Assembly (NCBI RefSeq): GCF_005862235.1
Contig: NZ_VCEK01000004.1
Location: forward strand, 186,001 to 250,000
Origin: Saccharomonospora piscinae
Lineage (GTDB): Bacteria > Actinomycetota > Actinomycetes > Mycobacteriales > Pseudonocardiaceae
DNA length: 64,000 bases
Direction: 5' to 3'
Numbering within the stretch: the first letter of the stretch is position 1; every line of letters begins with the position of its first letter. This document shows, in pieces, positions 1 through 64,000 of the stretch. The position numbers were made by a program, and so were the translations under genes. A model generated the notes under the pieces. The model did not search any database and was not told where the DNA came from. It saw only the letters and a list, made by a program, of their open reading frames with translations.

Positions 1-72
1 CTGTGCGACCCGTTCGCGACGACCACGAGCCCGTTCTCGACGGACCGCACGGCGCGCACCGCGTCCGGCTGA
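1..72 (+). CDS. ctaC: Cytochrome c oxidase subunit II (CtaC), 3' end only
   Basis: The window opens inside the last 23 codons of this gene; the stop TGA is at 70-72. The tail reads FATTTSPFSTDRTARTASG, which resembles the PFxTxRT C-terminus that I recall for mycobacterial CtaC. CtaC carries the CuA centre of the aa3 oxidase, but that part lies outside the window. The next gene is ctaF, as in mycobacteria, and this supports the call. The other two plus frames are also open here, so the assignment rests on the tail motif and the context. Confidence 0.7.
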   Translation: MCDPFATTTSPFSTDRTARTASG

Positions 73-120
73 GCGGCGTCGAGAAGTGACCCAGCGATCG
101 AGTAAGAAGGACACACGCTC

Positions 121-540
121 ATGAAGGTCGAAGCCCGGGTTTTCGACATCGTCGCGATCTTCGGTTTCGTCGTCGCGATCATCTATGCGGTGCTCACCGG
201 CAACATGACCGAGGACGGGGTCGAACCCATCGGTACGGTGGCGCTCATCCTGTCGGGTGGGCTGGCGCTGCTGGTCGGGAGTTACTTCCGGTTCGTCGCC
301 CGGCGCATCGAGCCCCGGCCCGAGGACCACGAGGACGCCGAGATCAGCGACGGCGCCGGGGACCTGGGTTTCTTCAGCCCCGGTAGCTACTGGCCGGTCG
401 GGGTCGCCGCCGCCGCCGCGCTGGCCGGTGTCGCACTGGCGTTCTTCCAGGTGTGGCTGATCATCGTCAGCGGTGTCGCGCTGCTCATCGCCATCGGCGG
501 CCTGGTGTTCGAGTACCACACCGGGCCAGGCCACCACTGA
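121..540 (+). CDS. ctaF: Cytochrome c oxidase subunit IV, actinobacterial type (CtaF)
   Basis: A 139-aa integral membrane protein with four hydrophobic segments: residues about 8-25, 37-57, 90-107 and 109-130. The loop between the second and third is acidic (residues about 62-80). This size and topology fit CtaF, the small subunit of actinobacterial aa3 cytochrome c oxidase. It follows ctaC by 48 nt, with a GAAGGA ribosome site before the ATG. It has no redox ligands of its own; in the family it is structural within the bcc-aa3 supercomplex. A strong hairpin directly after the stop separates it from the convergent trpD. Confidence 0.9.
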   Translation: MKVEARVFDIVAIFGFVVAIIYAVLTGNMTEDGVEPIGTVALILSGGLALLVGSYFRFVARRIEPRPEDHEDAEISDGAGDLGFFSPGSYWPVGVAAAAALAGVALAFFQVWLIIVSGVALLIAIGGLVFEYHTGPGHH

Positions 541-551
541 CCGTCGTTTTC

Positions 552-599
552 CGCACGAAGGGCGGGGTTTCCGGTTCGCCGGTCCCCGCCCTTCGTGCG
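552..599. terminator. Bidirectional terminator between ctaF and trpD
   Basis: A perfect 16-bp inverted repeat (552-567 with 584-599, arm CGCACGAAGGGCGGGG) surrounds a 16-nt loop. It is placed between two convergent stop codons. The T-tract is short, as is usual in Actinobacteria. Confidence 0.85.
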
Positions 600-610
600 T
601 CGTGCCAGGG

Positions 611-1636
611 TCAGGCGCGTGCGATCCAGCGGCCGAGCAGCTCGGCGGTGGCTCCGGAGTCGACGGCCGTTGTGGCCAGCTGTAGCCCCGCACGCAGGTC
701 CTCGGTGAGGTCACCGGAGAACCCCGCGTACGCGGCGAGGGCGCCTGCGGCGTTGAGCAGGACGGCATCCCGAACCGGGCCCGGCTTGCCGTGGACCAGG
801 TCCCTGACGACCTCGGCGTTGGCCGCCGCGTCGCCACCACGTAGTGCGTCGGGGTCGGCCGCCGGGATACCCAGGGCGGCGGGATCGACGGTCTCGGTGC
901 GGATCTCACCGCCGGAGACGAGCCAGGCGGTGCTCGTGGTGGTCGTGGTGAGCTCGTCGAGGCCGTCGTCGCCCCGCACCAGCAGCACGCTGTGGCCGCG
1001 CCGGGCGTAGACCTCGGCCAGCACCGGCGCCTTGTCCGCGTAGGCGCACCCGATGAGGCCCGCGGTGGGTTGCGCGGGGTTGGTCAGCGGACCGAGCAGG
1101 TTGAACGCCGTCGGTACGCCCAGCTCGCGGCGAGGTGGCCCGGTGTGCCGGTAGGCCGGGTGGAAGGCGGGCGCGAAGCAGAACCCGATGCCGAGTTCCT
1201 CGACACAGCGCCGCACTTCCTCGGGCGTGGCCTCGATGGTGACGCCGAGTTCCTCCAGCACGTCGGCGGCGCCGGACTTCGACGAGGCGGCCCGGTTCCC
1301 GTGCTTCACCACAGGGGTTCCGGCGGCGGCGACCACCAGCGACGTCATGGTGGAGATGTTCACCGAGCCCTTGCGGTCGCCGCCGGTTCCCACGATGTCG
1401 ACCGTGCGTACGGCCAGCTCGACCCGGTTCGCGTGCGCCAGCATGGCGCGTGCCATCCCCGAGATCTCGGCGGCGGTCTCGCCCTTGGCGCGCAACGCCA
1501 CCGCGAACCCCGCGATCTGGGCCGGGGTGGCCTCGCCGGACATCACCCGGTCCATGGCCCACGCCGTGGCGTCCTCGGACAGGTCGGTGCGCTCGATGAG
1601 CTGGTTGAGGACGGTGGGCCAGGTGTGTTCAGCCAT
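611..1636 (-). CDS. trpD: Anthranilate phosphoribosyltransferase (TrpD)
   Basis: 341 aa. It transfers phosphoribose from PRPP to anthranilate in tryptophan synthesis. The PRPP/Mg-binding motif GTGGDRKGSVNIST is at about residue 84, KHGNRAASSKSGAADVLEE follows, and the C-terminal alpha/beta domain is complete. An ATG start at 1636 has GGAG upstream (GGAGACCACC-ATG). It lies alone on the minus strand between ctaF and ctaE, away from other trp genes. The same placement beside the cytochrome genes occurs in mycobacteria, so this is ancestral synteny rather than an insertion. Confidence 0.96.
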   Translation of the reverse strand: MAEHTWPTVLNQLIERTDLSEDATAWAMDRVMSGEATPAQIAGFAVALRAKGETAAEISGMARAMLAHANRVELAVRTVDIVGTGGDRKGSVNISTMTSLVVAAAGTPVVKHGNRAASSKSGAADVLEELGVTIEATPEEVRRCVEELGIGFCFAPAFHPAYRHTGPPRRELGVPTAFNLLGPLTNPAQPTAGLIGCAYADKAPVLAEVYARRGHSVLLVRGDDGLDELTTTTTSTAWLVSGGEIRTETVDPAALGIPAADPDALRGGDAAANAEVVRDLVHGKPGPVRDAVLLNAAGALAAYAGFSGDLTEDLRAGLQLATTAVDSGATAELLGRWIARA

Positions 1637-1752
1637 GGTGGTCTCCGGGCCGCCGGGCGAGCGGCTCGTCCGGCGGGTCGTCTGCCGGGGCGCTGGGGCT
1701 CCGGTGAGTCGTGATCGTCACAGTTCGGGGCTTGTCGGGCCCCGGTTCGCGC

Positions 1753-2172
1753 TCAGCGGCCGAGCCCGCCCGGCACGGCGACGCCGGTGTTGCGCAACAC
1801 GTCCGCCACCGTCTCGGCTGCGGTCAGCGGGTCGAGCGGGTGAACCAGCACGGCCTCGGCCTGTGACCAGGTGGCGAGCCACTGGTCGTCCCTGCGCCGT
1901 ACGGCCACCACGATAGGCGGGCAGTCGTCCAGTTCGTGCTTGAGCTGGCGGGTGAGACCCATGCCACCCGTGGGCTGCGCCTCACCGTCGAAGATCCCGA
2001 GGTCGATCTCGCCCGAGTCCATCTCGGCGATCACGTCGGCCACGTTGTCGGCCTCGACATAGGTGACTTTTCCCAGGTCGGTGGCGGGTCGCCTGCCGAC
2101 CGCGTTGATGATCGAGTCGCGCACCGCCGCCTTGTGGCTGAAAACGAGGATCTTCTTCGCCTGCCCGGTCAT
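1753..2172 (-). CDS. Stand-alone receiver-like protein without output domain
   Basis: 139 aa from the ATG at 2172, chosen because AAAGGA lies 7 nt upstream. An in-frame ATG at 2211 would add 13 residues but has no ribosome site. The fold pattern is that of a CheY-like receiver: KILVFSH at strand 1, an acidic residue in LGIFDGEA near the phosphorylation position, and alternating strands and helices to the end. The lysine usually found near strand 5 is replaced (VLVHPLDP has His-Pro). No DNA-binding or catalytic domain follows. It diverges from ctaE, so a link to oxidase expression is possible but unproven. Confidence 0.7.
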   Translation of the reverse strand: MTGQAKKILVFSHKAAVRDSIINAVGRRPATDLGKVTYVEADNVADVIAEMDSGEIDLGIFDGEAQPTGGMGLTRQLKHELDDCPPIVVAVRRRDDQWLATWSQAEAVLVHPLDPLTAAETVADVLRNTGVAVPGGLGR

Positions 2173-2329
2173 CTCCGCGTCCTTTGCCTCGGGGGTGGTG
2201 ACGCGCTTCATGCTATCGGGCGGAAGGGCCCGGTACCCAGCGGGTTCAGGTGCCTTTCGGTAGCGTTTTCGCTTCGTGCACGACCGTCCGTAGGACCCGA
2301 TCTGCGACGCCCGGTCGAGGGGAGACATA

Positions 2330-2959
2330 ATGCGAGCCGTGACAACGGCAGCTCCTTCCATCAGCCAGCGAGTGCACTCGCTCAACCGGCCGAACATGGT
2401 CAGCGTCGGCACGATCGTGTGGCTGTCCAGCGAGCTCATGTTCTTCGCTGGGCTGTTCGCGATGTTCTTCACGGTCAAGGCGCAGAACGAGTCCGGCATC
2501 TGGCCCCCGGCCAACCCGGCGACCGGCGAGCCGATCCACCTCGACATCGCGTACGCGCTGCCGTTCACCATCATCCTGGTGGCGTCGTCGTTCACCTGCC
2601 AGTTCGGCGTGTTCGCCGCCGAGCGCGGTGACGTCTTCGGGCTCCGCCGCTGGTATCTCATCACCCTGCTCATGGGCACGGTCTTCGTCGCCGGTCAGGT
2701 CGGTGAGTACATCACGCTGATCAGCGAGGGCGTGACGATCCCGTCCGGCGCCTACGGCACGGTGTTCTACATGACCACCGGCTTCCACGGGCTGCATGTC
2801 ATCGGCGGTCTGATCGCGTTCGTCTTCCTGCTGGTCAGGACGAAGCTGAGTAAGTTCACGCCGGCGCAGGCGACGTCGGCGATCGTGGTCTCCTACTACT
2901 GGCACTTCGTCGACATCGTGTGGATCGGGCTGTTCGCGGTGATCTACATCGTTCCCTGA
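2330..2959 (+). CDS. ctaE: Cytochrome c oxidase subunit III (CtaE)
   Basis: 209 aa with five membrane segments, the length and topology of bacterial heme-copper oxidase subunit III. Family signatures are present: the [11 protein letters not shown] stretch near residue 30, FHGLHVIGG near residue 155 and [14 protein letters not shown] near residue 188. It stabilises the catalytic CtaD subunit in the membrane. GAGGGGAG upstream of the ATG is a good ribosome site. It leads the ctaE-qcrCAB operon and ends 33 nt before qcrC. Confidence 0.97.
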
Positions 2960-2992
2960 CCTCGAAGTATCCGGCCGAACTGACAGCAAGGG

Positions 2993-3832
2993 TTGCCGCA
3001 GAAGATGATCTTCAAGAAGAAGCCCGGCGCCGCCGAGGAGAGGCGGGCTGGCCGCCGTACGAAATTCCGCCGCAGGATGGCCGGAACGTTGGCGCTCGGG
3101 GTCGCGCTACTGAGCGCGGGCGGCCTCTATGCCGTGTTCGCGCCCGAGCCGCAGACCGCGCAGGCGCAGGAGGATCCCGCCCTGATCCGTAAGGGTGAGC
3201 AGATCTACAACAACACCTGCATCTCCTGCCACGGCGAGAACCTGCAGGGCGTCGAGAACCGTGGGCCGAGCCTGATCGGTGTCGGCGAGGCGTCCGTGTA
3301 CTTCCAGACCTCCAGTGGCCGGATGCCGATGGCCCGCCAGGAGGCGCAGGCGTCGCGCAAGCCCGCCAGGCTGTCGCCGGAGGAGATCGACGCGCTGGGC
3401 GCCTACATCCAGGCCAACGGCGGTGGCCCGCAGCGGCCCGAGGAGTCGGGTGCCGCGCTGCGCGGCTCCAACCCCGCGCGGGGGGCGGAACTCTTCCGGC
3501 TCAACTGCGCCTCCTGCCACAACTTCACGGGGCAGGGTGGCGCGCTGTCCGCGGGCAAGTACGCCCCGGCGCTCGGCCCCGCGTCGGAGGAGGAGATCTA
3601 CACCGCGATGCAGAGCGGGCCGCAGAACATGCCGAAGTTCTCGGACCGCCAGATCTCCCCCGAGGAGAAGCAGGACATCATCGCGTACGTGAAGTCGGTC
3701 GCCGACGGCAACAACTCGCCCGGCGGTAACGGTCTGGGCGGGCTCGGGCCCGCCTCGGAGGGCGTCATCGCCTGGGTTGTCGGCATCGGCGCGCTGGTGG
3801 GTGCCACCCTCTGGATCGGATCGAGGGCTTAG
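2993..3832 (+). CDS. qcrC: Cytochrome bc1 complex diheme cytochrome c subunit (QcrC)
   Basis: 279 aa from a TTG start, or 275 aa from the ATG at 3005; no ideal ribosome site separates the two. An arginine/lysine-rich N-terminus is followed by a membrane segment (about 25-45), then two c-type domains with CISCH (about residue 76) and CASCH (about residue 171), and a C-terminal anchor. The two hemes relay electrons from the Rieske centre to CuA, replacing soluble cytochrome c. Heme attachment places both domains outside the membrane. It sits in the ctaE-qcrCAB operon. Confidence 0.96.
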
Positions 3833-3912
3833 CGCATGCGGACGGCCGAGGACAAGGGGCTGACGGGGCTGACGCCCGGCACGCGGAGTACAGCGAGGCA
3901 GGTTCACACAAC

Positions 3913-5058
3913 ATGAGTAGCGGTAACGGGCCGGAGCAGCGGCCGAGCGACGAGCAACTCGCGGGCATGAGCCGCGAGGAACTCGTGCGGCTCGGTGCGA
4001 GGCTGGACGGGGTCGAGATCGTCAACTACCCCGAGCCGTGGCCGGTCAAGGACACGAAGGCCGAGAAGCGGGCCCAGCGCGTGATCGCGTTGTGGTTCGT
4101 CCTCGCGACCCTGGCGGGACTGGCGTTTCTGGGCGCCCTGATCTGGTGGCCCTCGGAGTACGTCCCGCCGTCGGACGAGGGACATTCCCTCTACAGCCTG
4201 TACACGCCCGCCCTCGGGATCACGCTGGGTGTGTCGGTGCTCGCCCTGTCGATCGGCATCCTGCTCTACACGAAGCGGTTCGTGCCCAACGAGCTGGCCG
4301 TGCAGCAGCGCACCGACAACATGGGCGAGGGTTCGGCCGAGATCGACCGCAAGACGATCGTGGCACAGCTGGCCGACTCCGGCGAGCGCAGCACCATCGC
4401 CCGCCGTTCGATGATCAAGCGCACGGCCGGTCTCGGCGCGGGTGTGCTCGGTCTCGGCACCGTGGCACTGCCCGTGGCCGGGTTCATCAAGGACCCGTGG
4501 GACGACCCCAACAGCCCGGATTCGCTGCTGCACACCGGCTGGATGCAGGAGTATCCCGGCGAGATCGTCTACCTGCGGCGCAACACCGGCAACTCCGAGG
4601 AGATCTCCCTCGTCCGCCCGGAGGACCTCGACGCGGGCGCGATGGAGACGGTGTTCCCGTTCCGGGAGTCGGAGCGCGACGACCCGCACGCCCTGTCGGT
4701 CGCGTTGAAGCGCGGCGACAACCCCGTGATGTTGATCCGCCTGCGCACCAACGACGCCGAGGCCGTCGTGAAGCGGCAGGGCCAGGAGGACTTCAACTAC
4801 GGCACCTACTACGCCTACTCGAAGATCTGCACGCACGTCGGCTGCCCGGCGTCGCTCTACGAGCAGCAGACGAACCGGCTGCTGTGCCCGTGTCACCAGT
4901 CGCAGTTCGACATGCTGCAGTACGCGAAGCCCGTGTTCGGACCCGCGACGCGCGCGCTGCCGCAGCTACCCATCACGGTGCACACTGATGGGTACTTCAT
5001 CGCTCGGCACGACTTCGTCGAGCCGATCGGACCGGCTTATTGGGAGCGCAAGTCATGA
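3913..5058 (+). CDS. qcrA: Cytochrome bc1 complex Rieske iron-sulfur subunit (QcrA)
   Basis: 381 aa. Three membrane helices (about 57-78, 97-117 and 160-180) precede the Rieske domain, the long actinobacterial form. The cluster ligands lie in CTHVGC (about residue 305) and CPCHQSQF (about residue 324). It passes electrons from menaquinol to the QcrC hemes. It starts 80 nt after qcrC and overlaps qcrB by ATGA, so the two are translationally coupled. An unexplained 26-codon ORF overlaps its start codon (see findings). Confidence 0.97.
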
Positions 5059-6719
5059 GCTCACTCACCACGCCGACGAAGGGCTCCGGCTTGCTCTCGA
5101 AGCACGCCGCCCAGGCCGCGACCAACGCGGACCAGCGCTACTTCATGGCCAAGGGGCTGCGGCACCAGCTGAACAAGGTCTTCCCGACCCACTGGTCGTT
5201 CCTGCTCGGTGAGCTCGCCCTCTACAGCTTCATCATCCTGATCCTGTCCGGGGTCTACCTGACGCTGTTCTTCGACCCCTCGATGGCGGAGGTCGTCTAC
5301 GACGGCCCGTACCGCAACCTTCAGGGCGTCGAGATGACGCGGGCGTTCGAGTCGACGCTGGAGATCTCGTTCGAGGTCCGGGGCGGCCTGTTCATCCGCC
5401 AGGTTCACCACTGGGCCGCGTTGATCTTCGTCGCGGCGATGTTCGTGCACATGTTCCGGGTGTTCTTCACCGGCGCGTTCCGCAGGCCGCGTGAGGCCAA
5501 CTGGGTCATCGGCGCGCTGCTGCTGATCCTGGGTATGTTCGAGGGCTTCTTCGGCTACTCGCTGCCGGACGACCTGCTCTCGGGCACGGGCATCCGCGCG
5601 ACGCTGTCGGGCATCACGCTGTCGGTTCCGGTGATCGGCACCTGGGCGCACTGGGCGCTGTTCGGCGGGGAGTTCCCCGGCACGGTGATCGTGCCGAGGA
5701 TGTACGCCCTGCACATCCTGATCGTCCCGGGCATCATGCTGGCGCTCGTGGCCGTCCACCTCGCGCTGGTGTGGTACCAGAAGCACACGCAGTTCCCCGG
5801 CGTGCGCCGCAAGGAGTCCAACGTCGTCGGCGTGCGCATCATGCCGGTCTTCGCCCTCAAGGGCGGTGCCTGGTTCGCCGTGGTGGCGGGCTTCACCGCG
5901 CTGATGTCCGGTGTGTTCCAGATCAACGCGGTGTGGAACCTCGGGCCGTACAACCCGTCGCAGGTGTCCGCGGGATCACAACCCGACTGGTATCTGGCCT
6001 GGGCCGACGGCATCCTCCGGATCTATCCGGCGTGGGAGCTGTACCTGGGCAACTACACGGTGCCGCCCGTGTTCTTCGCGGGCGCCATCGGCATGGGACT
6101 GTTGTTCGGCCTGCTGATCCTGTATCCGTTCATCGAACGGAAGCTGTCGAAGGACACGGCTCACCACAACCTGTTGCAACGGCCCCGTGACGCGCCGGTG
6201 AGGACCAGCCTCGGCGTGATGGCGCTGACGTTCTTCATGGTGCTGGAGCTGTCGGGCTTCAACGACATCATCGCGTTCAAGTACGACATCTCGCTGAACG
6301 CGATGACGTGGGCGGGCCGGATCGGGCTGCTGGTGCTGCCGCCGCTGGCGTACTTCATCACCTACCGGATTTGCCTGGGTCTTCAGCGATCCGACCGGGA
6401 GGTGCTGGAGCACGGTGTGGAGACCGGCATCATCAAGCGCCTGCCGCACGGTGAGTTCATCGAGGTCCACCAGCCGCTCGGCCCGGTCGACGGGCACGGC
6501 CACCCGGTGCCACTGGAGTACCAGGGTGCGGCGGTGCCGAAGAAGATGAACGAGCTCGGCACCGCGGGCAAGCCGGTCGCGGGCTCGATGTGGTCGCCGG
6601 ACCCGCCGGAGGAGACGGCGGCGCTGGAGCGCGCGAAGACCGCTCACGGTGACTACCCCGAGGGCGGTGAGCTGGAGGCTCCGCAGCCCGAGGAGGCGGG
6701 GTCGCCGAGGCGGCGCTGA
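5055..6719 (+). CDS. qcrB: Cytochrome bc1 complex cytochrome b subunit (QcrB)
   Basis: 554 aa from the ATG at 5055, which overlaps the qcrA stop and has GGGAG upstream; a TTG at 5040 is in frame but weaker. It is a polytopic protein with paired heme b histidines ([13 protein letters not shown] and [13 protein letters not shown]) and the Q-site PDW motif (SQPDWYLAW near residue 315). A hydrophilic tail of about 110 residues is typical of actinobacterial QcrB. It oxidises menaquinol. In mycobacteria the Q-site is a drug target. Confidence 0.97.
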
Positions 6720-6743
6720 ACGTCGTCGGCCGCACGACACCGG

Positions 6744-6793
6744 AGAAGGGCCCTCGCCGACCGTCTGCGAAGGACGGCGGCGGGGGCCCTTTC
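6744..6793 (+). terminator. Terminator after qcrB
   Basis: Arms AAGGGCCC (6746-6753) and GGGCCCTT (6784-6791) pair, and inner GC-rich complementarity extends the stem (CGCCGaCCGTC with GACGGcGGCG). It lies between the convergent qcrB and the Lrp-type gene. Confidence 0.75.
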
Positions 6794-6804
6794 CCGTGCG
6801 CGGG

Positions 6805-7089
6805 TCAGTCGTCGTCGAGTCCGATGTCGAACGCCGACTCGGTGTCGGCGCTGGAGTAGGACCGGAACGCGATGTGGGTGACGGTGTCGAGGACACCGGA
6901 GACCTTGCCGATGCGGCCGGGGATGACGTCGGCGAGCTGTTCGTGACTCGACACCCGGAGTACCGCGACGAGGTCGACGTCTCCGGCGCACGAGTAGACC
7001 TCGGACACGCCGTCGATGTCCGCGATCGCCTGCGCGGTCTCGGGGATGGTGTCCGTCGCGGCGTGGATGAGCACGATCGCGGTAACCAA
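6805..7089 (-). CDS. Stand-alone Lrp/AsnC ligand-binding (RAM) domain protein
   Basis: 94 aa from a TTG at 7089. That start is chosen because AAGGAGG lies 5 nt upstream and homology to the domain begins at once (VTAIVLIHAATD). The beta-alpha-beta pattern with DIDGVSEVYSCAGDVDLVAVL is the effector-binding and oligomerisation domain of Lrp/AsnC regulators. There is no helix-turn-helix, so it probably acts as a small-molecule sensor or partner subunit and not as a DNA-binding regulator. It lies 73 nt downstream of the exonuclease gene on the same strand. The ligand is unknown; amino acids are usual for the family. Confidence 0.85.
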   Translation of the reverse strand: MVTAIVLIHAATDTIPETAQAIADIDGVSEVYSCAGDVDLVAVLRVSSHEQLADVIPGRIGKVSGVLDTVTHIAFRSYSSADTESAFDIGLDDD

Positions 7090-7162
7090 CGGGGCCTCCT
7101 TGCAGTCGCTGCTGTCGAGCGGGTCGCTTCCGTGCGCTGAGAGTACGGGGTGGTGAGGGTAC

Positions 7163-8866
7163 TCACCCCAGGGCGTCGGCGGTGCGTTCCAGGTCGGTGG
7201 CGGTGTCGGCGGTGCCGAGCCAGTCGCGCCACGGGCCCGCGCCGTGGCCGGGTTCCGCCCACGGTTGCGACGTGCGGACCAGCCGGACTCCGGGCCGGGT
7301 GAGCCACCGCCACAGCAACGCCGTCTCCTCGGCGTTGGCGCCGCGCAACGGCCCCGTGCCCGGCAGCACGGTCTCGGCCGAGGCGACGAGGGCGTCCACG
7401 ACGGGCAGCGGTGGAGTCCCGCGACGTGCGACACCGGCCGAGGCGAGCCTGCCGTGGCGCACCACGGCGAACTCCCAGCCGCCCGCGCCGTCGGGTGCCG
7501 CTCCGACGAGTTCGGCGACCGAGGCCAGCGCGGCGAGCCGATGCCGTTTGGCGACGGCCCGCAGCAGCGCCACCAGCTCGTCGCGCCTGCGAGCGGCGCG
7601 CTCGAAGTGCTGTGCCGCCGCGAGCTCGCCGAGCTGGTCGTGACCCCGATGCAGGAGTGTGGTGTCCCGTCCCTCCACGAGCCCGGTGACGAGCCGCACC
7701 GAGGGCGCGTAGTCCACGGTCGTCTGGGCACCGGAGCAGGGTGCGCCGCAGCGGCCGAGTTCCGCCAGCACGCAGGGGGCCTCCGCGCTGCCTGCGGCGG
7801 GGATGCGGCGGGTGCAGGTGCGAAGCCGGGCCAGGCCGGCGAGCGTGTCGGCGACGGTCGTCGCGCGGTTGCGCGACGAGAACGGGCCCAGTGCGCCGTC
7901 GCGGGGTCGTCGCACCACCGAAAGCCGGGGGAACGGCTCGTCGGTGAGTGCCACCCACCAGACCTTGCCCGGGTTTCGCGACCGCCGGTTGTAGGCGGGC
8001 CGGTGCGCGGCGAGCAGCCGCAGCTCCCGCACGCCCGCCTCCAGCGAGTGCGCGCACTCGACCGCCTCGACCCGCTCGGCCACCGACACCATCTCCTTCA
8101 TCCGGCCCCGGCCCTCGGACGCCGTGAAGTACTGCCGTACGCGGCGGCGCAGGTCGCTCGCGGTGCCGACGTAGAGCACCTCGTCGGACGGGCCGCGAAA
8201 CAGGTAGACACCCGGAGCCCCGGGCAGGTGTGCGGCGAGGTGGCGCTTGCGGCGCTGCGTGGGCGTGACGTCGGGCAGGTAGCCGAGCAGTTCCTCCAGC
8301 GACTGCACTCCGAGCGAGCCGATCCGCTCCAGCAGACCGTGCAGCACGTCCACGGTGGCCTTGGCGTCGTCGAGCGCGCGGTGGGTGGGTGTGGTCCGCG
8401 CGCCGAACAGTGTCGCGAGCGCGGACAGCCGGTGGCTCCGGGTCTCGTGGCGGCCGAGGACGCGCCGGGACAGCGTGAGCGTGCAGACCACGGCGGGGTT
8501 CGGCCACGGGTAGCCGTGCGTCTCGCAGGCGGCCCGGAGGAACGCCGTGTCGAACCGGGCGTTGTGGGCGACCAGGACCGCCCCGGCGGCGAACTCCAGG
8601 AACGCGGGCAGCACGCGGCCGAGACGGGGAGCGGCACGCACCATCGCCGTTGTGATGCCGGTCAGGGCCACCACCTGCGGCGGGACCGGCCCACCGGGGT
8701 CGACCAGGGTCGCGAACTCGCCCACCACCTCGCCGCCGCGCACCTTGACCGCGCCGATCTCGGTGATGCCCGCGTCGCTGGGCGCTCCACCGGTGGTCTC
8801 CAGATCGACGACGACGAACGTGACGTCACGCAGGAGAGTCCCCAGCTCGTCGAACGCCAGTTGCAT
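7163..8866 (-). CDS. DEDDh 3'-5' exonuclease fused to UvrC-like GIY-YIG nuclease
   Basis: 567 aa. Residues about 15-175 form a DEDDh exonuclease of the DNA polymerase III epsilon type: VVDLETTGG, NARFDTAFLR and HRALDDAKAT hold the acidic and histidine residues. A GIY-YIG domain follows at about 215-300 (GVYLFRGPSDEVLYVG, then the RRRVRQYF helix). The rest resembles the UvrC-like extension of Cho/Rv2191-type proteins. UvrB-binding and helix-hairpin-helix parts of full UvrC are not evident. A role in DNA repair or processing is inferred. The gene is conserved next to the qcr genes in mycobacteria. Confidence 0.88.
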   Translation of the reverse strand: MQLAFDELGTLLRDVTFVVVDLETTGGAPSDAGITEIGAVKVRGGEVVGEFATLVDPGGPVPPQVVALTGITTAMVRAAPRLGRVLPAFLEFAAGAVLVAHNARFDTAFLRAACETHGYPWPNPAVVCTLTLSRRVLGRHETRSHRLSALATLFGARTTPTHRALDDAKATVDVLHGLLERIGSLGVQSLEELLGYLPDVTPTQRRKRHLAAHLPGAPGVYLFRGPSDEVLYVGTASDLRRRVRQYFTASEGRGRMKEMVSVAERVEAVECAHSLEAGVRELRLLAAHRPAYNRRSRNPGKVWWVALTDEPFPRLSVVRRPRDGALGPFSSRNRATTVADTLAGLARLRTCTRRIPAAGSAEAPCVLAELGRCGAPCSGAQTTVDYAPSVRLVTGLVEGRDTTLLHRGHDQLGELAAAQHFERAARRRDELVALLRAVAKRHRLAALASVAELVGAAPDGAGGWEFAVVRHGRLASAGVARRGTPPLPVVDALVASAETVLPGTGPLRGANAEETALLWRWLTRPGVRLVRTSQPWAEPGHGAGPWRDWLGTADTATDLERTADALG

Positions 8867-8994
8867 GAGCGGACACCCTAGGCAGCGCTACCGACAGTTC
8901 CGGACGCGGTGGGCCCGCGACGTGATCACGGCCGCGCTCATCATCGACGCCACTCCGTGACGACCACGGGGGCGCGGTTCGCCGATGGAGAACC

Positions 8995-9000
8995 TAAGCT
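8995..9000 (+). promoter_or_regulatory. Candidate -10 (TAAGCT) for a leaderless NYN-gene mRNA
   Basis: TAAGCT fits TANNNT and ends 6 nt before the ATG at 9007. No purine-rich ribosome site stands in between. Confidence 0.45.
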
Positions 9001-9006
9001 GGACCG

Positions 9007-10401
9007 ATGCTGTCGTCGTCCGCGCACCCCGAGCCGCCCGAGGAGCCGTCCGAACCGGCTCCCGGCGAGCCCGTCGGTGCGCCCGGCGAGGGGGAAGCCG
9101 CGAGCGGTCCGGTCGCCGAACCCGTCGACTGGCTCGGCCTTCCCGAGCCGGTGCGGGAGCGGGTGGCGGAACTCGCCGCCGCGGCCGTGGGCAAGCTCTC
9201 CGGTGAGGACGTGCCGCGCCAGCTGCGCCCGGTGGCGCGGTTCGCCCCGGCCAAGCGCGCCAAGCTCGGCGGCACGGCGTTGCTGAGCGCGTTGCGGGAT
9301 TCCGCCCGGTTCCGTACCGCCGTGCTGGAATGGCTGCGCGGGCACCGGGTGGACGCGCTCAACCCGAACGACGACGACCCGGTCGCCGCCGCCGCTGCCG
9401 CGGTGTTGCTCGGCGAGTCGAGCGCGTCGAGCCGCGTGCGGCTCGTGGCCCGCAACGCCGAGGAGGCCACGCTTCGGGCCGAGCGCGACGCGGCCGTGGC
9501 CCGGGTGCGCAGGCTGGAGGCGGAGGTCGACCGGCTTCGAGCGGAGCTGGAGGACGCGCAGGACCGGGTCGAGCGCTCGCGCACCGAGCGCGAGGACGAG
9601 CTCGTCCGGTTGCGGGGCAGGTTGCGCGAGCAGGGCGTGGTGGTTCGGCGCGCGAAGGACACCGCCGACGAGGCCGTCGCGGCCCGCGAGCGCGCCGAAG
9701 CGGAGCGCGACGGCGAGATCCGCGCGATGACGGTCCGGATGGAGCGCGAGCGGCAGAAGACGGAGTCGGAGCGCGCGAGGGCCGAGCGCGCCGTCGCCGA
9801 GGCCGAGGCGGCCCGGCAGTCCGCGCGCGAGGCGCGAGCGGCCGACGAGGTGCGGCTCACCACGTTGCTCGACACCATCAGCGGAGCGGTCGACGGCCTG
9901 CGCCGGGACCTGCTGGTCGAGTCCAGCCCGCGCAGGCCCGCCGACACGGTGGCCGGCGCGAGCCCCGGCCGCCGAGGAGGCCGCGTGTCCGAGCCCACCG
10001 CGCTCGACACCCTGCTCCAGCTGCCGAACGTGCACGTGGTGGTCGACGGTTACAACGTCACCAAGACCGGATACCCGGAGCTGGCGCTGGTGGAGCAACG
10101 GCAGCGGCTCGTGCGGCAGCTCGGCGCACTCGCCTCCCGCACGCGCGCCGAGATCACGGTGGTCTTCGACGGCGCGGACGTGACGTCCATCCCGGCGGCG
10201 GGCCCTCGCGGCGTCCGGGTGTTGTTCTCGGACCCCGGCGTGCTCGCCGACGACGTCATCCGCTCACTCGTGCGTTCGGAACCGCAGGGCCGCCCCGTGG
10301 TGGTGGCGACCTCGGACCAGGCCGTGGTGACCTCGGTGTGCGCGTCGGGAGCCCATGCCGTTCCCGCCGCGGTGCTACTGACTCGGCTCGGTCGCGTCTA
10401 G
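9007..10401 (+). CDS. Coiled-coil NYN-domain (PIN-like) putative ribonuclease
   Basis: 464 aa. A Pro/Glu/Gly-rich N-terminus leads to a conserved helical region (about 35-140), then a long charged coiled coil (about 150-285, rich in Arg/Glu/Ala heptads). A NYN domain of YacP type occupies about 335-464: VVVDGYNVTKTGYPEL and ITVVFDGAD hold acidic residues of the metal site, and VVVATSDQAV matches the third acidic motif. YacP-type domains are metal-dependent RNases. The coiled coil suggests oligomerisation or a scaffold. No signal peptide, so it is cytoplasmic. The start is likely leaderless. Confidence 0.82.
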   Translation: MLSSSAHPEPPEEPSEPAPGEPVGAPGEGEAASGPVAEPVDWLGLPEPVRERVAELAAAAVGKLSGEDVPRQLRPVARFAPAKRAKLGGTALLSALRDSARFRTAVLEWLRGHRVDALNPNDDDPVAAAAAAVLLGESSASSRVRLVARNAEEATLRAERDAAVARVRRLEAEVDRLRAELEDAQDRVERSRTEREDELVRLRGRLREQGVVVRRAKDTADEAVAARERAEAERDGEIRAMTVRMERERQKTESERARAERAVAEAEAARQSAREARAADEVRLTTLLDTISGAVDGLRRDLLVESSPRRPADTVAGASPGRRGGRVSEPTALDTLLQLPNVHVVVDGYNVTKTGYPELALVEQRQRLVRQLGALASRTRAEITVVFDGADVTSIPAAGPRGVRVLFSDPGVLADDVIRSLVRSEPQGRPVVVATSDQAVVTSVCASGAHAVPAAVLLTRLGRV

Positions 10402-10457
10402 GCGGCGTCCGGGGTGGTATTCCCGCTCTCGAACGGACGCGCTCGGACGGAGGCGGG

Positions 10458-11633
10458 ATGCGCGCATTCGGGCTGTCGACGTTGTTGTTGATCACGTTGT
10501 TGCTGTGGAGTGCGACCGGTGCACACGGCTCGCTGGCGGAGCAGCGCCGGCACGACTCGCCGTCGGACGCGGCGTGGTCGGCGCGGCTCGACGCGCTGGC
10601 CGGGGCGGGTATCCGGCCGCCTCCGGCGCGGGCACTGCGGGACCCGTCGCGGTTGCCGCCGGGGCTGCGCCCGGTGCCTGCCGCGGACGGCGGTCTCCAG
10701 CGGGGTGTCGCCTCGGCGGCCGGGGTGCCGGAGCCGGTGCTGCCCCGGGAGGTGGTGGCCGTGGTGTCGGCGGCCCTGCGGACCGTGGGAGCGCCGTACG
10801 AGCACGGCGGTGACGGGCCCGGCGCGTTCTCGTGCGCCGGGCTGGTGAGCGGCCTCTACGACAGGGTCGGCATCACGGTGCCCGCGACCGCCGAACGGCA
10901 GTGGGCGTCGGGCCACCGGGTGCGGCAGGCCGATGCCGTCGCGGGAGACCTCGTGATCGTCGGTTCGGACCGGTACGGCGTGCAGTCCGTGGGCCTGATC
11001 GTCGGGCCCGGGACGATGGTGGTGGCCGACGCGACGGCGGCGGCCGTGGTGACCGCGCGAGTCCCGGATCCGCGGGGAGTGCTCGGAGTGGTGCGGCCGA
11101 GCCTCGGCCCGCACACGCGGGGCGAGGCGCTGGGGGCCTCGGCGGCCGGGTCGGCGCCGACGTGGCGCTGCGGCGGCATCCTCCCGTCGAGTGCCGCGGG
11201 CCAGGGCGGGGCCGAGCCCTCCCCGTTCGCGTGGGGCGGGTATCCGAACGGCCTCATCCCGGACGGCGTGCTGTGCCCGCTGCGAACGGAACCGCACGCG
11301 CTGCGTTGTGACGCCGCACGGGATCTCGCCGCGCTGGACGCGGCCTACACCGGCGCGCTCGGGGAGCGGCTGTGCCTGACCGACTCCTACCGGACGTTGG
11401 AGATGCAGCTGGAACTGCACCAGCGCAAACCGGAGCTCGCCGCCGAACCGGGAACGAGTGCCCACGGCTGGGGTGTGGCCGTCGATCTGTGCGGTGGGGC
11501 GGAGACGTTCGGCACCGCCGAGCACGACTGGTTGCGAGCCCATGCCGCCGATTTCGGATGGACACATCCGCGCTGGGCGCGGGAAGGCAGTGATCGGGAG
11601 GAACCGTGGCACTGGGAATACCGCCGCCCGTGA
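10458..11633 (+). CDS. Secreted degenerate NlpC/P60 domain fused to VanY-type D,D-carboxypeptidase
   Basis: 391 aa, ATG with GGAGGCGGG upstream. A signal peptide covers residues 1-24. An NlpC/P60-like domain (about 95-215) keeps the nucleophile cysteine (Cys126 in FSCAGLVSG), but the place of the catalytic histidine reads QSVGLIVG, with Ser177. A peptidase M15B/VanY domain follows (about 275-391) with intact zinc motifs SAHGWGVAVD and EPWHWEY. The product should trim D-Ala-D-Ala stem peptides outside the membrane, with the first domain perhaps only binding peptidoglycan. It follows the NYN gene by 56 nt. Confidence 0.85.
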   Translation: MRAFGLSTLLLITLLLWSATGAHGSLAEQRRHDSPSDAAWSARLDALAGAGIRPPPARALRDPSRLPPGLRPVPAADGGLQRGVASAAGVPEPVLPREVVAVVSAALRTVGAPYEHGGDGPGAFSCAGLVSGLYDRVGITVPATAERQWASGHRVRQADAVAGDLVIVGSDRYGVQSVGLIVGPGTMVVADATAAAVVTARVPDPRGVLGVVRPSLGPHTRGEALGASAAGSAPTWRCGGILPSSAAGQGGAEPSPFAWGGYPNGLIPDGVLCPLRTEPHALRCDAARDLAALDAAYTGALGERLCLTDSYRTLEMQLELHQRKPELAAEPGTSAHGWGVAVDLCGGAETFGTAEHDWLRAHAADFGWTHPRWAREGSDREEPWHWEYRRP

Positions 11634-11710
11634 CTCGGGTGAACGGAACCGTTCGCGGGCTTCATCGGCGGCGGGCGGGAATTGTCGGTGGCATTCGTAC
11701 CGTGTCACTC

Positions 11711-11944
11711 ATGGATGAGATCGAGAACTCCGAGGTCACGGGCACGGCCGATGTCGCGCCGGAAAGCGCGGCGGTGACGGTCGACTGCGCGCGGTGTCTG
11801 TTCCGGGAATCGCACTGCGCCCGCTGTGTGGTCTCCGTCGTGGTGGCCGGTTCGCGACCGTTGCGGTGGAATCGGGAGGAAGTGCGGGCGATCGGACTAC
11901 TGGCCGACGCGGGAATGGTGCCGCCGCTGCGGCACGCGGCCTGA
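11711..11944 (+). CDS. Small cysteine-rich hypothetical protein
   Basis: 77 aa from the ATG at 11711; a GTG at 11702 is possible. The N-terminus is acidic. The centre has two CxxC pairs (DCARCLF and HCARCVV), which suggests a zinc or iron-sulfur knuckle. The end is an amphipathic helix (REEVRAIGLLADAGMVPPL). I do not recognise the family. G/C at third positions and the compact conserved-looking core argue that it is a real gene. It follows the VanY gene by 77 nt on the same strand. Confidence 0.55.
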   Translation: MDEIENSEVTGTADVAPESAAVTVDCARCLFRESHCARCVVSVVVAGSRPLRWNREEVRAIGLLADAGMVPPLRHAA

Positions 11945-12409
11945 GCGGAAATCCCGGGTTCTTCTCGCGGCCCGGGAAGCGGCAGTCGCAACGCGCGTCC
12001 GCCACGCTCCGGAGGGGATTTTCGCTGAGCGGTCCATCCGATCGGGTGAACGGTTGGTGTCATGATCAGGTGAACATGTTGCCCTGATCACAGCAGGCGA
12101 CAAACCGCTGGTCCGAACACCGCTCCACGCACGGTCACCGATTCCCTTCGCTCGGTTGGTGGACGCCATGAACACTCTTTCGTAATCTGGCCGAGATCTC
12201 GCGCCAGTCAGCCGTTCCACCAGGGTCGGCGACGCGGGATCGCCGCCGGGAACAGCTTGTCGGGGAGCTGGGCCGGACGCGGACGCGGGTGTGCTCGGCA
12301 CCGGATGTCGGAACTCCATCGGCAGATGTTGTGTGATGCCCGAGGTCGTGATCACCGCGGTGTTGTCCGTACCGGCAGGCGGCCGGAGAGCAAAGGAGAC
12401 CCACGCGAC
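11945..12409. other. 465-nt intergenic region upstream of the RipA-like gene
   Basis: No coding frame here is convincing; a 174-codon minus-strand frame lacks codon bias and recognisable domains. The region has lower GC than its surroundings and holds a dyad at 12063-12090. It probably contains the promoter and a long 5' leader of the NlpC/P60 gene. I searched by eye for the c-di-AMP (ydaO) riboswitch that precedes some actinobacterial wall-hydrolase genes and did not find its conserved CCGAACCC and similar blocks. Confidence 0.5.
12063..12090. promoter_or_regulatory. 28-bp dyad, candidate operator upstream of the NlpC/P60 gene
   Basis: TGATCAGG (12063-12070) and CCTGATCA (12083-12090) form a perfect 8-bp inverted repeat. 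The 12-nt spacer holds a second palindrome, AACATGTT (12073-12080). The regulator is unknown. Confidence 0.5.
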
Positions 12410-13462
12410 GTGCAGTCGCATCCCGTGAAACGCGTGGTGTCAGGAGCGCTGGCGGCGTGCGCCGTGATCGCGGTCGTCACCTTCACCCAGGCGCCCGCGA
12501 CAGCGACACCGGCGCTCCCCGCACCGCAACAGCCCCAGAGCACGTCCGACGCTCTGGAGGAGTACCAGGAGATCGCCGCCAAGGCCGAGCGGCTCAACGA
12601 GGACTACCTCAAGGCCCAGGAGGATCTGGAAGCCAAGCAGGACGAACTCGACAAGTTGTCCAAGAAGCTCGGCAAGGCCAAGGACGCCGAGCGGGACGCT
12701 CGCGCGGACGAGGAGGAGTTCCGGGAGGAGGTCGACAAGTTCGCCGGTGCGTCGTTCACCAGCGGCGCGCAGCTGAGCAAGTTGTCGGCCCTGCTCACGG
12801 TCGACTCGCCGAGCGACTTCCTCGACCGGTCGTCGGCCATCGACCTGCTGGCGGCCGATCAGAACCGGGCGCTGTCCGCGCTGCGGGACGCCGTCGAGCG
12901 GGCCGAGGGCAGCCGCAGCGAGGCGGCGACCGCGCAGCAGAAGGCGAAGAAGGCCAAGGACAAGGCCGCCGAGATCGCCGCCGATCTCAAGGTCCGCAAG
13001 GACAAGCTGGAGGACCAGAAGGCCGAACTGGCCGCGCAGGCCAACCAGCTGAGTGCGGCGGACCAGGCGGCCCAGCAGGACACCGGTCCCGACGTGGGGC
13101 CCATCACCGCGCCCGGCCCCGCCGCGCAGACGGCGATCGACGCGGCGATGAGCAAGCTGGGCAGCCCGTACGTGTACGGCGCGACGGGCCCGAGCCAGTT
13201 CGACTGCTCGGGGCTGACCTCGTGGGCCTACGCACAGGCGGGGATCAACATCCCGCGTACCAGCTCGTCGCAGTCGACCTACGGCACCCCGGTGTCGCGG
13301 TCGCAGCTGCAGCCGGGCGATCTGGTGTTCTTCTACTCGCCGGTGTCGCACGTCGGGATCTACATCGGCGGCGGCAACATGGTGCACGCCCCCACGACGG
13401 GTGACGTGGTCAAGGTGGCACCGCTTCAGGACCAGTTCAGCGGCGCACGCCGCGTGGCCTGA
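12410..13462 (+). CDS. Secreted NlpC/P60 peptidoglycan endopeptidase, RipA-like
   Basis: 350 aa from a GTG with AAAGGAG 11 nt upstream. A signal peptide ends near residue 34. A long alpha-helical coiled coil (about 42-220, Lys/Glu/Ala-rich) precedes an NlpC/P60 domain (about 240-350) with intact Cys-His-His elements: FDCSGLTSWAYAQ, SHVGIYIG and NMVHAP. Such enzymes cut D-Glu/mDAP bonds in peptidoglycan and act in cell separation. The coiled coil probably controls activity, as in RipA/CwlO-type proteins. It has an unusually long upstream region. Confidence 0.9.
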   Translation: MQSHPVKRVVSGALAACAVIAVVTFTQAPATATPALPAPQQPQSTSDALEEYQEIAAKAERLNEDYLKAQEDLEAKQDELDKLSKKLGKAKDAERDARADEEEFREEVDKFAGASFTSGAQLSKLSALLTVDSPSDFLDRSSAIDLLAADQNRALSALRDAVERAEGSRSEAATAQQKAKKAKDKAAEIAADLKVRKDKLEDQKAELAAQANQLSAADQAAQQDTGPDVGPITAPGPAAQTAIDAAMSKLGSPYVYGATGPSQFDCSGLTSWAYAQAGINIPRTSSSQSTYGTPVSRSQLQPGDLVFFYSPVSHVGIYIGGGNMVHAPTTGDVVKVAPLQDQFSGARRVA

Positions 13463-13493
13463 CCGGCACACGGACGCCCCCACCGGGGCGGGA

Positions 13494-13499
13494 TAGTCT
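13494..13499 (+). promoter_or_regulatory. Candidate -10 (TAGTCT) for leaderless pimB'
   Basis: GATAGTCT ends 6 nt before the ATG at 13506, and no ribosome site intervenes. This is the pattern of actinobacterial leaderless promoters. Confidence 0.5.
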
Positions 13500-13505
13500 C
13501 GCACC

Positions 13506-14702
13506 ATGCCTCGCACGCTGCTGGTGACCAACGACTTCCCGCCCCGGCCCGGGGGCATCCAGTCGTATCTGCACGCGCTGGCCACCCGGCTGCCGGCCGA
13601 CGACCTCGTGGTCTACGCGCCGTCCTGGCAGCGGGAGTCGGGCTCGCACACCGAGTTCGACGCCGACCAGCCGTTCGAGGTGGTGCGCCATCCCACGTCG
13701 CTGATGCTGCCGACCCCGGACGTGCTCCGGCGGGCGAGCGGCCTGCTCCGGTCGCGGGGCTGCGAGACGGTGTGGTTCGGTGCCGCCGCGCCGCTGGCCC
13801 TGCTCGGCCCGTCCCTGCGCCGGGCCGGCGCGGGCCGGATCGTCGCTTCCACGCACGGCCACGAGGTCGGCTGGTCGATGCTGCCGCTGTCCCGTCAGGC
13901 CCTGCGCCGGATCGGCGACACCACCGACGTCGTCACGTTCGTCAGCCGCTACACGCGCCACCGCTTCGCCTCCGCCTTCGGGCCGGGTGCCGGTCTGGAG
14001 CACCTTCCGTCCGGAGTGGACACCGAGGTGTTCCGTCCCGACGACGCGGCGCGGGCGCGGCTGCGGCGCCGCTACCGGCTCGGAGACCGCCCCACCGTCG
14101 TGTGCGTGTCCCGGCTCGTGCCCCGGAAAGGGCAGGACGCGCTGGTCACGGCGCTGCCCGAACTACGCCGCAGGGTGCCGGGCGCGACCCTGCTGCTCGT
14201 CGGCGGCGGACCCTACCGCGCGAAACTCACGGCGCTCGCGCAGCGCTGCGGTGTGGCCGAGCACGTGGTCTTCACCGGGTCGGTGCCCTCCTCGGAGCTG
14301 CCCGCGCACTATACCGCGGGCGACGTCTTCGCCATGCCGGCCCGCACCCGGGGCGCCGGGTTGGACGTCGAGGGGCTCGGCATCGTCTACCTGGAGGCGT
14401 CGGCGGCGGGGCTGCCGGTGGTGGCCGGGCACTCCGGTGGCGCTCCGGAGACCGTGCTCGACGAGGTCACCGGGCACGTCGTGGACGGCAGGCAACGCCA
14501 CCAGCTCGTCGAGACACTCGCCGCGCTGCTCGCCGATCCCGTGCGGGCCCGGCGCATGGGACAGGCCGGGCGCCGCTGGGTCGGCGAGCACTGGCGCTGG
14601 GACGTGCTGGCCGCCCGGATGGCCGCCCTGCTGAGCGGCGAGCGCCTCCCGGCTCCCGCGGCCGTGCCACCGTCCCCCCGCGGTGGCCGGACGCGCGGCT
14701 GA
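13506..14702 (+). CDS. pimB: GT4 mannosyltransferase, PimB'-like
   Basis: 398 aa, GT-B fold of glycosyltransferase family 4. The N-terminal half binds the lipid acceptor and begins TLLVTNDFPPRPGGIQSY. The C-terminal half binds GDP-mannose, with SRLVPRKGQDAL (about residue 202) and EGLGIVYLEASAAGLP (about residue 290). By synteny with Rv2188c it should add the second mannose to phosphatidylinositol monomannoside at the inner face of the membrane. Other GT4 acceptors cannot be excluded. A proline-rich tail of about 20 residues is not part of the fold. Confidence 0.85.
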   Translation: MPRTLLVTNDFPPRPGGIQSYLHALATRLPADDLVVYAPSWQRESGSHTEFDADQPFEVVRHPTSLMLPTPDVLRRASGLLRSRGCETVWFGAAAPLALLGPSLRRAGAGRIVASTHGHEVGWSMLPLSRQALRRIGDTTDVVTFVSRYTRHRFASAFGPGAGLEHLPSGVDTEVFRPDDAARARLRRRYRLGDRPTVVCVSRLVPRKGQDALVTALPELRRRVPGATLLLVGGGPYRAKLTALAQRCGVAEHVVFTGSVPSSELPAHYTAGDVFAMPARTRGAGLDVEGLGIVYLEASAAGLPVVAGHSGGAPETVLDEVTGHVVDGRQRHQLVETLAALLADPVRARRMGQAGRRWVGEHWRWDVLAARMAALLSGERLPAPAAVPPSPRGGRTRG

Positions 14703-14720
14703 GCGCCGGCACGGGAAGGC

Positions 14721-15365
14721 TCAGCCCTCGCGTAACGCGGGCCTGCGCGGATCGTCCACCCGCACCACCACGTCCGCGGTCGTGGCGGGCCGGACCTCCC
14801 GCTCGTAACGCGCGTAAGCGGGCAGCGCCCACCGCGTGTCCTCGGGAACCCTCCGCCGCAGGGCACCGGGTGACAACCACAGGTGAACGCTGAGCTCGGC
14901 CGGAAGTCGCCTGCCCAGCAGCAGCTCGCCGTCGAGCAGCACCACGCCCCCGTCCGCCAGCGGGGTGCGGGAGCGGCGGAACGCGCGGTCGCGGCCCGCG
15001 TCCCACAGCGCGGGCAGCACCATGCCGGTGCCCGAGGGCTCCACCGGTGTCAGCACCTCCCGCCGCAGGGCCGCCACGTCGAGCCAGTCGTCGTAGCGGG
15101 AGTCCGGGTCGGTCCTGCCGCGTTCGAGCCGGAGTGACGCGGGTCGCAGGAAGTCCGAGGCCGCCACGCGCAGCACCTCGTGCCCCCGCACCCGCACGGG
15201 ATCGACCAGCGCGTCCGCCAGTGACCCCGCTCCGGCGGCCCCGTCGGCGCCGTCGACGAGCACCCGGGTCCACCGGCGGCCCGCCGCGAGAGCGGCGACG
15301 CGATCGGCGAGTTCGTCCACCAGGCGCTCGACGGTGATCGGCCGGTAGCGGGCGCTGGTCGGCAT
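14721..15365 (-). CDS. Uridine kinase-like protein with a degenerate P-loop
   Basis: 214 aa from the ATG at 15365. The overall order resembles actinobacterial uridine/nucleoside kinase-like proteins: RVLVDGADG at strand 1, DFLRPASLR after it, the YDDWLDVAALRREVLTPV segment and VVLLDGELLL (Walker B-like). The Walker A loop reads GADGAAGAGSLAD and lacks the Gly-Lys-Ser/Thr needed to hold ATP phosphates. It may be inactive or use another mode. It diverges from bioA, with 37 nt between the two starts, and converges with pimB'. Confidence 0.7.
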   Translation of the reverse strand: MPTSARYRPITVERLVDELADRVAALAAGRRWTRVLVDGADGAAGAGSLADALVDPVRVRGHEVLRVAASDFLRPASLRLERGRTDPDSRYDDWLDVAALRREVLTPVEPSGTGMVLPALWDAGRDRAFRRSRTPLADGGVVLLDGELLLGRRLPAELSVHLWLSPGALRRRVPEDTRWALPAYARYEREVRPATTADVVVRVDDPRRPALREG

Positions 15366-15389
15366 GTCACCACCGTAGCCGGGACGTCG

Positions 15390-15395
15390 TAGGGT
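15390..15395 (+). promoter_or_regulatory. Candidate -10 (TAGGGT) upstream of bioA
   Basis: TAGGGT fits TANNNT and ends 7 nt before the ATG at 15403. The same bases could act as a weak AGGG ribosome site, so leaderless and leadered readings are both open. Confidence 0.4.
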
Positions 15396-15402
15396 GCCTG
15401 GC

Positions 15403-16695
15403 ATGACGCCCGACTCCACCCGCCGCGAGCTGCTCGACCTCGACACCCGCCACGTGTGGCACCCCTACGGCCCGATGCCGGCCACGGTGCCCCCACTTCT
15501 CGTCGAGGAGGCGTCGGGAGTGCGGTTGCGGCTGGCCGACGGCAGCGAACTGGTCGACGGCATGTCGTCGTGGTGGGCCGCCATCCACGGCTACCGCCAC
15601 CCCGCCCTGGACGCGGCGCTGACGGGGCAGGCGGCCCGGATGAGCCACGTCATGTTCGGCGGGCTGACGCACGAGCCCGCGATCCGGCTGGCCACCACGC
15701 TGGTGGACATCACCCCGGAGGGGCTGGAGCACGTCTTCCTCTGCGATTCGGGCTCGGTCTCGGTCGAGGTGGCCCTCAAGATGTGCCTGCAGTACTGGCG
15801 CTCGACGGGACGCGAGAACAAGCGAAGGGTGCTCACGTGGCGCGGCGGATACCACGGTGACACGTTCCACCCGATGAGTGTCTGCGATCCCGAGGGCGGG
15901 ATGCACTCGCTGTGGCGCGGGGTGCTGCCCGAGCAGGTGTTCGTGCCCGCGCCACCCGCGGGATACGGCGCGCCCGTCGACCAGTCCTATGTGGATGAAC
16001 TGGTGCGGGCGGTGGAGGAGCACGCCGACGAGCTGGCCGCCGTCGTGGTGGAGCCCGTGGTACAGGGTGCGGGCGGGATGCGGTTCCACAACCCGGAGTA
16101 CCTGCGCGTGCTGCGGGAGGTCACGGAGCGGTGCGGGGTGCTGCTCGTGTTCGACGAGATCGCCACCGGGTTCGGCCGCACCGGCGCACTGTTCGCCGCG
16201 GAGCATGCCGGGGTGACGCCGGACGTGCTGTGCCTGGGCAAGGCGCTGACCGGCGGATACCTCACGATGGCTGCCACCCTGTGTACGGCCTCGGTGGCCG
16301 ACGGCATCTCGCGGGGCGAGGTTCCGGTCCTGGCGCACGGGCCGACCTTCATGGGAAATCCCCTGTCGGCGGCCGTGGCCAGCGCTTCCGTCGGCCTGTT
16401 GGCGGACGGGACATGGCGTTCGGACGTCTCCCGCATCGAGCGCGGGTTGCGGGACGGTCTGGCCGGCGCGACACAGGTGCCGGGTGTGGTGGACGTCCGC
16501 GTGCTGGGCGCGATCGGGGTCGTCCAGCTCGATCACCCCGTCGACATGGCGGCGGCCACGGCGTCGCTCACGTCGCGCGGAGTGTGGCTGCGGCCGTTCC
16601 GGGACCTGATCTACACGATGCCGCCGTACGTGAGCTCCGACGCGGATGTGGCGCTCGTCGCCGAGGCGATGGTCGCGACGGCCCGGGTTGCCTGA
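15403..16695 (+). CDS. bioA: Adenosylmethionine-8-amino-7-oxononanoate aminotransferase (BioA)
   Basis: 430 aa from the ATG at 15403; a GTG at 15394 is in frame but poorly placed. Class III aminotransferase that makes 7,8-diaminopelargonate, using S-adenosylmethionine as amino donor. Signatures include HVWHPYGPM near the start, [11 protein letters not shown], the cofactor segment [12 protein letters not shown] and the PLP lysine in [11 protein letters not shown]. It leads the biotin genes; bioD and bioB follow after the SulP-carbonic anhydrase gene. bioF is not in the window. Confidence 0.95.
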
Positions 16696-17007
16696 CCCGG
16701 CGGCGTGGGTGCGCCAACGGTGCTGTTCGCGCTGCGAGTGGACTGAACCCGGGAAACCACTCGTTCAGGTCGATCGGCGGCTCGGTGGAGGGAAAGTCGC
16801 CACGGTCAGCCACGCCCGGACCGGAAACCTTCTCGGATCGGGTGAGAGCTGAACCACTCGCGCGCGATCGCTCCGGCGGTGTGCGGCTCCCGTCGTGACG
16901 TTGGGGAACGGCGAAGAACATGAACGTCCTTGTCGATAGCGGACTTTTCGCCGGATCTGCTGTTACCTGGTCTCGCGGCCAACCCGACGGGAACCAGGAG
17001 GTTGACC
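16696..17007. other. 312-nt intergenic region between bioA and the SulP fusion
   Basis: No convincing gene is present. It should hold the promoter of the SulP-carbonic anhydrase gene, but I could not single out a -35/-10 pair. The ribosome site AGGAGG lies at its 3' end. Confidence 0.4.
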
Positions 17008-19284
17008 ATGACCGGCACCCCCCGCACCACCGAGCGATCCGCCGACGAACCCGCGGACAAAGTCCGAAGTAGAACGTCGTGGAAGAGCGTCGTCCGCCAC
17101 GACTTCCCCGCGTCGCTCGTCGTCTTCCTCGTCGCCGTCCCACTGTCGCTCGGGATCGCGCTGGCCTCCGGCGCGCCGATCGTGGCCGGCATCATCGCCG
17201 CCGTCGTGGGCGGCATCGTGGTCGGCGTCCTCGGTGGCTCGCCGCTTCAGGTCAGTGGCCCCGCCGCCGGACTGACCGTCGTGATGGCCGAGACCATCGA
17301 GCAGTTCGGCTGGGTCGTCACCTGTGCCATCACCGTGTGCGCGGGGGCCTTGCAGATCGTGCTCGGGCTGAGCCGGATCGCGCGTGGGGCGCTGGCGATC
17401 GCACCGGCCATCGTCCACGGGATGCTCGCGGGCATCGGCGTCACGCTCGTGCTCGGCCAGCTCCACATCGTGCTCGGCGGCGAACCGCAGAGCTCCGCGG
17501 TGGCCAACGTCGCCGAGCTGCCGGGCCAGCTGGTGGGTCACCACGACGCCGCCGCGATCATCGGGGTGAGCACCATCGCGTTGCTGCTGCTGTGGCCTCG
17601 CCTGCCCGCACCGCTGTCCACCGTGCCCGCTCCACTGGCCGCGATCACGGCGGTCACCGCGGTCTCGGTGCTCCTGCCGATGCCGCTCGACCGGGTCGAG
17701 CTGCCGTCCGACATCCTGGCCGTCGATCTCGTCCCGTCGCTGCCCTCGGGCGGCTGGTTCGAGTTCGGGCTCGCCGTGGTCACCGTCGCACTGATCGCGA
17801 GCGTCGAGACCCTGCTCTCGGCCGTCGCCGTCGACCGGTTGCACAGCGGGCCGCGCGCGAACCTCAACCGGGAGCTGGTCGGGCAGGGTGCCGCGAACAT
17901 CACGTCCGGCGCGCTGGGTGGACTGCCCGTCACCGGTGTGATCGTGCGCAGCTCGACCAACGTCGCGGCCGGAGCCCGGTCGCGAGCGTCGACCGTGCTG
18001 CACGGTGTCTGGGTTCTGCTCTTCACGGTCGTGCTGGCGGGGCTGATCCAGAGCATTCCGCTGGCGGCGCTGGCCGGGCTGCTGGTGTATGTCGGTGCCA
18101 AGCTGGTGGACGTGCGCACCATCCGGCAGGTCCGGGGCCACGGCGACCTGTCGCTGTACCTCGTCACGCTCTCGGGCGTGGTGGTCATCGACCTGCTGAC
18201 CGGTGTCCTGCTCGGCGTGGCGTTGTCGCTGGCCCTCATGCTGCGCCGCACGATGTGGTCGGGTATCCACGTCGTCGGGCAGGGAGAACAGCGGCGCATC
18301 GTCGTGGAGGGTGTGCTCACCTTCCTCTCCGTGCCGCGTCTGTCCGCCGTGCTCGGAGCGATCCCGCCCGAGCGCACCGTGCGGCTGGAACTGGTGGTGG
18401 ACTATCTCGACCACGCCGCGTTCGAGTGCCTGTCGAGCTGGCAGCACGGTTACGAGCGCGGCGGTGGCACCGTCGAGGTCGACGAGGTGGGACATCCCTG
18501 GTACGGCAACGGCAAGTCGCGTGCTCCGACCGTGCGCAGGCAGGAGGCGGGCCGGGTGCTGCCCCGGTGGCTCGCACCGTGGTCGGAGTGGATGGCCGAG
18601 GAGGCCGGGGTGACGATCCCCGAACAGCGCCACGGACCGGTGCACCGCGGCGTGTCGGAGTTCCAGTGGCGGACCGCCCCGCTGGTGAGGGACACACTGC
18701 TGCGGTTGGCGTCGAATCAACGGCCCCACACGCTGTTTCTCACCTGCAGCGACGCCAGGCTGGTCCCCAACGTGATCACGACGAGTGGTCCCGGTGACCT
18801 GTTCACCGTGCGCAACATCGGCAATCTGGTTCCGGTCCCAGGCGGGGGAGGGGACCGGGACGCGCCGGACCCCTCGGTGGGGGCGGCCGTGGAGTACGCG
18901 GTGGCCGTGCTGAAGGTGCGCGAGATCGTGGTGTGCGGGCACTCCTCCTGCGGGGCGATGAACGCGTTGCTGTCCGGCGAGGCGGGGCGCTTGCCCGCGT
19001 TGGGGCGGTGGTTGCGGCACGGTGCGGCCACCCTCCGCCGTTCGCGGGACGCGCCACCGGTCACGTTGGGTGCCACACCGCCCGCCGACGCCGCCGACGC
19101 GCTCGCCCTGCACAACGTCCTGCAGCAACTCGATCACCTGCGGGACGACCCGCTGGTGGCGGGTGCCCAACGCCGGGGAGAGCTGACGTTGACCGGCATG
19201 TACTTCGACGTCGGGGCCGCCCAGGTGTACCTGCTCGACGGCGCGACCACGGTGTTCCAGCCAGCCGGTGTGAAGACCGGGTGA
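17008..19284 (+). CDS. SulP-family anion transporter fused to beta-carbonic anhydrase
   Basis: 758 aa from the ATG at 17008, with AGGAGG 6 nt upstream. Residues about 25-430 form a polytopic SulP permease (DFPASLVVFLVAVPLSLGI, then SGPAAGLTVV). About 440-490 resembles a reduced STAS segment. Residues about 540-755 form a beta-carbonic anhydrase with zinc ligands in CSDARLVPN and HSSCGAM. Similar fusions exist (mycobacterial Rv3273). The anhydrase should interconvert CO2 and bicarbonate beside the channel, so bicarbonate uptake is the best guess; sulfate is possible. Confidence 0.93.
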   Translation: MTGTPRTTERSADEPADKVRSRTSWKSVVRHDFPASLVVFLVAVPLSLGIALASGAPIVAGIIAAVVGGIVVGVLGGSPLQVSGPAAGLTVVMAETIEQFGWVVTCAITVCAGALQIVLGLSRIARGALAIAPAIVHGMLAGIGVTLVLGQLHIVLGGEPQSSAVANVAELPGQLVGHHDAAAIIGVSTIALLLLWPRLPAPLSTVPAPLAAITAVTAVSVLLPMPLDRVELPSDILAVDLVPSLPSGGWFEFGLAVVTVALIASVETLLSAVAVDRLHSGPRANLNRELVGQGAANITSGALGGLPVTGVIVRSSTNVAAGARSRASTVLHGVWVLLFTVVLAGLIQSIPLAALAGLLVYVGAKLVDVRTIRQVRGHGDLSLYLVTLSGVVVIDLLTGVLLGVALSLALMLRRTMWSGIHVVGQGEQRRIVVEGVLTFLSVPRLSAVLGAIPPERTVRLELVVDYLDHAAFECLSSWQHGYERGGGTVEVDEVGHPWYGNGKSRAPTVRRQEAGRVLPRWLAPWSEWMAEEAGVTIPEQRHGPVHRGVSEFQWRTAPLVRDTLLRLASNQRPHTLFLTCSDARLVPNVITTSGPGDLFTVRNIGNLVPVPGGGGDRDAPDPSVGAAVEYAVAVLKVREIVVCGHSSCGAMNALLSGEAGRLPALGRWLRHGAATLRRSRDAPPVTLGATPPADAADALALHNVLQQLDHLRDDPLVAGAQRRGELTLTGMYFDVGAAQVYLLDGATTVFQPAGVKTG

Positions 19285-19306
19285 CACGGCGTGGTGGCCG
19301 CGGTAT

Positions 19307-19312
19307 TAGTGT
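19307..19312 (+). promoter_or_regulatory. Candidate -10 (TAGTGT) for leaderless bioD
   Basis: TATTAGTGT ends 7 nt before the GTG at 19320. The 35-nt gap after the upstream gene has no ribosome site. Confidence 0.45.
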
Positions 19313-19319
19313 CGCTGCC

Positions 19320-20048
19320 GTGACCGTGCTGGTGATGTCCGGAACCGGTACCGGCGTCGGCAAGACTGTGGTGACGGCGGCGGTGGCCTCGCTGGCTGTC
19401 GACCGTGGTCAGCGGGTCGCCGTGCTGAAACCCGCCCAGACCGGTGTCGCGCCGGGAGAGCCGGGAGACCTCGCCGACGTGCGTCGGCTGGCCGGTGAGG
19501 TGACCACCTGTGAACTGCGCCGCTACCCCGATCCGCTGTCGCCGGAGGCGGCGGCGCGGCGCAGCGGGCTTGCCGAGCTCACCCCGGCGCAGGCGGCGAC
19601 CGCCGCCAGCCGGCTGCTCTCCGACCACGACCTCGTCCTCGTGGAGGGTGCGGGCGGTCTGCTCGTGCGGTTCGACTCCGGTGGGGGCACCCTCGCCGAC
19701 GTGGCCTGGGCGCTCGGCGCGCCGGTCGTCGTCGTGGCCGAGGCGGGACTGGGCACGCTCAACGCCACGGCCCTCACCGCCGAGGTGGCGACTCGACGCG
19801 GTCTCGACGTGCTCGGCGTCGTGATCGGCGCCTGGCCGGACAAGCCTGATCTCGCCGCACGCAGCAACGTCACCGATCTTCCGGTGGCGGCCGGCGCACC
19901 CCTGCTCGGGGCGCTGGCGGCGGGACTGGCCTCCGCGAGCAGGCAGGAGTTCGTGGACGAGGCCCGTCGCGGGCTCTCCCCGTGGCTGGGTGGCACCTTC
20001 GATCCCGACGTGTTCGCACGGGACGAGGCCGTGACGGACGTGACGTAG
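19320..20048 (+). CDS. bioD: Dethiobiotin synthetase (BioD)
   Basis: 242 aa from a GTG. It closes the ureido ring of dethiobiotin from diaminopelargonate, CO2 and ATP. The P-loop [11 protein letters not shown] is at about residue 8, KPAQTGV at about residue 40, and [12 protein letters not shown] carries the switch element. It lies between the carbonic anhydrase fusion and bioB. Because BioD uses CO2/bicarbonate, the neighbour may matter, but this is inference. The leaderless start suggests its own promoter. Confidence 0.95.
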
Positions 20049-20116
20049 GTCGCTGTGCCACCCCGCCACTGTCCGTCAGACTCACCCCACACCCCAGCAA
20101 GCCCGAAGGAGATGCC

Positions 20117-21133
20117 GTGACGGCCGCAACCACGGAGTCGGAGATCCTCGCGATCGCGCGCGAGCAGGTGCTCGAACAGGGCATCGGGTTGTCGCAGCAG
20201 CAGGTACTCGACGTGCTCCGGCTCGAAGACGAGCACGTTCCCGACCTGCTGGCCCTCGCCCACGACGTGCGGATGCGGTGGTGCGGGCCCGAGGTGGAGG
20301 TCGAGGGCATCGTCAGCGTCAAGACGGGCGGCTGCCCCGAGGACTGCCACTTCTGCTCGCAGTCGGGTCGCTTCCCGACGCCGGTGCGCGCGGCCTGGCT
20401 CGACATCCCGGGGCTGGTGAAGGCCGCGGCCGAGACCGCGGCCACGGGCGCGACGGAGTTCTGCATCGTGGCGGCCGTGCGCGGGCCGGACGCGCGGCTG
20501 ATGTCGCAGGTGCGCGACGGGATCAAAGCCATCCGCGACTCGGGCAACGACATCCAGATCGCGTGCTCGCTCGGAATGCTGACCCAGGAGCAGGTCGACG
20601 AGCTCGTCGACATGGGAGTGCATCGGTACAACCACAACCTGGAGACCGCGCGCTCGCACTTCCCCGACGTCGTGACCACGCACTCGTGGGAGGAACGGTG
20701 GGAGACCCTCACCATGGTGCGCGAAGCGGGGATGGAGGTGTGCTGCGGCGGCATCATCGGGATGGGTGAGAGCCAGGAGCAGCGCGCCGAGTTCGCGGTG
20801 CAGCTCGCCGAGCTGGACCCGCACGAGGTGCCGATGAACTTCCTCGTCCCGCAACCCGGAACCCCGTACGAGTCCTACGACGTCGTGGCGGGCAGGGACG
20901 CGCTGCGCGTGGTCGCGGCGTTCCGGCTGGCCATGCCGCGGACCATGCTCCGCTTCGCGGGCGGCCGGGAGCTGACGCTCGGTGACCTCGGTGCCGAGCA
21001 GGGAATGCTCGGCGGCGTCAACGCCATCATCGTCGGCAACTACCTGACCAATCTGGGCAGGCCCGCCGAGCAGGACCTGACCATGCTGAGCGGCCTCAAA
21101 ATGCCGATCAAGGCACTGAGCGACACCCTGTGA
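20117..21133 (+). CDS. bioB: Biotin synthase (BioB)
   Basis: 338 aa from a GTG with GAAGGAG upstream. Radical SAM enzyme that inserts sulfur into dethiobiotin. The radical-SAM cluster motif lies in [12 protein letters not shown] (about residue 75). Asn/Arg-rich motifs of the TIM barrel ([21 protein letters not shown]) follow. In most BioB proteins an Arg holds the auxiliary 2Fe-2S cluster; RFAGGREL lies at the expected place. The next gene encodes BsaP, an auxiliary factor for this enzyme family in Actinobacteria. Confidence 0.97.
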
Positions 21134-21140
21134 GGACGGC

Positions 21141-21350
21141 GTGAACACCGCCTACTGCAGCCACTGCGGGCAACCGCGGTCGGCGGAGTGTCACGCGCAG
21201 TGCGACACTCCGCGTACGGTCCTCGAACCGCCTCGCTACTGCGTGGAGTGCGCGCGCCGCATGGTGGTGCAGGTGACTCCGAGCGGATGGACGGCGCGGT
21301 GCAGCAGGCACGGGGAAACCTCCTCCGCCGGCTCCTCCTCGACCGGCTAG
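21141..21350 (+). CDS. bsaP: Biotin synthase auxiliary protein (BsaP)
   Basis: 69 aa from a GTG, 7 nt after bioB with AGGA upstream. It is rich in cysteine: YCSHCGQ, ECHAQC, YCVEC and a late RCSRHG. Size, cysteine pattern and position match mycobacterial Rv1590, reported as BsaP, a small partner that supports the iron-sulfur cluster of BioB. Cysteine knuckles also suit zinc binding, so function rests largely on synteny. It is almost certainly co-transcribed with bioB. Confidence 0.82.
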
Positions 21351-21396
21351 GCTCGCGCACGAGACAGGGGCTCCGTCGTGCGGGGAAGGGTGTGGA

Positions 21397-21969
21397 GTGT
21401 CCGATCAGGCAGGCACCGGGTGGTCACCGACGCTTGCGGGTCCGGCTCCCCGGCCTCCCCGGATCGTGGCGAAGGCCGATCTGCTGCCCGCCTTCAGCGC
21501 CGCTTCGCTGATCAGCCTGGCCGGGCTGTTCGTGGGGTGGGTGTGGGCACAGCTCGCACCGCCGCAGCGGGTGCGGGTCGTCACGCGCGACGGGGCCCAG
21601 GCGCCGTTGACCGCGGAGAGCTGGCACCGGTTCGACGGCCTGGCGATATTCGTGTTGCTGGGTTTGGTGACCGGTGTGCTCGTGGGTGTCGTGGTGTGGT
21701 TGCTGCGGGCGCGCCGGGGTCCGGTGATGGTGGTCGGTGCCGTGCTCGGCTCGCTGCTCGGCGCGTGGCTGGCGATGCGGATGGGGCTGGCTTTCGCGCA
21801 GGCCCGGGTCGCCGCCATCGAGTCGCCCGAACTGGGCGCGGTGGTGGAGCGGGCGCCGGTGCTGGAGTCGGCCTGGGTCCTGCTCGCTCAGCCGCTCACG
21901 ACCGCGTTCGCCTACGGCACGCTGGCCGCCTGGAACGCGCGCGACGATCTGGGCAGACGGCTGGGGTGA
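21397..21969 (+). CDS. DUF2567-type four-helix membrane protein
   Basis: 190 aa from a GTG with AAGGG upstream. Four hydrophobic segments occur: about 29-50, 84-105, 109-130 and 153-175. A polar extracytoplasmic-type loop carries APPQRVRVVTRDG. It occupies the same position after bioB-bsaP as mycobacterial Rv1591, a DUF2567 protein. No catalytic motif is visible and the function is unknown. It ends 18 nt from the convergent LON-domain gene. Confidence 0.7.
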   Translation: MSDQAGTGWSPTLAGPAPRPPRIVAKADLLPAFSAASLISLAGLFVGWVWAQLAPPQRVRVVTRDGAQAPLTAESWHRFDGLAIFVLLGLVTGVLVGVVVWLLRARRGPVMVVGAVLGSLLGAWLAMRMGLAFAQARVAAIESPELGAVVERAPVLESAWVLLAQPLTTAFAYGTLAAWNARDDLGRRLG

Positions 21970-21987
21970 GAGCTGAGCGCGGGAGCC

Positions 21988-22710
21988 TCAGTTCAGGCTC
22001 GGCCGGGACAGGGCCTCGTCGACGTCGTGGTGCGGGGCGGGCACGGCACTGAGTTCCGACACGAACGCGGCCTCCCGAGCCAGTAACCGGTAGGTCAGCC
22101 GCAGTCTGCGGAGTGGGTGCCGCTCCTCCAGCAGCTCCTGGCGATCTGGCAGGGGGAGGATGCAGTCGGAAGCCAGCCGGTAGGCGAGGGCGTCGTATCC
22201 GAGATCGCCGGGCGGGGAGCGCCAGCCGTCGGATTCCCAGGCTACGGTGCAGTAACGGCGGTGCGCGGCGCGGCAGATGTCCGAGAGCCGCGCCGCAGCC
22301 TCGTCGGCGCCGTCGGGCAGCGGCTCGTCGTCGACCCATTCGACGGTGCCGCACAGGTACGGAGCCGACGCGGTGTCGATGTCCAGCAACCGGAACCGCC
22401 GGTGGCCGGTACCGATGATGTCGAACCGCCCGTCGGGCAGGCGCCGCGCTTCCCGGAGCGTGACGGCGCAGCCGGTCGCGTGCACGTGCTCGGTTCGCTC
22501 GACCTCCCCCACCGACGGGTTGGTGATGGCCACCACGCCGAAGCTGCGGTCGGGCACGACCTCGGTGACCAGGTCGACGGTGAGCTGGCGGTATCTCGGC
22601 TCGAAGATGTGCAGCGGAAGGTGCACGCCGGGTAGTGCCACGGTGTGCAGCGGGAACAGGGGCAGGGTGGTGGGCGAGGGCGCGCTGTCGTGTCCTTCCG
22701 AGTGAGTCAC
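21988..22710 (-). CDS. LON peptidase substrate-binding domain protein
   Basis: 240 aa from a GTG. The N-terminal LON/PUA-like beta domain is clear (LPLFPLHTVALPG, then HIFEPRYRQL near residue 37). The second half is helical (about 130-230). There is no AAA+ or serine-lysine protease domain, so this is the stand-alone form; it may bind unfolded proteins. A TAACGT element 6 nt upstream of the GTG predicts a leaderless mRNA. Confidence 0.88.
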   Translation of the reverse strand: MTHSEGHDSAPSPTTLPLFPLHTVALPGVHLPLHIFEPRYRQLTVDLVTEVVPDRSFGVVAITNPSVGEVERTEHVHATGCAVTLREARRLPDGRFDIIGTGHRRFRLLDIDTASAPYLCGTVEWVDDEPLPDGADEAAARLSDICRAAHRRYCTVAWESDGWRSPPGDLGYDALAYRLASDCILPLPDRQELLEERHPLRRLRLTYRLLAREAAFVSELSAVPAPHHDVDEALSRPSLN

Positions 22711-22716
22711 GATCTC

Positions 22717-22722
22717 ACGTTA
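22717..22722 (-). promoter_or_regulatory. Candidate -10 (TAACGT) for the LON-domain gene
   Basis: On the minus strand TAACGT ends 6 nt before the GTG at 22710. Confidence 0.4.
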
Positions 22723-22726
22723 CGGG

Positions 22727-23500
22727 CTAGGCCGTGCCCCCGCGCGTTCGCGAGCCACGGCCTGCGGCAGGAGCGGGCGGCCGGAACACGGCGAACGGGT
22801 CGGTGACCCGCATGTCCCGGTGCGCGAAGCGGTACAGGGCGGCCGGTCTGCCGCCGGACCGGCCGGGCGAGGCGGTGCGCCCGGTCGGCACGAGCGCGCC
22901 GCGCCGGGTGAGTACCCGTTGCAGATTGGTCGCGGCGACCCGGTAGCCCAGTGCGGCGGAGTAGAACTGGCGCAGCGCGGACACGGTGAACTCGGCGGGG
23001 GCGAGCGCGAATCCGACGTTCGTGTAGCTCAGCTTGGCCCGCAGCCGATCGCGTGCGTGCAGCACGATCTCCCGGTGGTCGAAGGCGGTGCGGGGCAGGT
23101 CCCCGACGTCGTGCCAGGACGTGTCCTCCGGGACGACGGGGTCCACGTCGGACGGGATCAGTCCGAGGAAGGCGGTGGCCACCACCCGGGGACCGGGAAC
23201 GCGGGCGGGTGCGCTGAACACGCCGAGTTGCTCGACGTGAGCGAGCGTCTTGACGTCGACCTTCTCGGCGAGCTGGCGGCGGATCGAGTGCTCCACGTCC
23301 TCGTCGGGCCGCAGCCTGCCGCCGGGCAGGGACCAGCGTCCGATGTGGGGGTCGAGCGCGCGGCGCCACAGCAGTACCCGCAACGTGGCGGGTTCGTCAC
23401 CCGAGGCGACCACACCGGGGTGTGTGGCGCAGCGCACCTGGAGTACGGCACACAGAACCTCGTGTGCGAGGGGGTTGGTGCTGTTAATATGAGAACGCAC
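22727..23500 (-). CDS. nrtR: NrtR, Nudix-related regulator of NAD synthesis
   Basis: 257 aa from a GTG. A Nudix fold (about 10-150) is followed by a winged-helix domain (about 165-235: FTVSALRQFYSAALGYRVAATN). The Nudix box reads GRLRPDEDVEHSIRRQLAEK, where the catalytic REUxEE is changed to RQLAEK, so hydrolysis is unlikely and sensing is likely. NrtR proteins repress NAD synthesis genes and respond to ADP-ribose. Here it diverges from nadABC with a dyad in the shared promoter, which fits that role and autoregulation. Confidence 0.9.
   Translation of the reverse strand: MRSHINSTNPLAHEVLCAVLQVRCATHPGVVASGDEPATLRVLLWRRALDPHIGRWSLPGGRLRPDEDVEHSIRRQLAEKVDVKTLAHVEQLGVFSAPARVPGPRVVATAFLGLIPSDVDPVVPEDTSWHDVGDLPRTAFDHREIVLHARDRLRAKLSYTNVGFALAPAEFTVSALRQFYSAALGYRVAATNLQRVLTRRGALVPTGRTASPGRSGGRPAALYRFAHRDMRVTDPFAVFRPPAPAAGRGSRTRGGTA
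23485..23490 (+). promoter_or_regulatory. Candidate -10 (TAATAT) of nadABC
   Basis: TAATAT lies 12 nt upstream of the NrtR dyad, so transcription would start at its edge. No good -35 is visible. Confidence 0.35.
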
Positions 23501-23501
23501 G

Positions 23502-23524
23502 GTTTTCGATTCTAAGACGAAAAC
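23502..23524. promoter_or_regulatory. Candidate NrtR operator
   Basis: Perfect inverted repeat GTTTTCG-N9-CGAAAAC between nrtR and nadA. On the minus strand a TAGAAT element (23509-23514) lies inside it, 8 nt from the nrtR GTG, so one bound dimer would block both promoters. Confidence 0.75.
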
Positions 23525-23539
23525 TACCGGAGGACCAAC

Positions 23540-24547
23540 ATGACGGCACACGTGGACGAGCTCACCCCGTACGGTGGGGTCACGGCGGACGCGGCCTGGG
23601 CCGAGGAGGTGCGCAGGCTCGCGCGGGAGCGCGACGCCGTCCTGCTCGCGCACAACTACCAGCTGCCGGAGATCCAGGAGATCGCCGACCACACCGGGGA
23701 CTCGTTGGCGCTGAGCCGGATCGCGGCGTCGAGTGACGCTTCGACGATCGTCTTCTGTGGAGTCCACTTCATGGCGGAGACCGCCAAGATTCTGTCGCCG
23801 GACAAGACCGTGCTGATCCCGGACGCCAGGGCCGGCTGCTCGCTGGCTGACTCCATCACGGCCGAGCAGCTCAGGGAGTGGAAGGCGCAGCATCCCGGCG
23901 CGGTGGTGGTGTCCTATGTGAACACCACCGCCGAGGTGAAGGCCGAGACCGACATCTGCTGCACCTCGTCGAACGCGGTCGACGTCGTGGCCTCGATCCC
24001 TCCGGAGACCGAGGTGCTGTTCTGCCCGGACCAGTTCCTCGGCGCCCATGTCAAGCGTGTGACGGGAAGGGACAACCTGCACATCTGGGCGGGCGAGTGC
24101 CACGTGCATGCCGGGATCAACGGGCCGGAACTGGCCGAGCGTGCCGCCGCCGACCCGGACGCCGACCTGTTCATCCACCCCGAGTGTGGCTGCGCGACGT
24201 CGGCGCTCTACCTCGCGGGTGAGGGCGCGGTCCCGGCTGAGAAGGTCAAGATCCTGTCGACCGGGGACATGCTGACGGCCGCGCGGCAGACACAGGCGGA
24301 GTCCGTGCTGGTCGCGACCGAGGTCGGGATGCTGCACCAGTTGCGCAAGGCGGCACCGGAGATCGACTTCCGCGCCGTCAACGACCGCGCGTCCTGCCGC
24401 TACATGAAGATGATCACACCGGCGGCGCTGTTGCGCTCCCTGCGGGAGGGTGCCGACGAGGTTCACGTGGCGCCGGAGACCGCGGCCAAAGCGCGCGACT
24501 CGGTGCGCCGGATGGTCGAGATCGGTACGCCGGGCGGTGGAGAGTGA
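23540..24547 (+). CDS. nadA: Quinolinate synthase (NadA)
   Basis: 335 aa, ATG with GGAGG upstream. It condenses iminoaspartate with dihydroxyacetone phosphate using a 4Fe-4S cluster. Candidate cluster cysteines lie in AGCSLAD (about residue 97), in CCTSSNA (about 140) and in [11 protein letters not shown] (about 215). Substrate motifs [18 protein letters not shown] and HVHAGI are intact. It is the first gene of nadABC, overlaps nadB by GTGA and is likely under NrtR control. Confidence 0.96.
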
Positions 24548-26184
24548 CCGGCCCGGTTTCCGCCTCGCAGGCGCAAACCGGGTGGGAGGCCGAGGCCGAC
24601 CTGGTGGTCGTCGGCAGCGGTGTCGCCGGGCTGACGGCCGCGTTGCGGGCCATGCGGCTCGGGCTGCGCGTGCTGGTGGTGACCAAGGGCGGCATCGGCG
24701 ACGGCAACACGCGGTGGGCCCAGGGCGGCGTGGCCGTGGTGCTCGGTGACTCGGTCGCCCCGGATGACTCGGTGGCCGCCCACGTGGCCGACACGGTCGC
24801 GGCGGGAGCGGGTCTGTGTGACACCGCCGCCGCGCGTTCGGTGATCGGGGCCGGTCCCGAGGCCGTCGGGTTGCTGCGCCGCGAGGGCGCGCGCTTCGAC
24901 GACGACGCCTCCGGACGGCTCGCGCGCACCAGGGAGGGCGGGCACGGCGCGCTGCGGGTGATCCACGCGGGCGGCGACGCCACCGGAGCGGAGGTACAGC
25001 GCTGCCTGGTCGCCGCAGCGAACGATCACACGCTGCCGGTGCTGGAGCACCACGTCGCGGTGGACGCCGTCACGACGGTGACAGGTGAGGTCTGCGGGCT
25101 GCGCGTGCTCGCGCCCGACGCGACTCCCGGGCTCGTGCGGACGCGGGCGGTGCTGCTGGCCACCGGGGGGCTCGGGCAGCTGTACCAGGCCACGTCCAAC
25201 CCCGAACTCGCCACGGGCGACGGGCTGGCGCTGGCGCTGCGCGCGGGTGCGAGTGCGGCCGACGTGGAGTTCGTCCAGTTCCATCCCACCGTGCTGTACA
25301 CGCCGGGGGCGCGCGGGCGCTGCCCGCTGGTGACCGAGGCCGTGCGCGGCGAGGGAGCCGTGCTGGTGGACGGCGCGGGGGAGCGGATCATGCCGGGCGT
25401 CCACCCGCTGGCGGATCTGGCGCCCCGCGACGTCGTCTCGGCCGCGATCACCCGGCGGCTGGCGACCGCGCCGGGGGGTGTCGACGATCATGCCTTTCTT
25501 GACGCGACCGGCATCGCGGGGTTCGCGCGACGGTTCCCGACCGTGCGGGCCGCGTGCGAGGCGGTCGGCGTGGACCCGGCTCGCGAGGCGATCCCGGTCG
25601 CGCCCGCGGCGCACTTCGCGTGTGGCGGCGTGGTGACCGACGCGCACGGTCGCACCGAGGTGACCGGCCTCTACGCGGCGGGGGAGGTGGCGCGTACGGG
25701 GTTGCACGGCGCGAACCGGCTGGCCTCGAACAGCCTGCTCGAAGGGCTGGTGCTGGGGCGAAGGGCGGCCGAGGCGGTCCGGGCGGACCTCGCGGGCGCC
25801 CGGCGCGCGGTCTCGTCCCCGCCGGCCGACGTTCCCGCGCCGGTCGCTCCGGTGGCACAGCGCCCCGCACTGCAACGGTTGATGAGCCGGTTCGCGGGGA
25901 TCGGGCGCGACGCGGAGGGCCTGGCCGTGGCAGGGTCAGTGCTGGACGTCTCCATCGTGCCCACTCCGCTGTGGACGGTGGAGGCGGTCGAGGACGCGGC
26001 GCTCACCCTGGTGGCGCGCGCCCTGCTCGCCGCGGCGGCGGCCCGGACCGAGTCACGCGGCTGCCATGTGCGCACCGATCACCCGGAGCGGGACGAGCGG
26101 CGCTGGCGGCGCAGCCAGTCGGTCCGGCTGAACCCGTCGGGCCAGCCCGTGCTGGCCCATTCGATCCTGGAGGGCGTGGCGTGA
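24544..26184 (+). CDS. nadB: L-aspartate oxidase (NadB)
   Basis: 546 aa from a GTG overlapping the nadA stop. Flavoprotein that oxidises L-aspartate to iminoaspartate. The FAD-binding [13 protein letters not shown] is at about residue 20, the [12 protein letters not shown] flavin segment near 58, and the succinate dehydrogenase-like HPTVLYTPG near 250. The capping and C-terminal helical domains are complete. The product passes to NadA. It overlaps nadC by GTGA, consistent with one operon. Confidence 0.96.
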
Positions 26185-27041
26185 GCGAGCTGGACGCCGC
26201 CGAGGTGCGCAGGGTGGTCACCACGGCGCTGGAGGAGGATCTGCGGTACGGCCCCGACGTGACCACCGGGGCCACGGTGCCCGCCGGGGCGGTGGCCACG
26301 GCGGAACTGACCCCGCGGGTCGCCGGTGTCGTGGCGGGAGTGGGAGTGGCCCGTGCGGTGTTCGACGCCGTGCTCGGCGCCGAGGGCTACGAGGTGCGTG
26401 GCGAGCGAGCCGACGGCAGCCGGGTGGCGGCGGGCGAGCCCGTGCTCGTCGTGCGCGGTGCCACGCGCGACCTGCTGACCGCGGAGCGGACGGCGCTGAA
26501 CCTGCTGTCGCACCTGTCCGGCGTCGCGACGGTGACCGCGGCGTGGGTCGACGCGGTGACGGGGACCGGGTGCGCCGTACGGGACTCCCGCAAGACGCTG
26601 CCCGGGCTGCGGGTGCTGCAGAAGTACGCCGTGCGCTGCGGCGGCGGCGTGAACCACCGGATGGGCCTCGGTGACGCCGTGCTGATCAAGGACAACCACG
26701 TCGTCGCGGCGGGGTCGGTCACCGACGCGCTGCGGCTGGCCCGTGAGTACGCGCCCACGGTGCCGTGCGAGGTGGAGGTCGACGACCTCGACCAGCTCGC
26801 GGAGGCGCTACGGGCCGGGGCCGACGAGGTCCTGCTCGACAACCTGGAACCGGCCGACTGCGTACGGGCCGTCGAGCTGCGTGACGAGCTGTCGGCCAAG
26901 ACCCGCCTCGGGGCGTCGGGTGGGCTGGCACTGCACAACGCGCGCCGCTACGCCGAGACGGGGGTCGACTACCTCGCGGTGGGCGCGCTGACCCACTCGG
27001 CCCCGACCCTGGACGTCGGCATGGACCTGCGGGCGGCGTGA
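26181..27041 (+). CDS. nadC: Nicotinate-nucleotide pyrophosphorylase, carboxylating (NadC)
   Basis: 286 aa from a GTG overlapping the nadB stop. It converts quinolinate and PRPP to nicotinate mononucleotide with loss of CO2. Conserved active-site segments are RDSRKTLPGLR (about residue 135), KYAVRCGGGVNHR and AVLIKDNH (about 165), and EVEVDDLDQL. It completes de novo synthesis to the mononucleotide. It converges with the nitrilase gene 22 nt away. Confidence 0.96.
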   Translation: MSELDAAEVRRVVTTALEEDLRYGPDVTTGATVPAGAVATAELTPRVAGVVAGVGVARAVFDAVLGAEGYEVRGERADGSRVAAGEPVLVVRGATRDLLTAERTALNLLSHLSGVATVTAAWVDAVTGTGCAVRDSRKTLPGLRVLQKYAVRCGGGVNHRMGLGDAVLIKDNHVVAAGSVTDALRLAREYAPTVPCEVEVDDLDQLAEALRAGADEVLLDNLEPADCVRAVELRDELSAKTRLGASGGLALHNARRYAETGVDYLAVGALTHSAPTLDVGMDLRAA

Positions 27042-27063
27042 CCTCGGCGAGGTGCCCCGGCAA

Positions 27064-27855
27064 TCAGAGCCGCCGGTTGGCGAGTACGGCGGTGGCCGCG
27101 CGTGAGCGGTCCGCGGCGGCCGGGTCGAGGTCGGTGAGCAGCAGTTCGGGGGCGGCACCCGCCTGGGCGGCGACCCCGCCGAACGGGTCGGCCACCAGGG
27201 AGTACCCGATACCGGTGGGAGCCTTGGGGTTCACCTCGACGCCGGTGGCCGAGGGGTCGGCCTGCCCGCAGGCCAGCACCCAGCTGCCGGAGTCGAGTGC
27301 CCTGGCGCGCACCAGCAGGTCCCACTGCGCGCGTTTGCCCCGGCCCGCTCCCCACGACGCGGGCAGCGCGACGGCGTGGGCGCCCTGCTCGGCCAGCGCC
27401 TGGAACAGTTCGGGAAACCGCACGTCGTAACAGGTGGCGAAGCCGAGCGTCACGTCGTCGACGGTCACGGTGACCTGGTGGTGCCCCGCCGCGACGGTGT
27501 CGGACTCGCGGAAGCCGAAGGCGTCGTACAGGTGGAGCTTGTCGTAGCCGAGGTGGCGGCCGAGTCCGGTGATGAGCAGCGTGTTGCGCACTCGCTCGCC
27601 GTCGGGCGTGAACATCCCCGCGACCACCAGCACTCCGGCCTCGTCGGCGATCTCGCGGACGGCCCCGGCCCACGGCCCGTCGAGCGATTGGGCGACCGGG
27701 GCGAGCGGGCCGCCGAACCGGGCGAGAGTGGCTTCGGGGAACACGACGACGCGGGCACCGCGTTCGGCGGCGGAGCGTGTCCACTCGCGCACGGACCGGA
27801 GGTTCGTCTCCGGGTCGGCACTGGATGTGAGCTGGCACAAGGCCACTCGGAGCAC
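27064..27855 (-). CDS. Carbon-nitrogen hydrolase (nitrilase superfamily)
   Basis: 263 aa from a GTG with GGGAGG upstream. The Glu-Lys-Cys triad of the superfamily is in place: VVFPEATL (about residue 43), [11 protein letters not shown] (about 106) and [10 protein letters not shown] (about 144). Length and motifs fit the Nit1/Nit2-like or deaminated-glutathione amidase branch, but the substrate cannot be read from sequence. It diverges from hisD, with 48 nt between the starts. Confidence 0.88.
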
Positions 27856-27890
27856 GGCTACCTCCCGGTCGCGGACGCGGTCCCGCCTCG

Positions 27891-27896
27891 TACCCT
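27891..27896 (+). promoter_or_regulatory. Candidate -10 (TACCCT) for leaderless hisD
   Basis: TACCCT fits TANNNT and ends 7 nt before the ATG at 27904; there is no ribosome site. Confidence 0.45.
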
Positions 27897-27903
27897 AGAC
27901 CGT

Positions 27904-30928
<3,025 letters not shown>

Positions 30929-31084
30929 GTGTCGCGGGACATTGTCGCCCTGCTGCTGTTCGCGGTGGCGGGTTTTCTGGTCGGCGGTGCCATCAGCACC
31001 GTGAAGAAGTCCCGCGGCCTCGCGGTGGCACTCGGCGCCGCCGCCCTGGTCGCGGGCGGCGGCGCCGTGCTCTGGCTGTCCTAG
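30929..31084 (+). CDS. 51-aa two-helix membrane protein after hisB
   Basis: GTG starts directly after the hisB stop, and GAAGGGAG is 13 nt upstream within hisB. The product has two hydrophobic segments (about 5-23 and 31-50) joined by a basic turn, STVKKSRG. Codons end almost wholly in G/C. I do not recognise the family. It should be translated from the his mRNA. It stops 11 nt before the convergent MMPL gene. Confidence 0.6.
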   Translation: MSRDIVALLLFAVAGFLVGGAISTVKKSRGLAVALGAAALVAGGGAVLWLS

Positions 31085-31094
31085 CGGGCCGGCG

Positions 31095-33263
31095 TCACCG
31101 GTTCACCGGCTCGCGCTCGTCGGCCCTGCCCGCACCGCCGGTCAGCTTCTCTCCCTCGACGTCGACGTCGGGCAGGGCGCGGTCCAGCCAGCGCGGCAGC
31201 CACCAGGCGCTGCGCCCGAGCAGCGACATCACGGCGGGAACGATGGTCATGCGCACCACGAAGGCGTCCACGGCCACGCCGAACGCGAGCGCGAAGCCGA
31301 TCGACTGGATCAGGGTGGCTTCGGCGAGGACGAACCCGGCGAACACGCTGATCATGATCAGCGCGGCGGCCACCACGACCCGGGAGCCGTGCTGGAATCC
31401 GGTGACCATCGCGCGGTCGGGGGCACTGCCGTGGACGTACTCCTCCCGCATCCGGGTGACCAGGAAGACCTGGTAGTCCATCGCGAGCCCGAACAGCACG
31501 CCGATGAGCAGCACCGGTAGCACACTCATGATCGGTCCGGTGGCCTCGACGCCGAGCAGGTCGCCGAGCCAGCCCCACTGGAACACGGCCACCACCGCGC
31601 CGAACGTGGCACCGACCGAGCCGAGGAAGCCCAGCGTGGCCTTCAGCGGCACGAGCACCGAGCGGAACACGAGCATGAGCAGGAGGAAGGCCAGCCCCAC
31701 GATCAGCGACAGGTACGGCAGCAGGGCGTCGGACATCGTGCGCGAGATGTCGATGTTCATCGCGGTGGCGCCGGTCACCGACGTGGTGGCGCCCGTGTCG
31801 GCCTCAATGCGGTCGCCCTCGGCACGCAGCGCGGTGACGAGGTCCTCGGTCTCCTGGGTGTCGGGACCGCTCCGGGGGATCACGGTGAGCAGTGCGGTGT
31901 CGCCGGCGCGGTTGAACTGAGGCGGGGTGACCATCGCGACGTCGTCGAGGGTGCCGATGCGCTCCATCGCGGTTCGCGCGGTGGCCTGCGGGTCCCGCTC
32001 GACGTCGAGCACGACGACGAGCGGGCCGTTGGTTCCGGGACCGAATCCCTGGCTGATCAGCTCGTAGGCGCGGTGCTGGGTCGAGTCGGGTGCCGCCGTC
32101 GCGTCCGTGGGCAGGCCGAGCCGCATGTCCGCGGCCGGGACGGCCACCACGGCCAGGCCCGCGACCGACAGCAGCAGGACCGCGATACGGCGACGGGCGA
32201 GCAGCCGCGCCCAGCGCTCGCCCAGCGTGGGGCCGGACGACCGGGTGCGTCGCAGCCCCGGCACCCGCCCGGCGAGCACCTTGGTTCCCGCGAAGCCGAG
32301 CACGGCGGGCAGCAGCGTGACGGCGATCAGCACCGCGACGGCGACCGTCGCCGACGCGGCGAGGCCCATCTGGCCGAGAATCGGGATGCCGACCACGGTC
32401 AGGCCCGCCAGCGCGATGATGACGGTGAGTCCCGCGAAGACGACGGCGGAGCCCGCGGTGCCCACGGCGTGGGCCGCGGCGTCCTCCGGATCGGCGCCCC
32501 CGTCGAGTTCCGCTCGGTGCCGCGACACGATGAACAGCGCGTAGTCGATGCCCACGGCCAGCCCGATCATGAGGGCGAGCACCGGGGTGTTGGAGTTCAG
32601 GTCGACCACGCCGGAGAGTGCGGTGATGGCCGCCATGCCGATGCCGACGCCGATCAGCGCGGTCAGCAGCGGCAGGCCCGCCGCCACCAGGGAACCGAAC
32701 GTCATCACCAGCACCAGCGCGGCGACGATCACACCGACGCCCTCGGTCGCCTGTGTCACCGGGATGCCCTGCATGGCGTCGCCGCCGAACTCGACCGTCC
32801 AGCCCTGGTCGCGGAACGGTTCGGCCGTGGCCTGCAGCGCGTCGCGGTCGGCGTCGGTGACCTCCGGCGACGGCACCTGGTACACGACTTTGACCAGCGC
32901 GAGGGTGCCGTCGGGGGCGACGGATCGCGCCTGGAACGGATCGGCCACGGCCGCGACGTTCGGGGCCTGGCCGAGCGCGTCGACGAGGTCGCCCACAACG
33001 GCGGGGTCCAGCGGGCCGCCTCCGGGAGCGGCGACGGCGACGTTGGCGTTCGCCTTGCCGACCCCGGCCTCCGGGAACCGCTCCTCCAGGTGGTCGATCG
33101 CCTGCTGCGCCTCCGTGCCGGGGATCGTCACGGCGTTGGTCGTGGGGCCGGACAGGGTGAGCGCGCCGACGCCGACGACCGCGAGCAGCAGCACCCAGAG
33201 ACTGGCGACGAGGCGCCGCCGCCGGAACGACGCACGACCGAGTCGGGCGAGAAAGGTGGCCAA
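31095..33263 (-). CDS. MMPL-family RND exporter
   Basis: 722 aa from a TTG at 33263, chosen because GGGAG lies 8 nt upstream and the start MATFLARLGRASFRRRR is usual for the family; TTG 33278 is an alternative. Two repeats are seen, each with one membrane helix, a large exported domain (about 45-165 and 390-530) and five helices. The motif GIDYALFIVSRHR and its second copy AMDYQVFLVTRMREE carry the proton-relay residues. Substrates are lipids or drugs in this family. The divergent TetR gene should repress it. Confidence 0.93.
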   Translation of the reverse strand: MATFLARLGRASFRRRRLVASLWVLLLAVVGVGALTLSGPTTNAVTIPGTEAQQAIDHLEERFPEAGVGKANANVAVAAPGGGPLDPAVVGDLVDALGQAPNVAAVADPFQARSVAPDGTLALVKVVYQVPSPEVTDADRDALQATAEPFRDQGWTVEFGGDAMQGIPVTQATEGVGVIVAALVLVMTFGSLVAAGLPLLTALIGVGIGMAAITALSGVVDLNSNTPVLALMIGLAVGIDYALFIVSRHRAELDGGADPEDAAAHAVGTAGSAVVFAGLTVIIALAGLTVVGIPILGQMGLAASATVAVAVLIAVTLLPAVLGFAGTKVLAGRVPGLRRTRSSGPTLGERWARLLARRRIAVLLLSVAGLAVVAVPAADMRLGLPTDATAAPDSTQHRAYELISQGFGPGTNGPLVVVLDVERDPQATARTAMERIGTLDDVAMVTPPQFNRAGDTALLTVIPRSGPDTQETEDLVTALRAEGDRIEADTGATTSVTGATAMNIDISRTMSDALLPYLSLIVGLAFLLLMLVFRSVLVPLKATLGFLGSVGATFGAVVAVFQWGWLGDLLGVEATGPIMSVLPVLLIGVLFGLAMDYQVFLVTRMREEYVHGSAPDRAMVTGFQHGSRVVVAAALIMISVFAGFVLAEATLIQSIGFALAFGVAVDAFVVRMTIVPAVMSLLGRSAWWLPRWLDRALPDVDVEGEKLTGGAGRADEREPVNR

Positions 33264-33312
33264 GACGCACGCTCCCAACGCGAACGAGTTTCGGAGAACC
33301 GTGCGCCACGCT

Positions 33313-33349
33313 AGCCGATCGGCAAGGGCCTTTTAAGCCGATCGGCAAG
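33313..33349. promoter_or_regulatory. Twin operators for the divergent TetR regulator
   Basis: AGCCGATCGGCAAG occurs at 33313-33326 and again at 33336-33349, a 23-bp period, about two helical turns. Each has the 10-bp palindrome GCCGATCGGC. They lie between the MMPL and TetR genes. Confidence 0.8.
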
Positions 33350-33448
33350 TATGTGATCCGGGAAACAACACCGGTGGCCGGGTCCCGTGCTCGGTTGGCC
33401 GCCGCATCGGGTCGGCGTAAGGTCGTAGGGCCGCTCCAGGAGGGACCC

Positions 33449-34075
33449 ATGACTGTCGAGACTGCCGAGGACACCCGATCCCGCCTGCTCGCGACGGCTT
33501 TGACGCTGTTCAGCACACACGGCGTCGGCGGCACGTCGCTGCAGATGATCGCGGACGAACTCGGGGTGACCAAGGCGGCGGTCTACTACCACTTCAAGAC
33601 CAAGGACCAGATCACCGAGGCGGTCGCCGCGCCCGCTCTCCAGGAACTGATCGAGCGCATGGCCGAGGCGGGCGCGCGGCGCACGCGGGGCGCGCAGATC
33701 GACCACGCACTGTCGGGATTCGTCGACATCGTGGTGCGGTACCGATCACTGATCGCGCTGTTCAACAGTGACCCGGGCATCATGCGGGCCATAGACCGGT
33801 CACTCGACGGGGTGGAGAATCTCGCCGCGCGGATGCGGGCGCTGCTGGTGGGGCCCGATGCCGAGCTGGCAGCCGCGCTCACCGCGAACGTGGCGCTCGC
33901 GGGCATCGCACTGGCAGGCGGCGCGCCCGAGCAGGCGGACCTCGACGACGACGTCCTGCGGGAGCACCTGATCGACATCGGCAGGCGGCTGCTGGGCAGG
34001 CCGAAGCGGCGCGCCAGGTCCGTCGCGCCGCGCGACGGCGGTCAGCCTTCGCGAGCTGCGGACACGACTACGTAG
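33449..34075 (+). CDS. TetR-family repressor
   Basis: 208 aa from the ATG at 33449, with AGGAGGG upstream. A helix-turn-helix occupies about 15-60 (TSLQMIADELGVTKAAVYYHF). The rest is the helical ligand domain. It diverges from the MMPL exporter with two palindromic sites between, so it most likely represses both genes until an exported compound binds. The last residues are basic, and a 21-bp tandem repeat covers the end of the gene. Confidence 0.92.
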   Translation: MTVETAEDTRSRLLATALTLFSTHGVGGTSLQMIADELGVTKAAVYYHFKTKDQITEAVAAPALQELIERMAEAGARRTRGAQIDHALSGFVDIVVRYRSLIALFNSDPGIMRAIDRSLDGVENLAARMRALLVGPDAELAAALTANVALAGIALAGGAPEQADLDDDVLREHLIDIGRRLLGRPKRRARSVAPRDGGQPSRAADTTT

Positions 34076-34114
34076 CCTGCGGACACGGCTACGCGGGCTG
34101 CGGACACGGCGTCA
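34056..34114 (+). repeat. Three tandem copies of a 21-bp unit
   Basis: CTGCGGACACGRCTACG starts at 34056, 34077 and 34098; the third copy diverges after 13 nt. It spans the 3' end of the TetR gene and its stop codon. Confidence 0.7.
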
Positions 34115-34573
34115 GATGCCGCCTTCGGACTTCGGTTTGAGGCCCGGGGCACCCGGGCCGTACGCGGCGATCTGGTCGTCCGGGTTGTTCAGGGTGCAGG
34201 TGCGCAGCGACAGGCAGCCGCAGCCGACGCAGCCGGTGAGGTCGTCCCGCAGCCTGCGCAGGGCGTCGATCCGGGCGTCCAGTTCGTCCCGCCAGTCGCG
34301 GGACAGCCGGGCCCAGTCGGCCTTGGTGGGCGCGTGGTCACGGGGCAGGGTGGCCAGCGCCTCGCCCACCTGTTCCAGAGTGAGCCCGACCCGCTGTGCC
34401 GCGCGGATGAACGCGATCCGGCGCAGCACCGAGCGGGCGTAGCGCCGCTGGTTTCCCGCGGAACGCTCGGCGGAGATCAGGCCGCGGTCCTCGTAGAACC
34501 GGAGGGCGGTGTGCGGCACACCACTGCGCTGGGCCACCTGCCCGATGGTGAGATGGTCGGCGAGCTTCGACAC
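34112..34573 (-). CDS. soxR: Redox-sensing activator SoxR
   Basis: 153 aa from a GTG. The N-terminal MerR helix-turn-helix (LTIGQVAQRSGVPHTALRFY) is followed by a dimer helix and the 2Fe-2S cysteine cluster, GCVGCGCLSLRTC near residue 120. SoxR is activated by redox-cycling compounds and turns on export or modification genes in Actinobacteria. A dyad of MerR type lies over its own promoter. A TACTGT -10 stands 6 nt before the GTG, so the mRNA is probably leaderless. Confidence 0.93.
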   Translation of the reverse strand: MSKLADHLTIGQVAQRSGVPHTALRFYEDRGLISAERSAGNQRRYARSVLRRIAFIRAAQRVGLTLEQVGEALATLPRDHAPTKADWARLSRDWRDELDARIDALRRLRDDLTGCVGCGCLSLRTCTLNNPDDQIAAYGPGAPGLKPKSEGGI

Positions 34574-34579
34574 ACCGCC

Positions 34580-34585
34580 ACAGTA
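34580..34585 (-). promoter_or_regulatory. Candidate -10 (TACTGT) for leaderless soxR
   Basis: On the minus strand TACTGT ends 6 nt before the GTG at 34573 and starts 3 nt after the dyad. Confidence 0.45.
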
Positions 34586-34588
34586 CCG

Positions 34589-34612
34589 GTAGCTCCACCT
34601 TGGTCGAGCTAC
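34589..34612. promoter_or_regulatory. Candidate SoxR operator
   Basis: GTAGCTC-N10-GAGCTAC; the inner bases ACC..GGT are also symmetric, so 20 of 24 positions obey the dyad. It sits just upstream of the soxR -10, where MerR-type proteins bind. Confidence 0.6.
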
Positions 34613-34630
34613 GTCGGGCAGGGCTTCGGG

Positions 34631-35440
34631 TCACAGCACGTGTCGCCGGTACGCCCCGATCATGTCACGCAACACGACGTCACCGGGTGTGCGCCACACC
34701 TCGGCGTTGAAGACCTCGACCTCGATCGGCCCGTGGTAGCCCGCCGCCTCCACGCACTCCCGCAGTCTGCGGTGATCGATGGGGCCCCTGCCGGGCAGCG
34801 CGCGGCCGAGCAGCGTGTCGGTCAGCGGCACGAGCTGGTCGCAGACGTGGAACCCCAGGATGCGGCCCGCCGAGCGGGCGATCGAGTGCTCCACCTCGGG
34901 GTCCCACCACACGTGGAACTCGTCCACCACCACGCCCACGGCGTCGGCCGGATGGTCCTCGGCCAGCGCGAGCGCCTGCCCCAGCGTCGACAGCACGGAC
35001 CGCTCCGCGCACTGCATGGGGTGCAGCGGTTCCAGCCCCAGCCGGACGCCGCGCTCCCGCGCGTACGGGGCCAGCTCGCCCAGCGCGTCGGCCACGCGCT
35101 GCCGCGATCCGGCGAGGTCGTGGTCCGCGACCCCGCCGACCACGAGCACGAGCACGTCGGTGCCCAGGGCGACGGCCTCGTCGATGGCCTCGCGGGTCAT
35201 CGCGATGCCGTCGACGGGCTCGCCCTCCGGTGTCACGCCGGTGAAGAAGCCGCCACGGCACAGCGAGGAGACCCGGACGCCGTGCCGCCGGAGCAGCCGG
35301 GCCGACTCCTCGACGCCCACCTCGGCGACCTTGTCGCGCCAGAGGCCGATCCACTCGATTCCTGCCGCCGCGCAGCCCTCGACCGCCTCGGGCAGCGACC
35401 ACGACTTCGTGGTGATCTGGTTGAGGCTCAGGCGGTTCAC
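34631..35440 (-). CDS. Sugar phosphate isomerase/epimerase-like TIM barrel
   Basis: 269 aa from a GTG that overlaps the stop of the DUF993 gene. A xylose isomerase-like TIM barrel, with metal-site candidates in LGLEPLHPM (about residue 135), VVDEFHVWWDP (about 178), GFHVCDQ (about 205) and IEVEVFN (about 240). No signal peptide, so it is cytoplasmic. In locus A it should act with the DUF993 protein on a keto-sugar or sugar acid. Relatives include isomerases, epimerases and 3-keto-glycoside hydratases or lyases, and the sequence does not decide between them. Confidence 0.85.
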   Translation of the reverse strand: MNRLSLNQITTKSWSLPEAVEGCAAAGIEWIGLWRDKVAEVGVEESARLLRRHGVRVSSLCRGGFFTGVTPEGEPVDGIAMTREAIDEAVALGTDVLVLVVGGVADHDLAGSRQRVADALGELAPYARERGVRLGLEPLHPMQCAERSVLSTLGQALALAEDHPADAVGVVVDEFHVWWDPEVEHSIARSAGRILGFHVCDQLVPLTDTLLGRALPGRGPIDHRRLRECVEAAGYHGPIEVEVFNAEVWRTPGDVVLRDMIGAYRRHVL

Positions 35441-36597
35441 AGGCTCACCCCCGCCGCGGCCAGCAGCGGGCGCATCCGGGTCACGGCCAGGTCGGGGTCG
35501 GGCAGCACACCCGCGACGTCGGCCAGCCGGAGCAGGTCGGACAGGTGCGTGATCGTGCGCGCCGACTCCAGCCCGCCGACCATGCGAAAGTGCGGCTGGT
35601 GTCCGGCGAGGTAGGCCAGGAACACCACGCCCACCTTGTAGTGCGGGGTGGGGGAGCGGAAGATCTCGCGCGAGAGCGCGACGGTGGGGTCCAGCAGCGC
35701 GCGGAAGCCGTCCGCGTCTCCCGCGTCGAGCCGGGCCAGCGCGGCACCCGCGACCGGGGCGATGGGGTCGAAGATGCCGAGCAGTGCCTCGCTGTGCCCG
35801 GAGTCGTCCCCCGCGATCAGTTCGGGGTAGTGGAAGTCGTCGCCGGTGTAGCAGGCGACGCCGCCCGGCAGCGCGTCGCGGAACCGCCGCTCGACGTCGG
35901 CGTCGAGGACCGACACCTTCACCCCGGCGACCACGGACTCGTGCTCGGCGCACAGCGCGGCCAGTTCCGCCGCGGCGGCGTCGACGTCGGTGTGCCCCCA
36001 GTAGCCGCGCAGCGCCGGGTCGAACTGCTCGCCGAGCCAGTGCAGCAACACCGGTCCGTCGGCCTGGGACAGCAGGGCGCCGTACGCGCGGTGGTAGTCG
36101 TCCGGGCCGCTCGCGGTGGCGGCGAGCGCGCGGCTGGCCATGACGACCGGCACGGCGCCCTCGCCGCTGACGAGTGCGAGCTGTTCACCCCACGCCGTCA
36201 CGATCTGGTCCACGGTGGACGGACCGGCCGGGAGCTGGTCGGTGCCGACCCCGGCGACCCACCGTCCACCGCAGGCCCTCGCCTCGGCGCCGGTGCGGCG
36301 CACCAGCTCCCTCGTGGTCGCCCAGTCGAGCCCCATGCCGCGCTGTGCGGTGTCCATGGCCTCGGCGACACCCAGGCCGCACGACCACAGGTGCCTGCGA
36401 AACGCCAGCGTGGTGTCCCAGTCGAGTGCCACGGTGTCGGTGGGGTCGTGCCCGGCGAAGGGATCGGCGACCACGTGCGCCGCGGCGTAGGCGACGCGCG
36501 AGGCCGGCGGGCTCGCCGGAGTGCCGGGAGTGCCCCGGCCCGAGGGCGACCACGGGGCGATCCCGCCCTCGGCCGTCGGCAGCGGTAGTGCGGCCAT
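35437..36597 (-). CDS. DUF993 protein, dihydrodipicolinate synthase-like
   Basis: 386 aa from an ATG with GGAGG upstream. The whole length resembles DUF993, an aldolase-like TIM-barrel family often listed as dihydrodipicolinate synthase family. WDTTLAFRRHLWSCGLGVAEAMD near residue 60 is characteristic. GVKVSVLD (about 222) may supply the Schiff-base lysine of class I aldolases; that residue is my guess. It is the first gene of a two-gene operon with the isomerase. Two LacI-type operators lie at its start point. Confidence 0.8.
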   Translation of the reverse strand: MAALPLPTAEGGIAPWSPSGRGTPGTPASPPASRVAYAAAHVVADPFAGHDPTDTVALDWDTTLAFRRHLWSCGLGVAEAMDTAQRGMGLDWATTRELVRRTGAEARACGGRWVAGVGTDQLPAGPSTVDQIVTAWGEQLALVSGEGAVPVVMASRALAATASGPDDYHRAYGALLSQADGPVLLHWLGEQFDPALRGYWGHTDVDAAAAELAALCAEHESVVAGVKVSVLDADVERRFRDALPGGVACYTGDDFHYPELIAGDDSGHSEALLGIFDPIAPVAGAALARLDAGDADGFRALLDPTVALSREIFRSPTPHYKVGVVFLAYLAGHQPHFRMVGGLESARTITHLSDLLRLADVAGVLPDPDLAVTRMRPLLAAAGVSL

Positions 36598-36613
36598 GGT
36601 ACCTCCGCTCTCG

Positions 36614-36641
36614 TTGAAAGCGTTTTCTTGAAAGCGTTTTC
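36614..36641. promoter_or_regulatory. Tandem LacI-type operators before the DUF993 operon
   Basis: Two exact copies of TTGAAAGCGTTTTC (36614-36627 and 36628-36641) abut. They begin 4 nt downstream of the -10 element, so they cover the start point. Confidence 0.85.
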
Positions 36642-36645
36642 AGTG

Positions 36646-36674
36646 ACCTTAGGTCACGGGTCACCACGCGACAA
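36646..36674 (-). promoter_or_regulatory. Promoter of the DUF993-isomerase operon
   Basis: On the minus strand, -35 TTGTCG (36669-36674) and -10 TAAGGT (36646-36651) are separated by 17 nt. Confidence 0.7.
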
Positions 36675-36678
36675 GAGG

Positions 36679-37821
36679 TCAGTCGAGGACGTTCACCGCG
36701 AGTGTGCGCACCACGGACTCGTCCACCTCGACGCCGAGGCCCGGCCCCGTGGGCACGTGGGCCGTCCCACCGTCCACTCGCACCCCGTCGGCGTAGACGG
36801 AATCGACGAACTGCCTGCCGTTGAGGTCCACCGGCGTGTCGATCCCGAACGCGCCGAACAGGTGCAGCGACGCGGCCAGCCCGAGATCGGAGTCGGTGAG
36901 CCCCGAACCCATGAGCCGGACCCCGCAGTCCTGCGCCAGCGCGCAGAGCCGCCGCGACAGCGTCAGCCCGCCGCTGCGCTGGACCTTCGCGATGGCGACG
37001 GCCACCGCGTCGAGCCGGACGAACGTGGCCAGATCGCTCGGGTGCCGCAGGCTCTCGTCCAGCGCGACGGGAACGGGGCAGGAGTCCCTGAGCCGCCGCA
37101 ACCCGACGATGTCGTTGGCAGGCAGCGGCTGCTCGAACGCGGTCACGCCGAGGTGCTCCAGTTCCCTGCCCACGCGCAGCGCGGCGTCGGCACTGTAACC
37201 CTGGTTCGCGTCCACCCACAGCGGCGCGTCGTCCCCTGCGGCCTCCCGCACCGCCGCGACCACGGCCAGATCCTCCCGCTCCCCGTGCAGCCCGATCTTC
37301 ACCTTGAACGCGCCGTAGCCCGCGTCCCGGCCCTCGGCGACGTGCTCGGCGACCTGGGACGGTGTCTGGCCCGACACCATCCAGCCGAGCGTCAGTTCGT
37401 CGCGCCTGCGCTGTCCCCACAACGTGCTGACGGGCACCCCCAGCGCCCTGCCGAGCAGGTCGTGCAGTGCCGTGTCGACAGCCGCCTTCGCGAGCGGGGC
37501 GCCGATCGTGAAGCCGCGGTTGACGGCCCGGTCGAAGGCGCTGGTGACGCCGTCGAGATCCCAGCACGCCGTGCCGAGCACCGCCGGAGCCAGGTACCGG
37601 TCGATGGTCGTGACGATCGACTCCGCGGTCTCGTAGGTCCACGCGGGAATCGGTGTGGCCTCGCCCCAGCCGCAGACACCGTCGGCGCTGACCTTCACCA
37701 GGACCCGGATGCTGGGTTGGCCCACCGTGGCCACGGCTCCGCCCGACACGCCGAACGACCGCAGTGTCGGCAGTGCCACCGCGAACGTCTCGATCCGTTC
37801 GATCCTCAGCTCACCGATCAT
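36679..37821 (-). CDS. Enolase-superfamily (MR/MLE) enzyme
   Basis: 380 aa from an ATG overlapping the LacI stop (ATGA). The N-terminal capping domain (about 1-130) is followed by a beta-barrel with AFKVKIGL (KxK acid-base pair, about 170), metal ligands in WVDANQGY (about 200), FEQPL (about 225) and ALDESL (about 250), and AKVQRSGG (about 275). The second Lys side fits muconate-lactonising or dipeptide-epimerase subgroups more than mandelate racemase. It should abstract a proton next to a carboxylate, so a sugar acid is likely in locus A. Confidence 0.88.
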   Translation of the reverse strand: MIGELRIERIETFAVALPTLRSFGVSGGAVATVGQPSIRVLVKVSADGVCGWGEATPIPAWTYETAESIVTTIDRYLAPAVLGTACWDLDGVTSAFDRAVNRGFTIGAPLAKAAVDTALHDLLGRALGVPVSTLWGQRRRDELTLGWMVSGQTPSQVAEHVAEGRDAGYGAFKVKIGLHGEREDLAVVAAVREAAGDDAPLWVDANQGYSADAALRVGRELEHLGVTAFEQPLPANDIVGLRRLRDSCPVPVALDESLRHPSDLATFVRLDAVAVAIAKVQRSGGLTLSRRLCALAQDCGVRLMGSGLTDSDLGLAASLHLFGAFGIDTPVDLNGRQFVDSVYADGVRVDGGTAHVPTGPGLGVEVDESVVRTLAVNVLD

Positions 37822-38852
37822 GCCCGAACCTCCTTCGTGCTGTCGCGCACCACGACCTCCCCGGGAACCCGCACCACGCGACTGCGGGAACCGCGGTTGC
37901 CCCGGAACGCCAGCTCCATCGCTCGTTCTCCGAGTTCCTCCAGCGGCAGCGCGACCGTGGTGAGACTCGGGGTCAGGTCCCGCACCACCGGAATGTCGTC
38001 GAACCCGGCCAGTGACACCTCGTCCGGCACGCTGATCCCGGCCTCCCGCATGGCGGTCAGCGCGCCGATCGCCATCACGTCGGTGACGGCGAAGACACAG
38101 GTCGACTCCAGCCCCCGTTCGATCGCGGTGCGCATGGCCGCGTAACCGCCGTCGCGGGTGAACGGGGCCTCGACGATGTCGTCGTCCGCGAGCTCCACCC
38201 CCGCCTCGGCCAGCGACTGCCGGAATCCCGCGATGCGGTCGACCACGGTGGTGAGACTGCGGGGCCCGGCCAGCACGGTGAACCGCCGGTGTCCCAGGTC
38301 GAGCAGACGCCGCGCCAGCACCGCCGCGCCCTGCTTGTTCTCCGGCTGCACGCAGTCGGCCCGCAGGCTCCGGTGCCGTGAGACCACGGCGACCTGTCCG
38401 CCGCCCCGCTGGTAGGGCTCCAGTTCGGCCGCCAGCGCCCGGTTCCACTCGCGGTCCTCGAACCCCGACCCGACCAGCAGGATCGCCGACGCGCGCTGGG
38501 CGCGGAGCATGGAGACGTAGGCGATCTCCTTCTGCGGGTCGCGGAACGTGCTCGCCAGCATCACCAGCAGCCCGCCCTCGCCCGCGGCCCGCATGACCCC
38601 GCGGGCGATGGCGGCGAAGTACGGGTCGCTCACGTCGTGGCAGACGACGCCGACCGTGCGGTGGGTGGCTCCGGCCAGTGCCTGCGCGTGGGCGTTGGGG
38701 GTGTAGGCCAGCTCCTGGGCCGCCGCGAGCACGCGCTCGCGCAGGTCGGACCGCACCCGGGTGGTGCCGTTCAGCGCACGGGACGCGGTGGCCAGGGACA
38801 CCTCCGCGGCGCGGGCGACGTCTTCCAGGGTGACGTGGGGGTGAGCGTCCAT
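37818..38852 (-). CDS. LacI-family transcriptional regulator of locus A
   Basis: 344 aa. The helix-turn-helix and hinge lie at residues about 7-60 (TLEDVARAAEVSLATASRALNG, then YTPNAHAQALAG). The periplasmic-binding-protein-like sensor domain follows (about 65-340). It is transcribed with the enolase-superfamily gene. GAAAGCG..TTC operators stand in its own divergent promoter region, before DUF993 and before the ThuA gene, so it is the likely controller of the whole locus. The inducer should be a sugar or sugar acid; identity unknown. Confidence 0.93.
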   Translation of the reverse strand: MDAHPHVTLEDVARAAEVSLATASRALNGTTRVRSDLRERVLAAAQELAYTPNAHAQALAGATHRTVGVVCHDVSDPYFAAIARGVMRAAGEGGLLVMLASTFRDPQKEIAYVSMLRAQRASAILLVGSGFEDREWNRALAAELEPYQRGGGQVAVVSRHRSLRADCVQPENKQGAAVLARRLLDLGHRRFTVLAGPRSLTTVVDRIAGFRQSLAEAGVELADDDIVEAPFTRDGGYAAMRTAIERGLESTCVFAVTDVMAIGALTAMREAGISVPDEVSLAGFDDIPVVRDLTPSLTTVALPLEELGERAMELAFRGNRGSRSRVVRVPGEVVVRDSTKEVRA

Positions 38853-38876
38853 TCACAACTCCTGACCACAGAACGC

Positions 38877-38905
38877 TTGACCGGGTATCGCTGGCTGCCT
38901 ACTCT
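38877..38905 (+). promoter_or_regulatory. Promoter of the locus A ABC transporter operon
   Basis: -35 TTGACC (38877-38882) and -10 TACTCT (38900-38905) have a 17-nt spacer. The start point falls at the first operator copy. Confidence 0.75.
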
Positions 38906-38909
38906 ACCG

Positions 38910-38935
38910 GAAAGCGCATTCAGAAAGCGCATTCA
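38910..38935. promoter_or_regulatory. Tandem LacI-type operators in the divergent lacI/ABC region
   Basis: Two exact abutting copies of GAAAGCGCATTCA (38910-38922 and 38923-38935), beginning 5 nt after the -10. They share GAAAGCG..TTC with the sites at 36614 and 43052. Confidence 0.85.
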
Positions 38936-38998
38936 GGTTCGGAGCATCCCGGTCCTGAGCGGGTGTAGTCCGACGCGTTCACCGCCGAACGGAGGACC

Positions 38999-39889
38999 AT
39001 GGTCACGCCAAGTCCGTCGCCGGGCCAGGAGTCCGGCGCCCGGCCGTCCGAGACCACCGCGCCCACCGCCGTGGTGGAGCGGACGAAACCCTCGACGGCA
39101 CAGCAACTCGCCGCCTTCCTCGAACAGTCGTGGCGACCCATCGCGTTGCTGGTGGCACTGTTCGTAGCGTGGTGGGTGGTCACGGCGGCCGAACTCGTCG
39201 AACCGTACCTCGTTCCCTCGCCCGGCGACACGATCGCGGCCATCACGGCCAATCCGGACTACTTCTGGCAGCACACGTGGACCACGACGTACGAGACGCT
39301 GCTCGGCTTCGTCATCGCCACGGTGATCGGCGTGTTCGCCGCGCTGGTGATGGTGCAGTCGGCCACCGTCGAGAAGACGCTGTATCCACTGCTGCTGTTC
39401 GCCCAGGTCATTCCCAAGATCGCCATCGCGCCGCTGTTCGTCGTGTGGCTCGGGTTCGGACTCGGCCCCAAGATCGTCGTGGCGGTGCTCATGGCGTTCT
39501 TCCCCGTCGTGATCTCGATGGTCACCGGACTCAAGTCCGTGGACCCGGAGATGCTGGAGCTGTCCTCGACGATGGGCGCCAAACCGGCCCAGACGTTCTG
39601 GAAGATCCGCTTCCCGGCCTCGCTGCCGCACCTGTTCTCCGGGCTGAAGGTGGCCGCCACGATGGCCGTGACCGGAGCGGTGGTCGGCGAGTTCGTCGGA
39701 GCCGACGCCGGGCTCGGGTTCGTGATCCTCCAGGCCAACGGGAACCTCGACACCCCGGTGCTGTTCGCCGGGCTGCTGATCATGTCGCTGATGGGCGTGC
39801 TGCTGTTCGTGCTCGTCGAATGGCTGGAGCGGCTCGTGCTTCCGTGGCACGCGAGCCGTCGCGGCGACAACGTCACCACGACTTTCTGA
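38999..39889 (+). CDS. ABC transporter permease, NitT/TauT type
   Basis: 296 aa, ATG with GGAGG upstream. A disordered Pro/Ser/Thr-rich N-terminus (about 1-35) precedes six membrane helices with the EAA-loop region LELSSTMGAKPAQTFWKIRFP. The family transports nitrate, taurine, sulfonates or thiamine precursors. Here it is flanked by sugar-catabolic genes, which is unusual. It is first in an operon with a solute-binding protein and an ATPase, under a LacI-controlled promoter. Confidence 0.9.
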   Translation: MVTPSPSPGQESGARPSETTAPTAVVERTKPSTAQQLAAFLEQSWRPIALLVALFVAWWVVTAAELVEPYLVPSPGDTIAAITANPDYFWQHTWTTTYETLLGFVIATVIGVFAALVMVQSATVEKTLYPLLLFAQVIPKIAIAPLFVVWLGFGLGPKIVVAVLMAFFPVVISMVTGLKSVDPEMLELSSTMGAKPAQTFWKIRFPASLPHLFSGLKVAATMAVTGAVVGEFVGADAGLGFVILQANGNLDTPVLFAGLLIMSLMGVLLFVLVEWLERLVLPWHASRRGDNVTTTF

Positions 39890-39935
39890 CAGGGCACCTC
39901 GACACCAGGCTTTCGACCCAGGCAAAGGAAGGGCC

Positions 39936-40952
39936 ATGAAACGACTGTCCGCACTCGTCGCAGGCGCCGCGCTCCTGCTGGCCGCCGGTTGCGGCGGCTC
40001 CGGTCCCGAGACCACCACCAACGCGGAGGGCCAGGAGGTCACCAAGGTGACCCTGACCCTCAACTGGTACCCGTACGGCGAGCACGCGCCGTTCTACTAC
40101 GGCAAAGAGCAGGGGATCTACGAGGAACACGGCATCGACCTGGAGATCAGGGCGGGGCAGGGCTCGCAGAAGACCGTGCAGGCCACGGCCGCGGGCCAGA
40201 CCGACTTCGGCTGGGCCGACACGCCCGCCCTGCTGGCCGGTGTGTCGCAGGGTCTGGACGTCAAGAGCGTCGGGGTGTTCCTCCAGACCACGCCGTCCTC
40301 GGTGCAGTTCTTCTCCGAGCAGGGCATCTCCTCGGTCGACGACCTCAAGGGCAAGACGATCGCGACCACGGCGGGTGACGCGCTGAGCGCCACGTTCCCG
40401 GCGTTCCTCGCGGCGAACGGGCTGAGCGAGGACGACGTCGACACCCAGAACACCGACGCCGCGGGCAAGATGGCCGCCGTCATGTCGGAGCAGACCGACG
40501 CCCTGCTGGGCTACGCCACCGATCAGGGGCCGACCATGCAGGAGAAGGCGGGCAAGGAGGTCTCCTACCTCCGCTTCGCCGACCACGGTCTCAACTTCTT
40601 CAGCAACGGGCTGCTGACCTCGCAGGACATGCTCGGTGAGCACCGGGACCTGGTGCAGCGCATGGTGGACGCCACCAGCGAGTCGTGGGCCGCGGCCCGG
40701 GACGACCAGGAGACCGCCGTCGCGGCGATGGAGGGCGCCTCCGAACAGCTGCCGTCGCAGGAGGTGCTGGCCGAGCAACTCGCCTCCACGCTGGAGCTGC
40801 TGCACACCGAGAACACCGAGGGGCAGCGTCCCGGCGTGAACGTCGAGGACGACTGGCGCGACACCATTGGCGTGTTCCACGACGCGGGCGTCATCGAGTC
40901 GGCCGAGGAACCCAGCACCTACTGGGAAGCCGACCTGAGCCCCAAGGAATGA
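39936..40952 (+). CDS. ABC transporter solute-binding lipoprotein, NMT1/THI5-like
   Basis: 338 aa. A lipoprotein signal ends at LLLAAGC (Cys near residue 20), so it is anchored outside the membrane. The mature part begins VTLTLNWYPYGEHAPFYYGK, typical of NMT1/SsuA-like binding proteins, with GADFGWAD-type and DDLKGKTIATTAGDA segments. Closest functional groups bind pyrimidine precursors, riboflavin, sulfonates or aromatic acids. In this context the ligand could be a sugar acid or glycoside, but this is inference. Confidence 0.9.
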   Translation: MKRLSALVAGAALLLAAGCGGSGPETTTNAEGQEVTKVTLTLNWYPYGEHAPFYYGKEQGIYEEHGIDLEIRAGQGSQKTVQATAAGQTDFGWADTPALLAGVSQGLDVKSVGVFLQTTPSSVQFFSEQGISSVDDLKGKTIATTAGDALSATFPAFLAANGLSEDDVDTQNTDAAGKMAAVMSEQTDALLGYATDQGPTMQEKAGKEVSYLRFADHGLNFFSNGLLTSQDMLGEHRDLVQRMVDATSESWAAARDDQETAVAAMEGASEQLPSQEVLAEQLASTLELLHTENTEGQRPGVNVEDDWRDTIGVFHDAGVIESAEEPSTYWEADLSPKE

Positions 40953-40960
40953 GTGGGTCC

Positions 40961-41746
40961 ATGTCCAGCTACGCGGTCGAGATCGCCGGAGTCTCGGTGC
41001 GGTTCCGCACGAAGAAGCGGGACGTCACGGCGTTGCACGACGTCACGATGCACGTCGAGCCCGGTGAGTTCATCGCCATCGTCGGTCCGTCGGGGTGCGG
41101 CAAGTCGACCCTGCTCAAGCTCGCGTCGGGCCTGCTCGCGCCGTCGGCGGGCCACGTGAGGTTGCAGGGCGAGGACGTCACGGGCGCGCGCAAGGACGTG
41201 GGCTACGTGTTCCAGAAGGCGGCGCTGCTGGAGTGGCGCACGGCGCGCAAGAACATCCTGCTGCAGGCCGAGATGCGCCACATGCCGGCTCGGCAGGCGC
41301 GGGAACGGACCGACGAGCTCATCGCGATGACCGGGCTCACCGGGTTCGAGGACGCCTACCCGCACGAGCTGTCGGGCGGCATGCAGCAGCGTGTCGCGCT
41401 GTGCCGGGCGCTGCTGCACCGGCCGCCGGTACTGCTCATGGACGAGCCGTTCGGTGCGCTCGACGCGCTGACGCGGGAGCAGATGAACGTCGAGCTGCGG
41501 CGGATCTGGCAGGAGACGGGCACGACCGTGCTGCTGGTGACGCACTCGATCTCGGAGGCGGTGTACCTCGCCGACCGCGTCGTGATGATCACCGCGCGGC
41601 CCGGAACCGTGGCCGGGACCGTCGACATCGAGCTTCCGGCGGAGCGCGACTACGGCCGGACGATGTCCGCGCCGGAGTTCACCGACGCCACCCGCCGCAT
41701 CCGTGAGCATCTCGGCGCGGCCCAGGCGGAGGTCGTGGGCGACTGA
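40961..41746 (+). CDS. ABC transporter ATP-binding protein, NitT/TauT type
   Basis: 261 aa from the ATG at 40961. An in-frame ATG at 40949 overlaps the previous stop but lies too close to its AAGGA. Walker A GPSGCGKSTLLKL (about residue 43), Q-loop VFQKAALLEW, signature LSGGMQQRVALCRALL (about 140) and Walker B VLLMDEPFGALDAL are intact. It energises the permease of the same operon. Length matches SsuB/TauB proteins. Confidence 0.93.
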   Translation: MSSYAVEIAGVSVRFRTKKRDVTALHDVTMHVEPGEFIAIVGPSGCGKSTLLKLASGLLAPSAGHVRLQGEDVTGARKDVGYVFQKAALLEWRTARKNILLQAEMRHMPARQARERTDELIAMTGLTGFEDAYPHELSGGMQQRVALCRALLHRPPVLLMDEPFGALDALTREQMNVELRRIWQETGTTVLLVTHSISEAVYLADRVVMITARPGTVAGTVDIELPAERDYGRTMSAPEFTDATRRIREHLGAAQAEVVGD

Positions 41747-41807
41747 CGCTCGCTCACCACCGGCACCACCGGCACCACACTGCCCTCACCACAGAGAAAG
41801 GCGACTC

Positions 41808-42968
41808 ATGGCGGGACTCAAACAGCGATCGGTCGGGATCGTGATGAACGGGGTGACCGGGCGCATGGGCTACCGGCAGCACCTCGTGCGCTCGATCCTC
41901 GCGATCCGCGAGCAGGGCGGGGTGAGGCTGCCCGACGGCACGGTCGTGTGGCCCGAGCCGATCCTGGTCGGTCGCAACGAGGCGAAGCTCGCCGCGATCG
42001 CCAAGGACCACGGCCTCGACAACTGGACCACCGACCTCGACGCGGCGCTGGCTGATCCGGCTGCCGAGATCTACTTCGACGCCCAGGTGACCAGCCGCAG
42101 GGTGGAGGGCGTGCGCAAGGCCGTCGCGGCGGGCAAGCACATCTACACGGAGAAGCCGGTGGCCGAGGACGTCGGCACGGCACTGGAACTCGCGCGGTTG
42201 GCCGCCTCGGCGGGGGTCAAGGTGGGTGTGGTGCAGGACAAGCTGTTCCTGCCGGGCCTGCTCAAGCTCAAGCGGCTGGTGGACGGCGGGTTCTTCGGCC
42301 GCGTCCTCTCGGTGCGGGGCGAGTTCGGCTACTGGGTGTTCGAGGGGGACTGGCAGGAGGCGCAGCGACCGTCCTGGAACTACCGCAGTGAGGACGGCGG
42401 CGGCATCATCATCGACATGTTCTGCCACTGGCGGTACGTGCTGGAGGACATCTTCGGCCCGGTTCGTTCGGTGCAGGCGCTGGCGGCCACGCACGTTCCC
42501 GAGCGCGTGGACGAGGGCGGGCGGCCCTACGCCTGCACCGCCGACGACGCGGCGTACGGCATCTTCGAGCTCGACGGCGGCATCGTCGCACAGGTCAACT
42601 CGTCGTGGGCGACCCGCGTGTTCCGCGACGAACTCGTGGAGTTCCAGGTGGACGGCACCGAGGGCAGCGCGGTGGCGGGGCTGCGGCGCTGTCGTGTGCA
42701 GCACCGGTCGGTGACACCCAAGCCGGTGTGGAACCCGGATCTGCCCGCGACGGAGGACTTCCGTGGCCAGTGGCAGGACGTTCCCGACAACGCGGAGTTC
42801 GACAACGGTTTCAAGGCCCAGTGGGAACTGTTCCTCCGGCACGTGGTCGCCGACGGTGAGTTCCCGTGGGACTTCCTGGCCGGCGCGCGCGGGGTGCAGC
42901 TCGCCGAACTCGGCCTTCGCTCGGCCCACGAGGGCCGCAGGATCGCGGTGGAGCCACTGAGTTTGTAG
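41808..42968 (+). CDS. Gfo/Idh/MocA oxidoreductase of locus A
   Basis: 386 aa from the ATG at 41808. The Rossmann domain begins VGIVMNGVTGRMGYRQHL, and the family EKP motif is in HIYTEKPVAED (about 112). A C-terminal alpha/beta substrate domain follows with DGGGIIIDMFCHWRYVLED near 200. These enzymes oxidise or reduce sugar hydroxyls with NAD(P). This subtype is commonly paired with DUF993 and TIM-barrel isomerase genes. It is 61 nt from the ATPase gene and likely in the same operon. Confidence 0.9.
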   Translation: MAGLKQRSVGIVMNGVTGRMGYRQHLVRSILAIREQGGVRLPDGTVVWPEPILVGRNEAKLAAIAKDHGLDNWTTDLDAALADPAAEIYFDAQVTSRRVEGVRKAVAAGKHIYTEKPVAEDVGTALELARLAASAGVKVGVVQDKLFLPGLLKLKRLVDGGFFGRVLSVRGEFGYWVFEGDWQEAQRPSWNYRSEDGGGIIIDMFCHWRYVLEDIFGPVRSVQALAATHVPERVDEGGRPYACTADDAAYGIFELDGGIVAQVNSSWATRVFRDELVEFQVDGTEGSAVAGLRRCRVQHRSVTPKPVWNPDLPATEDFRGQWQDVPDNAEFDNGFKAQWELFLRHVVADGEFPWDFLAGARGVQLAELGLRSAHEGRRIAVEPLSL

Positions 42969-43051
42969 AGCTGCCTGTAGGCGCTCTGCGCGGCTCGTCG
43001 CGGTGACAAGACCCGGCACGCACAACTGAACACGGTCCCGGCATTGCGAAA

Positions 43052-43063
43052 GAAAGCGCTTCC
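43052..43063. promoter_or_regulatory. LacI-type operator upstream of the ThuA multidomain gene
   Basis: GAAAGCGCTTCC matches the GAAAGCG..TTC sites of locus A in 11 of 12 positions of the ideal palindrome. It is 37 nt before the ATG at 43101. A single copy is present. I found no clear -10. Confidence 0.65.
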
Positions 43064-43100
43064 AGTAGAAGCGTGACACTCAACGGAGAGGAATTCGCTT

Positions 43101-46100
43101 ATGTCCGGTCGTCGACGTGCGCGCGCTCTGGGGGCGCTGCTCGCGACACTGATGGCGGTCAGTGTCGCGGCAGCGCTTCCCGCGGGGGCCCAGCCACGAT
43201 TCAGCGTCCTGGTCTTTTCCAAGGTCACCAATTTCCACCACGACTCGATCCCGGCCGGGATCGAGGCCATCGAGCGCATGGGTGCCGAACACGGCTTCGA
43301 CGTCGAGGCCACCGACGACGCCTCGGCGTTCACCGACGACAACCTGGCACGCTTCGACACGCTCGTCTTCAACAACACCAACTCGACCCCCGAGTCGGGC
43401 GACCTGCTCGACGCGGACCAGCGCGCCGCGCTCCAGCGCTACGTGCAGGGGGGCGGCGGCTGGGTCGGGCTGCACGCGGCCTCCGCCAGCGAGCGCGACT
43501 GGGAGTGGTACGAGGGCCTGGTCGGCGCGATCTTCGACTATCATCCCGCGCCGCAGGTGGGCCGGGTGAAGGTCCTCGACCAGGTGCATCCGTCCACACG
43601 CGACCTACCGCAGCTGTGGGAGCAGCACGAGGAGTGGTACAACTGGCGGGCCAACCCCACGGGCGACGTCCACACGCTCGCGCAGATCAAGGTGCGCGAC
43701 GGTGTCGAGGGCCTCGACGAGGGGGTGGACCACCCGTACTCGTGGTGCCACAACTACGACGGCGGGCGGTCGTGGTTCACCGCGGGCGGCCACGCGGCGG
43801 AGAAGTTCTCCGACGAGCTGTTCCTGTCGCACCTGAGGGGAGGCATCGAGTGGGCCGCCGGAGCCCAGGAGGGCGACTGCTCGGCCACGCAGACGGGCAA
43901 CTTCCAGCGCGTCGCGTTGGTGGACGAGGGACTGGCCGATCCGTTCGAGCTGGCTGTGGCACCGGACCGCCGGGTCTTCTACATCCAGCGCACGGGCGCG
44001 CTCAAGGTGATCGACCAGACCTCGCGTGAGGTCACCACGGCACTCGACTTCAACTACACCCCCGAGATGACCAGCCAGTCCGACGGTCTGCTCGGGCTGA
44101 CGCTCGACCCGGACTTCGCCGAGAACAGCCACCTGTACCTGTTGTACTCCGACCCCGAGGAGCCGAGGCTCAACCTCTCGCGGTTCACGGTCGCCGACGA
44201 CGACACGGTGGACCGGGCCACCGAGGCCCGCCTGATGGAGATCCCGACGTTCCGGGGCGAGGGCAGGGCGAACTCCCACATGGCCGGGTCGATCACCTTC
44301 GACGCGGAGGGCAACCTGCTGGTCGCGACCGGCGACAACACCGACCCGTTCGACTCGGACGGCTTCTCCCCGATCGACGAGCGGGAGGGGCGCCGGGCGT
44401 GGGATGCCCAGGGCACCGCCGCCGACACCAACGACCTGCGGGGCAAGATCCTGCGCATCACGCCGCGGGACGACGGCACGTACACCGTGCCGGAGGGCAA
44501 CCTCTTCGAGCCGGGCACGGAGCTGACCCGCCCGGAGATCTACGTGATGGGGCTGCGTAATCCCTTCCGTATCGCCGTCGATCCCGGCTCCAACGCCCTG
44601 TTCGTGGGCGACTACGGGCCGGACGCGCGGCAGCCCGTCCCCGATCGGGGACCCGAGGGCACGGTCGAGTTCCTGCGGATCACCGAGGCGGGTAACCACG
44701 GCTGGCCCTACTGCGTCGGCGACAACACTCCGTTCTCGGACTACGACTTCGCCACCGGCGAGTCCGGGGAGAAGTTCGACTGCGGGGCGCCGGTCAACGA
44801 CTCGCCCAACAACAGCGGGCTCACCGAGCTGCCGCCCGCGCAGCCTGCCTGGGTGTGGTACCCGTACTCGGCCTCGGCGGAGTTCCCCGAACTCGGCACC
44901 GGTGGTGGCGGCCCGATGGGCGGGCCGGTCTACGACTTCGACCCGGACAACGAGCGGGTGACCAAGTTCCCCGAGTACTTCGACGGGAAGTTCTTCGCCT
45001 ACGAGCTGACGCGCCGCTGGTTCAAGACGATGTCGGTGCAACAGGAAGACCAGAGCTTCACCGACCCGCGGTTCTCCCCGGCACAGGCCGGCGACCTGCA
45101 TTCCATCAACGGCGTGTTCGAGGACATGGACTGGATCCAGCCGTTCGAGGCGCACTTCGGGCCTGACGGCTCGCTCTACGTCATCGACTTCGGTGAGGGC
45201 AGCGGCACCGGCCGGGGCGGAAGCAACGACGGGGCCGGGATCTACCGGATCGACTACGTGGCCGACGGGCGACTCCCCACGGCCTCGCTCAGTACGTCGG
45301 CCGACTCGGGCAAGACACCGTTGACGGTGGACTTCTCCAGCGAGGGGTCGGCGGGCGGTGACGGCGAGCCGGTCACCTACGAGTGGGACTTCGACGGCGA
45401 CGGCACCACCGACTCCACCGAACCCGAGGCCACCCACACCTACACCGAGGGTGGCCAGTACACGGCGCGCCTCACGGTGACCAGCACGGCCAACCCGGAG
45501 CTGACGGCGGTCGCGACGACCACCATCACCGCCGGGAACACACGGCCCACCGTGGAGCTGGTGCTGCCGAAGGACGGCGGGATGTTCTCCTTCGGTGACA
45601 CGATCCCGTTCCAGGTGCGGGTCAACGACCGGGAGGACGGCAGCATCGACTGCTCGGAGGTGGTCGTGCAGTCGCAGCTCGGGCACGACGACCACCTGCA
45701 CCCGATGGACAACGTCACCGGGTGCCGCGGCGAGATGGCCACCGACAGCGGCGACAGCCACGGTCCCGGCCAGAACCTCTACGTCGCGCTCAGCGCGCAG
45801 TACACCGACCAGGGCAACGGCGACGTGCCGCCGCTGACCGGTTCCGCGCACGTCACGCTCGAACCGAAGCACAAGGAGGCCGAGCACCTGGAGGACAGCG
45901 ACGGTGTGGACGTGCTGAACCGCGACGACGCGTCGGCGGGCAAGCGGCTCGGGGAGATCGAGCACGGTGACTGGGTGGCCTACGAACCCGTTCACCTGAT
46001 GGGCATCGACTCGGTGACGATCGGGGCGAGTTCGGGTGGCATCGGGGGCACCGTCGAACTGCGTGCCGACGCCCCCGATGGCCCGCTGCTCGGCTCGGTC

Positions 46101-46277
46101 GACGTGGCAGCCACCGGAGACTACGGCGAGGTGGTGCCGAGGACGGCCGAACTGGCCGACCACGACGGCACGATGACCCTCTACCTGGTGTTCACGAACC
46201 CCGACTGGTCGCCGGACGGGCCTGACCTGCTGGCGCTCGACTGGCTGGAGTTCAACGGAAAGGGTGTGACGAGGTGA
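43101..46277 (+). CDS. Secreted ThuA - PQQ-type sugar dehydrogenase - PKD - CBM6 protein
   Basis: 1058 aa with a Sec signal (residues 1-30, cleavage near PAGA-Q). Domains in order: ThuA-like glutamine-amidotransferase fold (about 33-255; VLVFSKVTNFHHDSIPAG, WVGLHAA), a soluble glucose dehydrogenase-like beta-propeller (about 270-715; DGLLGLTLDPDF, THAT-type DTNDLRGKILRI, MGLRNPFRIAVD, NHGWPYC), a PKD domain (about 725-810; YEWDFDGDG), an Ig/cadherin-like domain (about 812-920) and a CBM6 sugar-binding domain (about 926-1055). It should oxidise or process sugars at the cell surface. A GTGA overlap couples it to the Tat-exported isomerase. Confidence 0.88.
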   Translation: MSGRRRARALGALLATLMAVSVAAALPAGAQPRFSVLVFSKVTNFHHDSIPAGIEAIERMGAEHGFDVEATDDASAFTDDNLARFDTLVFNNTNSTPESGDLLDADQRAALQRYVQGGGGWVGLHAASASERDWEWYEGLVGAIFDYHPAPQVGRVKVLDQVHPSTRDLPQLWEQHEEWYNWRANPTGDVHTLAQIKVRDGVEGLDEGVDHPYSWCHNYDGGRSWFTAGGHAAEKFSDELFLSHLRGGIEWAAGAQEGDCSATQTGNFQRVALVDEGLADPFELAVAPDRRVFYIQRTGALKVIDQTSREVTTALDFNYTPEMTSQSDGLLGLTLDPDFAENSHLYLLYSDPEEPRLNLSRFTVADDDTVDRATEARLMEIPTFRGEGRANSHMAGSITFDAEGNLLVATGDNTDPFDSDGFSPIDEREGRRAWDAQGTAADTNDLRGKILRITPRDDGTYTVPEGNLFEPGTELTRPEIYVMGLRNPFRIAVDPGSNALFVGDYGPDARQPVPDRGPEGTVEFLRITEAGNHGWPYCVGDNTPFSDYDFATGESGEKFDCGAPVNDSPNNSGLTELPPAQPAWVWYPYSASAEFPELGTGGGGPMGGPVYDFDPDNERVTKFPEYFDGKFFAYELTRRWFKTMSVQQEDQSFTDPRFSPAQAGDLHSINGVFEDMDWIQPFEAHFGPDGSLYVIDFGEGSGTGRGGSNDGAGIYRIDYVADGRLPTASLSTSADSGKTPLTVDFSSEGSAGGDGEPVTYEWDFDGDGTTDSTEPEATHTYTEGGQYTARLTVTSTANPELTAVATTTITAGNTRPTVELVLPKDGGMFSFGDTIPFQVRVNDREDGSIDCSEVVVQSQLGHDDHLHPMDNVTGCRGEMATDSGDSHGPGQNLYVALSAQYTDQGNGDVPPLTGSAHVTLEPKHKEAEHLEDSDGVDVLNRDDASAGKRLGEIEHGDWVAYEPVHLMGIDSVTIGASSGGIGGTVELRADAPDGPLLGSVDVAATGDYGEVVPRTAELADHDGTMTLYLVFTNPDWSPDGPDLLALDWLEFNGKGVTR

Positions 46278-47149
46278 GTAGCACGGCGAACTCCCGGCGC
46301 GACTTCCTGCGCCTCGCGCTCGGCTCGGCGGCGCTGGCCGGTGCCGGAGGCATGCTGTCCCAGGGCACCGCGCTCGCGGACCGGCCCGCCGTCGGCCCCC
46401 ACCGCGTGCCGCCGGGACACATCGGCATCCAGCTCTACACGGTGCGGTCGCTGATGACGCACGACCCGCAGGGCACGCTCGACGCGCTCGGCGAGATCGG
46501 CTACGCCACGGTGGGCGTCAGCGGCCGCTACGGGCACACCCCGCAGGAGTTCCGGGCGATGCTCGACCGCGCGGGACTGCGAGCGGTACTGACGCACCTG
46601 TCGCTGGACGCCGTGCGCGGTGACTGGCAGCGCGAGCTGGACAACGCGCACGTGCTCGGAGTGGACTCGGTGGTGGTGCCGTCGCTGCCGAGTTCGTTGT
46701 GGACACCGGAGGGTTACCGGCAGGTGGCCGCGGAGTTCGAGGCGGCGGGCCGGGCGGCGCGCGAGGCCGGGTTGCGGTTCCTCTACCACAACCACGACTT
46801 CGACTTCCGCACCGTCGACGGGCAGGTGCTCTACGACATCCTGCTCACCGAGACCGACCCCGCGCACGTGAACTTCGAGATCGATCTGTACTGGGCGATC
46901 CACGCGGGCTACGACCCGGTGGACTACTTCGCGCGGTACCCCGGCCGGTTCCCGGTGTTCCACGTGAAGGACCGGGCGCCGGACGGATCGTTCGAGGACG
47001 TCGGTTACGGCACGATCGACTTCCGCCGGATCTTCCGGCAGCGCAGGCTGTCGGGGGTGAAGGAGTACGTGGTGGAACACGACCAGCCGCAGGACCCGCT
47101 GGTCAGCGCCCGCCGCAGCTTCGACACGCTGTGGAGCCTGCGGTTCTAG
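46274..47149 (+). CDS. Tat-exported TIM-barrel sugar isomerase/epimerase-like protein
   Basis: 291 aa from a GTG overlapping the previous stop. The Tat signal SRRDFLRLALGSAAL lies at residues 8-22. The barrel starts IGIQLYTVRSLM; metal-site candidates are in FLYHNHDFDF (about 170), NFEIDLYWAIHAG (about 200), FPVFHVKDR (about 228) and EYVVEHDQPQDP (about 260). Export of a folded, metal-loaded enzyme suggests extracellular action on the product of its multidomain partner. Secreted relatives act in 3-keto-glycoside conversion. Confidence 0.87.
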   Translation: MSSTANSRRDFLRLALGSAALAGAGGMLSQGTALADRPAVGPHRVPPGHIGIQLYTVRSLMTHDPQGTLDALGEIGYATVGVSGRYGHTPQEFRAMLDRAGLRAVLTHLSLDAVRGDWQRELDNAHVLGVDSVVVPSLPSSLWTPEGYRQVAAEFEAAGRAAREAGLRFLYHNHDFDFRTVDGQVLYDILLTETDPAHVNFEIDLYWAIHAGYDPVDYFARYPGRFPVFHVKDRAPDGSFEDVGYGTIDFRRIFRQRRLSGVKEYVVEHDQPQDPLVSARRSFDTLWSLRF

Positions 47150-47155
47150 GGGGTA

Positions 47156-47190
47156 CCGGTGAGGCGCGGCGCAGGGCCGCGCCTCACCGG
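47156..47190. terminator. Bidirectional terminator ending locus A
   Basis: A perfect 15-bp stem (47156-47170 with 47176-47190, arm CCGGTGAGGCGCGGC) has a 5-nt loop, between convergent genes. It includes the last codons of the YbaB-like gene. Confidence 0.85.
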
Positions 47191-47453
47191 CGCAGGGCCA
47201 GCGCGTCGGCCCTCGCCTGGGCGGCCCGCGCGGCCTGGAGCATCGCCTCCGCGAGGTCGGCCAGGTTGGTCCGGTCGGCGAGGTCGGCGTTGATGGCCAC
47301 CTCGCGCACCCGGCCTCGCGAGTCCAGCACCACTTCCACGAGTCCCCAGTCGTCCTGCGCGCGCACGCCGTCGTCCGGCCGTGGCGCGGCCGCGGGCTCG
47401 GCAGCGCTCGTGCGCCGCAGCGGGTCGTCGAACGCGGGATTCTGCTCGCTCAT
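47184..47453 (-). CDS. YbaB/EbfC-like small protein
   Basis: 89 aa from the ATG at 47453; a longer frame reaches 47591 but its extra part looks non-coding. A charged, disordered N-terminus precedes GLVEVVLDSRGRVREVAI and a helix NLADLAEAMLQAARAAQARA. This strand-strand-helix order resembles the YbaB/EbfC nucleoid-associated family, and truncated relatives are common near ESX-type genes. No ESX gene is near. Function unproven. Confidence 0.6.
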   Translation of the reverse strand: MSEQNPAFDDPLRRTSAAEPAAAPRPDDGVRAQDDWGLVEVVLDSRGRVREVAINADLADRTNLADLAEAMLQAARAAQARADALALRR

Positions 47454-47724
47454 CCCCAGTCCGACGCGCGGGGGGCCGGCATCGTTCCCAGGGAACGGAA
47501 CGGAACCGCGCCGCGTCGGAGCCGATATGGCTTGGGTACGTGCACGGGTGGAGGAACTGGCACGGCGCAGCCAGCCCCCGTCGGCGAGCACGCTGGGGCG
47601 GCGTCAGCCCAGGTGGGTGCGATCGAGTGGCCGCAGGAGGGCGTCCGCGCCGCCCGGTGACGTGGGCGACTCGACGGCGGCCACGCGGGTCGCCGACCGG
47701 CGGGACTGAGGCATACTCGGTGGC

Positions 47725-48690
47725 GTGGACCTGGTGACCCTGGCTGACATCCGCGCCGCCGCCGACCGTATCCGCCCCGCCGTCGTGCGGACGCCGCTTT
47801 TGCCGTGCGCGTTCCAGAGGTTCCAGCACAGCCCGCTGTGGCTCAAACCGGAGAACCTGCAGCCCATCGGGGCCTTCAAGCTCAGGGGCGCGCACAACGC
47901 CCTCGCGCGGCTCGACGCCGACGCGCGCAGGCGTGGCGTGGTGGCCTATTCCAGCGGCAACCACGCCCAGGCCGTCGCGTACGCGGCGGCGAAGGAGGGC
48001 ATCACCGCACACATCGTCATGCCCGAGGCGACGCCCGCGGTGAAGATCGAGAACACCCGCTCCTACGGCGCCGAGGTCGTGCTCGTGGAGTCGGCCGCAC
48101 AGCGCGAGTCGGCCGCCTACGAGATCGTGGCCGAGCGGGGCGCCGTGCTGATCCCGCCGTTCGACCACCCGGACGTCATCGCGGGGCAGGGCACCATCGG
48201 GCTGGAGATCGTCGAGGACGACCCGCACGTCGACGTCGTGCTCGTGCCCGTCAGCGGCGGTGGACTGGCCTCGGGCATCGCGACGGCGATCGCGGCCCTG
48301 AGCCCCCGCACGAAGGTCATCGGAGTGGAGCCCGAGCTCGCGGCCGACGCCAGGGAGGGGTTGCGGGCGGGCACCCCCGCCGACTGGCCGCTGGAGCTGC
48401 GCAACCGCACCATCGCCGACGGCCTGCGCTCCCAGCCCTCGGAGTTGACCTTCGCGCACCTGCGCGCGAGCCTGCACGACATCGTGACCGTCGCCGAGGA
48501 CGAGATCCGGGAGGCGATGGCCGTGCTGGCGCGCTCGGCGCGGCTGGTCGCCGAGCCCAGCGGGGCCGTGCCGGTGGCGGCGGCCCTGTTCCACGCCGCC
48601 GAGCTGCCGCCCGGACGTACGGTGGCGGTGGTGTCCGGGGGCAACGTGGACCCGGCGCTGCTCGCGGACGTCCTGGCGGTCCGGGGCTGA
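47725..48690 (+). CDS. Threonine/serine dehydratase-like PLP enzyme
   Basis: 321 aa from a GTG. Fold type II PLP enzyme. The PLP lysine is Lys52 in PIGAFKLRGAHNAL, the substrate loop is SSGNHAQAVAYAA (about residue 75), and the phosphate loop is PVSGGGLASG (about 175). There is no ACT regulatory domain, so this is the short catabolic or serine racemase-like form. Product of threonine would be 2-oxobutyrate. A CATACT element 7 nt before the GTG may be a leaderless -10. Confidence 0.9.
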   Translation: MDLVTLADIRAAADRIRPAVVRTPLLPCAFQRFQHSPLWLKPENLQPIGAFKLRGAHNALARLDADARRRGVVAYSSGNHAQAVAYAAAKEGITAHIVMPEATPAVKIENTRSYGAEVVLVESAAQRESAAYEIVAERGAVLIPPFDHPDVIAGQGTIGLEIVEDDPHVDVVLVPVSGGGLASGIATAIAALSPRTKVIGVEPELAADAREGLRAGTPADWPLELRNRTIADGLRSQPSELTFAHLRASLHDIVTVAEDEIREAMAVLARSARLVAEPSGAVPVAAALFHAAELPPGRTVAVVSGGNVDPALLADVLAVRG

Positions 48691-48740
48691 ACCACCTGAA
48701 TCCACCTGAGTCCGGGTGACACGACGAGAAGGAGGCAGCG

Positions 48741-49148
48741 TTGCTGTTTGGTGACGACCACGTCAAGCGCTATGAGGAGACCGACGGCGAGGTCGGTTAC
48801 GAGTGGTTGAAGGGCTCGAAAATCCTCGTTCTGACCACCACGGGGCGGAAGTCGGGCGAGCCGCGCAAGTCCGCTCTGATCTTCGGCGAGCACGGCGGCC
48901 ACTACGTCGTCGTCGCCTCCAAGGGCGGCGCTCCGGAGCACCCCGACTGGTACAAGAATCTCGTGGCCCAGCCCGAGGTCCGCGTGCAGGTCAAGGCCGA
49001 CCGGTTCCCGGCCCGCGCCCGCACGGCCACCGGCGAGGAGCGCAGCGCCTTGTGGGCCACGATGGTTCACGAGTGGCCGGACTACGACGACTACCAGCGC
49101 AAGACCGAGCGGGAGATTCCCGTCGTGGTGCTGGAGCGGCTGAGCTGA
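48741..49148 (+). CDS. Deazaflavin (F420)-dependent nitroreductase-family protein
   Basis: 135 aa from a TTG with GAAGGAGG upstream. The split beta-barrel family signature is present: LTTTGRKSGEPRKSAL (about residue 30), YVVVASKGGAPEHPDWYKNL (about 55) and VRVQVKADRFPARAR. This is the Ddn/F420-binding group common in Actinobacteria, which reduces quinones or nitro compounds with F420H2. F420 use is inferred from family membership. Confidence 0.9.
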   Translation: MLFGDDHVKRYEETDGEVGYEWLKGSKILVLTTTGRKSGEPRKSALIFGEHGGHYVVVASKGGAPEHPDWYKNLVAQPEVRVQVKADRFPARARTATGEERSALWATMVHEWPDYDDYQRKTEREIPVVVLERLS

Positions 49149-49153
49149 GTGCC

Positions 49154-49906
49154 GTGGGTCACCCAGGCGTCCCGCGCCGCCCGCCGCACCCGCTCAGGCT
49201 CATCCGCCGCTTTCCCCGGCGCGGCCGTGGTGCCTGGTTCGGCCTCGCCATCGAGGTGATCGCCCCGCTGCTCGCCGCCGCGACGCGGTGGCGGATCTCG
49301 GGGCGTGAGCACCTGCCCCGGCAGGGCGGTGTGCTCGTGGCGAGCAACCACCTGTCCTTCGCCGACCCGATCGCGGTGACGTTGTTCACACTGGTCGCGG
49401 GGCGGGTGCCCCGGTTCTTCGCGAAGGCCGAACTGTGGGAGACGCCGGTCGTCCGGCGCGTGATGCGCTCCGGCGGGCACATCGCCGTCCACCGGGGCAG
49501 GGCCAGCGCACTGGACGCCTTCCGGGACGGCGTGGCCGCCGCGCGGGCGGGGGAGTGCGTGGTGGTGTTTCCCGAGGGCGGCTTCACCGAGCGGCCCGGC
49601 CAGTGGCCCGACAGGGGCAAGACCGGCCTCGCCAGGATGGCGCTGACCACCGGAGTCCCCGTCGTGCCGCTGGCGTGCTGGGGAACACAGGAACTGCTGC
49701 CCGTGGGCAGCAGGCTGCCGAGAGTGCGCCCCCGCCCGACCCTGCACCTCGTCGCGGGACCGCCCGTGGACCTGTCCGACCTGGTGGGCGGGCGGCCGAG
49801 CGCGAGCCAGCTGCGGGAGGCGACCGAACGGATCATGGCGGCGATCACGGAGCTGCTGTCGCACGCCCGTGGCCAGGACCCGCCCACGGTGGCGGAGGGG
49901 GCATAA
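49154..49906 (+). CDS. 1-acyl-sn-glycerol-3-phosphate acyltransferase-like (PlsC) protein
   Basis: 250 aa from a GTG 5 nt after the previous stop. A basic N-terminus and a hydrophobic segment (about 25-42) place it at the membrane. Acyltransferase motifs are intact: [11 protein letters not shown] (motif I, His-x4-Asp, about residue 62), [20 protein letters not shown] (motif III, about 138) and [10 protein letters not shown] (motif IV). It should acylate lysophosphatidate or a related lipid. Its stop TAA overlaps the candidate -10 of lpd. Confidence 0.88.
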
Positions 49907-49907
49907 T
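49902..49907 (+). promoter_or_regulatory. Candidate -10 (CATAAT) for leaderless lpd
   Basis: CATAAT matches TATAAT in five of six bases and ends 7 nt before the ATG at 49915; there is no ribosome site. It includes the stop codon of the preceding gene. Confidence 0.5.
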
Positions 49908-49914
49908 CGCGGCC

Positions 49915-51312
49915 ATGAGCGAACACTTCGACGTTGTGGTGCTGGGTGCGGGCCCCGGCGGTTACACCGCCGCGGTCCGCGCGGCCCAGCTGGGCTACGA
50001 CACCGCCGTCATCGAGGAACGCTACTGGGGCGGGGTGTGCCTCAACGTCGGATGCATCCCGTCGAAGGCGCTGCTGCGCAACGCCGAACTCGCGCACCTG
50101 TTCACCCACGAGGCGCGCACGTTCGGCATCCGGGTCGACGGCGAGGTCACGTTCGACTACGGGGCCGCCCACCAGCGCAGCCGCAAGGTCGCCGACGGCC
50201 GCGTCAAGGGCATCCACTACCTGATGAAGAAGAACGCGATCACCCAGTTCACCGGGCGCGGCAGCTTCACCAGCGACAAGTCCATCGAGGTGACCACCGC
50301 CGACGGCGTGGAGACGGTCACGTTCGACCACTGCATCATCGCCTCGGGCGCCTCGCCCAAGCTGCTGCCGGGCACGTCCGTGAGTGACCGGGTGGTCACC
50401 TACGAGGAGCAGATCCTGACCTCGGAGCTGCCCGAGAGCATCGTCATCTGCGGTGCGGGCGCGATCGGCGTCGAGTTCGCCTACGTCCTGCACAACTACG
50501 GCGTCAAGGTCACCATCGTCGAGTTCCTCGACCGGATGGTTCCTGCCGAGGACGAGGAGGTCTCGGCCGAGCTGGCGCGCCGCTACCGCAGGCTGGGCAT
50601 CGAGGTGCTGACCTCGACGCGCGTCGAGTCCATCGACGAGTCGGACGAGTCGGTCCGCGTCACGGTGTCGAAGGACGGCGAGAAGCAGGTCCTCGAAGCC
50701 GACAAGGTCCTGCAGGCCATGGGATTCGCGCCCAATGTGGAGGGTTACGGCCTGGAGAACACCGGCGTGGCACTCACCGAGCGTGGAGCGATCGATGTGG
50801 ACGGTCGCTGCCGCACGAGCGTGCCGAACATCTTCGCCATCGGTGACGTGACGGCCAAGCTGATGCTGGCCCACGCGGCGGAGTCGATGGCGATGGTGGC
50901 GGCCGAGACGATCGCCGACGCGGAGACCATGGAACTGGACTACCGCATGATCCCGAGGGCGACGTACTGCCAGCCGCAGGTCGCGAGCTTCGGGCTCACG
51001 GAGGAGCAGGCCAGGGCCGAGGGCCACGACGTGCAGGTGTCGAAGTTCCCGTTCACGGCCAACGGCAAGGCACACGGTCTGGCCGACCCGGTGGGCTTCG
51101 TCAAGCTCGTCAGCGACGCCAAGTACGGCGAGCTGCTGGGCGGGCACCTCATCGGCCCGGACGTCACGGAACTGCTGCCCGAGCTGACGCTGGCCCAGCA
51201 GTGGGACCTCACGGTGCACGAACTCGCCCGCAACGTGCACGCCCACCCCACCCTCGGCGAGGCCGTGAAGGAAGCCGTGCACGGCCTCGCGGGCCACATG
51301 ATCAATATGTGA
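49915..51312 (+). CDS. lpd: Dihydrolipoyl dehydrogenase (Lpd)
   Basis: 465 aa. FAD-binding [20 protein letters not shown] begins at residue 8, the redox disulfide is in [15 protein letters not shown] (about residue 40), the NAD motif is [13 protein letters not shown] (about 178), and the C-terminal [12 protein letters not shown] supplies the catalytic His-Glu pair. It re-oxidises lipoamide of pyruvate and 2-oxoglutarate dehydrogenases and, in mycobacteria, also serves peroxide defence. Transcription probably starts at the ATG. A strong hairpin follows the stop. Confidence 0.96.
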
Positions 51313-51320
51313 GGACGAAT

Positions 51321-51354
51321 CCCGCTGCGACCTGGTCCCCGGGGTCGCAGCGGG
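51321..51354 (+). terminator. Terminator after lpd
   Basis: Perfect 12-bp stem CCCGCTGCGACC (51321-51332) with 51343-51354, a 10-nt loop, then GCCGTTT. Confidence 0.85.
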
Positions 51355-51438
51355 CCGTTTCATGCCGGTGCCAACCGACAACCCAGAGCGCGAAGATCAC
51401 GCAGCACCGGACGAGCCCTCAGCCGGAACGCTACTGAT

Positions 51439-51876
51439 ATGAAAACTGTCCCGCGCGCCGTTGCGTTGGTGTTCGCTTTCCTTGCCACGCTCATCGGGTG
51501 TGGCTCGGGCGAAGAAGGCGGGTTGATGGAGTACGACGGGGAGTTCGCCGAGCGAGTACGCGAGTTGCGCAGTGGTGCGGAGAGTGCGCCGCTGAAGGAC
51601 CTGGTGCCAGGGGACTGGACCACGATCCACATCATTCTCGGCCCGCACACCGAGGAGTGGGTCGAGCGTGCGGTCGGCGCGCCGCTACCGGAATCGAAGT
51701 ACGGTTTCGACACCGAGGGCAACATCCTGGTGTTCATGCGCGGCCAGGAGGTCGTCCAGATCAAGGGCACCACGGGGCGACTGATGGGCGAGGGCTACTT
51801 CTCGTCAGAAGTCGTGTTGCGGGGCACGGGCAGCACCATCGACATCGACGACCCGACACCGCCGCAGCCGAACTGA
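51439..51876 (+). CDS. Hypothetical lipoprotein
   Basis: 145 aa. The signal sequence ends in a lipobox, ATLIGC (Cys near residue 21), followed by a Gly/Ser/Glu linker. The mature part (about 35-135) has WTTIHIILGPHTEEWVERA, then beta-rich segments and an acidic-proline tail. I do not recognise the family. Codon use is less G/C-biased than in its neighbours, a weak sign of recent acquisition. It stands alone between the lpd terminator and the convergent GrpB gene. Confidence 0.7.
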   Translation: MKTVPRAVALVFAFLATLIGCGSGEEGGLMEYDGEFAERVRELRSGAESAPLKDLVPGDWTTIHIILGPHTEEWVERAVGAPLPESKYGFDTEGNILVFMRGQEVVQIKGTTGRLMGEGYFSSEVVLRGTGSTIDIDDPTPPQPN

Positions 51877-51892
51877 TCATTGCGGAGCCGGA

Positions 51893-52450
51893 CTACCCCC
51901 GCCAGCCCGCTCGGGCGAGGATCTCGTCGATGAGTGGCCGTTTGGCCTCCGCGTAGTAGTTGATGTCCGGCCACTCCCTCGTCGCGAGCTGCCGCTTGAG
52001 CGCGGCGTAGGCGTCGCGGTCGGCCTCGTTCGCCCGCAGCCGGTCGCGGAACGCGAGGTACTTGCGCACCTCCACGTGGCCGGGTGGGTAGCAGTGCAGG
52101 TTGACCGGCTCGCTGTCCGTGCCACCGCGCAGGGCGCGGTGCGCTGGCTCGCGCACGCGGAGTTCGTAGCCCGCCGCGTCGAGGTCGGGCAGGTACGCCT
52201 GCTCGTCGTCGGGGTCGTCGATACCCACGACGATGTCCACGATCGGCTTGGCGGCCAGGCCGGGCACCGACGTCGAGCCGATGTGCTCGATCAGCCGGGC
52301 ACGCTCGCCGAGCACGTCGCGAAGCTCGGCGGCACGGTGCTCGAAGCGCACCGGCCAGGCGGGGTCGTAATCCACGGTCGTGACCGTGGTGGGGCGAGGC
52401 CCGTGGACGAGCTTCGCGGCGAGCGTGGGGTCGTCGTACGACTCGGGCAT
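51893..52450 (-). CDS. GrpB/UPF0157 family protein
   Basis: 185 aa from an ATG with AAGGAG upstream. A nucleotidyltransferase-like fold of the GrpB family: YDPAWPVRFEHRAAEL (about residue 28), IEHIGSTSVPGLAAKPIVDI (about 55) and VNLHCYPPGHVEVRKYLAFR (about 115). The GS and DI elements match the minimal nucleotidyltransferase site. Some members are fused to dephospho-CoA kinase; this one stands alone. The reaction is not known. Confidence 0.88.
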   Translation of the reverse strand: MPESYDDPTLAAKLVHGPRPTTVTTVDYDPAWPVRFEHRAAELRDVLGERARLIEHIGSTSVPGLAAKPIVDIVVGIDDPDDEQAYLPDLDAAGYELRVREPAHRALRGGTDSEPVNLHCYPPGHVEVRKYLAFRDRLRANEADRDAYAALKRQLATREWPDINYYAEAKRPLIDEILARAGWRG

Positions 52451-52529
52451 CGTGGCGCACTCCTTCCCGGGGCAGCGGGACAGCGTATCGCGCCGAGCGC
52501 CAGTAGCGGGGTGGCCGAAGCCCCTGCCG

Positions 52530-52931
52530 TCATCGAGCCAGCAGGCAGAACTCGTTGCCCTCGGGGTCCGCGAGCACCATGTCCTCGCCGTCCGCGATGA
52601 CGGTGGCGCCGAGGCCGAGAAGTCGGGTGAGTTCTCCGGCGACGTCGTCGGCGTCGAGATCGAGATGCAACCGGTTCTTGACGATCTTGTGCTCCGGCAC
52701 CGCGTTGAAGAACATCCGGGGTCCGCCGCCGTCGGGTGGTTCCACGAGCACCGACGGGTCGTCCTCCGGGCCGTCGACGCCGATGCCGCGGAGGCGTTCC
52801 AGTTCCGTGTCGTCGTAGGGTGCGACGTCGTAGCCGTCCAGTACCGCGGCCCAGAACCGCGCCAGCGATGCCGGGTGCCTGCAGTCGACGACCACGTCAC
52901 GAATCCGAGCCACCACGACAGGGTCGCACAC
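52530..52931 (-). CDS. VOC/glyoxalase-like domain protein
   Basis: 133 aa from a GTG; later in-frame GTG codons would shorten it by 4-6 residues. The duplicated beta-alpha-beta-beta-beta pattern is seen: VVDCRHPASLARFWAAVLDG at the start and LHLDLDADDVAGELTRLLGLG in the second half, ending VLADPEGNEFCLL. This is the glyoxalase-like subtype common in Actinobacteria, with functions from resistance to metabolism. No specific assignment is possible. It lies 79 nt upstream of the GrpB gene on the same strand. Confidence 0.85.
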   Translation of the reverse strand: MCDPVVVARIRDVVVDCRHPASLARFWAAVLDGYDVAPYDDTELERLRGIGVDGPEDDPSVLVEPPDGGGPRMFFNAVPEHKIVKNRLHLDLDADDVAGELTRLLGLGATVIADGEDMVLADPEGNEFCLLAR

Positions 52932-53012
52932 GCGCAGGGAGCAGTCCGGCCGTCCGAACGGCGTAGCGGAGAACTGGTGTGGATCGCTGGTGATCCACCT
53001 CGGCCGGTCGCC

Positions 53013-53018
53013 TAAGGT
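53013..53018 (+). promoter_or_regulatory. Candidate -10 (TAAGGT) for the GT39-type gene
   Basis: TAAGGT ends 8 nt before the ATG at 53027, without a ribosome site. Confidence 0.45.
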
Positions 53019-53026
53019 TTGCAGCT

Positions 53027-54502
53027 ATGGCCGTCCCGCAGTTCGCCCGGCTTCCGGTGTGGCTGATCGCCGGTGCCGCGATGGTGGTGCTGTTGGCGTT
53101 CGGCCATCGCTACGGCTATCACGGCGACGAGTTGTACTTCATCGCCGCAGGGCGACACCTGGACTGGGGCTATGCCGACCAGCCGCCGCTGCTGCCGTTG
53201 CTGGCGCTGTTGATGGACAGCCTCTTCCCGAACTCGGTGGTCGGGTTCCGGTTGCCCGCCGTGTTGTTCACCGGCCTTGGCGTCGTGGTCGCGGGCCTGA
53301 CGGCGCGGGAACTCGGTGGTGGGGCCAGGGCACAGGCCATGGCGGCCGGTGCGTACGCCTGTTCGCCGTTCCTGTTGGCGGGAGCGGGTCACATCCTCGC
53401 CACGCACATGGTGGACGCTTTTCTGTGGACGGTGGTCGTGTGGCTGGTGGTGCGGTGGGTCCGCACCCGGGACGACCGCCTGCTGCTGGCCGCGGCGGTC
53501 GTGACCGCGCTCGACCTCCAGGTGAAGTTCCTGATCCCGGTGTTCTGGGCGATCGCGGTCGTGGCGTCGCTCCTGCTGGGGCCGAGGGAACTCGTGCGGC
53601 GGCCCGCCCTGTGGCTCGGCGGTGCGCTGGCGGTCGCCGCGTGCGTGCCCACCCTGGTGTGGCAGGCGGCCAACGGCTGGCCGCAGCTGGAGATGAACCG
53701 CATCGTCGCCAGTGAGGTGTCCTACGCGGGCGGGCGGGTGACGTTCCTGCCGATGGCGCTGGAGCAGGCCGGCTACGGCGTGGGTGCCGTGTTGTTCGTC
53801 CTCGGGGTGTGGTGGTTGCTGCGCTCGCCGCGGCTGCGGGACTACCGGTTCCTCGGGTTGACCGTGCTGGGTGTGACCGCGGTGTTCTGGCTCAGCTCGG
53901 GGCGCCCCTACTACGTGGGCGGGCTGTTCGCGCTGTGCTTCGCGGCCTCGGCCGTGGAGCTCGACCGGTTGTTGACGGCGCGCTGGCGGCCCGTGGTGGT
54001 GCTCGCGTACGCCGTGTCGGCGCTCGTGGCGATCAGCTGGCTGCCGGTGAAGCCGATCTCGGCCTACGCGGGGCAGCCGTACGACCCGATGAACATGGAG
54101 CTGGAGGAGTTCGGCTGGCCCGAGGTGGCCGCCAGCGTGGCGTCGGTGTATAACGCGCTGCCGGAGGACCGCCGGAAGAACGCCACGATCGTCACGGAGA
54201 CGTACTGGCAGGCGGCGGCCCTCGACAAGTTCGAGCCGGACCTGCCGGAGGCCCACAGCGGCAGCCGGGGTTACTGGTACTTCGGTGTGCCGCCCGAGAG
54301 CGCGCGGCTGACGCTGTTCGTGGGGGGTTCCCGCGACGAGCTCGAACCCTACTTCGATCAGGTGAAGCGCGTCGGGACCGTGGACAACGGTCACGAGGTC
54401 AACAACGGCAACCAGGGCGAACCCATCTGGGTGTGCGAGGGCCGTACCGCGCCGTGGTCCGAGTTGTGGCCGTCGTTCCGCCATATGACATTCACCTGGT
54501 GA
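53027..54502 (+). CDS. GT39/ArnT-type membrane glycosyltransferase
   Basis: 491 aa. About eleven membrane helices fill residues 10-350, followed by a soluble domain (about 350-491). The first exported loop has YGYHGDELYFIAAGRHLDWG, where the Asp-Glu pair is the catalytic/metal motif of the PMT/ArnT superfamily, and YADQPPLLPLLA follows. Such enzymes move a sugar from a polyprenyl-phosphate donor to lipid or protein outside the membrane. Donor and acceptor are unknown. A hairpin overlaps its stop codon. Confidence 0.85.
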   Translation: MAVPQFARLPVWLIAGAAMVVLLAFGHRYGYHGDELYFIAAGRHLDWGYADQPPLLPLLALLMDSLFPNSVVGFRLPAVLFTGLGVVVAGLTARELGGGARAQAMAAGAYACSPFLLAGAGHILATHMVDAFLWTVVVWLVVRWVRTRDDRLLLAAAVVTALDLQVKFLIPVFWAIAVVASLLLGPRELVRRPALWLGGALAVAACVPTLVWQAANGWPQLEMNRIVASEVSYAGGRVTFLPMALEQAGYGVGAVLFVLGVWWLLRSPRLRDYRFLGLTVLGVTAVFWLSSGRPYYVGGLFALCFAASAVELDRLLTARWRPVVVLAYAVSALVAISWLPVKPISAYAGQPYDPMNMELEEFGWPEVAASVASVYNALPEDRRKNATIVTETYWQAAALDKFEPDLPEAHSGSRGYWYFGVPPESARLTLFVGGSRDELEPYFDQVKRVGTVDNGHEVNNGNQGEPIWVCEGRTAPWSELWPSFRHMTFTW

Positions 54503-54522
54503 CAGGGTGGTCACGCCCTGTC
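54501..54522 (+). terminator. Hairpin after the GT39-type gene
   Basis: GACAGGG (54501-54507) pairs with CCCTGTC (54516-54522) around 8 nt; no T-tract follows. Confidence 0.5.
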
Positions 54523-54532
54523 GGAGTGGCGT

Positions 54533-54557
54533 AGAAGTTGACGAGGTCGAAACTTCT
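54533..54557. promoter_or_regulatory. Inverted repeat upstream of the locus B promoter
   Basis: AGAAGTT-N11-AACTTCT ends 3 nt before the -35 element, a usual place for an activator or an upstream operator. It differs from the LacI sites of locus A. Confidence 0.5.
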
Positions 54558-54559
54558 CC

Positions 54560-54588
54560 TTGACGCGTGACCGTCGTCGCCCTACTTT
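54560..54588 (+). promoter_or_regulatory. Promoter of locus B
   Basis: -35 TTGACG (54560-54565) and -10 TACTTT (54583-54588) with a 17-nt spacer; predicted start near 54595, giving a leader of about 23 nt. Confidence 0.7.
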
Positions 54589-54617
54589 TGCATGCCAGAG
54601 AAGAAAGTGGGGCTGAT

Positions 54618-56162
54618 GTGGATTTAAGTCTGCACGCGGCAAGCGACGAAGCGAGCGAGACGCCCCTGCTCACGATGCGTGGCATCGTGAAGCTCTTTCC
54701 CGGAGTCCGGGCGCTCGACGGTGTCGACCTGGACGTCAGGGCCGGTGAGGTGCACTGCCTGCTCGGTCAGAACGGCGCGGGGAAGTCGACGCTCATCAAG
54801 ACGCTTGCCGGCGCGCACCAGCCGGACGCGGGTGAGATCACCTGGCAGGGGGAGGTGATCAGCCTGTCGTCGCCGGTGGCCGCGTTGCGGCGCGGTATCG
54901 CGACGATGTACCAGGAACTGGACCTCATTCCCGGGCTGTCGGTCGCGGAGAACGTCTTCCTGGGCCACGAGCACGCGCGGTACGGCTTCACGCGGCCCTC
55001 GGCCGCGCGGGCCCAGACCGCCGCGCTGCTCGACCGGTTGGGACACGCCGAGATCTCGCCCGACGACGAGGTCGGCGCCCTGTCGGCCGCGGGCCAGCAG
55101 CTGGTCTCGATGGCGAGGGCGCTGGCGCACGACGCCAAGCTGATCATCGCCGACGAGCCCACGGCCGCGCTGGCCGCGGACGAGGTGGACAACCTCTTCC
55201 GCGTCGTCGGCGAGCTGACCGAACAGGGCGTCGCCGTCGTCTACATCTCGCACCGGCTGGACGAGATCCGCCGGATCGGTGACCGGGTCACCGTCATCAA
55301 GGACGGCCGCACGGTGGCCGCCAACCTCGGCGCGCGGGAGAACTCGACGTCGGAGCTGGTCGACCTCATGGCGGGTCGCGCGGTGCAGACCGCGTTCCGC
55401 GAGGCGGGGCAGGCGCAGGTGGAGCCGGGCGAGGTCCTGCTCGACGTGCGGGACCTCAGCAGGGCAGGCGAGTTCCGCGACGTCTCCTTCAGCGTCCGCG
55501 CCGGTGAGATCGTCGGACTGGCGGGGCTGGTCGGCGCGGGGCGCAGCGAGATCCTGGAAACGGTCTTCGGCGCGCGCACACCCGACAGCGGCACCGTCGC
55601 GGTGAACGGCAGGCCGGTGCGGCCCGGCAGCGTCGCCTCCGCGGTGAACGCCGGTGTCGGCCTCGCGCCGGAGGAGCGCAAGAGCCAGGCGTTGCTGCTG
55701 GACATGTCCGTGACGCACAACGTCACGCTCGCCAGCCTCGGCGAGTACAGCACCGCCGGGTTCTCGCAACGCGACCGCGAGCACCGCGACGCGCGATCCA
55801 CATTGGAGCGGCTCGACCTGCGGCCTGCCGACCCGCACCGGGAGGTGCGCACGCTGTCCGGCGGCAACCAGCAGAAGGCGGTCGTGGCGCGCTGGCTCGT
55901 GCACGGCTGCCGCGTGCTGCTGCTCGACGAACCCACGCGCGGGGTGGACGTGGGGGCCAGGGCCGGGCTGTACCGGCTGATCCACGAACTCGCCGCGTCG
56001 GGCGTGGCGGTGGTGCTGGTCTCCAGTGAGATCCCCGAGGTCCTGGGGCTGGCCGACCGGGTGCTCGTGGTGCGGGACGGCGAGGTGCTGACCGAGCGGC
56101 CCTCCGGCGAACTGACAGAAGCAGACATTCTCGACATGGTCATGGAAGGGAGCGCGGCGTGA
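54618..56162 (+). CDS. Sugar ABC transporter ATPase with two nucleotide-binding domains
   Basis: 514 aa from the GTG at 54618; a GTG at 54567 is in frame but lies upstream of the predicted transcript start. Two ATP-binding cassettes are in tandem. The first has Walker A GQNGAGKSTLIKTLAG (about residue 49), a changed signature LSAAGQQLVSMA and Walker B LIIADEPTAAL. The second has GLVGAGRSEILE (Walker A lacks Lys), LSGGNQQKAVVARWL and LLLDEPTRGVDVGA. This layout is RbsA/MglA-type. The mRNA continues to permease, binding protein and dehydrogenase with 4-bp overlaps. Confidence 0.95.
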   Translation: MDLSLHAASDEASETPLLTMRGIVKLFPGVRALDGVDLDVRAGEVHCLLGQNGAGKSTLIKTLAGAHQPDAGEITWQGEVISLSSPVAALRRGIATMYQELDLIPGLSVAENVFLGHEHARYGFTRPSAARAQTAALLDRLGHAEISPDDEVGALSAAGQQLVSMARALAHDAKLIIADEPTAALAADEVDNLFRVVGELTEQGVAVVYISHRLDEIRRIGDRVTVIKDGRTVAANLGARENSTSELVDLMAGRAVQTAFREAGQAQVEPGEVLLDVRDLSRAGEFRDVSFSVRAGEIVGLAGLVGAGRSEILETVFGARTPDSGTVAVNGRPVRPGSVASAVNAGVGLAPEERKSQALLLDMSVTHNVTLASLGEYSTAGFSQRDREHRDARSTLERLDLRPADPHREVRTLSGGNQQKAVVARWLVHGCRVLLLDEPTRGVDVGARAGLYRLIHELAASGVAVVLVSSEIPEVLGLADRVLVVRDGEVLTERPSGELTEADILDMVMEGSAA

Positions 56163-57223
56163 CCGAGACGCTCGACCGACCGCCGGTGGAGCCCCAGAGT
56201 GCGGGCACGCGGCGCAGGAAACCCGTCGACGTGCGGCTGCTGGGGCTGGCCGGGGTGCTGGTGCTGCTGCTGGCCATCGGGTTCGCCACGAACCCGGACA
56301 CGTTCCTCTCGCAGGACAACATCTCGATCATGCTGCGGCTCTCCGCGGCCATCGGTGTGGTCAGCGTGGGGATGACGTTCGTCATCATCGCCGGTGGTAT
56401 CGACCTGTCCGTGGGTTCGATCGCGGCCCTGGCCAGCGTGTGGATGACGACGGTCGCGACGCAGTCGTTCGGCCCGGTGGTCATGGTGCTGTGCGCGCTG
56501 GCGGTCGGGCTCGGCGCCGGCATGGTGAACGGCCTGCTGATCTCCTACGGCAAGGTCGTGCCGTTCATCATGACGCTCGCCATGATGGTCACGGCCCGGG
56601 GTCTGGCCGAGCGCATCAGCGGGCGGCAGACCCAGGTGGTGACCGAGCCGGGGTTCACCGAGTTCTTCAACTCCGACGTGCTCGGCATCCCGGTGCTGGT
56701 CTGGATCCTCGCGCTGGTGTTCGCGGCGGGCTGGGTGGTGCTCAACCGCACCACCTTCGGCAGGCGGACCTACGCCATCGGTGGCAACGCGGAGGCCGCC
56801 CGGCTCTCCGGCATCAACGTCAAGTGGCACACCGCGCTGGTGTACGGCATCAGCGGGCTCACCTGCGGGATCGGGGCCATCATGGTCGTGTCCCGCACGA
56901 CCTCCGGCGCCTCGACGAACGGGATGCTCTGGGAACTTGACGCCATCGCCGCCGTCGTCATCGGCGGCACCCTGCTCTCCGGTGGGCGCGGAAGCCTCAT
57001 CGGCACCCTCATCGGCGTGCTGATCTTCACGGTGCTCAACAGCATCTTCACCCAGAACAACCTCGACACCGACATCCAGAACATCGCCAAGGGCGTGATC
57101 ATCGTCTTGGCCGTGCTGCTCCAGCACACCGCTCGGACGCGCAAGGGCAAGTCACCGCCATCGGCGGACCCCAAGAAGCTCTCCCCCGACCCGGCAACCG
57201 AACCCACTGGGAGTAAGCCATGA
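56159..57223 (+). CDS. Sugar ABC transporter permease (RbsC type)
   Basis: 354 aa from a GTG overlapping the ATPase stop. Eight to ten membrane helices; family motifs GMTFVIIAGGIDLSVGSI (about residue 73) and YAIGGNAEAARLSGINV (about 203) are intact. It forms a homodimeric channel for the binding protein encoded next. It overlaps that gene by ATGA. The C-terminal 25 residues are a polar tail. Confidence 0.94.
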   Translation: MTETLDRPPVEPQSAGTRRRKPVDVRLLGLAGVLVLLLAIGFATNPDTFLSQDNISIMLRLSAAIGVVSVGMTFVIIAGGIDLSVGSIAALASVWMTTVATQSFGPVVMVLCALAVGLGAGMVNGLLISYGKVVPFIMTLAMMVTARGLAERISGRQTQVVTEPGFTEFFNSDVLGIPVLVWILALVFAAGWVVLNRTTFGRRTYAIGGNAEAARLSGINVKWHTALVYGISGLTCGIGAIMVVSRTTSGASTNGMLWELDAIAAVVIGGTLLSGGRGSLIGTLIGVLIFTVLNSIFTQNNLDTDIQNIAKGVIIVLAVLLQHTARTRKGKSPPSADPKKLSPDPATEPTGSKP

Positions 57224-58275
57224 GAAGAACCAACCTAGGGCGACGCGGTTTCCTGCTCTCCGCCGCGGGAGTCGGCGCCGGAGCCGTGCTCGTGGGCTGC
57301 ACGTCCAACGAGCAGCCCTCGGACGGCAACCAGCAACCCCAGGTGGGTGCGCAGGGTTCCAACGCCGAACCGGGTGATCCCGTCACCATCGGCTTCTCCG
57401 CGCCCGCGGCCGACCACGGCTGGATGGCCGCGATGACCATCAACGCGCGGGAGGCGGCCGGGCAGTACTCCGACGTCACGCTGGAGGCCACCGAGGGCAC
57501 CAACGACGTCAACCGGCAGGTCGCCCAGGTCGAGTCGCTGATCAGCCAGGGTGTCGACGCGCTCGTGATCCTGCCGTTCGACGGCAAGGCGCTCACCCGG
57601 GTGGGCAGGCAGGCGATGGACGCCGGAATCCCGGTCATCAACGTGGACCGGGTGTTCGACACGCCGCTGGCCTACCGCACCTGGATCGGCGGCGACAACT
57701 ACCGGATGGGCGTCAACGCGGGCAACTACATCGCCGAGCGGCTCAAGAGCGAGAACGTGAGCAACCCGGTGATCGGCGAGGTCGCCGGTCTGGACAGCCT
57801 GCCGCTGACCCAGGACCGCAGCCAGGGCTTCGCCGACGCGCTGGCGACCCACGGCTTCGAGGTCACGCACCGGGTCGCCGCGGAGTTCACCCCCGAGACC
57901 GGGCAGGAGCAGACCGCCAACCTGCTGCAGAGCGCGCAGGACCTGGACGCGCTGTGGAACCACGACGACGACCAGGGCATCGGCGTGGTCGCGGCCATCG
58001 ACGCGGCGGGCCGCGACGACTTCTTCATGGTCGGCGGCGCGGGCTCGCGCAACATGATGGACCTCATCAAGGCCGACTCCGGCCCGGTGAAGGCCACGGT
58101 GCTGTACAGCCCGTCGATGGCGGCCTCGGCGATCTCGCTGGCCAGGCTGCTCGGCCAGAGCAAGGGCATGTCCGACCTCGCCGAGCACGAGATCCCCGCC
58201 GAGGTCACGACCTACTCCGCGGTGGTCACCAAGGACAATGTGGACTCCTATCTCGACGTTGGGTTCGACTCGTGA
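57220..58275 (+). CDS. Sugar-binding lipoprotein of locus B (RbsB type)
   Basis: 351 aa. The N-terminus has a twin-arginine motif, GRRGFLLSAAG, and a lipobox VLVGC (Cys near residue 27), so it is probably a Tat-exported lipoprotein. The mature part is a type I periplasmic-binding fold: VTIGFSAPAADHGWMAAM, LISQGVDALVILPFDG and VINVDRVFD. Ligands in this group are monosaccharides or small polyols. It overlaps the next gene by GTGA. Confidence 0.93.
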   Translation: MRRTNLGRRGFLLSAAGVGAGAVLVGCTSNEQPSDGNQQPQVGAQGSNAEPGDPVTIGFSAPAADHGWMAAMTINAREAAGQYSDVTLEATEGTNDVNRQVAQVESLISQGVDALVILPFDGKALTRVGRQAMDAGIPVINVDRVFDTPLAYRTWIGGDNYRMGVNAGNYIAERLKSENVSNPVIGEVAGLDSLPLTQDRSQGFADALATHGFEVTHRVAAEFTPETGQEQTANLLQSAQDLDALWNHDDDQGIGVVAAIDAAGRDDFFMVGGAGSRNMMDLIKADSGPVKATVLYSPSMAASAISLARLLGQSKGMSDLAEHEIPAEVTTYSAVVTKDNVDSYLDVGFDS

Positions 58276-59432
58276 CACAACAGGCATCCGGTAACGGCGG
58301 CGGGCGGGAAGAGCTCGGGGTCGCCATGGTCGGGCACGCCTTCATGGGGGCGGTGCACTCGCAGGCGTGGCGCAGCGTCGCCCGGTTCTTCGACGTGCCG
58401 GTCACCCCCAGAATGGCCGTGCTGACGGGCCGCGACGCGGACCGCGCGGCGCAGGCGGCCGACCGCATGGGCTGGGAGTCGGCCTCGACCGACTGGCGTG
58501 CGGTCCTCGAGCGCGACGACATCGACCTCGTGGACATCTGCACACCGGGCGACACCCACGCCGAGATCGCCATCGCGGCGCTGGAGGCGGGCAAGCACGT
58601 GCTGTGCGAGAAGCCGCTGGCCAACACGGTCGACGAGGCGCAGCGCATGGTGGAGGCCGCAGAGCGGGCCCGCGAGCGCGGGGTGTACTCGATGGTCGCG
58701 TTCAACTACCGCAGGGTGCCCGCGCTGGCGTTCGCCCGGAAGCTGGTCGCCGAGGGGCGGCTGGGGGAGCTGCGGCACGTGCGTGCCGTCTACCTGCAGG
58801 ACTGGCTGGCCGACGCGGACTCGCCGATGACGTGGCGGCTGCGCAAGGAGCAGGCGGGTTCGGGCGCGCTCGGCGACATCGGCGCGCACATCATCGACGC
58901 CACCCAGTTCGTGACCGGACAGCGGATCAGCGGCGTGTCCGGGCTCACCGAGACCTTCGTGCGCCAGCGGCCCTCCGGCGAGGGCACCGAGGACGTGACG
59001 GTGGACGACTGCGCGATCTTCACGGCGCGCTTCGACTCCGGCGCGGTGGGCAGCTTCGAGGCCACCCGCTACGCGCTGGGCCGCAAGAACGCCATGCGCA
59101 TGGAGATCAACGGGTCGCGGGGCAGCCTGTCGTTCGACTTCGAGTCGATGAACGAACTGTGGTTCCACGACGGCGACGAGGACCCCGAGACCGGCGGGTT
59201 CCGGCGCATCGTCGTCACCGAGCCCACCCACCCGTACCTGGGGGCCTGGTGGCCGCCGGGTCACGTGCTCGGCTACGAGCACACCTTCACCCACGAGCTC
59301 GCGGACCTGCTCACCGCCCTCGCGGCGGGCACGGCACCGGAGCCGAGTTTCGCCGACGGGCTGCGGGTACAGCGGGTTCTGTCGGCGGTCGAGCACAGCG
59401 CGGAGAACGGTTCGAAGTACATCCAGGTGTAG
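58272..59432 (+). CDS. Gfo/Idh/MocA oxidoreductase of locus B
   Basis: 386 aa from a GTG overlapping the binding-protein stop. Rossmann domain LGVAMVGHAFMGAVHSQAW, the EKP motif in HVLCEKPLANT (about 114), and DIGAHIIDATQFVTG (about 205), where the Asp and His are usual catalytic or sugar-binding residues. There is no export signal. It is in a subfamily different from the locus A enzyme. With the importer it should oxidise the incoming sugar, in the manner of ThuB-type 3-dehydrogenases. This substrate call is inference. Confidence 0.9.
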   Translation: MTQQASGNGGGREELGVAMVGHAFMGAVHSQAWRSVARFFDVPVTPRMAVLTGRDADRAAQAADRMGWESASTDWRAVLERDDIDLVDICTPGDTHAEIAIAALEAGKHVLCEKPLANTVDEAQRMVEAAERARERGVYSMVAFNYRRVPALAFARKLVAEGRLGELRHVRAVYLQDWLADADSPMTWRLRKEQAGSGALGDIGAHIIDATQFVTGQRISGVSGLTETFVRQRPSGEGTEDVTVDDCAIFTARFDSGAVGSFEATRYALGRKNAMRMEINGSRGSLSFDFESMNELWFHDGDEDPETGGFRRIVVTEPTHPYLGAWWPPGHVLGYEHTFTHELADLLTALAAGTAPEPSFADGLRVQRVLSAVEHSAENGSKYIQV

Positions 59433-59481
59433 TCGAGTTCGACCGGGCCCCACGGTGTTGGGGGATGAGGAGTAGGTACCA

Positions 59482-62400
59482 GTGCGACGAGGCAGTAGTA
59501 CCAGAACTCAGGGCGGAGCGTTGCGGCGCGGTTGGAAGGCCGGCGTCGTGACGCTCGCGCTCTGTACGGGATTGAGCGGCGGGTTGACGTTCACCGCCGG
59601 CGCGCAGGAGGCCGCCCACGCGGACGCCAGCGTGCTGGTGTTCTCGAAGACCGCCGGGTTCCGGCACGACTCGATCCCGGCCGGGATCGAGGCCATCGAG
59701 CAGCTCGGCGAGGAGCACCACTTCTCGGTGGACGCCACCGAGGACGCCGCCGAGTTCACCGACGACAACCTCGCCCAGTACGACGCGGTGGTCTGGCTGT
59801 CCACCACCGGCGACGTGCTGAACGACGAGCAGCAGTCGGCGTTCGAGCGCTACGTCGAGGGCGGCGGCGGTTACGCGGGCGTCCACGCCGCGTCCGACAC
59901 CGAGTACGACTGGCCGTGGTACGGCGATCTGGTGGGCGCCTACTTCGACTCGCACCCGCACATCCAGGAAGCGACGGTCAACGTCGAGGAGCGGCAGCAC
60001 CCGTCCACGGCGGAACTGCCGTACCAGTGGGTGCGCACCGACGAGTGGTACAACTACCGCGAGAACCCGCGCCAGGACGTCCACGTGCTGGCCGCGCTCG
60101 ACGAGAGCAGCTACGACGCGGGCTCGGGCGCGATGGGCGACGATCACCCGATCGCCTGGTGCCACGAGAACAGTGGCGGCCGTGCCTGGTACACGGGCGG
60201 CGGCCACACCATCGAGTCGTACGAGGAACCGGAGTTCCTCTCGCACCTCGCGGGCGGTATCCGCTATGCCGCGGGCCTGGCCGACGCCGACTGCGCCTCG
60301 ACCGGCGACCCCGATCCCGGCGATCCGGGCGACCCCGCCGACGAGGACTTCGACCAGATCACCCTGGCGCAGGGCGAGAGCGTCACCGGCGAGCCCATCG
60401 CGCTGTCGGTCCTGCCCGACGGCCGGGTGCTGCACACCTCCCGCGACGGCAGGGTCTTTCTGACCACGCCGGAGGGAAGCACCTCCGTGGCCGGGACGCT
60501 CGACGTCTACAACCACGACGAGGACGGCCTCCAGGGCATCGCCGTGGACCCGGACTTCGAGCAGAACCGCTGGGTGTACCTGTACTACGCGCCGCCGCTG
60601 GACACCCCGGCCGGTGACGCGCCCGAGACCGGTACGGCGGAGGACTTCGAGCCCTTCGAGGGCCACAACCAGCTGTCCCGCTTCACCCTCAGCGACGAGG
60701 GCACGCTCGATCTGGACAGCGAGCAGCAGATCCTCCAGGTACCCGCGGACCGCGGCACGTGCTGCCACGCGGGCGGCGAGATCGACTTCGACGGTGACGG
60801 CAACCTGCTGCTGTCCACCGGCGACGACACCAACCCCTTCGCCTCGGACGGCTACACGCCGATCGACGAGCGCGAGGAGCGCAACCCCGCGTGGGACGCG
60901 CAGCGCAGCTCCGCCAACACCAACGACCTGCGCGGCAAGATCGTGCGGATCTCGGTGCAGGAGGACGGCAGCTACACGATCCCGGAGGGCAACCTCTTCG
61001 CCGAGGGCACCGAGAAGACCCGCCCCGAGATCTACGCGATGGGTTTCCGCAACCCGTTCCGCTTCGCGGTCGACAAGGAGACCGGCTGGATCTACCTCGG
61101 TGACTACGGTCCGGACGCGGGGTCGGCGAACCCCGAGCGCGGACCGGCAGGCACCGTGGAGTTCAACCTGATCAAGGAGCCCGGCAACTACGGCTGGCCC
61201 TACTGCGTCGGTGACAACGAGCCGTTCATCGACTACGACTTCGTCACCGGGACCTCCGGCGAGGCGTTCGACTGCGCGGCACCGGTGAACGAGAGCCCGC
61301 ACAACACGGGTCTGACCGAGCTGCCTCCCGCGCAGCCCGCGTGGATTCCGTACGACGGCGGGTCGGTTCCCGAGTTCGGCACCGGCGGCGAATCGCCCAT
61401 GGGCGGCCCCGTCTACCGCTTCGACCCGGACAACGACTCGCCCACGAAGTTCCCCGAGTACTACGACGGCAAGAACTTCGCCTACGAGTGGGATCGCGGC
61501 TGGATCAACACGATCGACGTCGGCGAGGACGGCGAGCCCGGCGCGATCGAGCCGTTCTTCGAGTCGATGAATTTGACCCGCCCGATGAACATCGAGTTCG
61601 GGCCCGACGGGTCGCTGTACGTGCTGGACTACGGCAGCGGCTACTTCGGTGGCGCGGACGACTCGGCCGTCTACCGCATCGACTACACGAAGGGCAACCG
61701 CACGCCCGACGTGTCGCTGTCGGCGGACGTGACCTCCGGTCAGGCTCCGCTGGAGGTGCAGTTCGACCCGTCGGGAACCGAGGACGAGGACGGCGGTGAG
61801 CTGTCCTACGCCTGGGACTTCGACGGTGACGGCGAGACCGACTCGAACGAGGCCGGCCCGGTGAGCCACACCTACACCGAGAACGGCCAGTACACCGCGC
61901 GGTTGTCGGTCACCGACGAGACCGGCCTGACGGGCACCGCGAGCGTGACGGTCACGGTGGGCAACACCGCGCCCACGGTGACCCTCGAAACGCCCGGCGA
62001 CGGCGGCTTCTTCGGCTTCGGCGACACCGTGCCGTTCGAGGTCTCGGTCACCGACCCCGAGGACGGCGAGATCGACTGCTCGAACGTGACGGTCGAGTAC
62101 ATCCTCGGGCACGACAACCACGGGCACCCGCTGTCGCGGACGACCGGGTGTGAGGGCGTCATCGAGACCCCGGCCGACGAGGGCCACGGGCTCGACGCCG
62201 ACATCTTCGGTGTCATCAACGCGAGCTACACCGACACCGGCGCCGGTGACCTGCCCTCGCTGGAGGGCTCGGACGAGGTCGTGCTCCAGCCGAAGACGAA
62301 GCAGGCCGAGTTCTTCACCGAGATGGAGGGCGTCGAGGTCGTCGCGGCCGACGGCGCCAGCGGTGGCCAGCGGGTCGGCTACATCGACGACGGCGACTGG

Positions 62401-64000
62401 ATCAAGCTCGATCCGGCGAGCCTGTCGGGTGTCGACAGCGTGACCTACCGCGTGTCCTCCGGTGGATCGGGCGGCACGATCGAGGCGCGCGTCGGCGCGG
62501 TCGACGGTCCCGTGGTGCACACGGTGGACGTCGAGAACACCGGCGGCTTCGACACCTACGAGGAGGTCGGGCCCGTCGAGGTCACCGACCCGGGTGAGAG
62601 CGGCCCCCTCTACCTGGTGTTCCGGGGCGAGGGCAGCGGAGGATTGTTCGACGTGGACGTCCTCAACGTCAACGGTGCCGGCGTCGCCGAGCCCGGCACT
62701 CCTGCCGAGTGCGAGCCCGGCCAGCCCGAGGACGGCTACCGGATGCTGTTCGACGGCACCGAGGACAGCCTCGGCGGCTGGAACCAGGCCGGGCCAGGTT
62801 CGTTCGAGCTGGGTGACGACTGCACCATCAAGTCCGTGGGCGGCATGGGGCTGCTGTGGTTCGACGAGCAGTTCGGCCCGGCGTACAGCCTCAAGCTCGA
62901 CTGGATGATGCCCGGTGACGACAACTCCGGTGTCTTCGTGGGCTTCCCCGACCCGGGCGACGACCCGTGGGTCGCGGTCAACGAGGGCTACGAGATCCAG
63001 ATCGACCCGTCGGACGCGCCGGAGAAGACCACGGGCGCGATCTACGACTTCCAGTCGGCCGATCTGGAGGCCAGGGACGAGGCGCTGAACCCCGAGGGCG
63101 AGTGGAACAGCTACGAGCTCGTGGTGCGGGGTCAGACGATCCAGGTGTACCTCAACGGCACCCTGATCAACGACTTCGTCAGCACCGACCCCAACCGTGA
63201 TCTCACGCAGGGCTTCGTCGGCCTGCAGAACCACGGTGGCGAGGACGACGTGTTCTTCCGGAACGTGCAGATCCGCGACATCGACTCGGCGGCCCCGGCC
63301 ACCGAGGCGTCGTTCGCGGAGCCCGGCGCCAACGGCTGGCACGACGGCGAGGTCGGGATCAGCCTGGAGGCCACGGACGAGGGCTCCGGGGTCGATCGCG
63401 TCGAGTACCGCCTCGACGGCGGCGACTGGACGCCGTACGGCGAGCCGGTCGTCGTGAGTGGTGACGGTGAGCACACGCTGCTGTACCGGGCGGTCGACAA
63501 GGCGGGCAACGTCGAGGACGACAACGCCCTGACCCTGAAGATCGACGGCACGGACCCGGTGGTGCTGATCGACGGAGTGGCCGACGGCGTCGTCTACGGC
63601 GACTCGCGGGACCTCGACGTGACGTGGCAGGCGACCGACGCCACCTCCGGTATCGAGTCGGCCTCGGCCACGCTGGACGGCGAGGAACTGGATTCGGAGC
63701 ACACGGTGGCGCTGCACCGGCTCGACCTCGGTGCGCACTCGCTGGTCGTGGCGGCCACGGACGCCGCGGGCAACACGGCGGAGCACACGGTGGAGTTCAC
63801 GTCCACGACGTCGTTCGACGACGTGAACGCGCTGCTGTCGCGCTTCGCGGACGAGGGCCAGCTCGGTTTCGGCCAGCGGATCATGCTGTCGGTGAAGCTG
63901 GGCCTCGCGGAGGTCGCGGGCAAGTGGGGCGGCTCGACGCACGCGGAGCGAGCGCTGGAGCGCTTCGTGACCGCGGCCGAGCGGCTGCCCGAGGGAGTGG
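59482..64000 (+). CDS. Secreted ThuA - PQQ-type dehydrogenase - PKD - CBM6 - DUF1080 - Ig-like protein, 3' end outside window
   Basis: At least 1506 codons from a GTG (GAGGAG upstream); no stop before the window ends. After a signal peptide (about 14-45) come ThuA (about 49-270; VLVFSKTAGFRHDSIPAG), a Gly/Asp/Pro linker, a glucose dehydrogenase-like propeller (about 287-735), PKD (about 740-832), an Ig/cadherin-like domain (about 832-936), CBM6 (about 940-1070), DUF1080 (about 1077-1270; MLFDGTEDSLGGW, GEWNSYELVVRGQTI), Ig-like repeats (about 1273-1445) and a helical FIVAR-like stretch. The first four modules parallel the protein at 43101. DUF1080 is the 3-keto-glycoside hydrolase/lyase-type family. 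Confidence 0.88.
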   Translation, partial: MRRGSSTRTQGGALRRGWKAGVVTLALCTGLSGGLTFTAGAQEAAHADASVLVFSKTAGFRHDSIPAGIEAIEQLGEEHHFSVDATEDAAEFTDDNLAQYDAVVWLSTTGDVLNDEQQSAFERYVEGGGGYAGVHAASDTEYDWPWYGDLVGAYFDSHPHIQEATVNVEERQHPSTAELPYQWVRTDEWYNYRENPRQDVHVLAALDESSYDAGSGAMGDDHPIAWCHENSGGRAWYTGGGHTIESYEEPEFLSHLAGGIRYAAGLADADCASTGDPDPGDPGDPADEDFDQITLAQGESVTGEPIALSVLPDGRVLHTSRDGRVFLTTPEGSTSVAGTLDVYNHDEDGLQGIAVDPDFEQNRWVYLYYAPPLDTPAGDAPETGTAEDFEPFEGHNQLSRFTLSDEGTLDLDSEQQILQVPADRGTCCHAGGEIDFDGDGNLLLSTGDDTNPFASDGYTPIDEREERNPAWDAQRSSANTNDLRGKIVRISVQEDGSYTIPEGNLFAEGTEKTRPEIYAMGFRNPFRFAVDKETGWIYLGDYGPDAGSANPERGPAGTVEFNLIKEPGNYGWPYCVGDNEPFIDYDFVTGTSGEAFDCAAPVNESPHNTGLTELPPAQPAWIPYDGGSVPEFGTGGESPMGGPVYRFDPDNDSPTKFPEYYDGKNFAYEWDRGWINTIDVGEDGEPGAIEPFFESMNLTRPMNIEFGPDGSLYVLDYGSGYFGGADDSAVYRIDYTKGNRTPDVSLSADVTSGQAPLEVQFDPSGTEDEDGGELSYAWDFDGDGETDSNEAGPVSHTYTENGQYTARLSVTDETGLTGTASVTVTVGNTAPTVTLETPGDGGFFGFGDTVPFEVSVTDPEDGEIDCSNVTVEYILGHDNHGHPLSRTTGCEGVIETPADEGHGLDADIFGVINASYTDTGAGDLPSLEGSDEVVLQPKTKQAEFFTEMEGVEVVAADGASGGQRVGYIDDGDWIKLDPASLSGVDSVTYRVSSGGSGGTIEARVGAVDGPVVHTVDVENTGGFDTYEEVGPVEVTDPGESGPLYLVFRGEGSGGLFDVDVLNVNGAGVAEPGTPAECEPGQPEDGYRMLFDGTEDSLGGWNQAGPGSFELGDDCTIKSVGGMGLLWFDEQFGPAYSLKLDWMMPGDDNSGVFVGFPDPGDDPWVAVNEGYEIQIDPSDAPEKTTGAIYDFQSADLEARDEALNPEGEWNSYELVVRGQTIQVYLNGTLINDFVSTDPNRDLTQGFVGLQNHGGEDDVFFRNVQIRDIDSAAPATEASFAEPGANGWHDGEVGISLEATDEGSGVDRVEYRLDGGDWTPYGEPVVVSGDGEHTLLYRAVDKAGNVEDDNALTLKIDGTDPVVLIDGVADGVVYGDSRDLDVTWQATDATSGIESASATLDGEELDSEHTVALHRLDLGAHSLVVAATDAAGNTAEHTVEFTSTTSFDDVNALLSRFADEGQLGFGQRIMLSVKLGLAEVAGKWGGSTHAERALERFVTAAERLPEGV

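Follow-up and report, generated by a model that had tools for sequence, protein, structure and literature searches.

A secreted modular protein of Saccharomonospora piscinae as a candidate core of an extracellular 3-keto-glycoside pathway

An oxidation-based route through 3-keto-glycosides is known elsewhere, and its extracellular, one-chain form is apparently undescribed. ThuA of the rhizobial thu operon is linked with 3-keto derivatives of disaccharides and with a cytosolic GFO enzyme, no propeller being present there, and we know of no account of the ThuA mechanism. In Agrobacterium, according to the report on the AtOGE operon (PMC10628242), AtOGE (PDB 8bvk) is an eliminase that cuts 3-keto-O-glucosides, and the operon follows a logic of oxidation, elimination, hydration and reduction. 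In the lactose pathway of Caulobacter, as PMC9007349 has it, oxidation by the membrane-bound dehydrogenase LacABC takes place outside the cytoplasm and is followed by a DUF1080 step; the same source ties DUF1080 to the hydrolysis of 3-ketotrehalose and 3'-ketolactose. The DUF1080 eliminase/hydratases of solved structure (PDB 8rr2, 9fbe, 8tda and 8v31; Bacteroides BT2157) are single-domain chains of about 243-264 modelled residues.

The locus considered here lies at the end of a 64,000-nucleotide stretch of S. piscinae DNA (the window), where a gene starting at 59482 encodes a protein of 1532 residues. Its DUF1080 module has the Pfam family and the fold (Z about 20-21) of the solved eliminase/hydratases, but makes up only some 180 residues of a secreted chain that also holds its own candidate oxidase and carbohydrate-binding module. 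Oxidation outside the cytoplasm and a subsequent DUF1080 step would be common to this protein and the Caulobacter pathway; in contrast to LacABC, however, the candidate oxidase, ThuA, CBM and DUF1080 form one secreted chain. The AtOGE operon resembles the present locus in its TIM-barrel eliminase, whose metal ligands and catalytic His are the same as those of the barrels here, in its GFO reductase and in the order of its chemical steps, whereas the locus has Tat signals on its barrels, a DUF1080 hydratase candidate and a secreted propeller instead of GlycDH. The soluble PQQ aldose sugar dehydrogenases (3a9g, 2ism, 2g8s, 3das) and sGDH (1c9u) share fold, catalytic His and Arg-Asn with the propeller of the 59482 protein, which differs in a Cys-Cys before the His, in changed carboxylate-binding residues and in its fusion to ThuA and DUF1080. 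By analogy, the best reading is that the 59482 protein would carry out the chemistry of the known 3-keto-glycoside pathway, but extracellularly and with the modules joined in a single chain. Our literature searches, which covered subscription literature thinly, showed, among the matches listed, no description of the ThuA, GSDH and DUF1080 module set and none that joined ThuA with 'sorbosone dehydrogenase' or with DUF1080. The gene and its modules are as follows.

59482..64000, running past the window, + strand: secreted modular protein gene, 1532 aa (ORF, Pfam, NCBIfam)
59482..59610, + strand: putative signal peptide, basic then hydrophobic, about residues 1-43 (read from the sequence)
59632..60270, + strand: ThuA, residues 51-263 (Pfam PF06283, 288.5 bits, cut-off 33.4)
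60331..61680, + strand: GSDH-type propeller, residues 284-733, candidate sugar oxidase (Pfam PF07995)
60760..60768, + strand: Cys427-Cys428-His429, vicinal Cys pair preceding the counterpart of sGDH His144 (alignment)
61048..61053, + strand: Arg523-Asn524, counterparts of sGDH Arg228-Asn229 (aligned to 1c9u)
61699..61959, + strand: PKD, residues 740-826 (PF18911, PKD_4, 62.7 bits)
61972..62295, + strand: stretch between PKD and CBM6, residues 831-938, conserved in the family (matched in relatives)
62302..62670, + strand: CBM6, residues 941-1063 (PF03422, 77.8 bits)
62737..63276, + strand: DUF1080 / 3keto-disac_hyd, residues 1086-1265 (PF06439, 132.4 bits, cut-off 26.8)
63358..63792, + strand: two OmpL47-type / Ig-like repeats, about residues 1293-1437 (NF047446, 101.9 bits, two stretches)
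63814..64000, running past the window end, + strand: FIMAH-like helical tail, residues 1445-1519 (PF22888)

The 59482 open reading frame is real and complete. It begins with GTG and, as an earlier note on this DNA had proposed, continues beyond the window: on the genome contig its stop is found at L005:5080 (G000:C6:250080), 80 bases on, so that the last 26 codons and the stop lie past base 64000. That note had also raised the prospect of a frameshift or a stop shortly past the window. There is no frameshift, and the stop that does lie there looks like the native end of the gene, since seven of the twelve copies in the genus, that of this genome among them, can be aligned from end to end and have open frames of 1529-1534 aa with a common C-terminal motif. 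The other five align only to about residue 1273, and at least two of these keep the tail motif, 3' of a shorter or altered repeat region. Every one of the twelve genomes has the orthologue with a GFO/IDH gene immediately 5', and identity to the 59482 protein is 80-83% in the other eleven. A 1562-aa ORF that overlies the gene on the minus strand was rejected as a gene; we take it for a shadow frame of the kind that high GC content produces.

All the modules of the secreted sugar protein that had been described from the letters (redox-type propeller, ThuA, CBM and DUF1080) were recovered by domain search; ThuA, GSDH, PKD, CBM6 and DUF1080 each exceed the curated Pfam threshold. Their order is signal peptide, ThuA, GSDH propeller, PKD, CBM6, DUF1080, two OmpL47-type repeats and FIMAH-like tail, so that the propeller follows ThuA and does not precede it, as had been supposed. 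The Ig-like repeats predicted 3' of DUF1080 correspond to the two OmpL47-type NCBIfam stretches, the better of which covers residues 1293-1354; NF047441, at 75.8 bits below its cut-off of 250, spans 1292-1437 and gives the extent of the repeats. Residues 831-938 are probably Ig-like as well, the match of this stretch in a paralogue to Big_7 being weak (15.2 bits, below cut-off). The C-terminal part is helical, as the earlier note had it, but it is FIMAH-like and not FIVAR-like: FIVAR gives no match at E up to 1 in the 59482 protein, and FIMAH, which reaches only 17.5 bits in the protein itself (cut-off 24.8), scores 31.6-45.7 bits in the tails of all six relatives scanned (five orthologues and one paralogue). 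We found no LPxTG motif in the 1532-aa chain, although the note had suggested looking for a wall anchor past base 64000, and no 19-residue window with hydropathy above 1.6 (the peak within the first 60 residues is 1.44), a C-terminal hydrophobic segment thus being absent. The protein is therefore probably released, or retained through its own binding modules.

The wealth of Ig, PKD and OmpL47 modules is what one would expect of a surface adhesin or matrix protein whose enzyme modules have decayed. We consider such a reading highly improbable, because ThuA, GSDH and DUF1080 keep invariant polar residues across 37-46 sequences and an importer and a GFO gene lie upstream. In the 46-row alignment A2, which comprises 44 of 59 ThuA-GSDH stretches, chosen by hand, and two from the window, the ThuA residues H62, H135, E188, H222 and H242 are kept in every row. 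The structure model of ThuA and GSDH together has a pLDDT of 93.6, and its ThuA part matches 4jqs at Z 24.9. Because other ThuA-like proteins share this fold, and nothing we found makes ThuA an oxidase, the idea that it is the oxidising module was rejected.

The model of the DUF1080 module (pLDDT 93.7) matches 9fbe, a 3-keto-glycoside eliminase/hydratase with 2-hydroxy-3-keto-glucal, at Z 21.2 (2.7 A, 178 residues aligned), and 8v31, a 3-keto-2-hydroxy-glucal hydratase, at Z 20.2 (2.6 A, 177 aligned); structures of unstated activity tie in Z with 9fbe. N1148, E1171, Q1173, Y1188, W1208 and N1209 are present in 37 of 37 sequences. We considered whether the module might instead be a true glycoside hydrolase or a lectin-like binder, the protein being a polysaccharide degrader that does without 3-keto chemistry. 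CBM66 and lectin folds do match the model, at Z 14.6-17.2, and THTE_1561, an endo-xanthanase/lichenase bearing a DUF1080 domain, is named in PMC9007349. The eliminase/hydratases nonetheless score higher (Z 19.7-21.2) and the neighbouring genes are 3-keto-type candidates, so that we regard a plain hydrolase or lectin as improbable. Because the nearest solved relatives of stated activity are 3-keto-glycoside eliminase/hydratases, DUF1080 may hydrate the product of cleavage and not cut the bond.

The propeller is recognized by PF07995 at residues 304-576 (134.2 bits, cut-off 25), and its model gives Z 39.6 (2.5 A over 329 aligned residues) with the PQQ sugar dehydrogenase 3a9g and Z 36.0 with 3das, an enzyme of Streptomyces coelicolor solved with PQQ bound. 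The fold alone is no proof of an enzyme, since human HHIP (Hedgehog-interacting protein), a relative that is not known to be an enzyme, matches at Z up to 31.6. His429, Arg523 and Asn524, the counterparts of the catalytic positions of sGDH (His144 and Arg228-Asn229), are kept in all 46 rows of A2. An Arg-(Asn/Gln)-Pro triplet is found in 93 of the 95 GSDH frames taken from the named loci and in 36 of the 46 from the class sample (both defined below). The Cys-Cys pair precedes the His in 38 of the 46 rows and is missing from the window's own paralogue; as a Cys-Cys-His triplet it occurs in 83 of the 95 frames and 28 of the 46, a further 11 of the 46 lying outside the search pattern altogether. 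It was seen neither in the five PDB sequences aligned nor in three other GSDH proteins of the same genome. The PQQ site is less clearly kept: by sequence, at the positions of the PQQ carboxylate ligands of sGDH, where the alignment holds to within 1-2 residues, Arg406 is matched by Arg in 26 of 46 rows, and Arg408 by Arg and Lys377 by Lys in none. The NCBIfam PQQ subfamily TIGR03606 reaches 57.7 bits, well under its cut-off of 434.55, and PqqC has no match in the genome itself (G000); it was found in three of the twelve genus genomes and in none of 14 control genomes, those three being the sole positives of the search. PQQ can be taken up from outside, however, and a PqqC of its own is supporting, not defining, for a PQQ enzyme.

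A redox role for the propeller is thus likely, and PQQ is a possible cofactor: His, Arg and Asn are kept, while the carboxylate ligands are unclear and PqqC is absent. The partial PQQ site, the lack of PqqC and the HHIP match would suit a version of the same pathway in which the propeller is a binding or structural part, oxidation falls to a flavin glycoside 3-oxidase, a LacABC-type dehydrogenase or a GFO enzyme, and the secreted protein only binds, eliminates and hydrates. That arrangement seems to us rather unlikely, given the invariance of His, Arg and Asn, the common Cys-Cys before the His, and the cupredoxin that stands beside or fused to these proteins in a sister clade. Genes for the remaining steps of a 3-keto-glycoside pathway may be found in the same window.

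54567..56162, + strand: importer double ABC ATPase (ORF shows Walker A and signature motifs; homologues at the same place in relatives)
56159..57223, + strand: importer permease (BPD_transp_2)
57220..58275, + strand: sugar-binding protein of the Rbs-type importer (Peripla_BP_4)
58236..59432, + strand: GFO/IDH/MocA oxidoreductase, candidate cytosolic 3-keto-sugar reductase (Pfam), adjoining the 59482 gene on its 5' side
41703..42968, + strand: GFO/IDH/MocA oxidoreductase preceding the paralogue (Pfam)
43101..46277, + strand: paralogue ThuA-GSDH-PKD-CBM6, 1058 aa, without DUF1080 and without the Cys-Cys pair (Pfam, alignment)
46274..47149, + strand: Tat-signal TIM barrel, AtOGE-like eliminase candidate, overlapping the paralogue stop (sequence match to 8bvk)

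A second Tat-signal barrel, 40-45% identical to the first, is found in this genome at L005:13077-13934. In 10 of the 12 genus genomes such a barrel follows the 59482 orthologue on the same strand of the same contig, at a distance of 0.5 to 8.1 kb. The best solved relatives of both barrels are 8tcd, 8tcs, 8tct and 8bvk. PMC10628242 gives His132, Asp163, His189 and Glu233 as metal ligands of AtOGE and His134 as the catalytic residue; Glu39 binds metal solely when the metal site is shifted. Aligning the L005 barrel to 8bvk, and the 46274 barrel to the L005 barrel (46274 itself matches 8bvk at E 8.4e-25), we find that both keep the counterparts of the four ligands and of His134, the Glu39 counterpart being kept in the L005 barrel and replaced by Gly in the 46274 barrel. 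Beyond the genus the barrel was found at four of the 80 best named loci and at three class places out of 49; the flanks covered there were 7-8 kb long and would miss a barrel lying 8 kb downstream, as it can in the genus.

The importer (all three genes) and GFO homologues lie upstream on the same strand at 23 of the 80 best named loci. Of these 80, 65 have an upstream flank of 4.5 kb or more, and the share among them is 23 of 65; the genera concerned are Amycolatopsis, Saccharothrix, Prauserella, Phytoactinopolyspora, Haloactinopolyspora, Isoptericola, Nocardioides and Streptomyces. The full set is missing from the other 42 of the 65, which counts against the pathway reading, and the link is weaker still in the class sample, where a binding-protein homologue is found at 5, a permease at 8 and a GFO gene at 9 of 49 places.

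We suggest that the 59482 protein, secreted and able to bind its substrate, may form the core of an extracellular 3-keto-glycoside pathway. To this proposal, drawn from domain content, model folds, residue conservation, gene order and fusions, we give slightly better than an even chance. CBM6, together with the Ig and FIMAH parts, would anchor the protein on a glycan or oligosaccharide, and the GSDH propeller would oxidise one hydroxyl of a glycoside, C3 being the likeliest position, and give the electrons to an external acceptor. Beta-elimination would then break the bond so activated, through a Tat-signal AtOGE-like TIM barrel, the DUF1080 module or both, ThuA would act on the same intermediates, and the sugar would be imported through the Rbs-type ABC system and reduced by the GFO/IDH enzyme. 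The C3 regiochemistry is inferred only from relatives of DUF1080 and the TIM barrels. Eliminase, hydratase and reductase candidates are present in the cluster; the oxidase is a candidate by fold and a partial site only. The earlier note had placed oxidation and bond cleavage in one molecule through ThuA and DUF1080; the candidate oxidiser is instead the GSDH propeller, and DUF1080 is one candidate for the cutter, a separate Tat-signal barrel being an equally good one.

Domains, folds, conserved residues, module linkage, importer with GFO gene, AtOGE-like barrels and cupredoxin all argue for a 3-keto-glycoside pathway. Against it stand the absence of PqqC, the poor conservation of the positions that our alignment places opposite Lys377 and Arg408, the HHIP match and the TIGR03606 score, as well as the sparse links to importer, GFO and barrel, the failure to find a cupredoxin at the nearest 80 loci, and the class places where neither ThuA nor GSDH accompanies DUF1080 (12 of 49, counting one place that was not refound) or with GSDH but without ThuA (6 of 49).

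These last figures come from two surveys of module linkage. A scan of an 84,980-genome collection gave at least 593 pattern matches, of which at least 585 were confirmed, and the best 80 are our named loci (L051-L130). These 80 of at least 593 are mainly actinobacterial, with two planctomycete bins, one Latescibacteria bin and one Gemmatimonadetes bin. DUF1080 is present at 38 of them, a share inflated by their ranking on likeness to a DUF1080-containing query: at 16 it is on one chain with ThuA and GSDH, and at 22 there is a two-gene form, in which GSDH-PKD-CBM6 adjoins ThuA-DUF1080 (21 in Streptomyces, one in Actinophytocola). Seven of the 16 one-chain loci are from Streptomyces as well, in the order GSDH-PKD-CBM6-ThuA-DUF1080. 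In other words, the modules undergo fission, fusion and reordering in Streptomyces while the set is kept, which argues for a shared task.

For the class sample, 79 genomes of the class were searched with the DUF1080 family alone and 25 matched, own genome included. Of the 77 rows outside the own genome, the 53 with E up to 1e-20 were merged into 49 places, each taken with up to 8 kb on either side. The sample is thereby free of ranking by likeness to the 59482 protein, apart from the E threshold, which retains 15 of the 24 other matching genomes, the fact that several places share a genome, and module models that were built from the named loci. ThuA, GSDH and DUF1080 occur together in one open frame at 23 of the 49 places and in neighbouring frames at 8, GSDH occurs without ThuA at 6, and neither is found at 11, one further place not being refound by the model. 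At least one full set is present in all 15 sampled genomes. As a rough yardstick, the four ThuA genes per 4.9 Mb of the own genome would put one in a random 16.5-kb stretch about once in 75. The ThuA-GSDH-DUF1080 family is widespread.

A sister clade offers a possible partner for the propeller. On contig C3 lies a paralogue that has a ThuA interrupted by a discoidin domain, then GSDH, PKD and DUF1080, and the protein encoded next to it contains a cupredoxin domain on the downstream side. In the class sample a cupredoxin stands beside or fused to these proteins at 13 of 49 places, in 13 of 15 genomes: at nine it adjoins a ThuA-GSDH-PKD-DUF1080 gene, and at four it is fused to the DUF1080 chain adjoining a ThuA-GSDH gene. 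Two of the nine, L170 and L171, are weak matches (E about 1e-15 to 5e-16), partly within a His/Met-rich stretch. The copper-site pattern His ... Cys-x-(I/F)-P-G-His is present in 11 of 14 stretches, own copy included, and the other three stretches are incomplete. No cupredoxin was found at the best 80 named loci; L053 and L054 end within or just past a gene of the C3 type, with the downstream side outside the sequence. We consider the sister-clade cupredoxin a candidate electron partner of the ThuA-GSDH protein.

In methanol dehydrogenase a disulfide lies over PQQ, and the Cys pair of the propeller may be compared with it. A bolder and more tentative proposal, which we consider less likely than not, is a widespread actinobacterial machine for the entire 3-keto-glycoside chemistry in the extracellular space: the sGDH-fold propeller with its Cys-Cys-His site would be a glycoside 3-dehydrogenase giving its electrons to a blue-copper protein, and ThuA, DUF1080 and the Tat-signal TIM barrels, whether fused or adjacent, would eliminate and hydrate on a glycan-bound scaffold. 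If the extracellular pathway is real, non-hydrolytic, oxidation-based breakage of glycosides would be a common secreted trait of actinomycetes, in proteins for which we found no described role, and ThuA would gain a testable setting. The propeller is a candidate secreted glycoside 3-oxidase whose Cys-Cys-His site is unusual and which, in a sister clade, has a putative copper partner.

The paralogue and its barrel also travel together within the genus. A close orthologue of the 46274 barrel (78-86% identical) adjoins the orthologue of the paralogue in the own genome, G002 and G007, that is, in 3 of the 12 genomes and in all three that hold the paralogue. In G002 and G007 the P0002 orthologues show a single in-frame TGA, which looks like the natural stop, with the alignment carried on past it into the TIM gene that overlaps. 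We do not regard these genes as broken, since both ORFs are complete to the conserved end.

PqqC, a marker of PQQ synthesis that bears on PQQ as the propeller cofactor, is present in 3 of the 12 genus genomes (G002, locus L133; G003, L132; G007, L131), whereas all 12 carry propeller enzymes, and its distribution does not track that of these enzymes. Elsewhere in the S. piscinae genome, on contig C3, a paralogue of the main gene is followed by a cupredoxin gene. Among the 49 DUF1080 places searched in 15 other genomes of the class, a cupredoxin adjoins paralogue genes of this C3 type in 9 and is fused in 4 more. These two genes, and three further features, are as follows.

L008:5473-9486 (contig C3), paralogue with a discoidin-type domain interrupting its ThuA
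L008:9371-11116 (contig C3), cupredoxin protein that also carries Ig-like repeats
Window 37818-47149, second sugar cluster
L007:9596-12583 (contig C8), PA14-DUF7133-CBM35-DUF1080 protein, 995 aa
L005:5247-12062 (G000:C6:250247-257062), gene run shortly past the window end

The second sugar cluster comprises a LacI regulator, an NMT1-type ABC importer, a GFO/IDH protein, a ThuA-GSDH-PKD-CBM6 protein and a Tat-signal TIM barrel, the genes for the last two overlapping. On contig C8, the DUF1080 protein adjoins a glycoside hydrolase family 2 protein, and galactokinase-like and galactose-1-phosphate uridylyltransferase-like genes, both identified by reading the sequence, lie nearby. The run past the window end encodes a myo-inositol-phosphate-synthase-like protein, UbiA, a TIM barrel, a TatD-like protein, a second TIM barrel and a phosphodiesterase; it resembles the ebo cluster, but includes an inositol-phosphate synthase.
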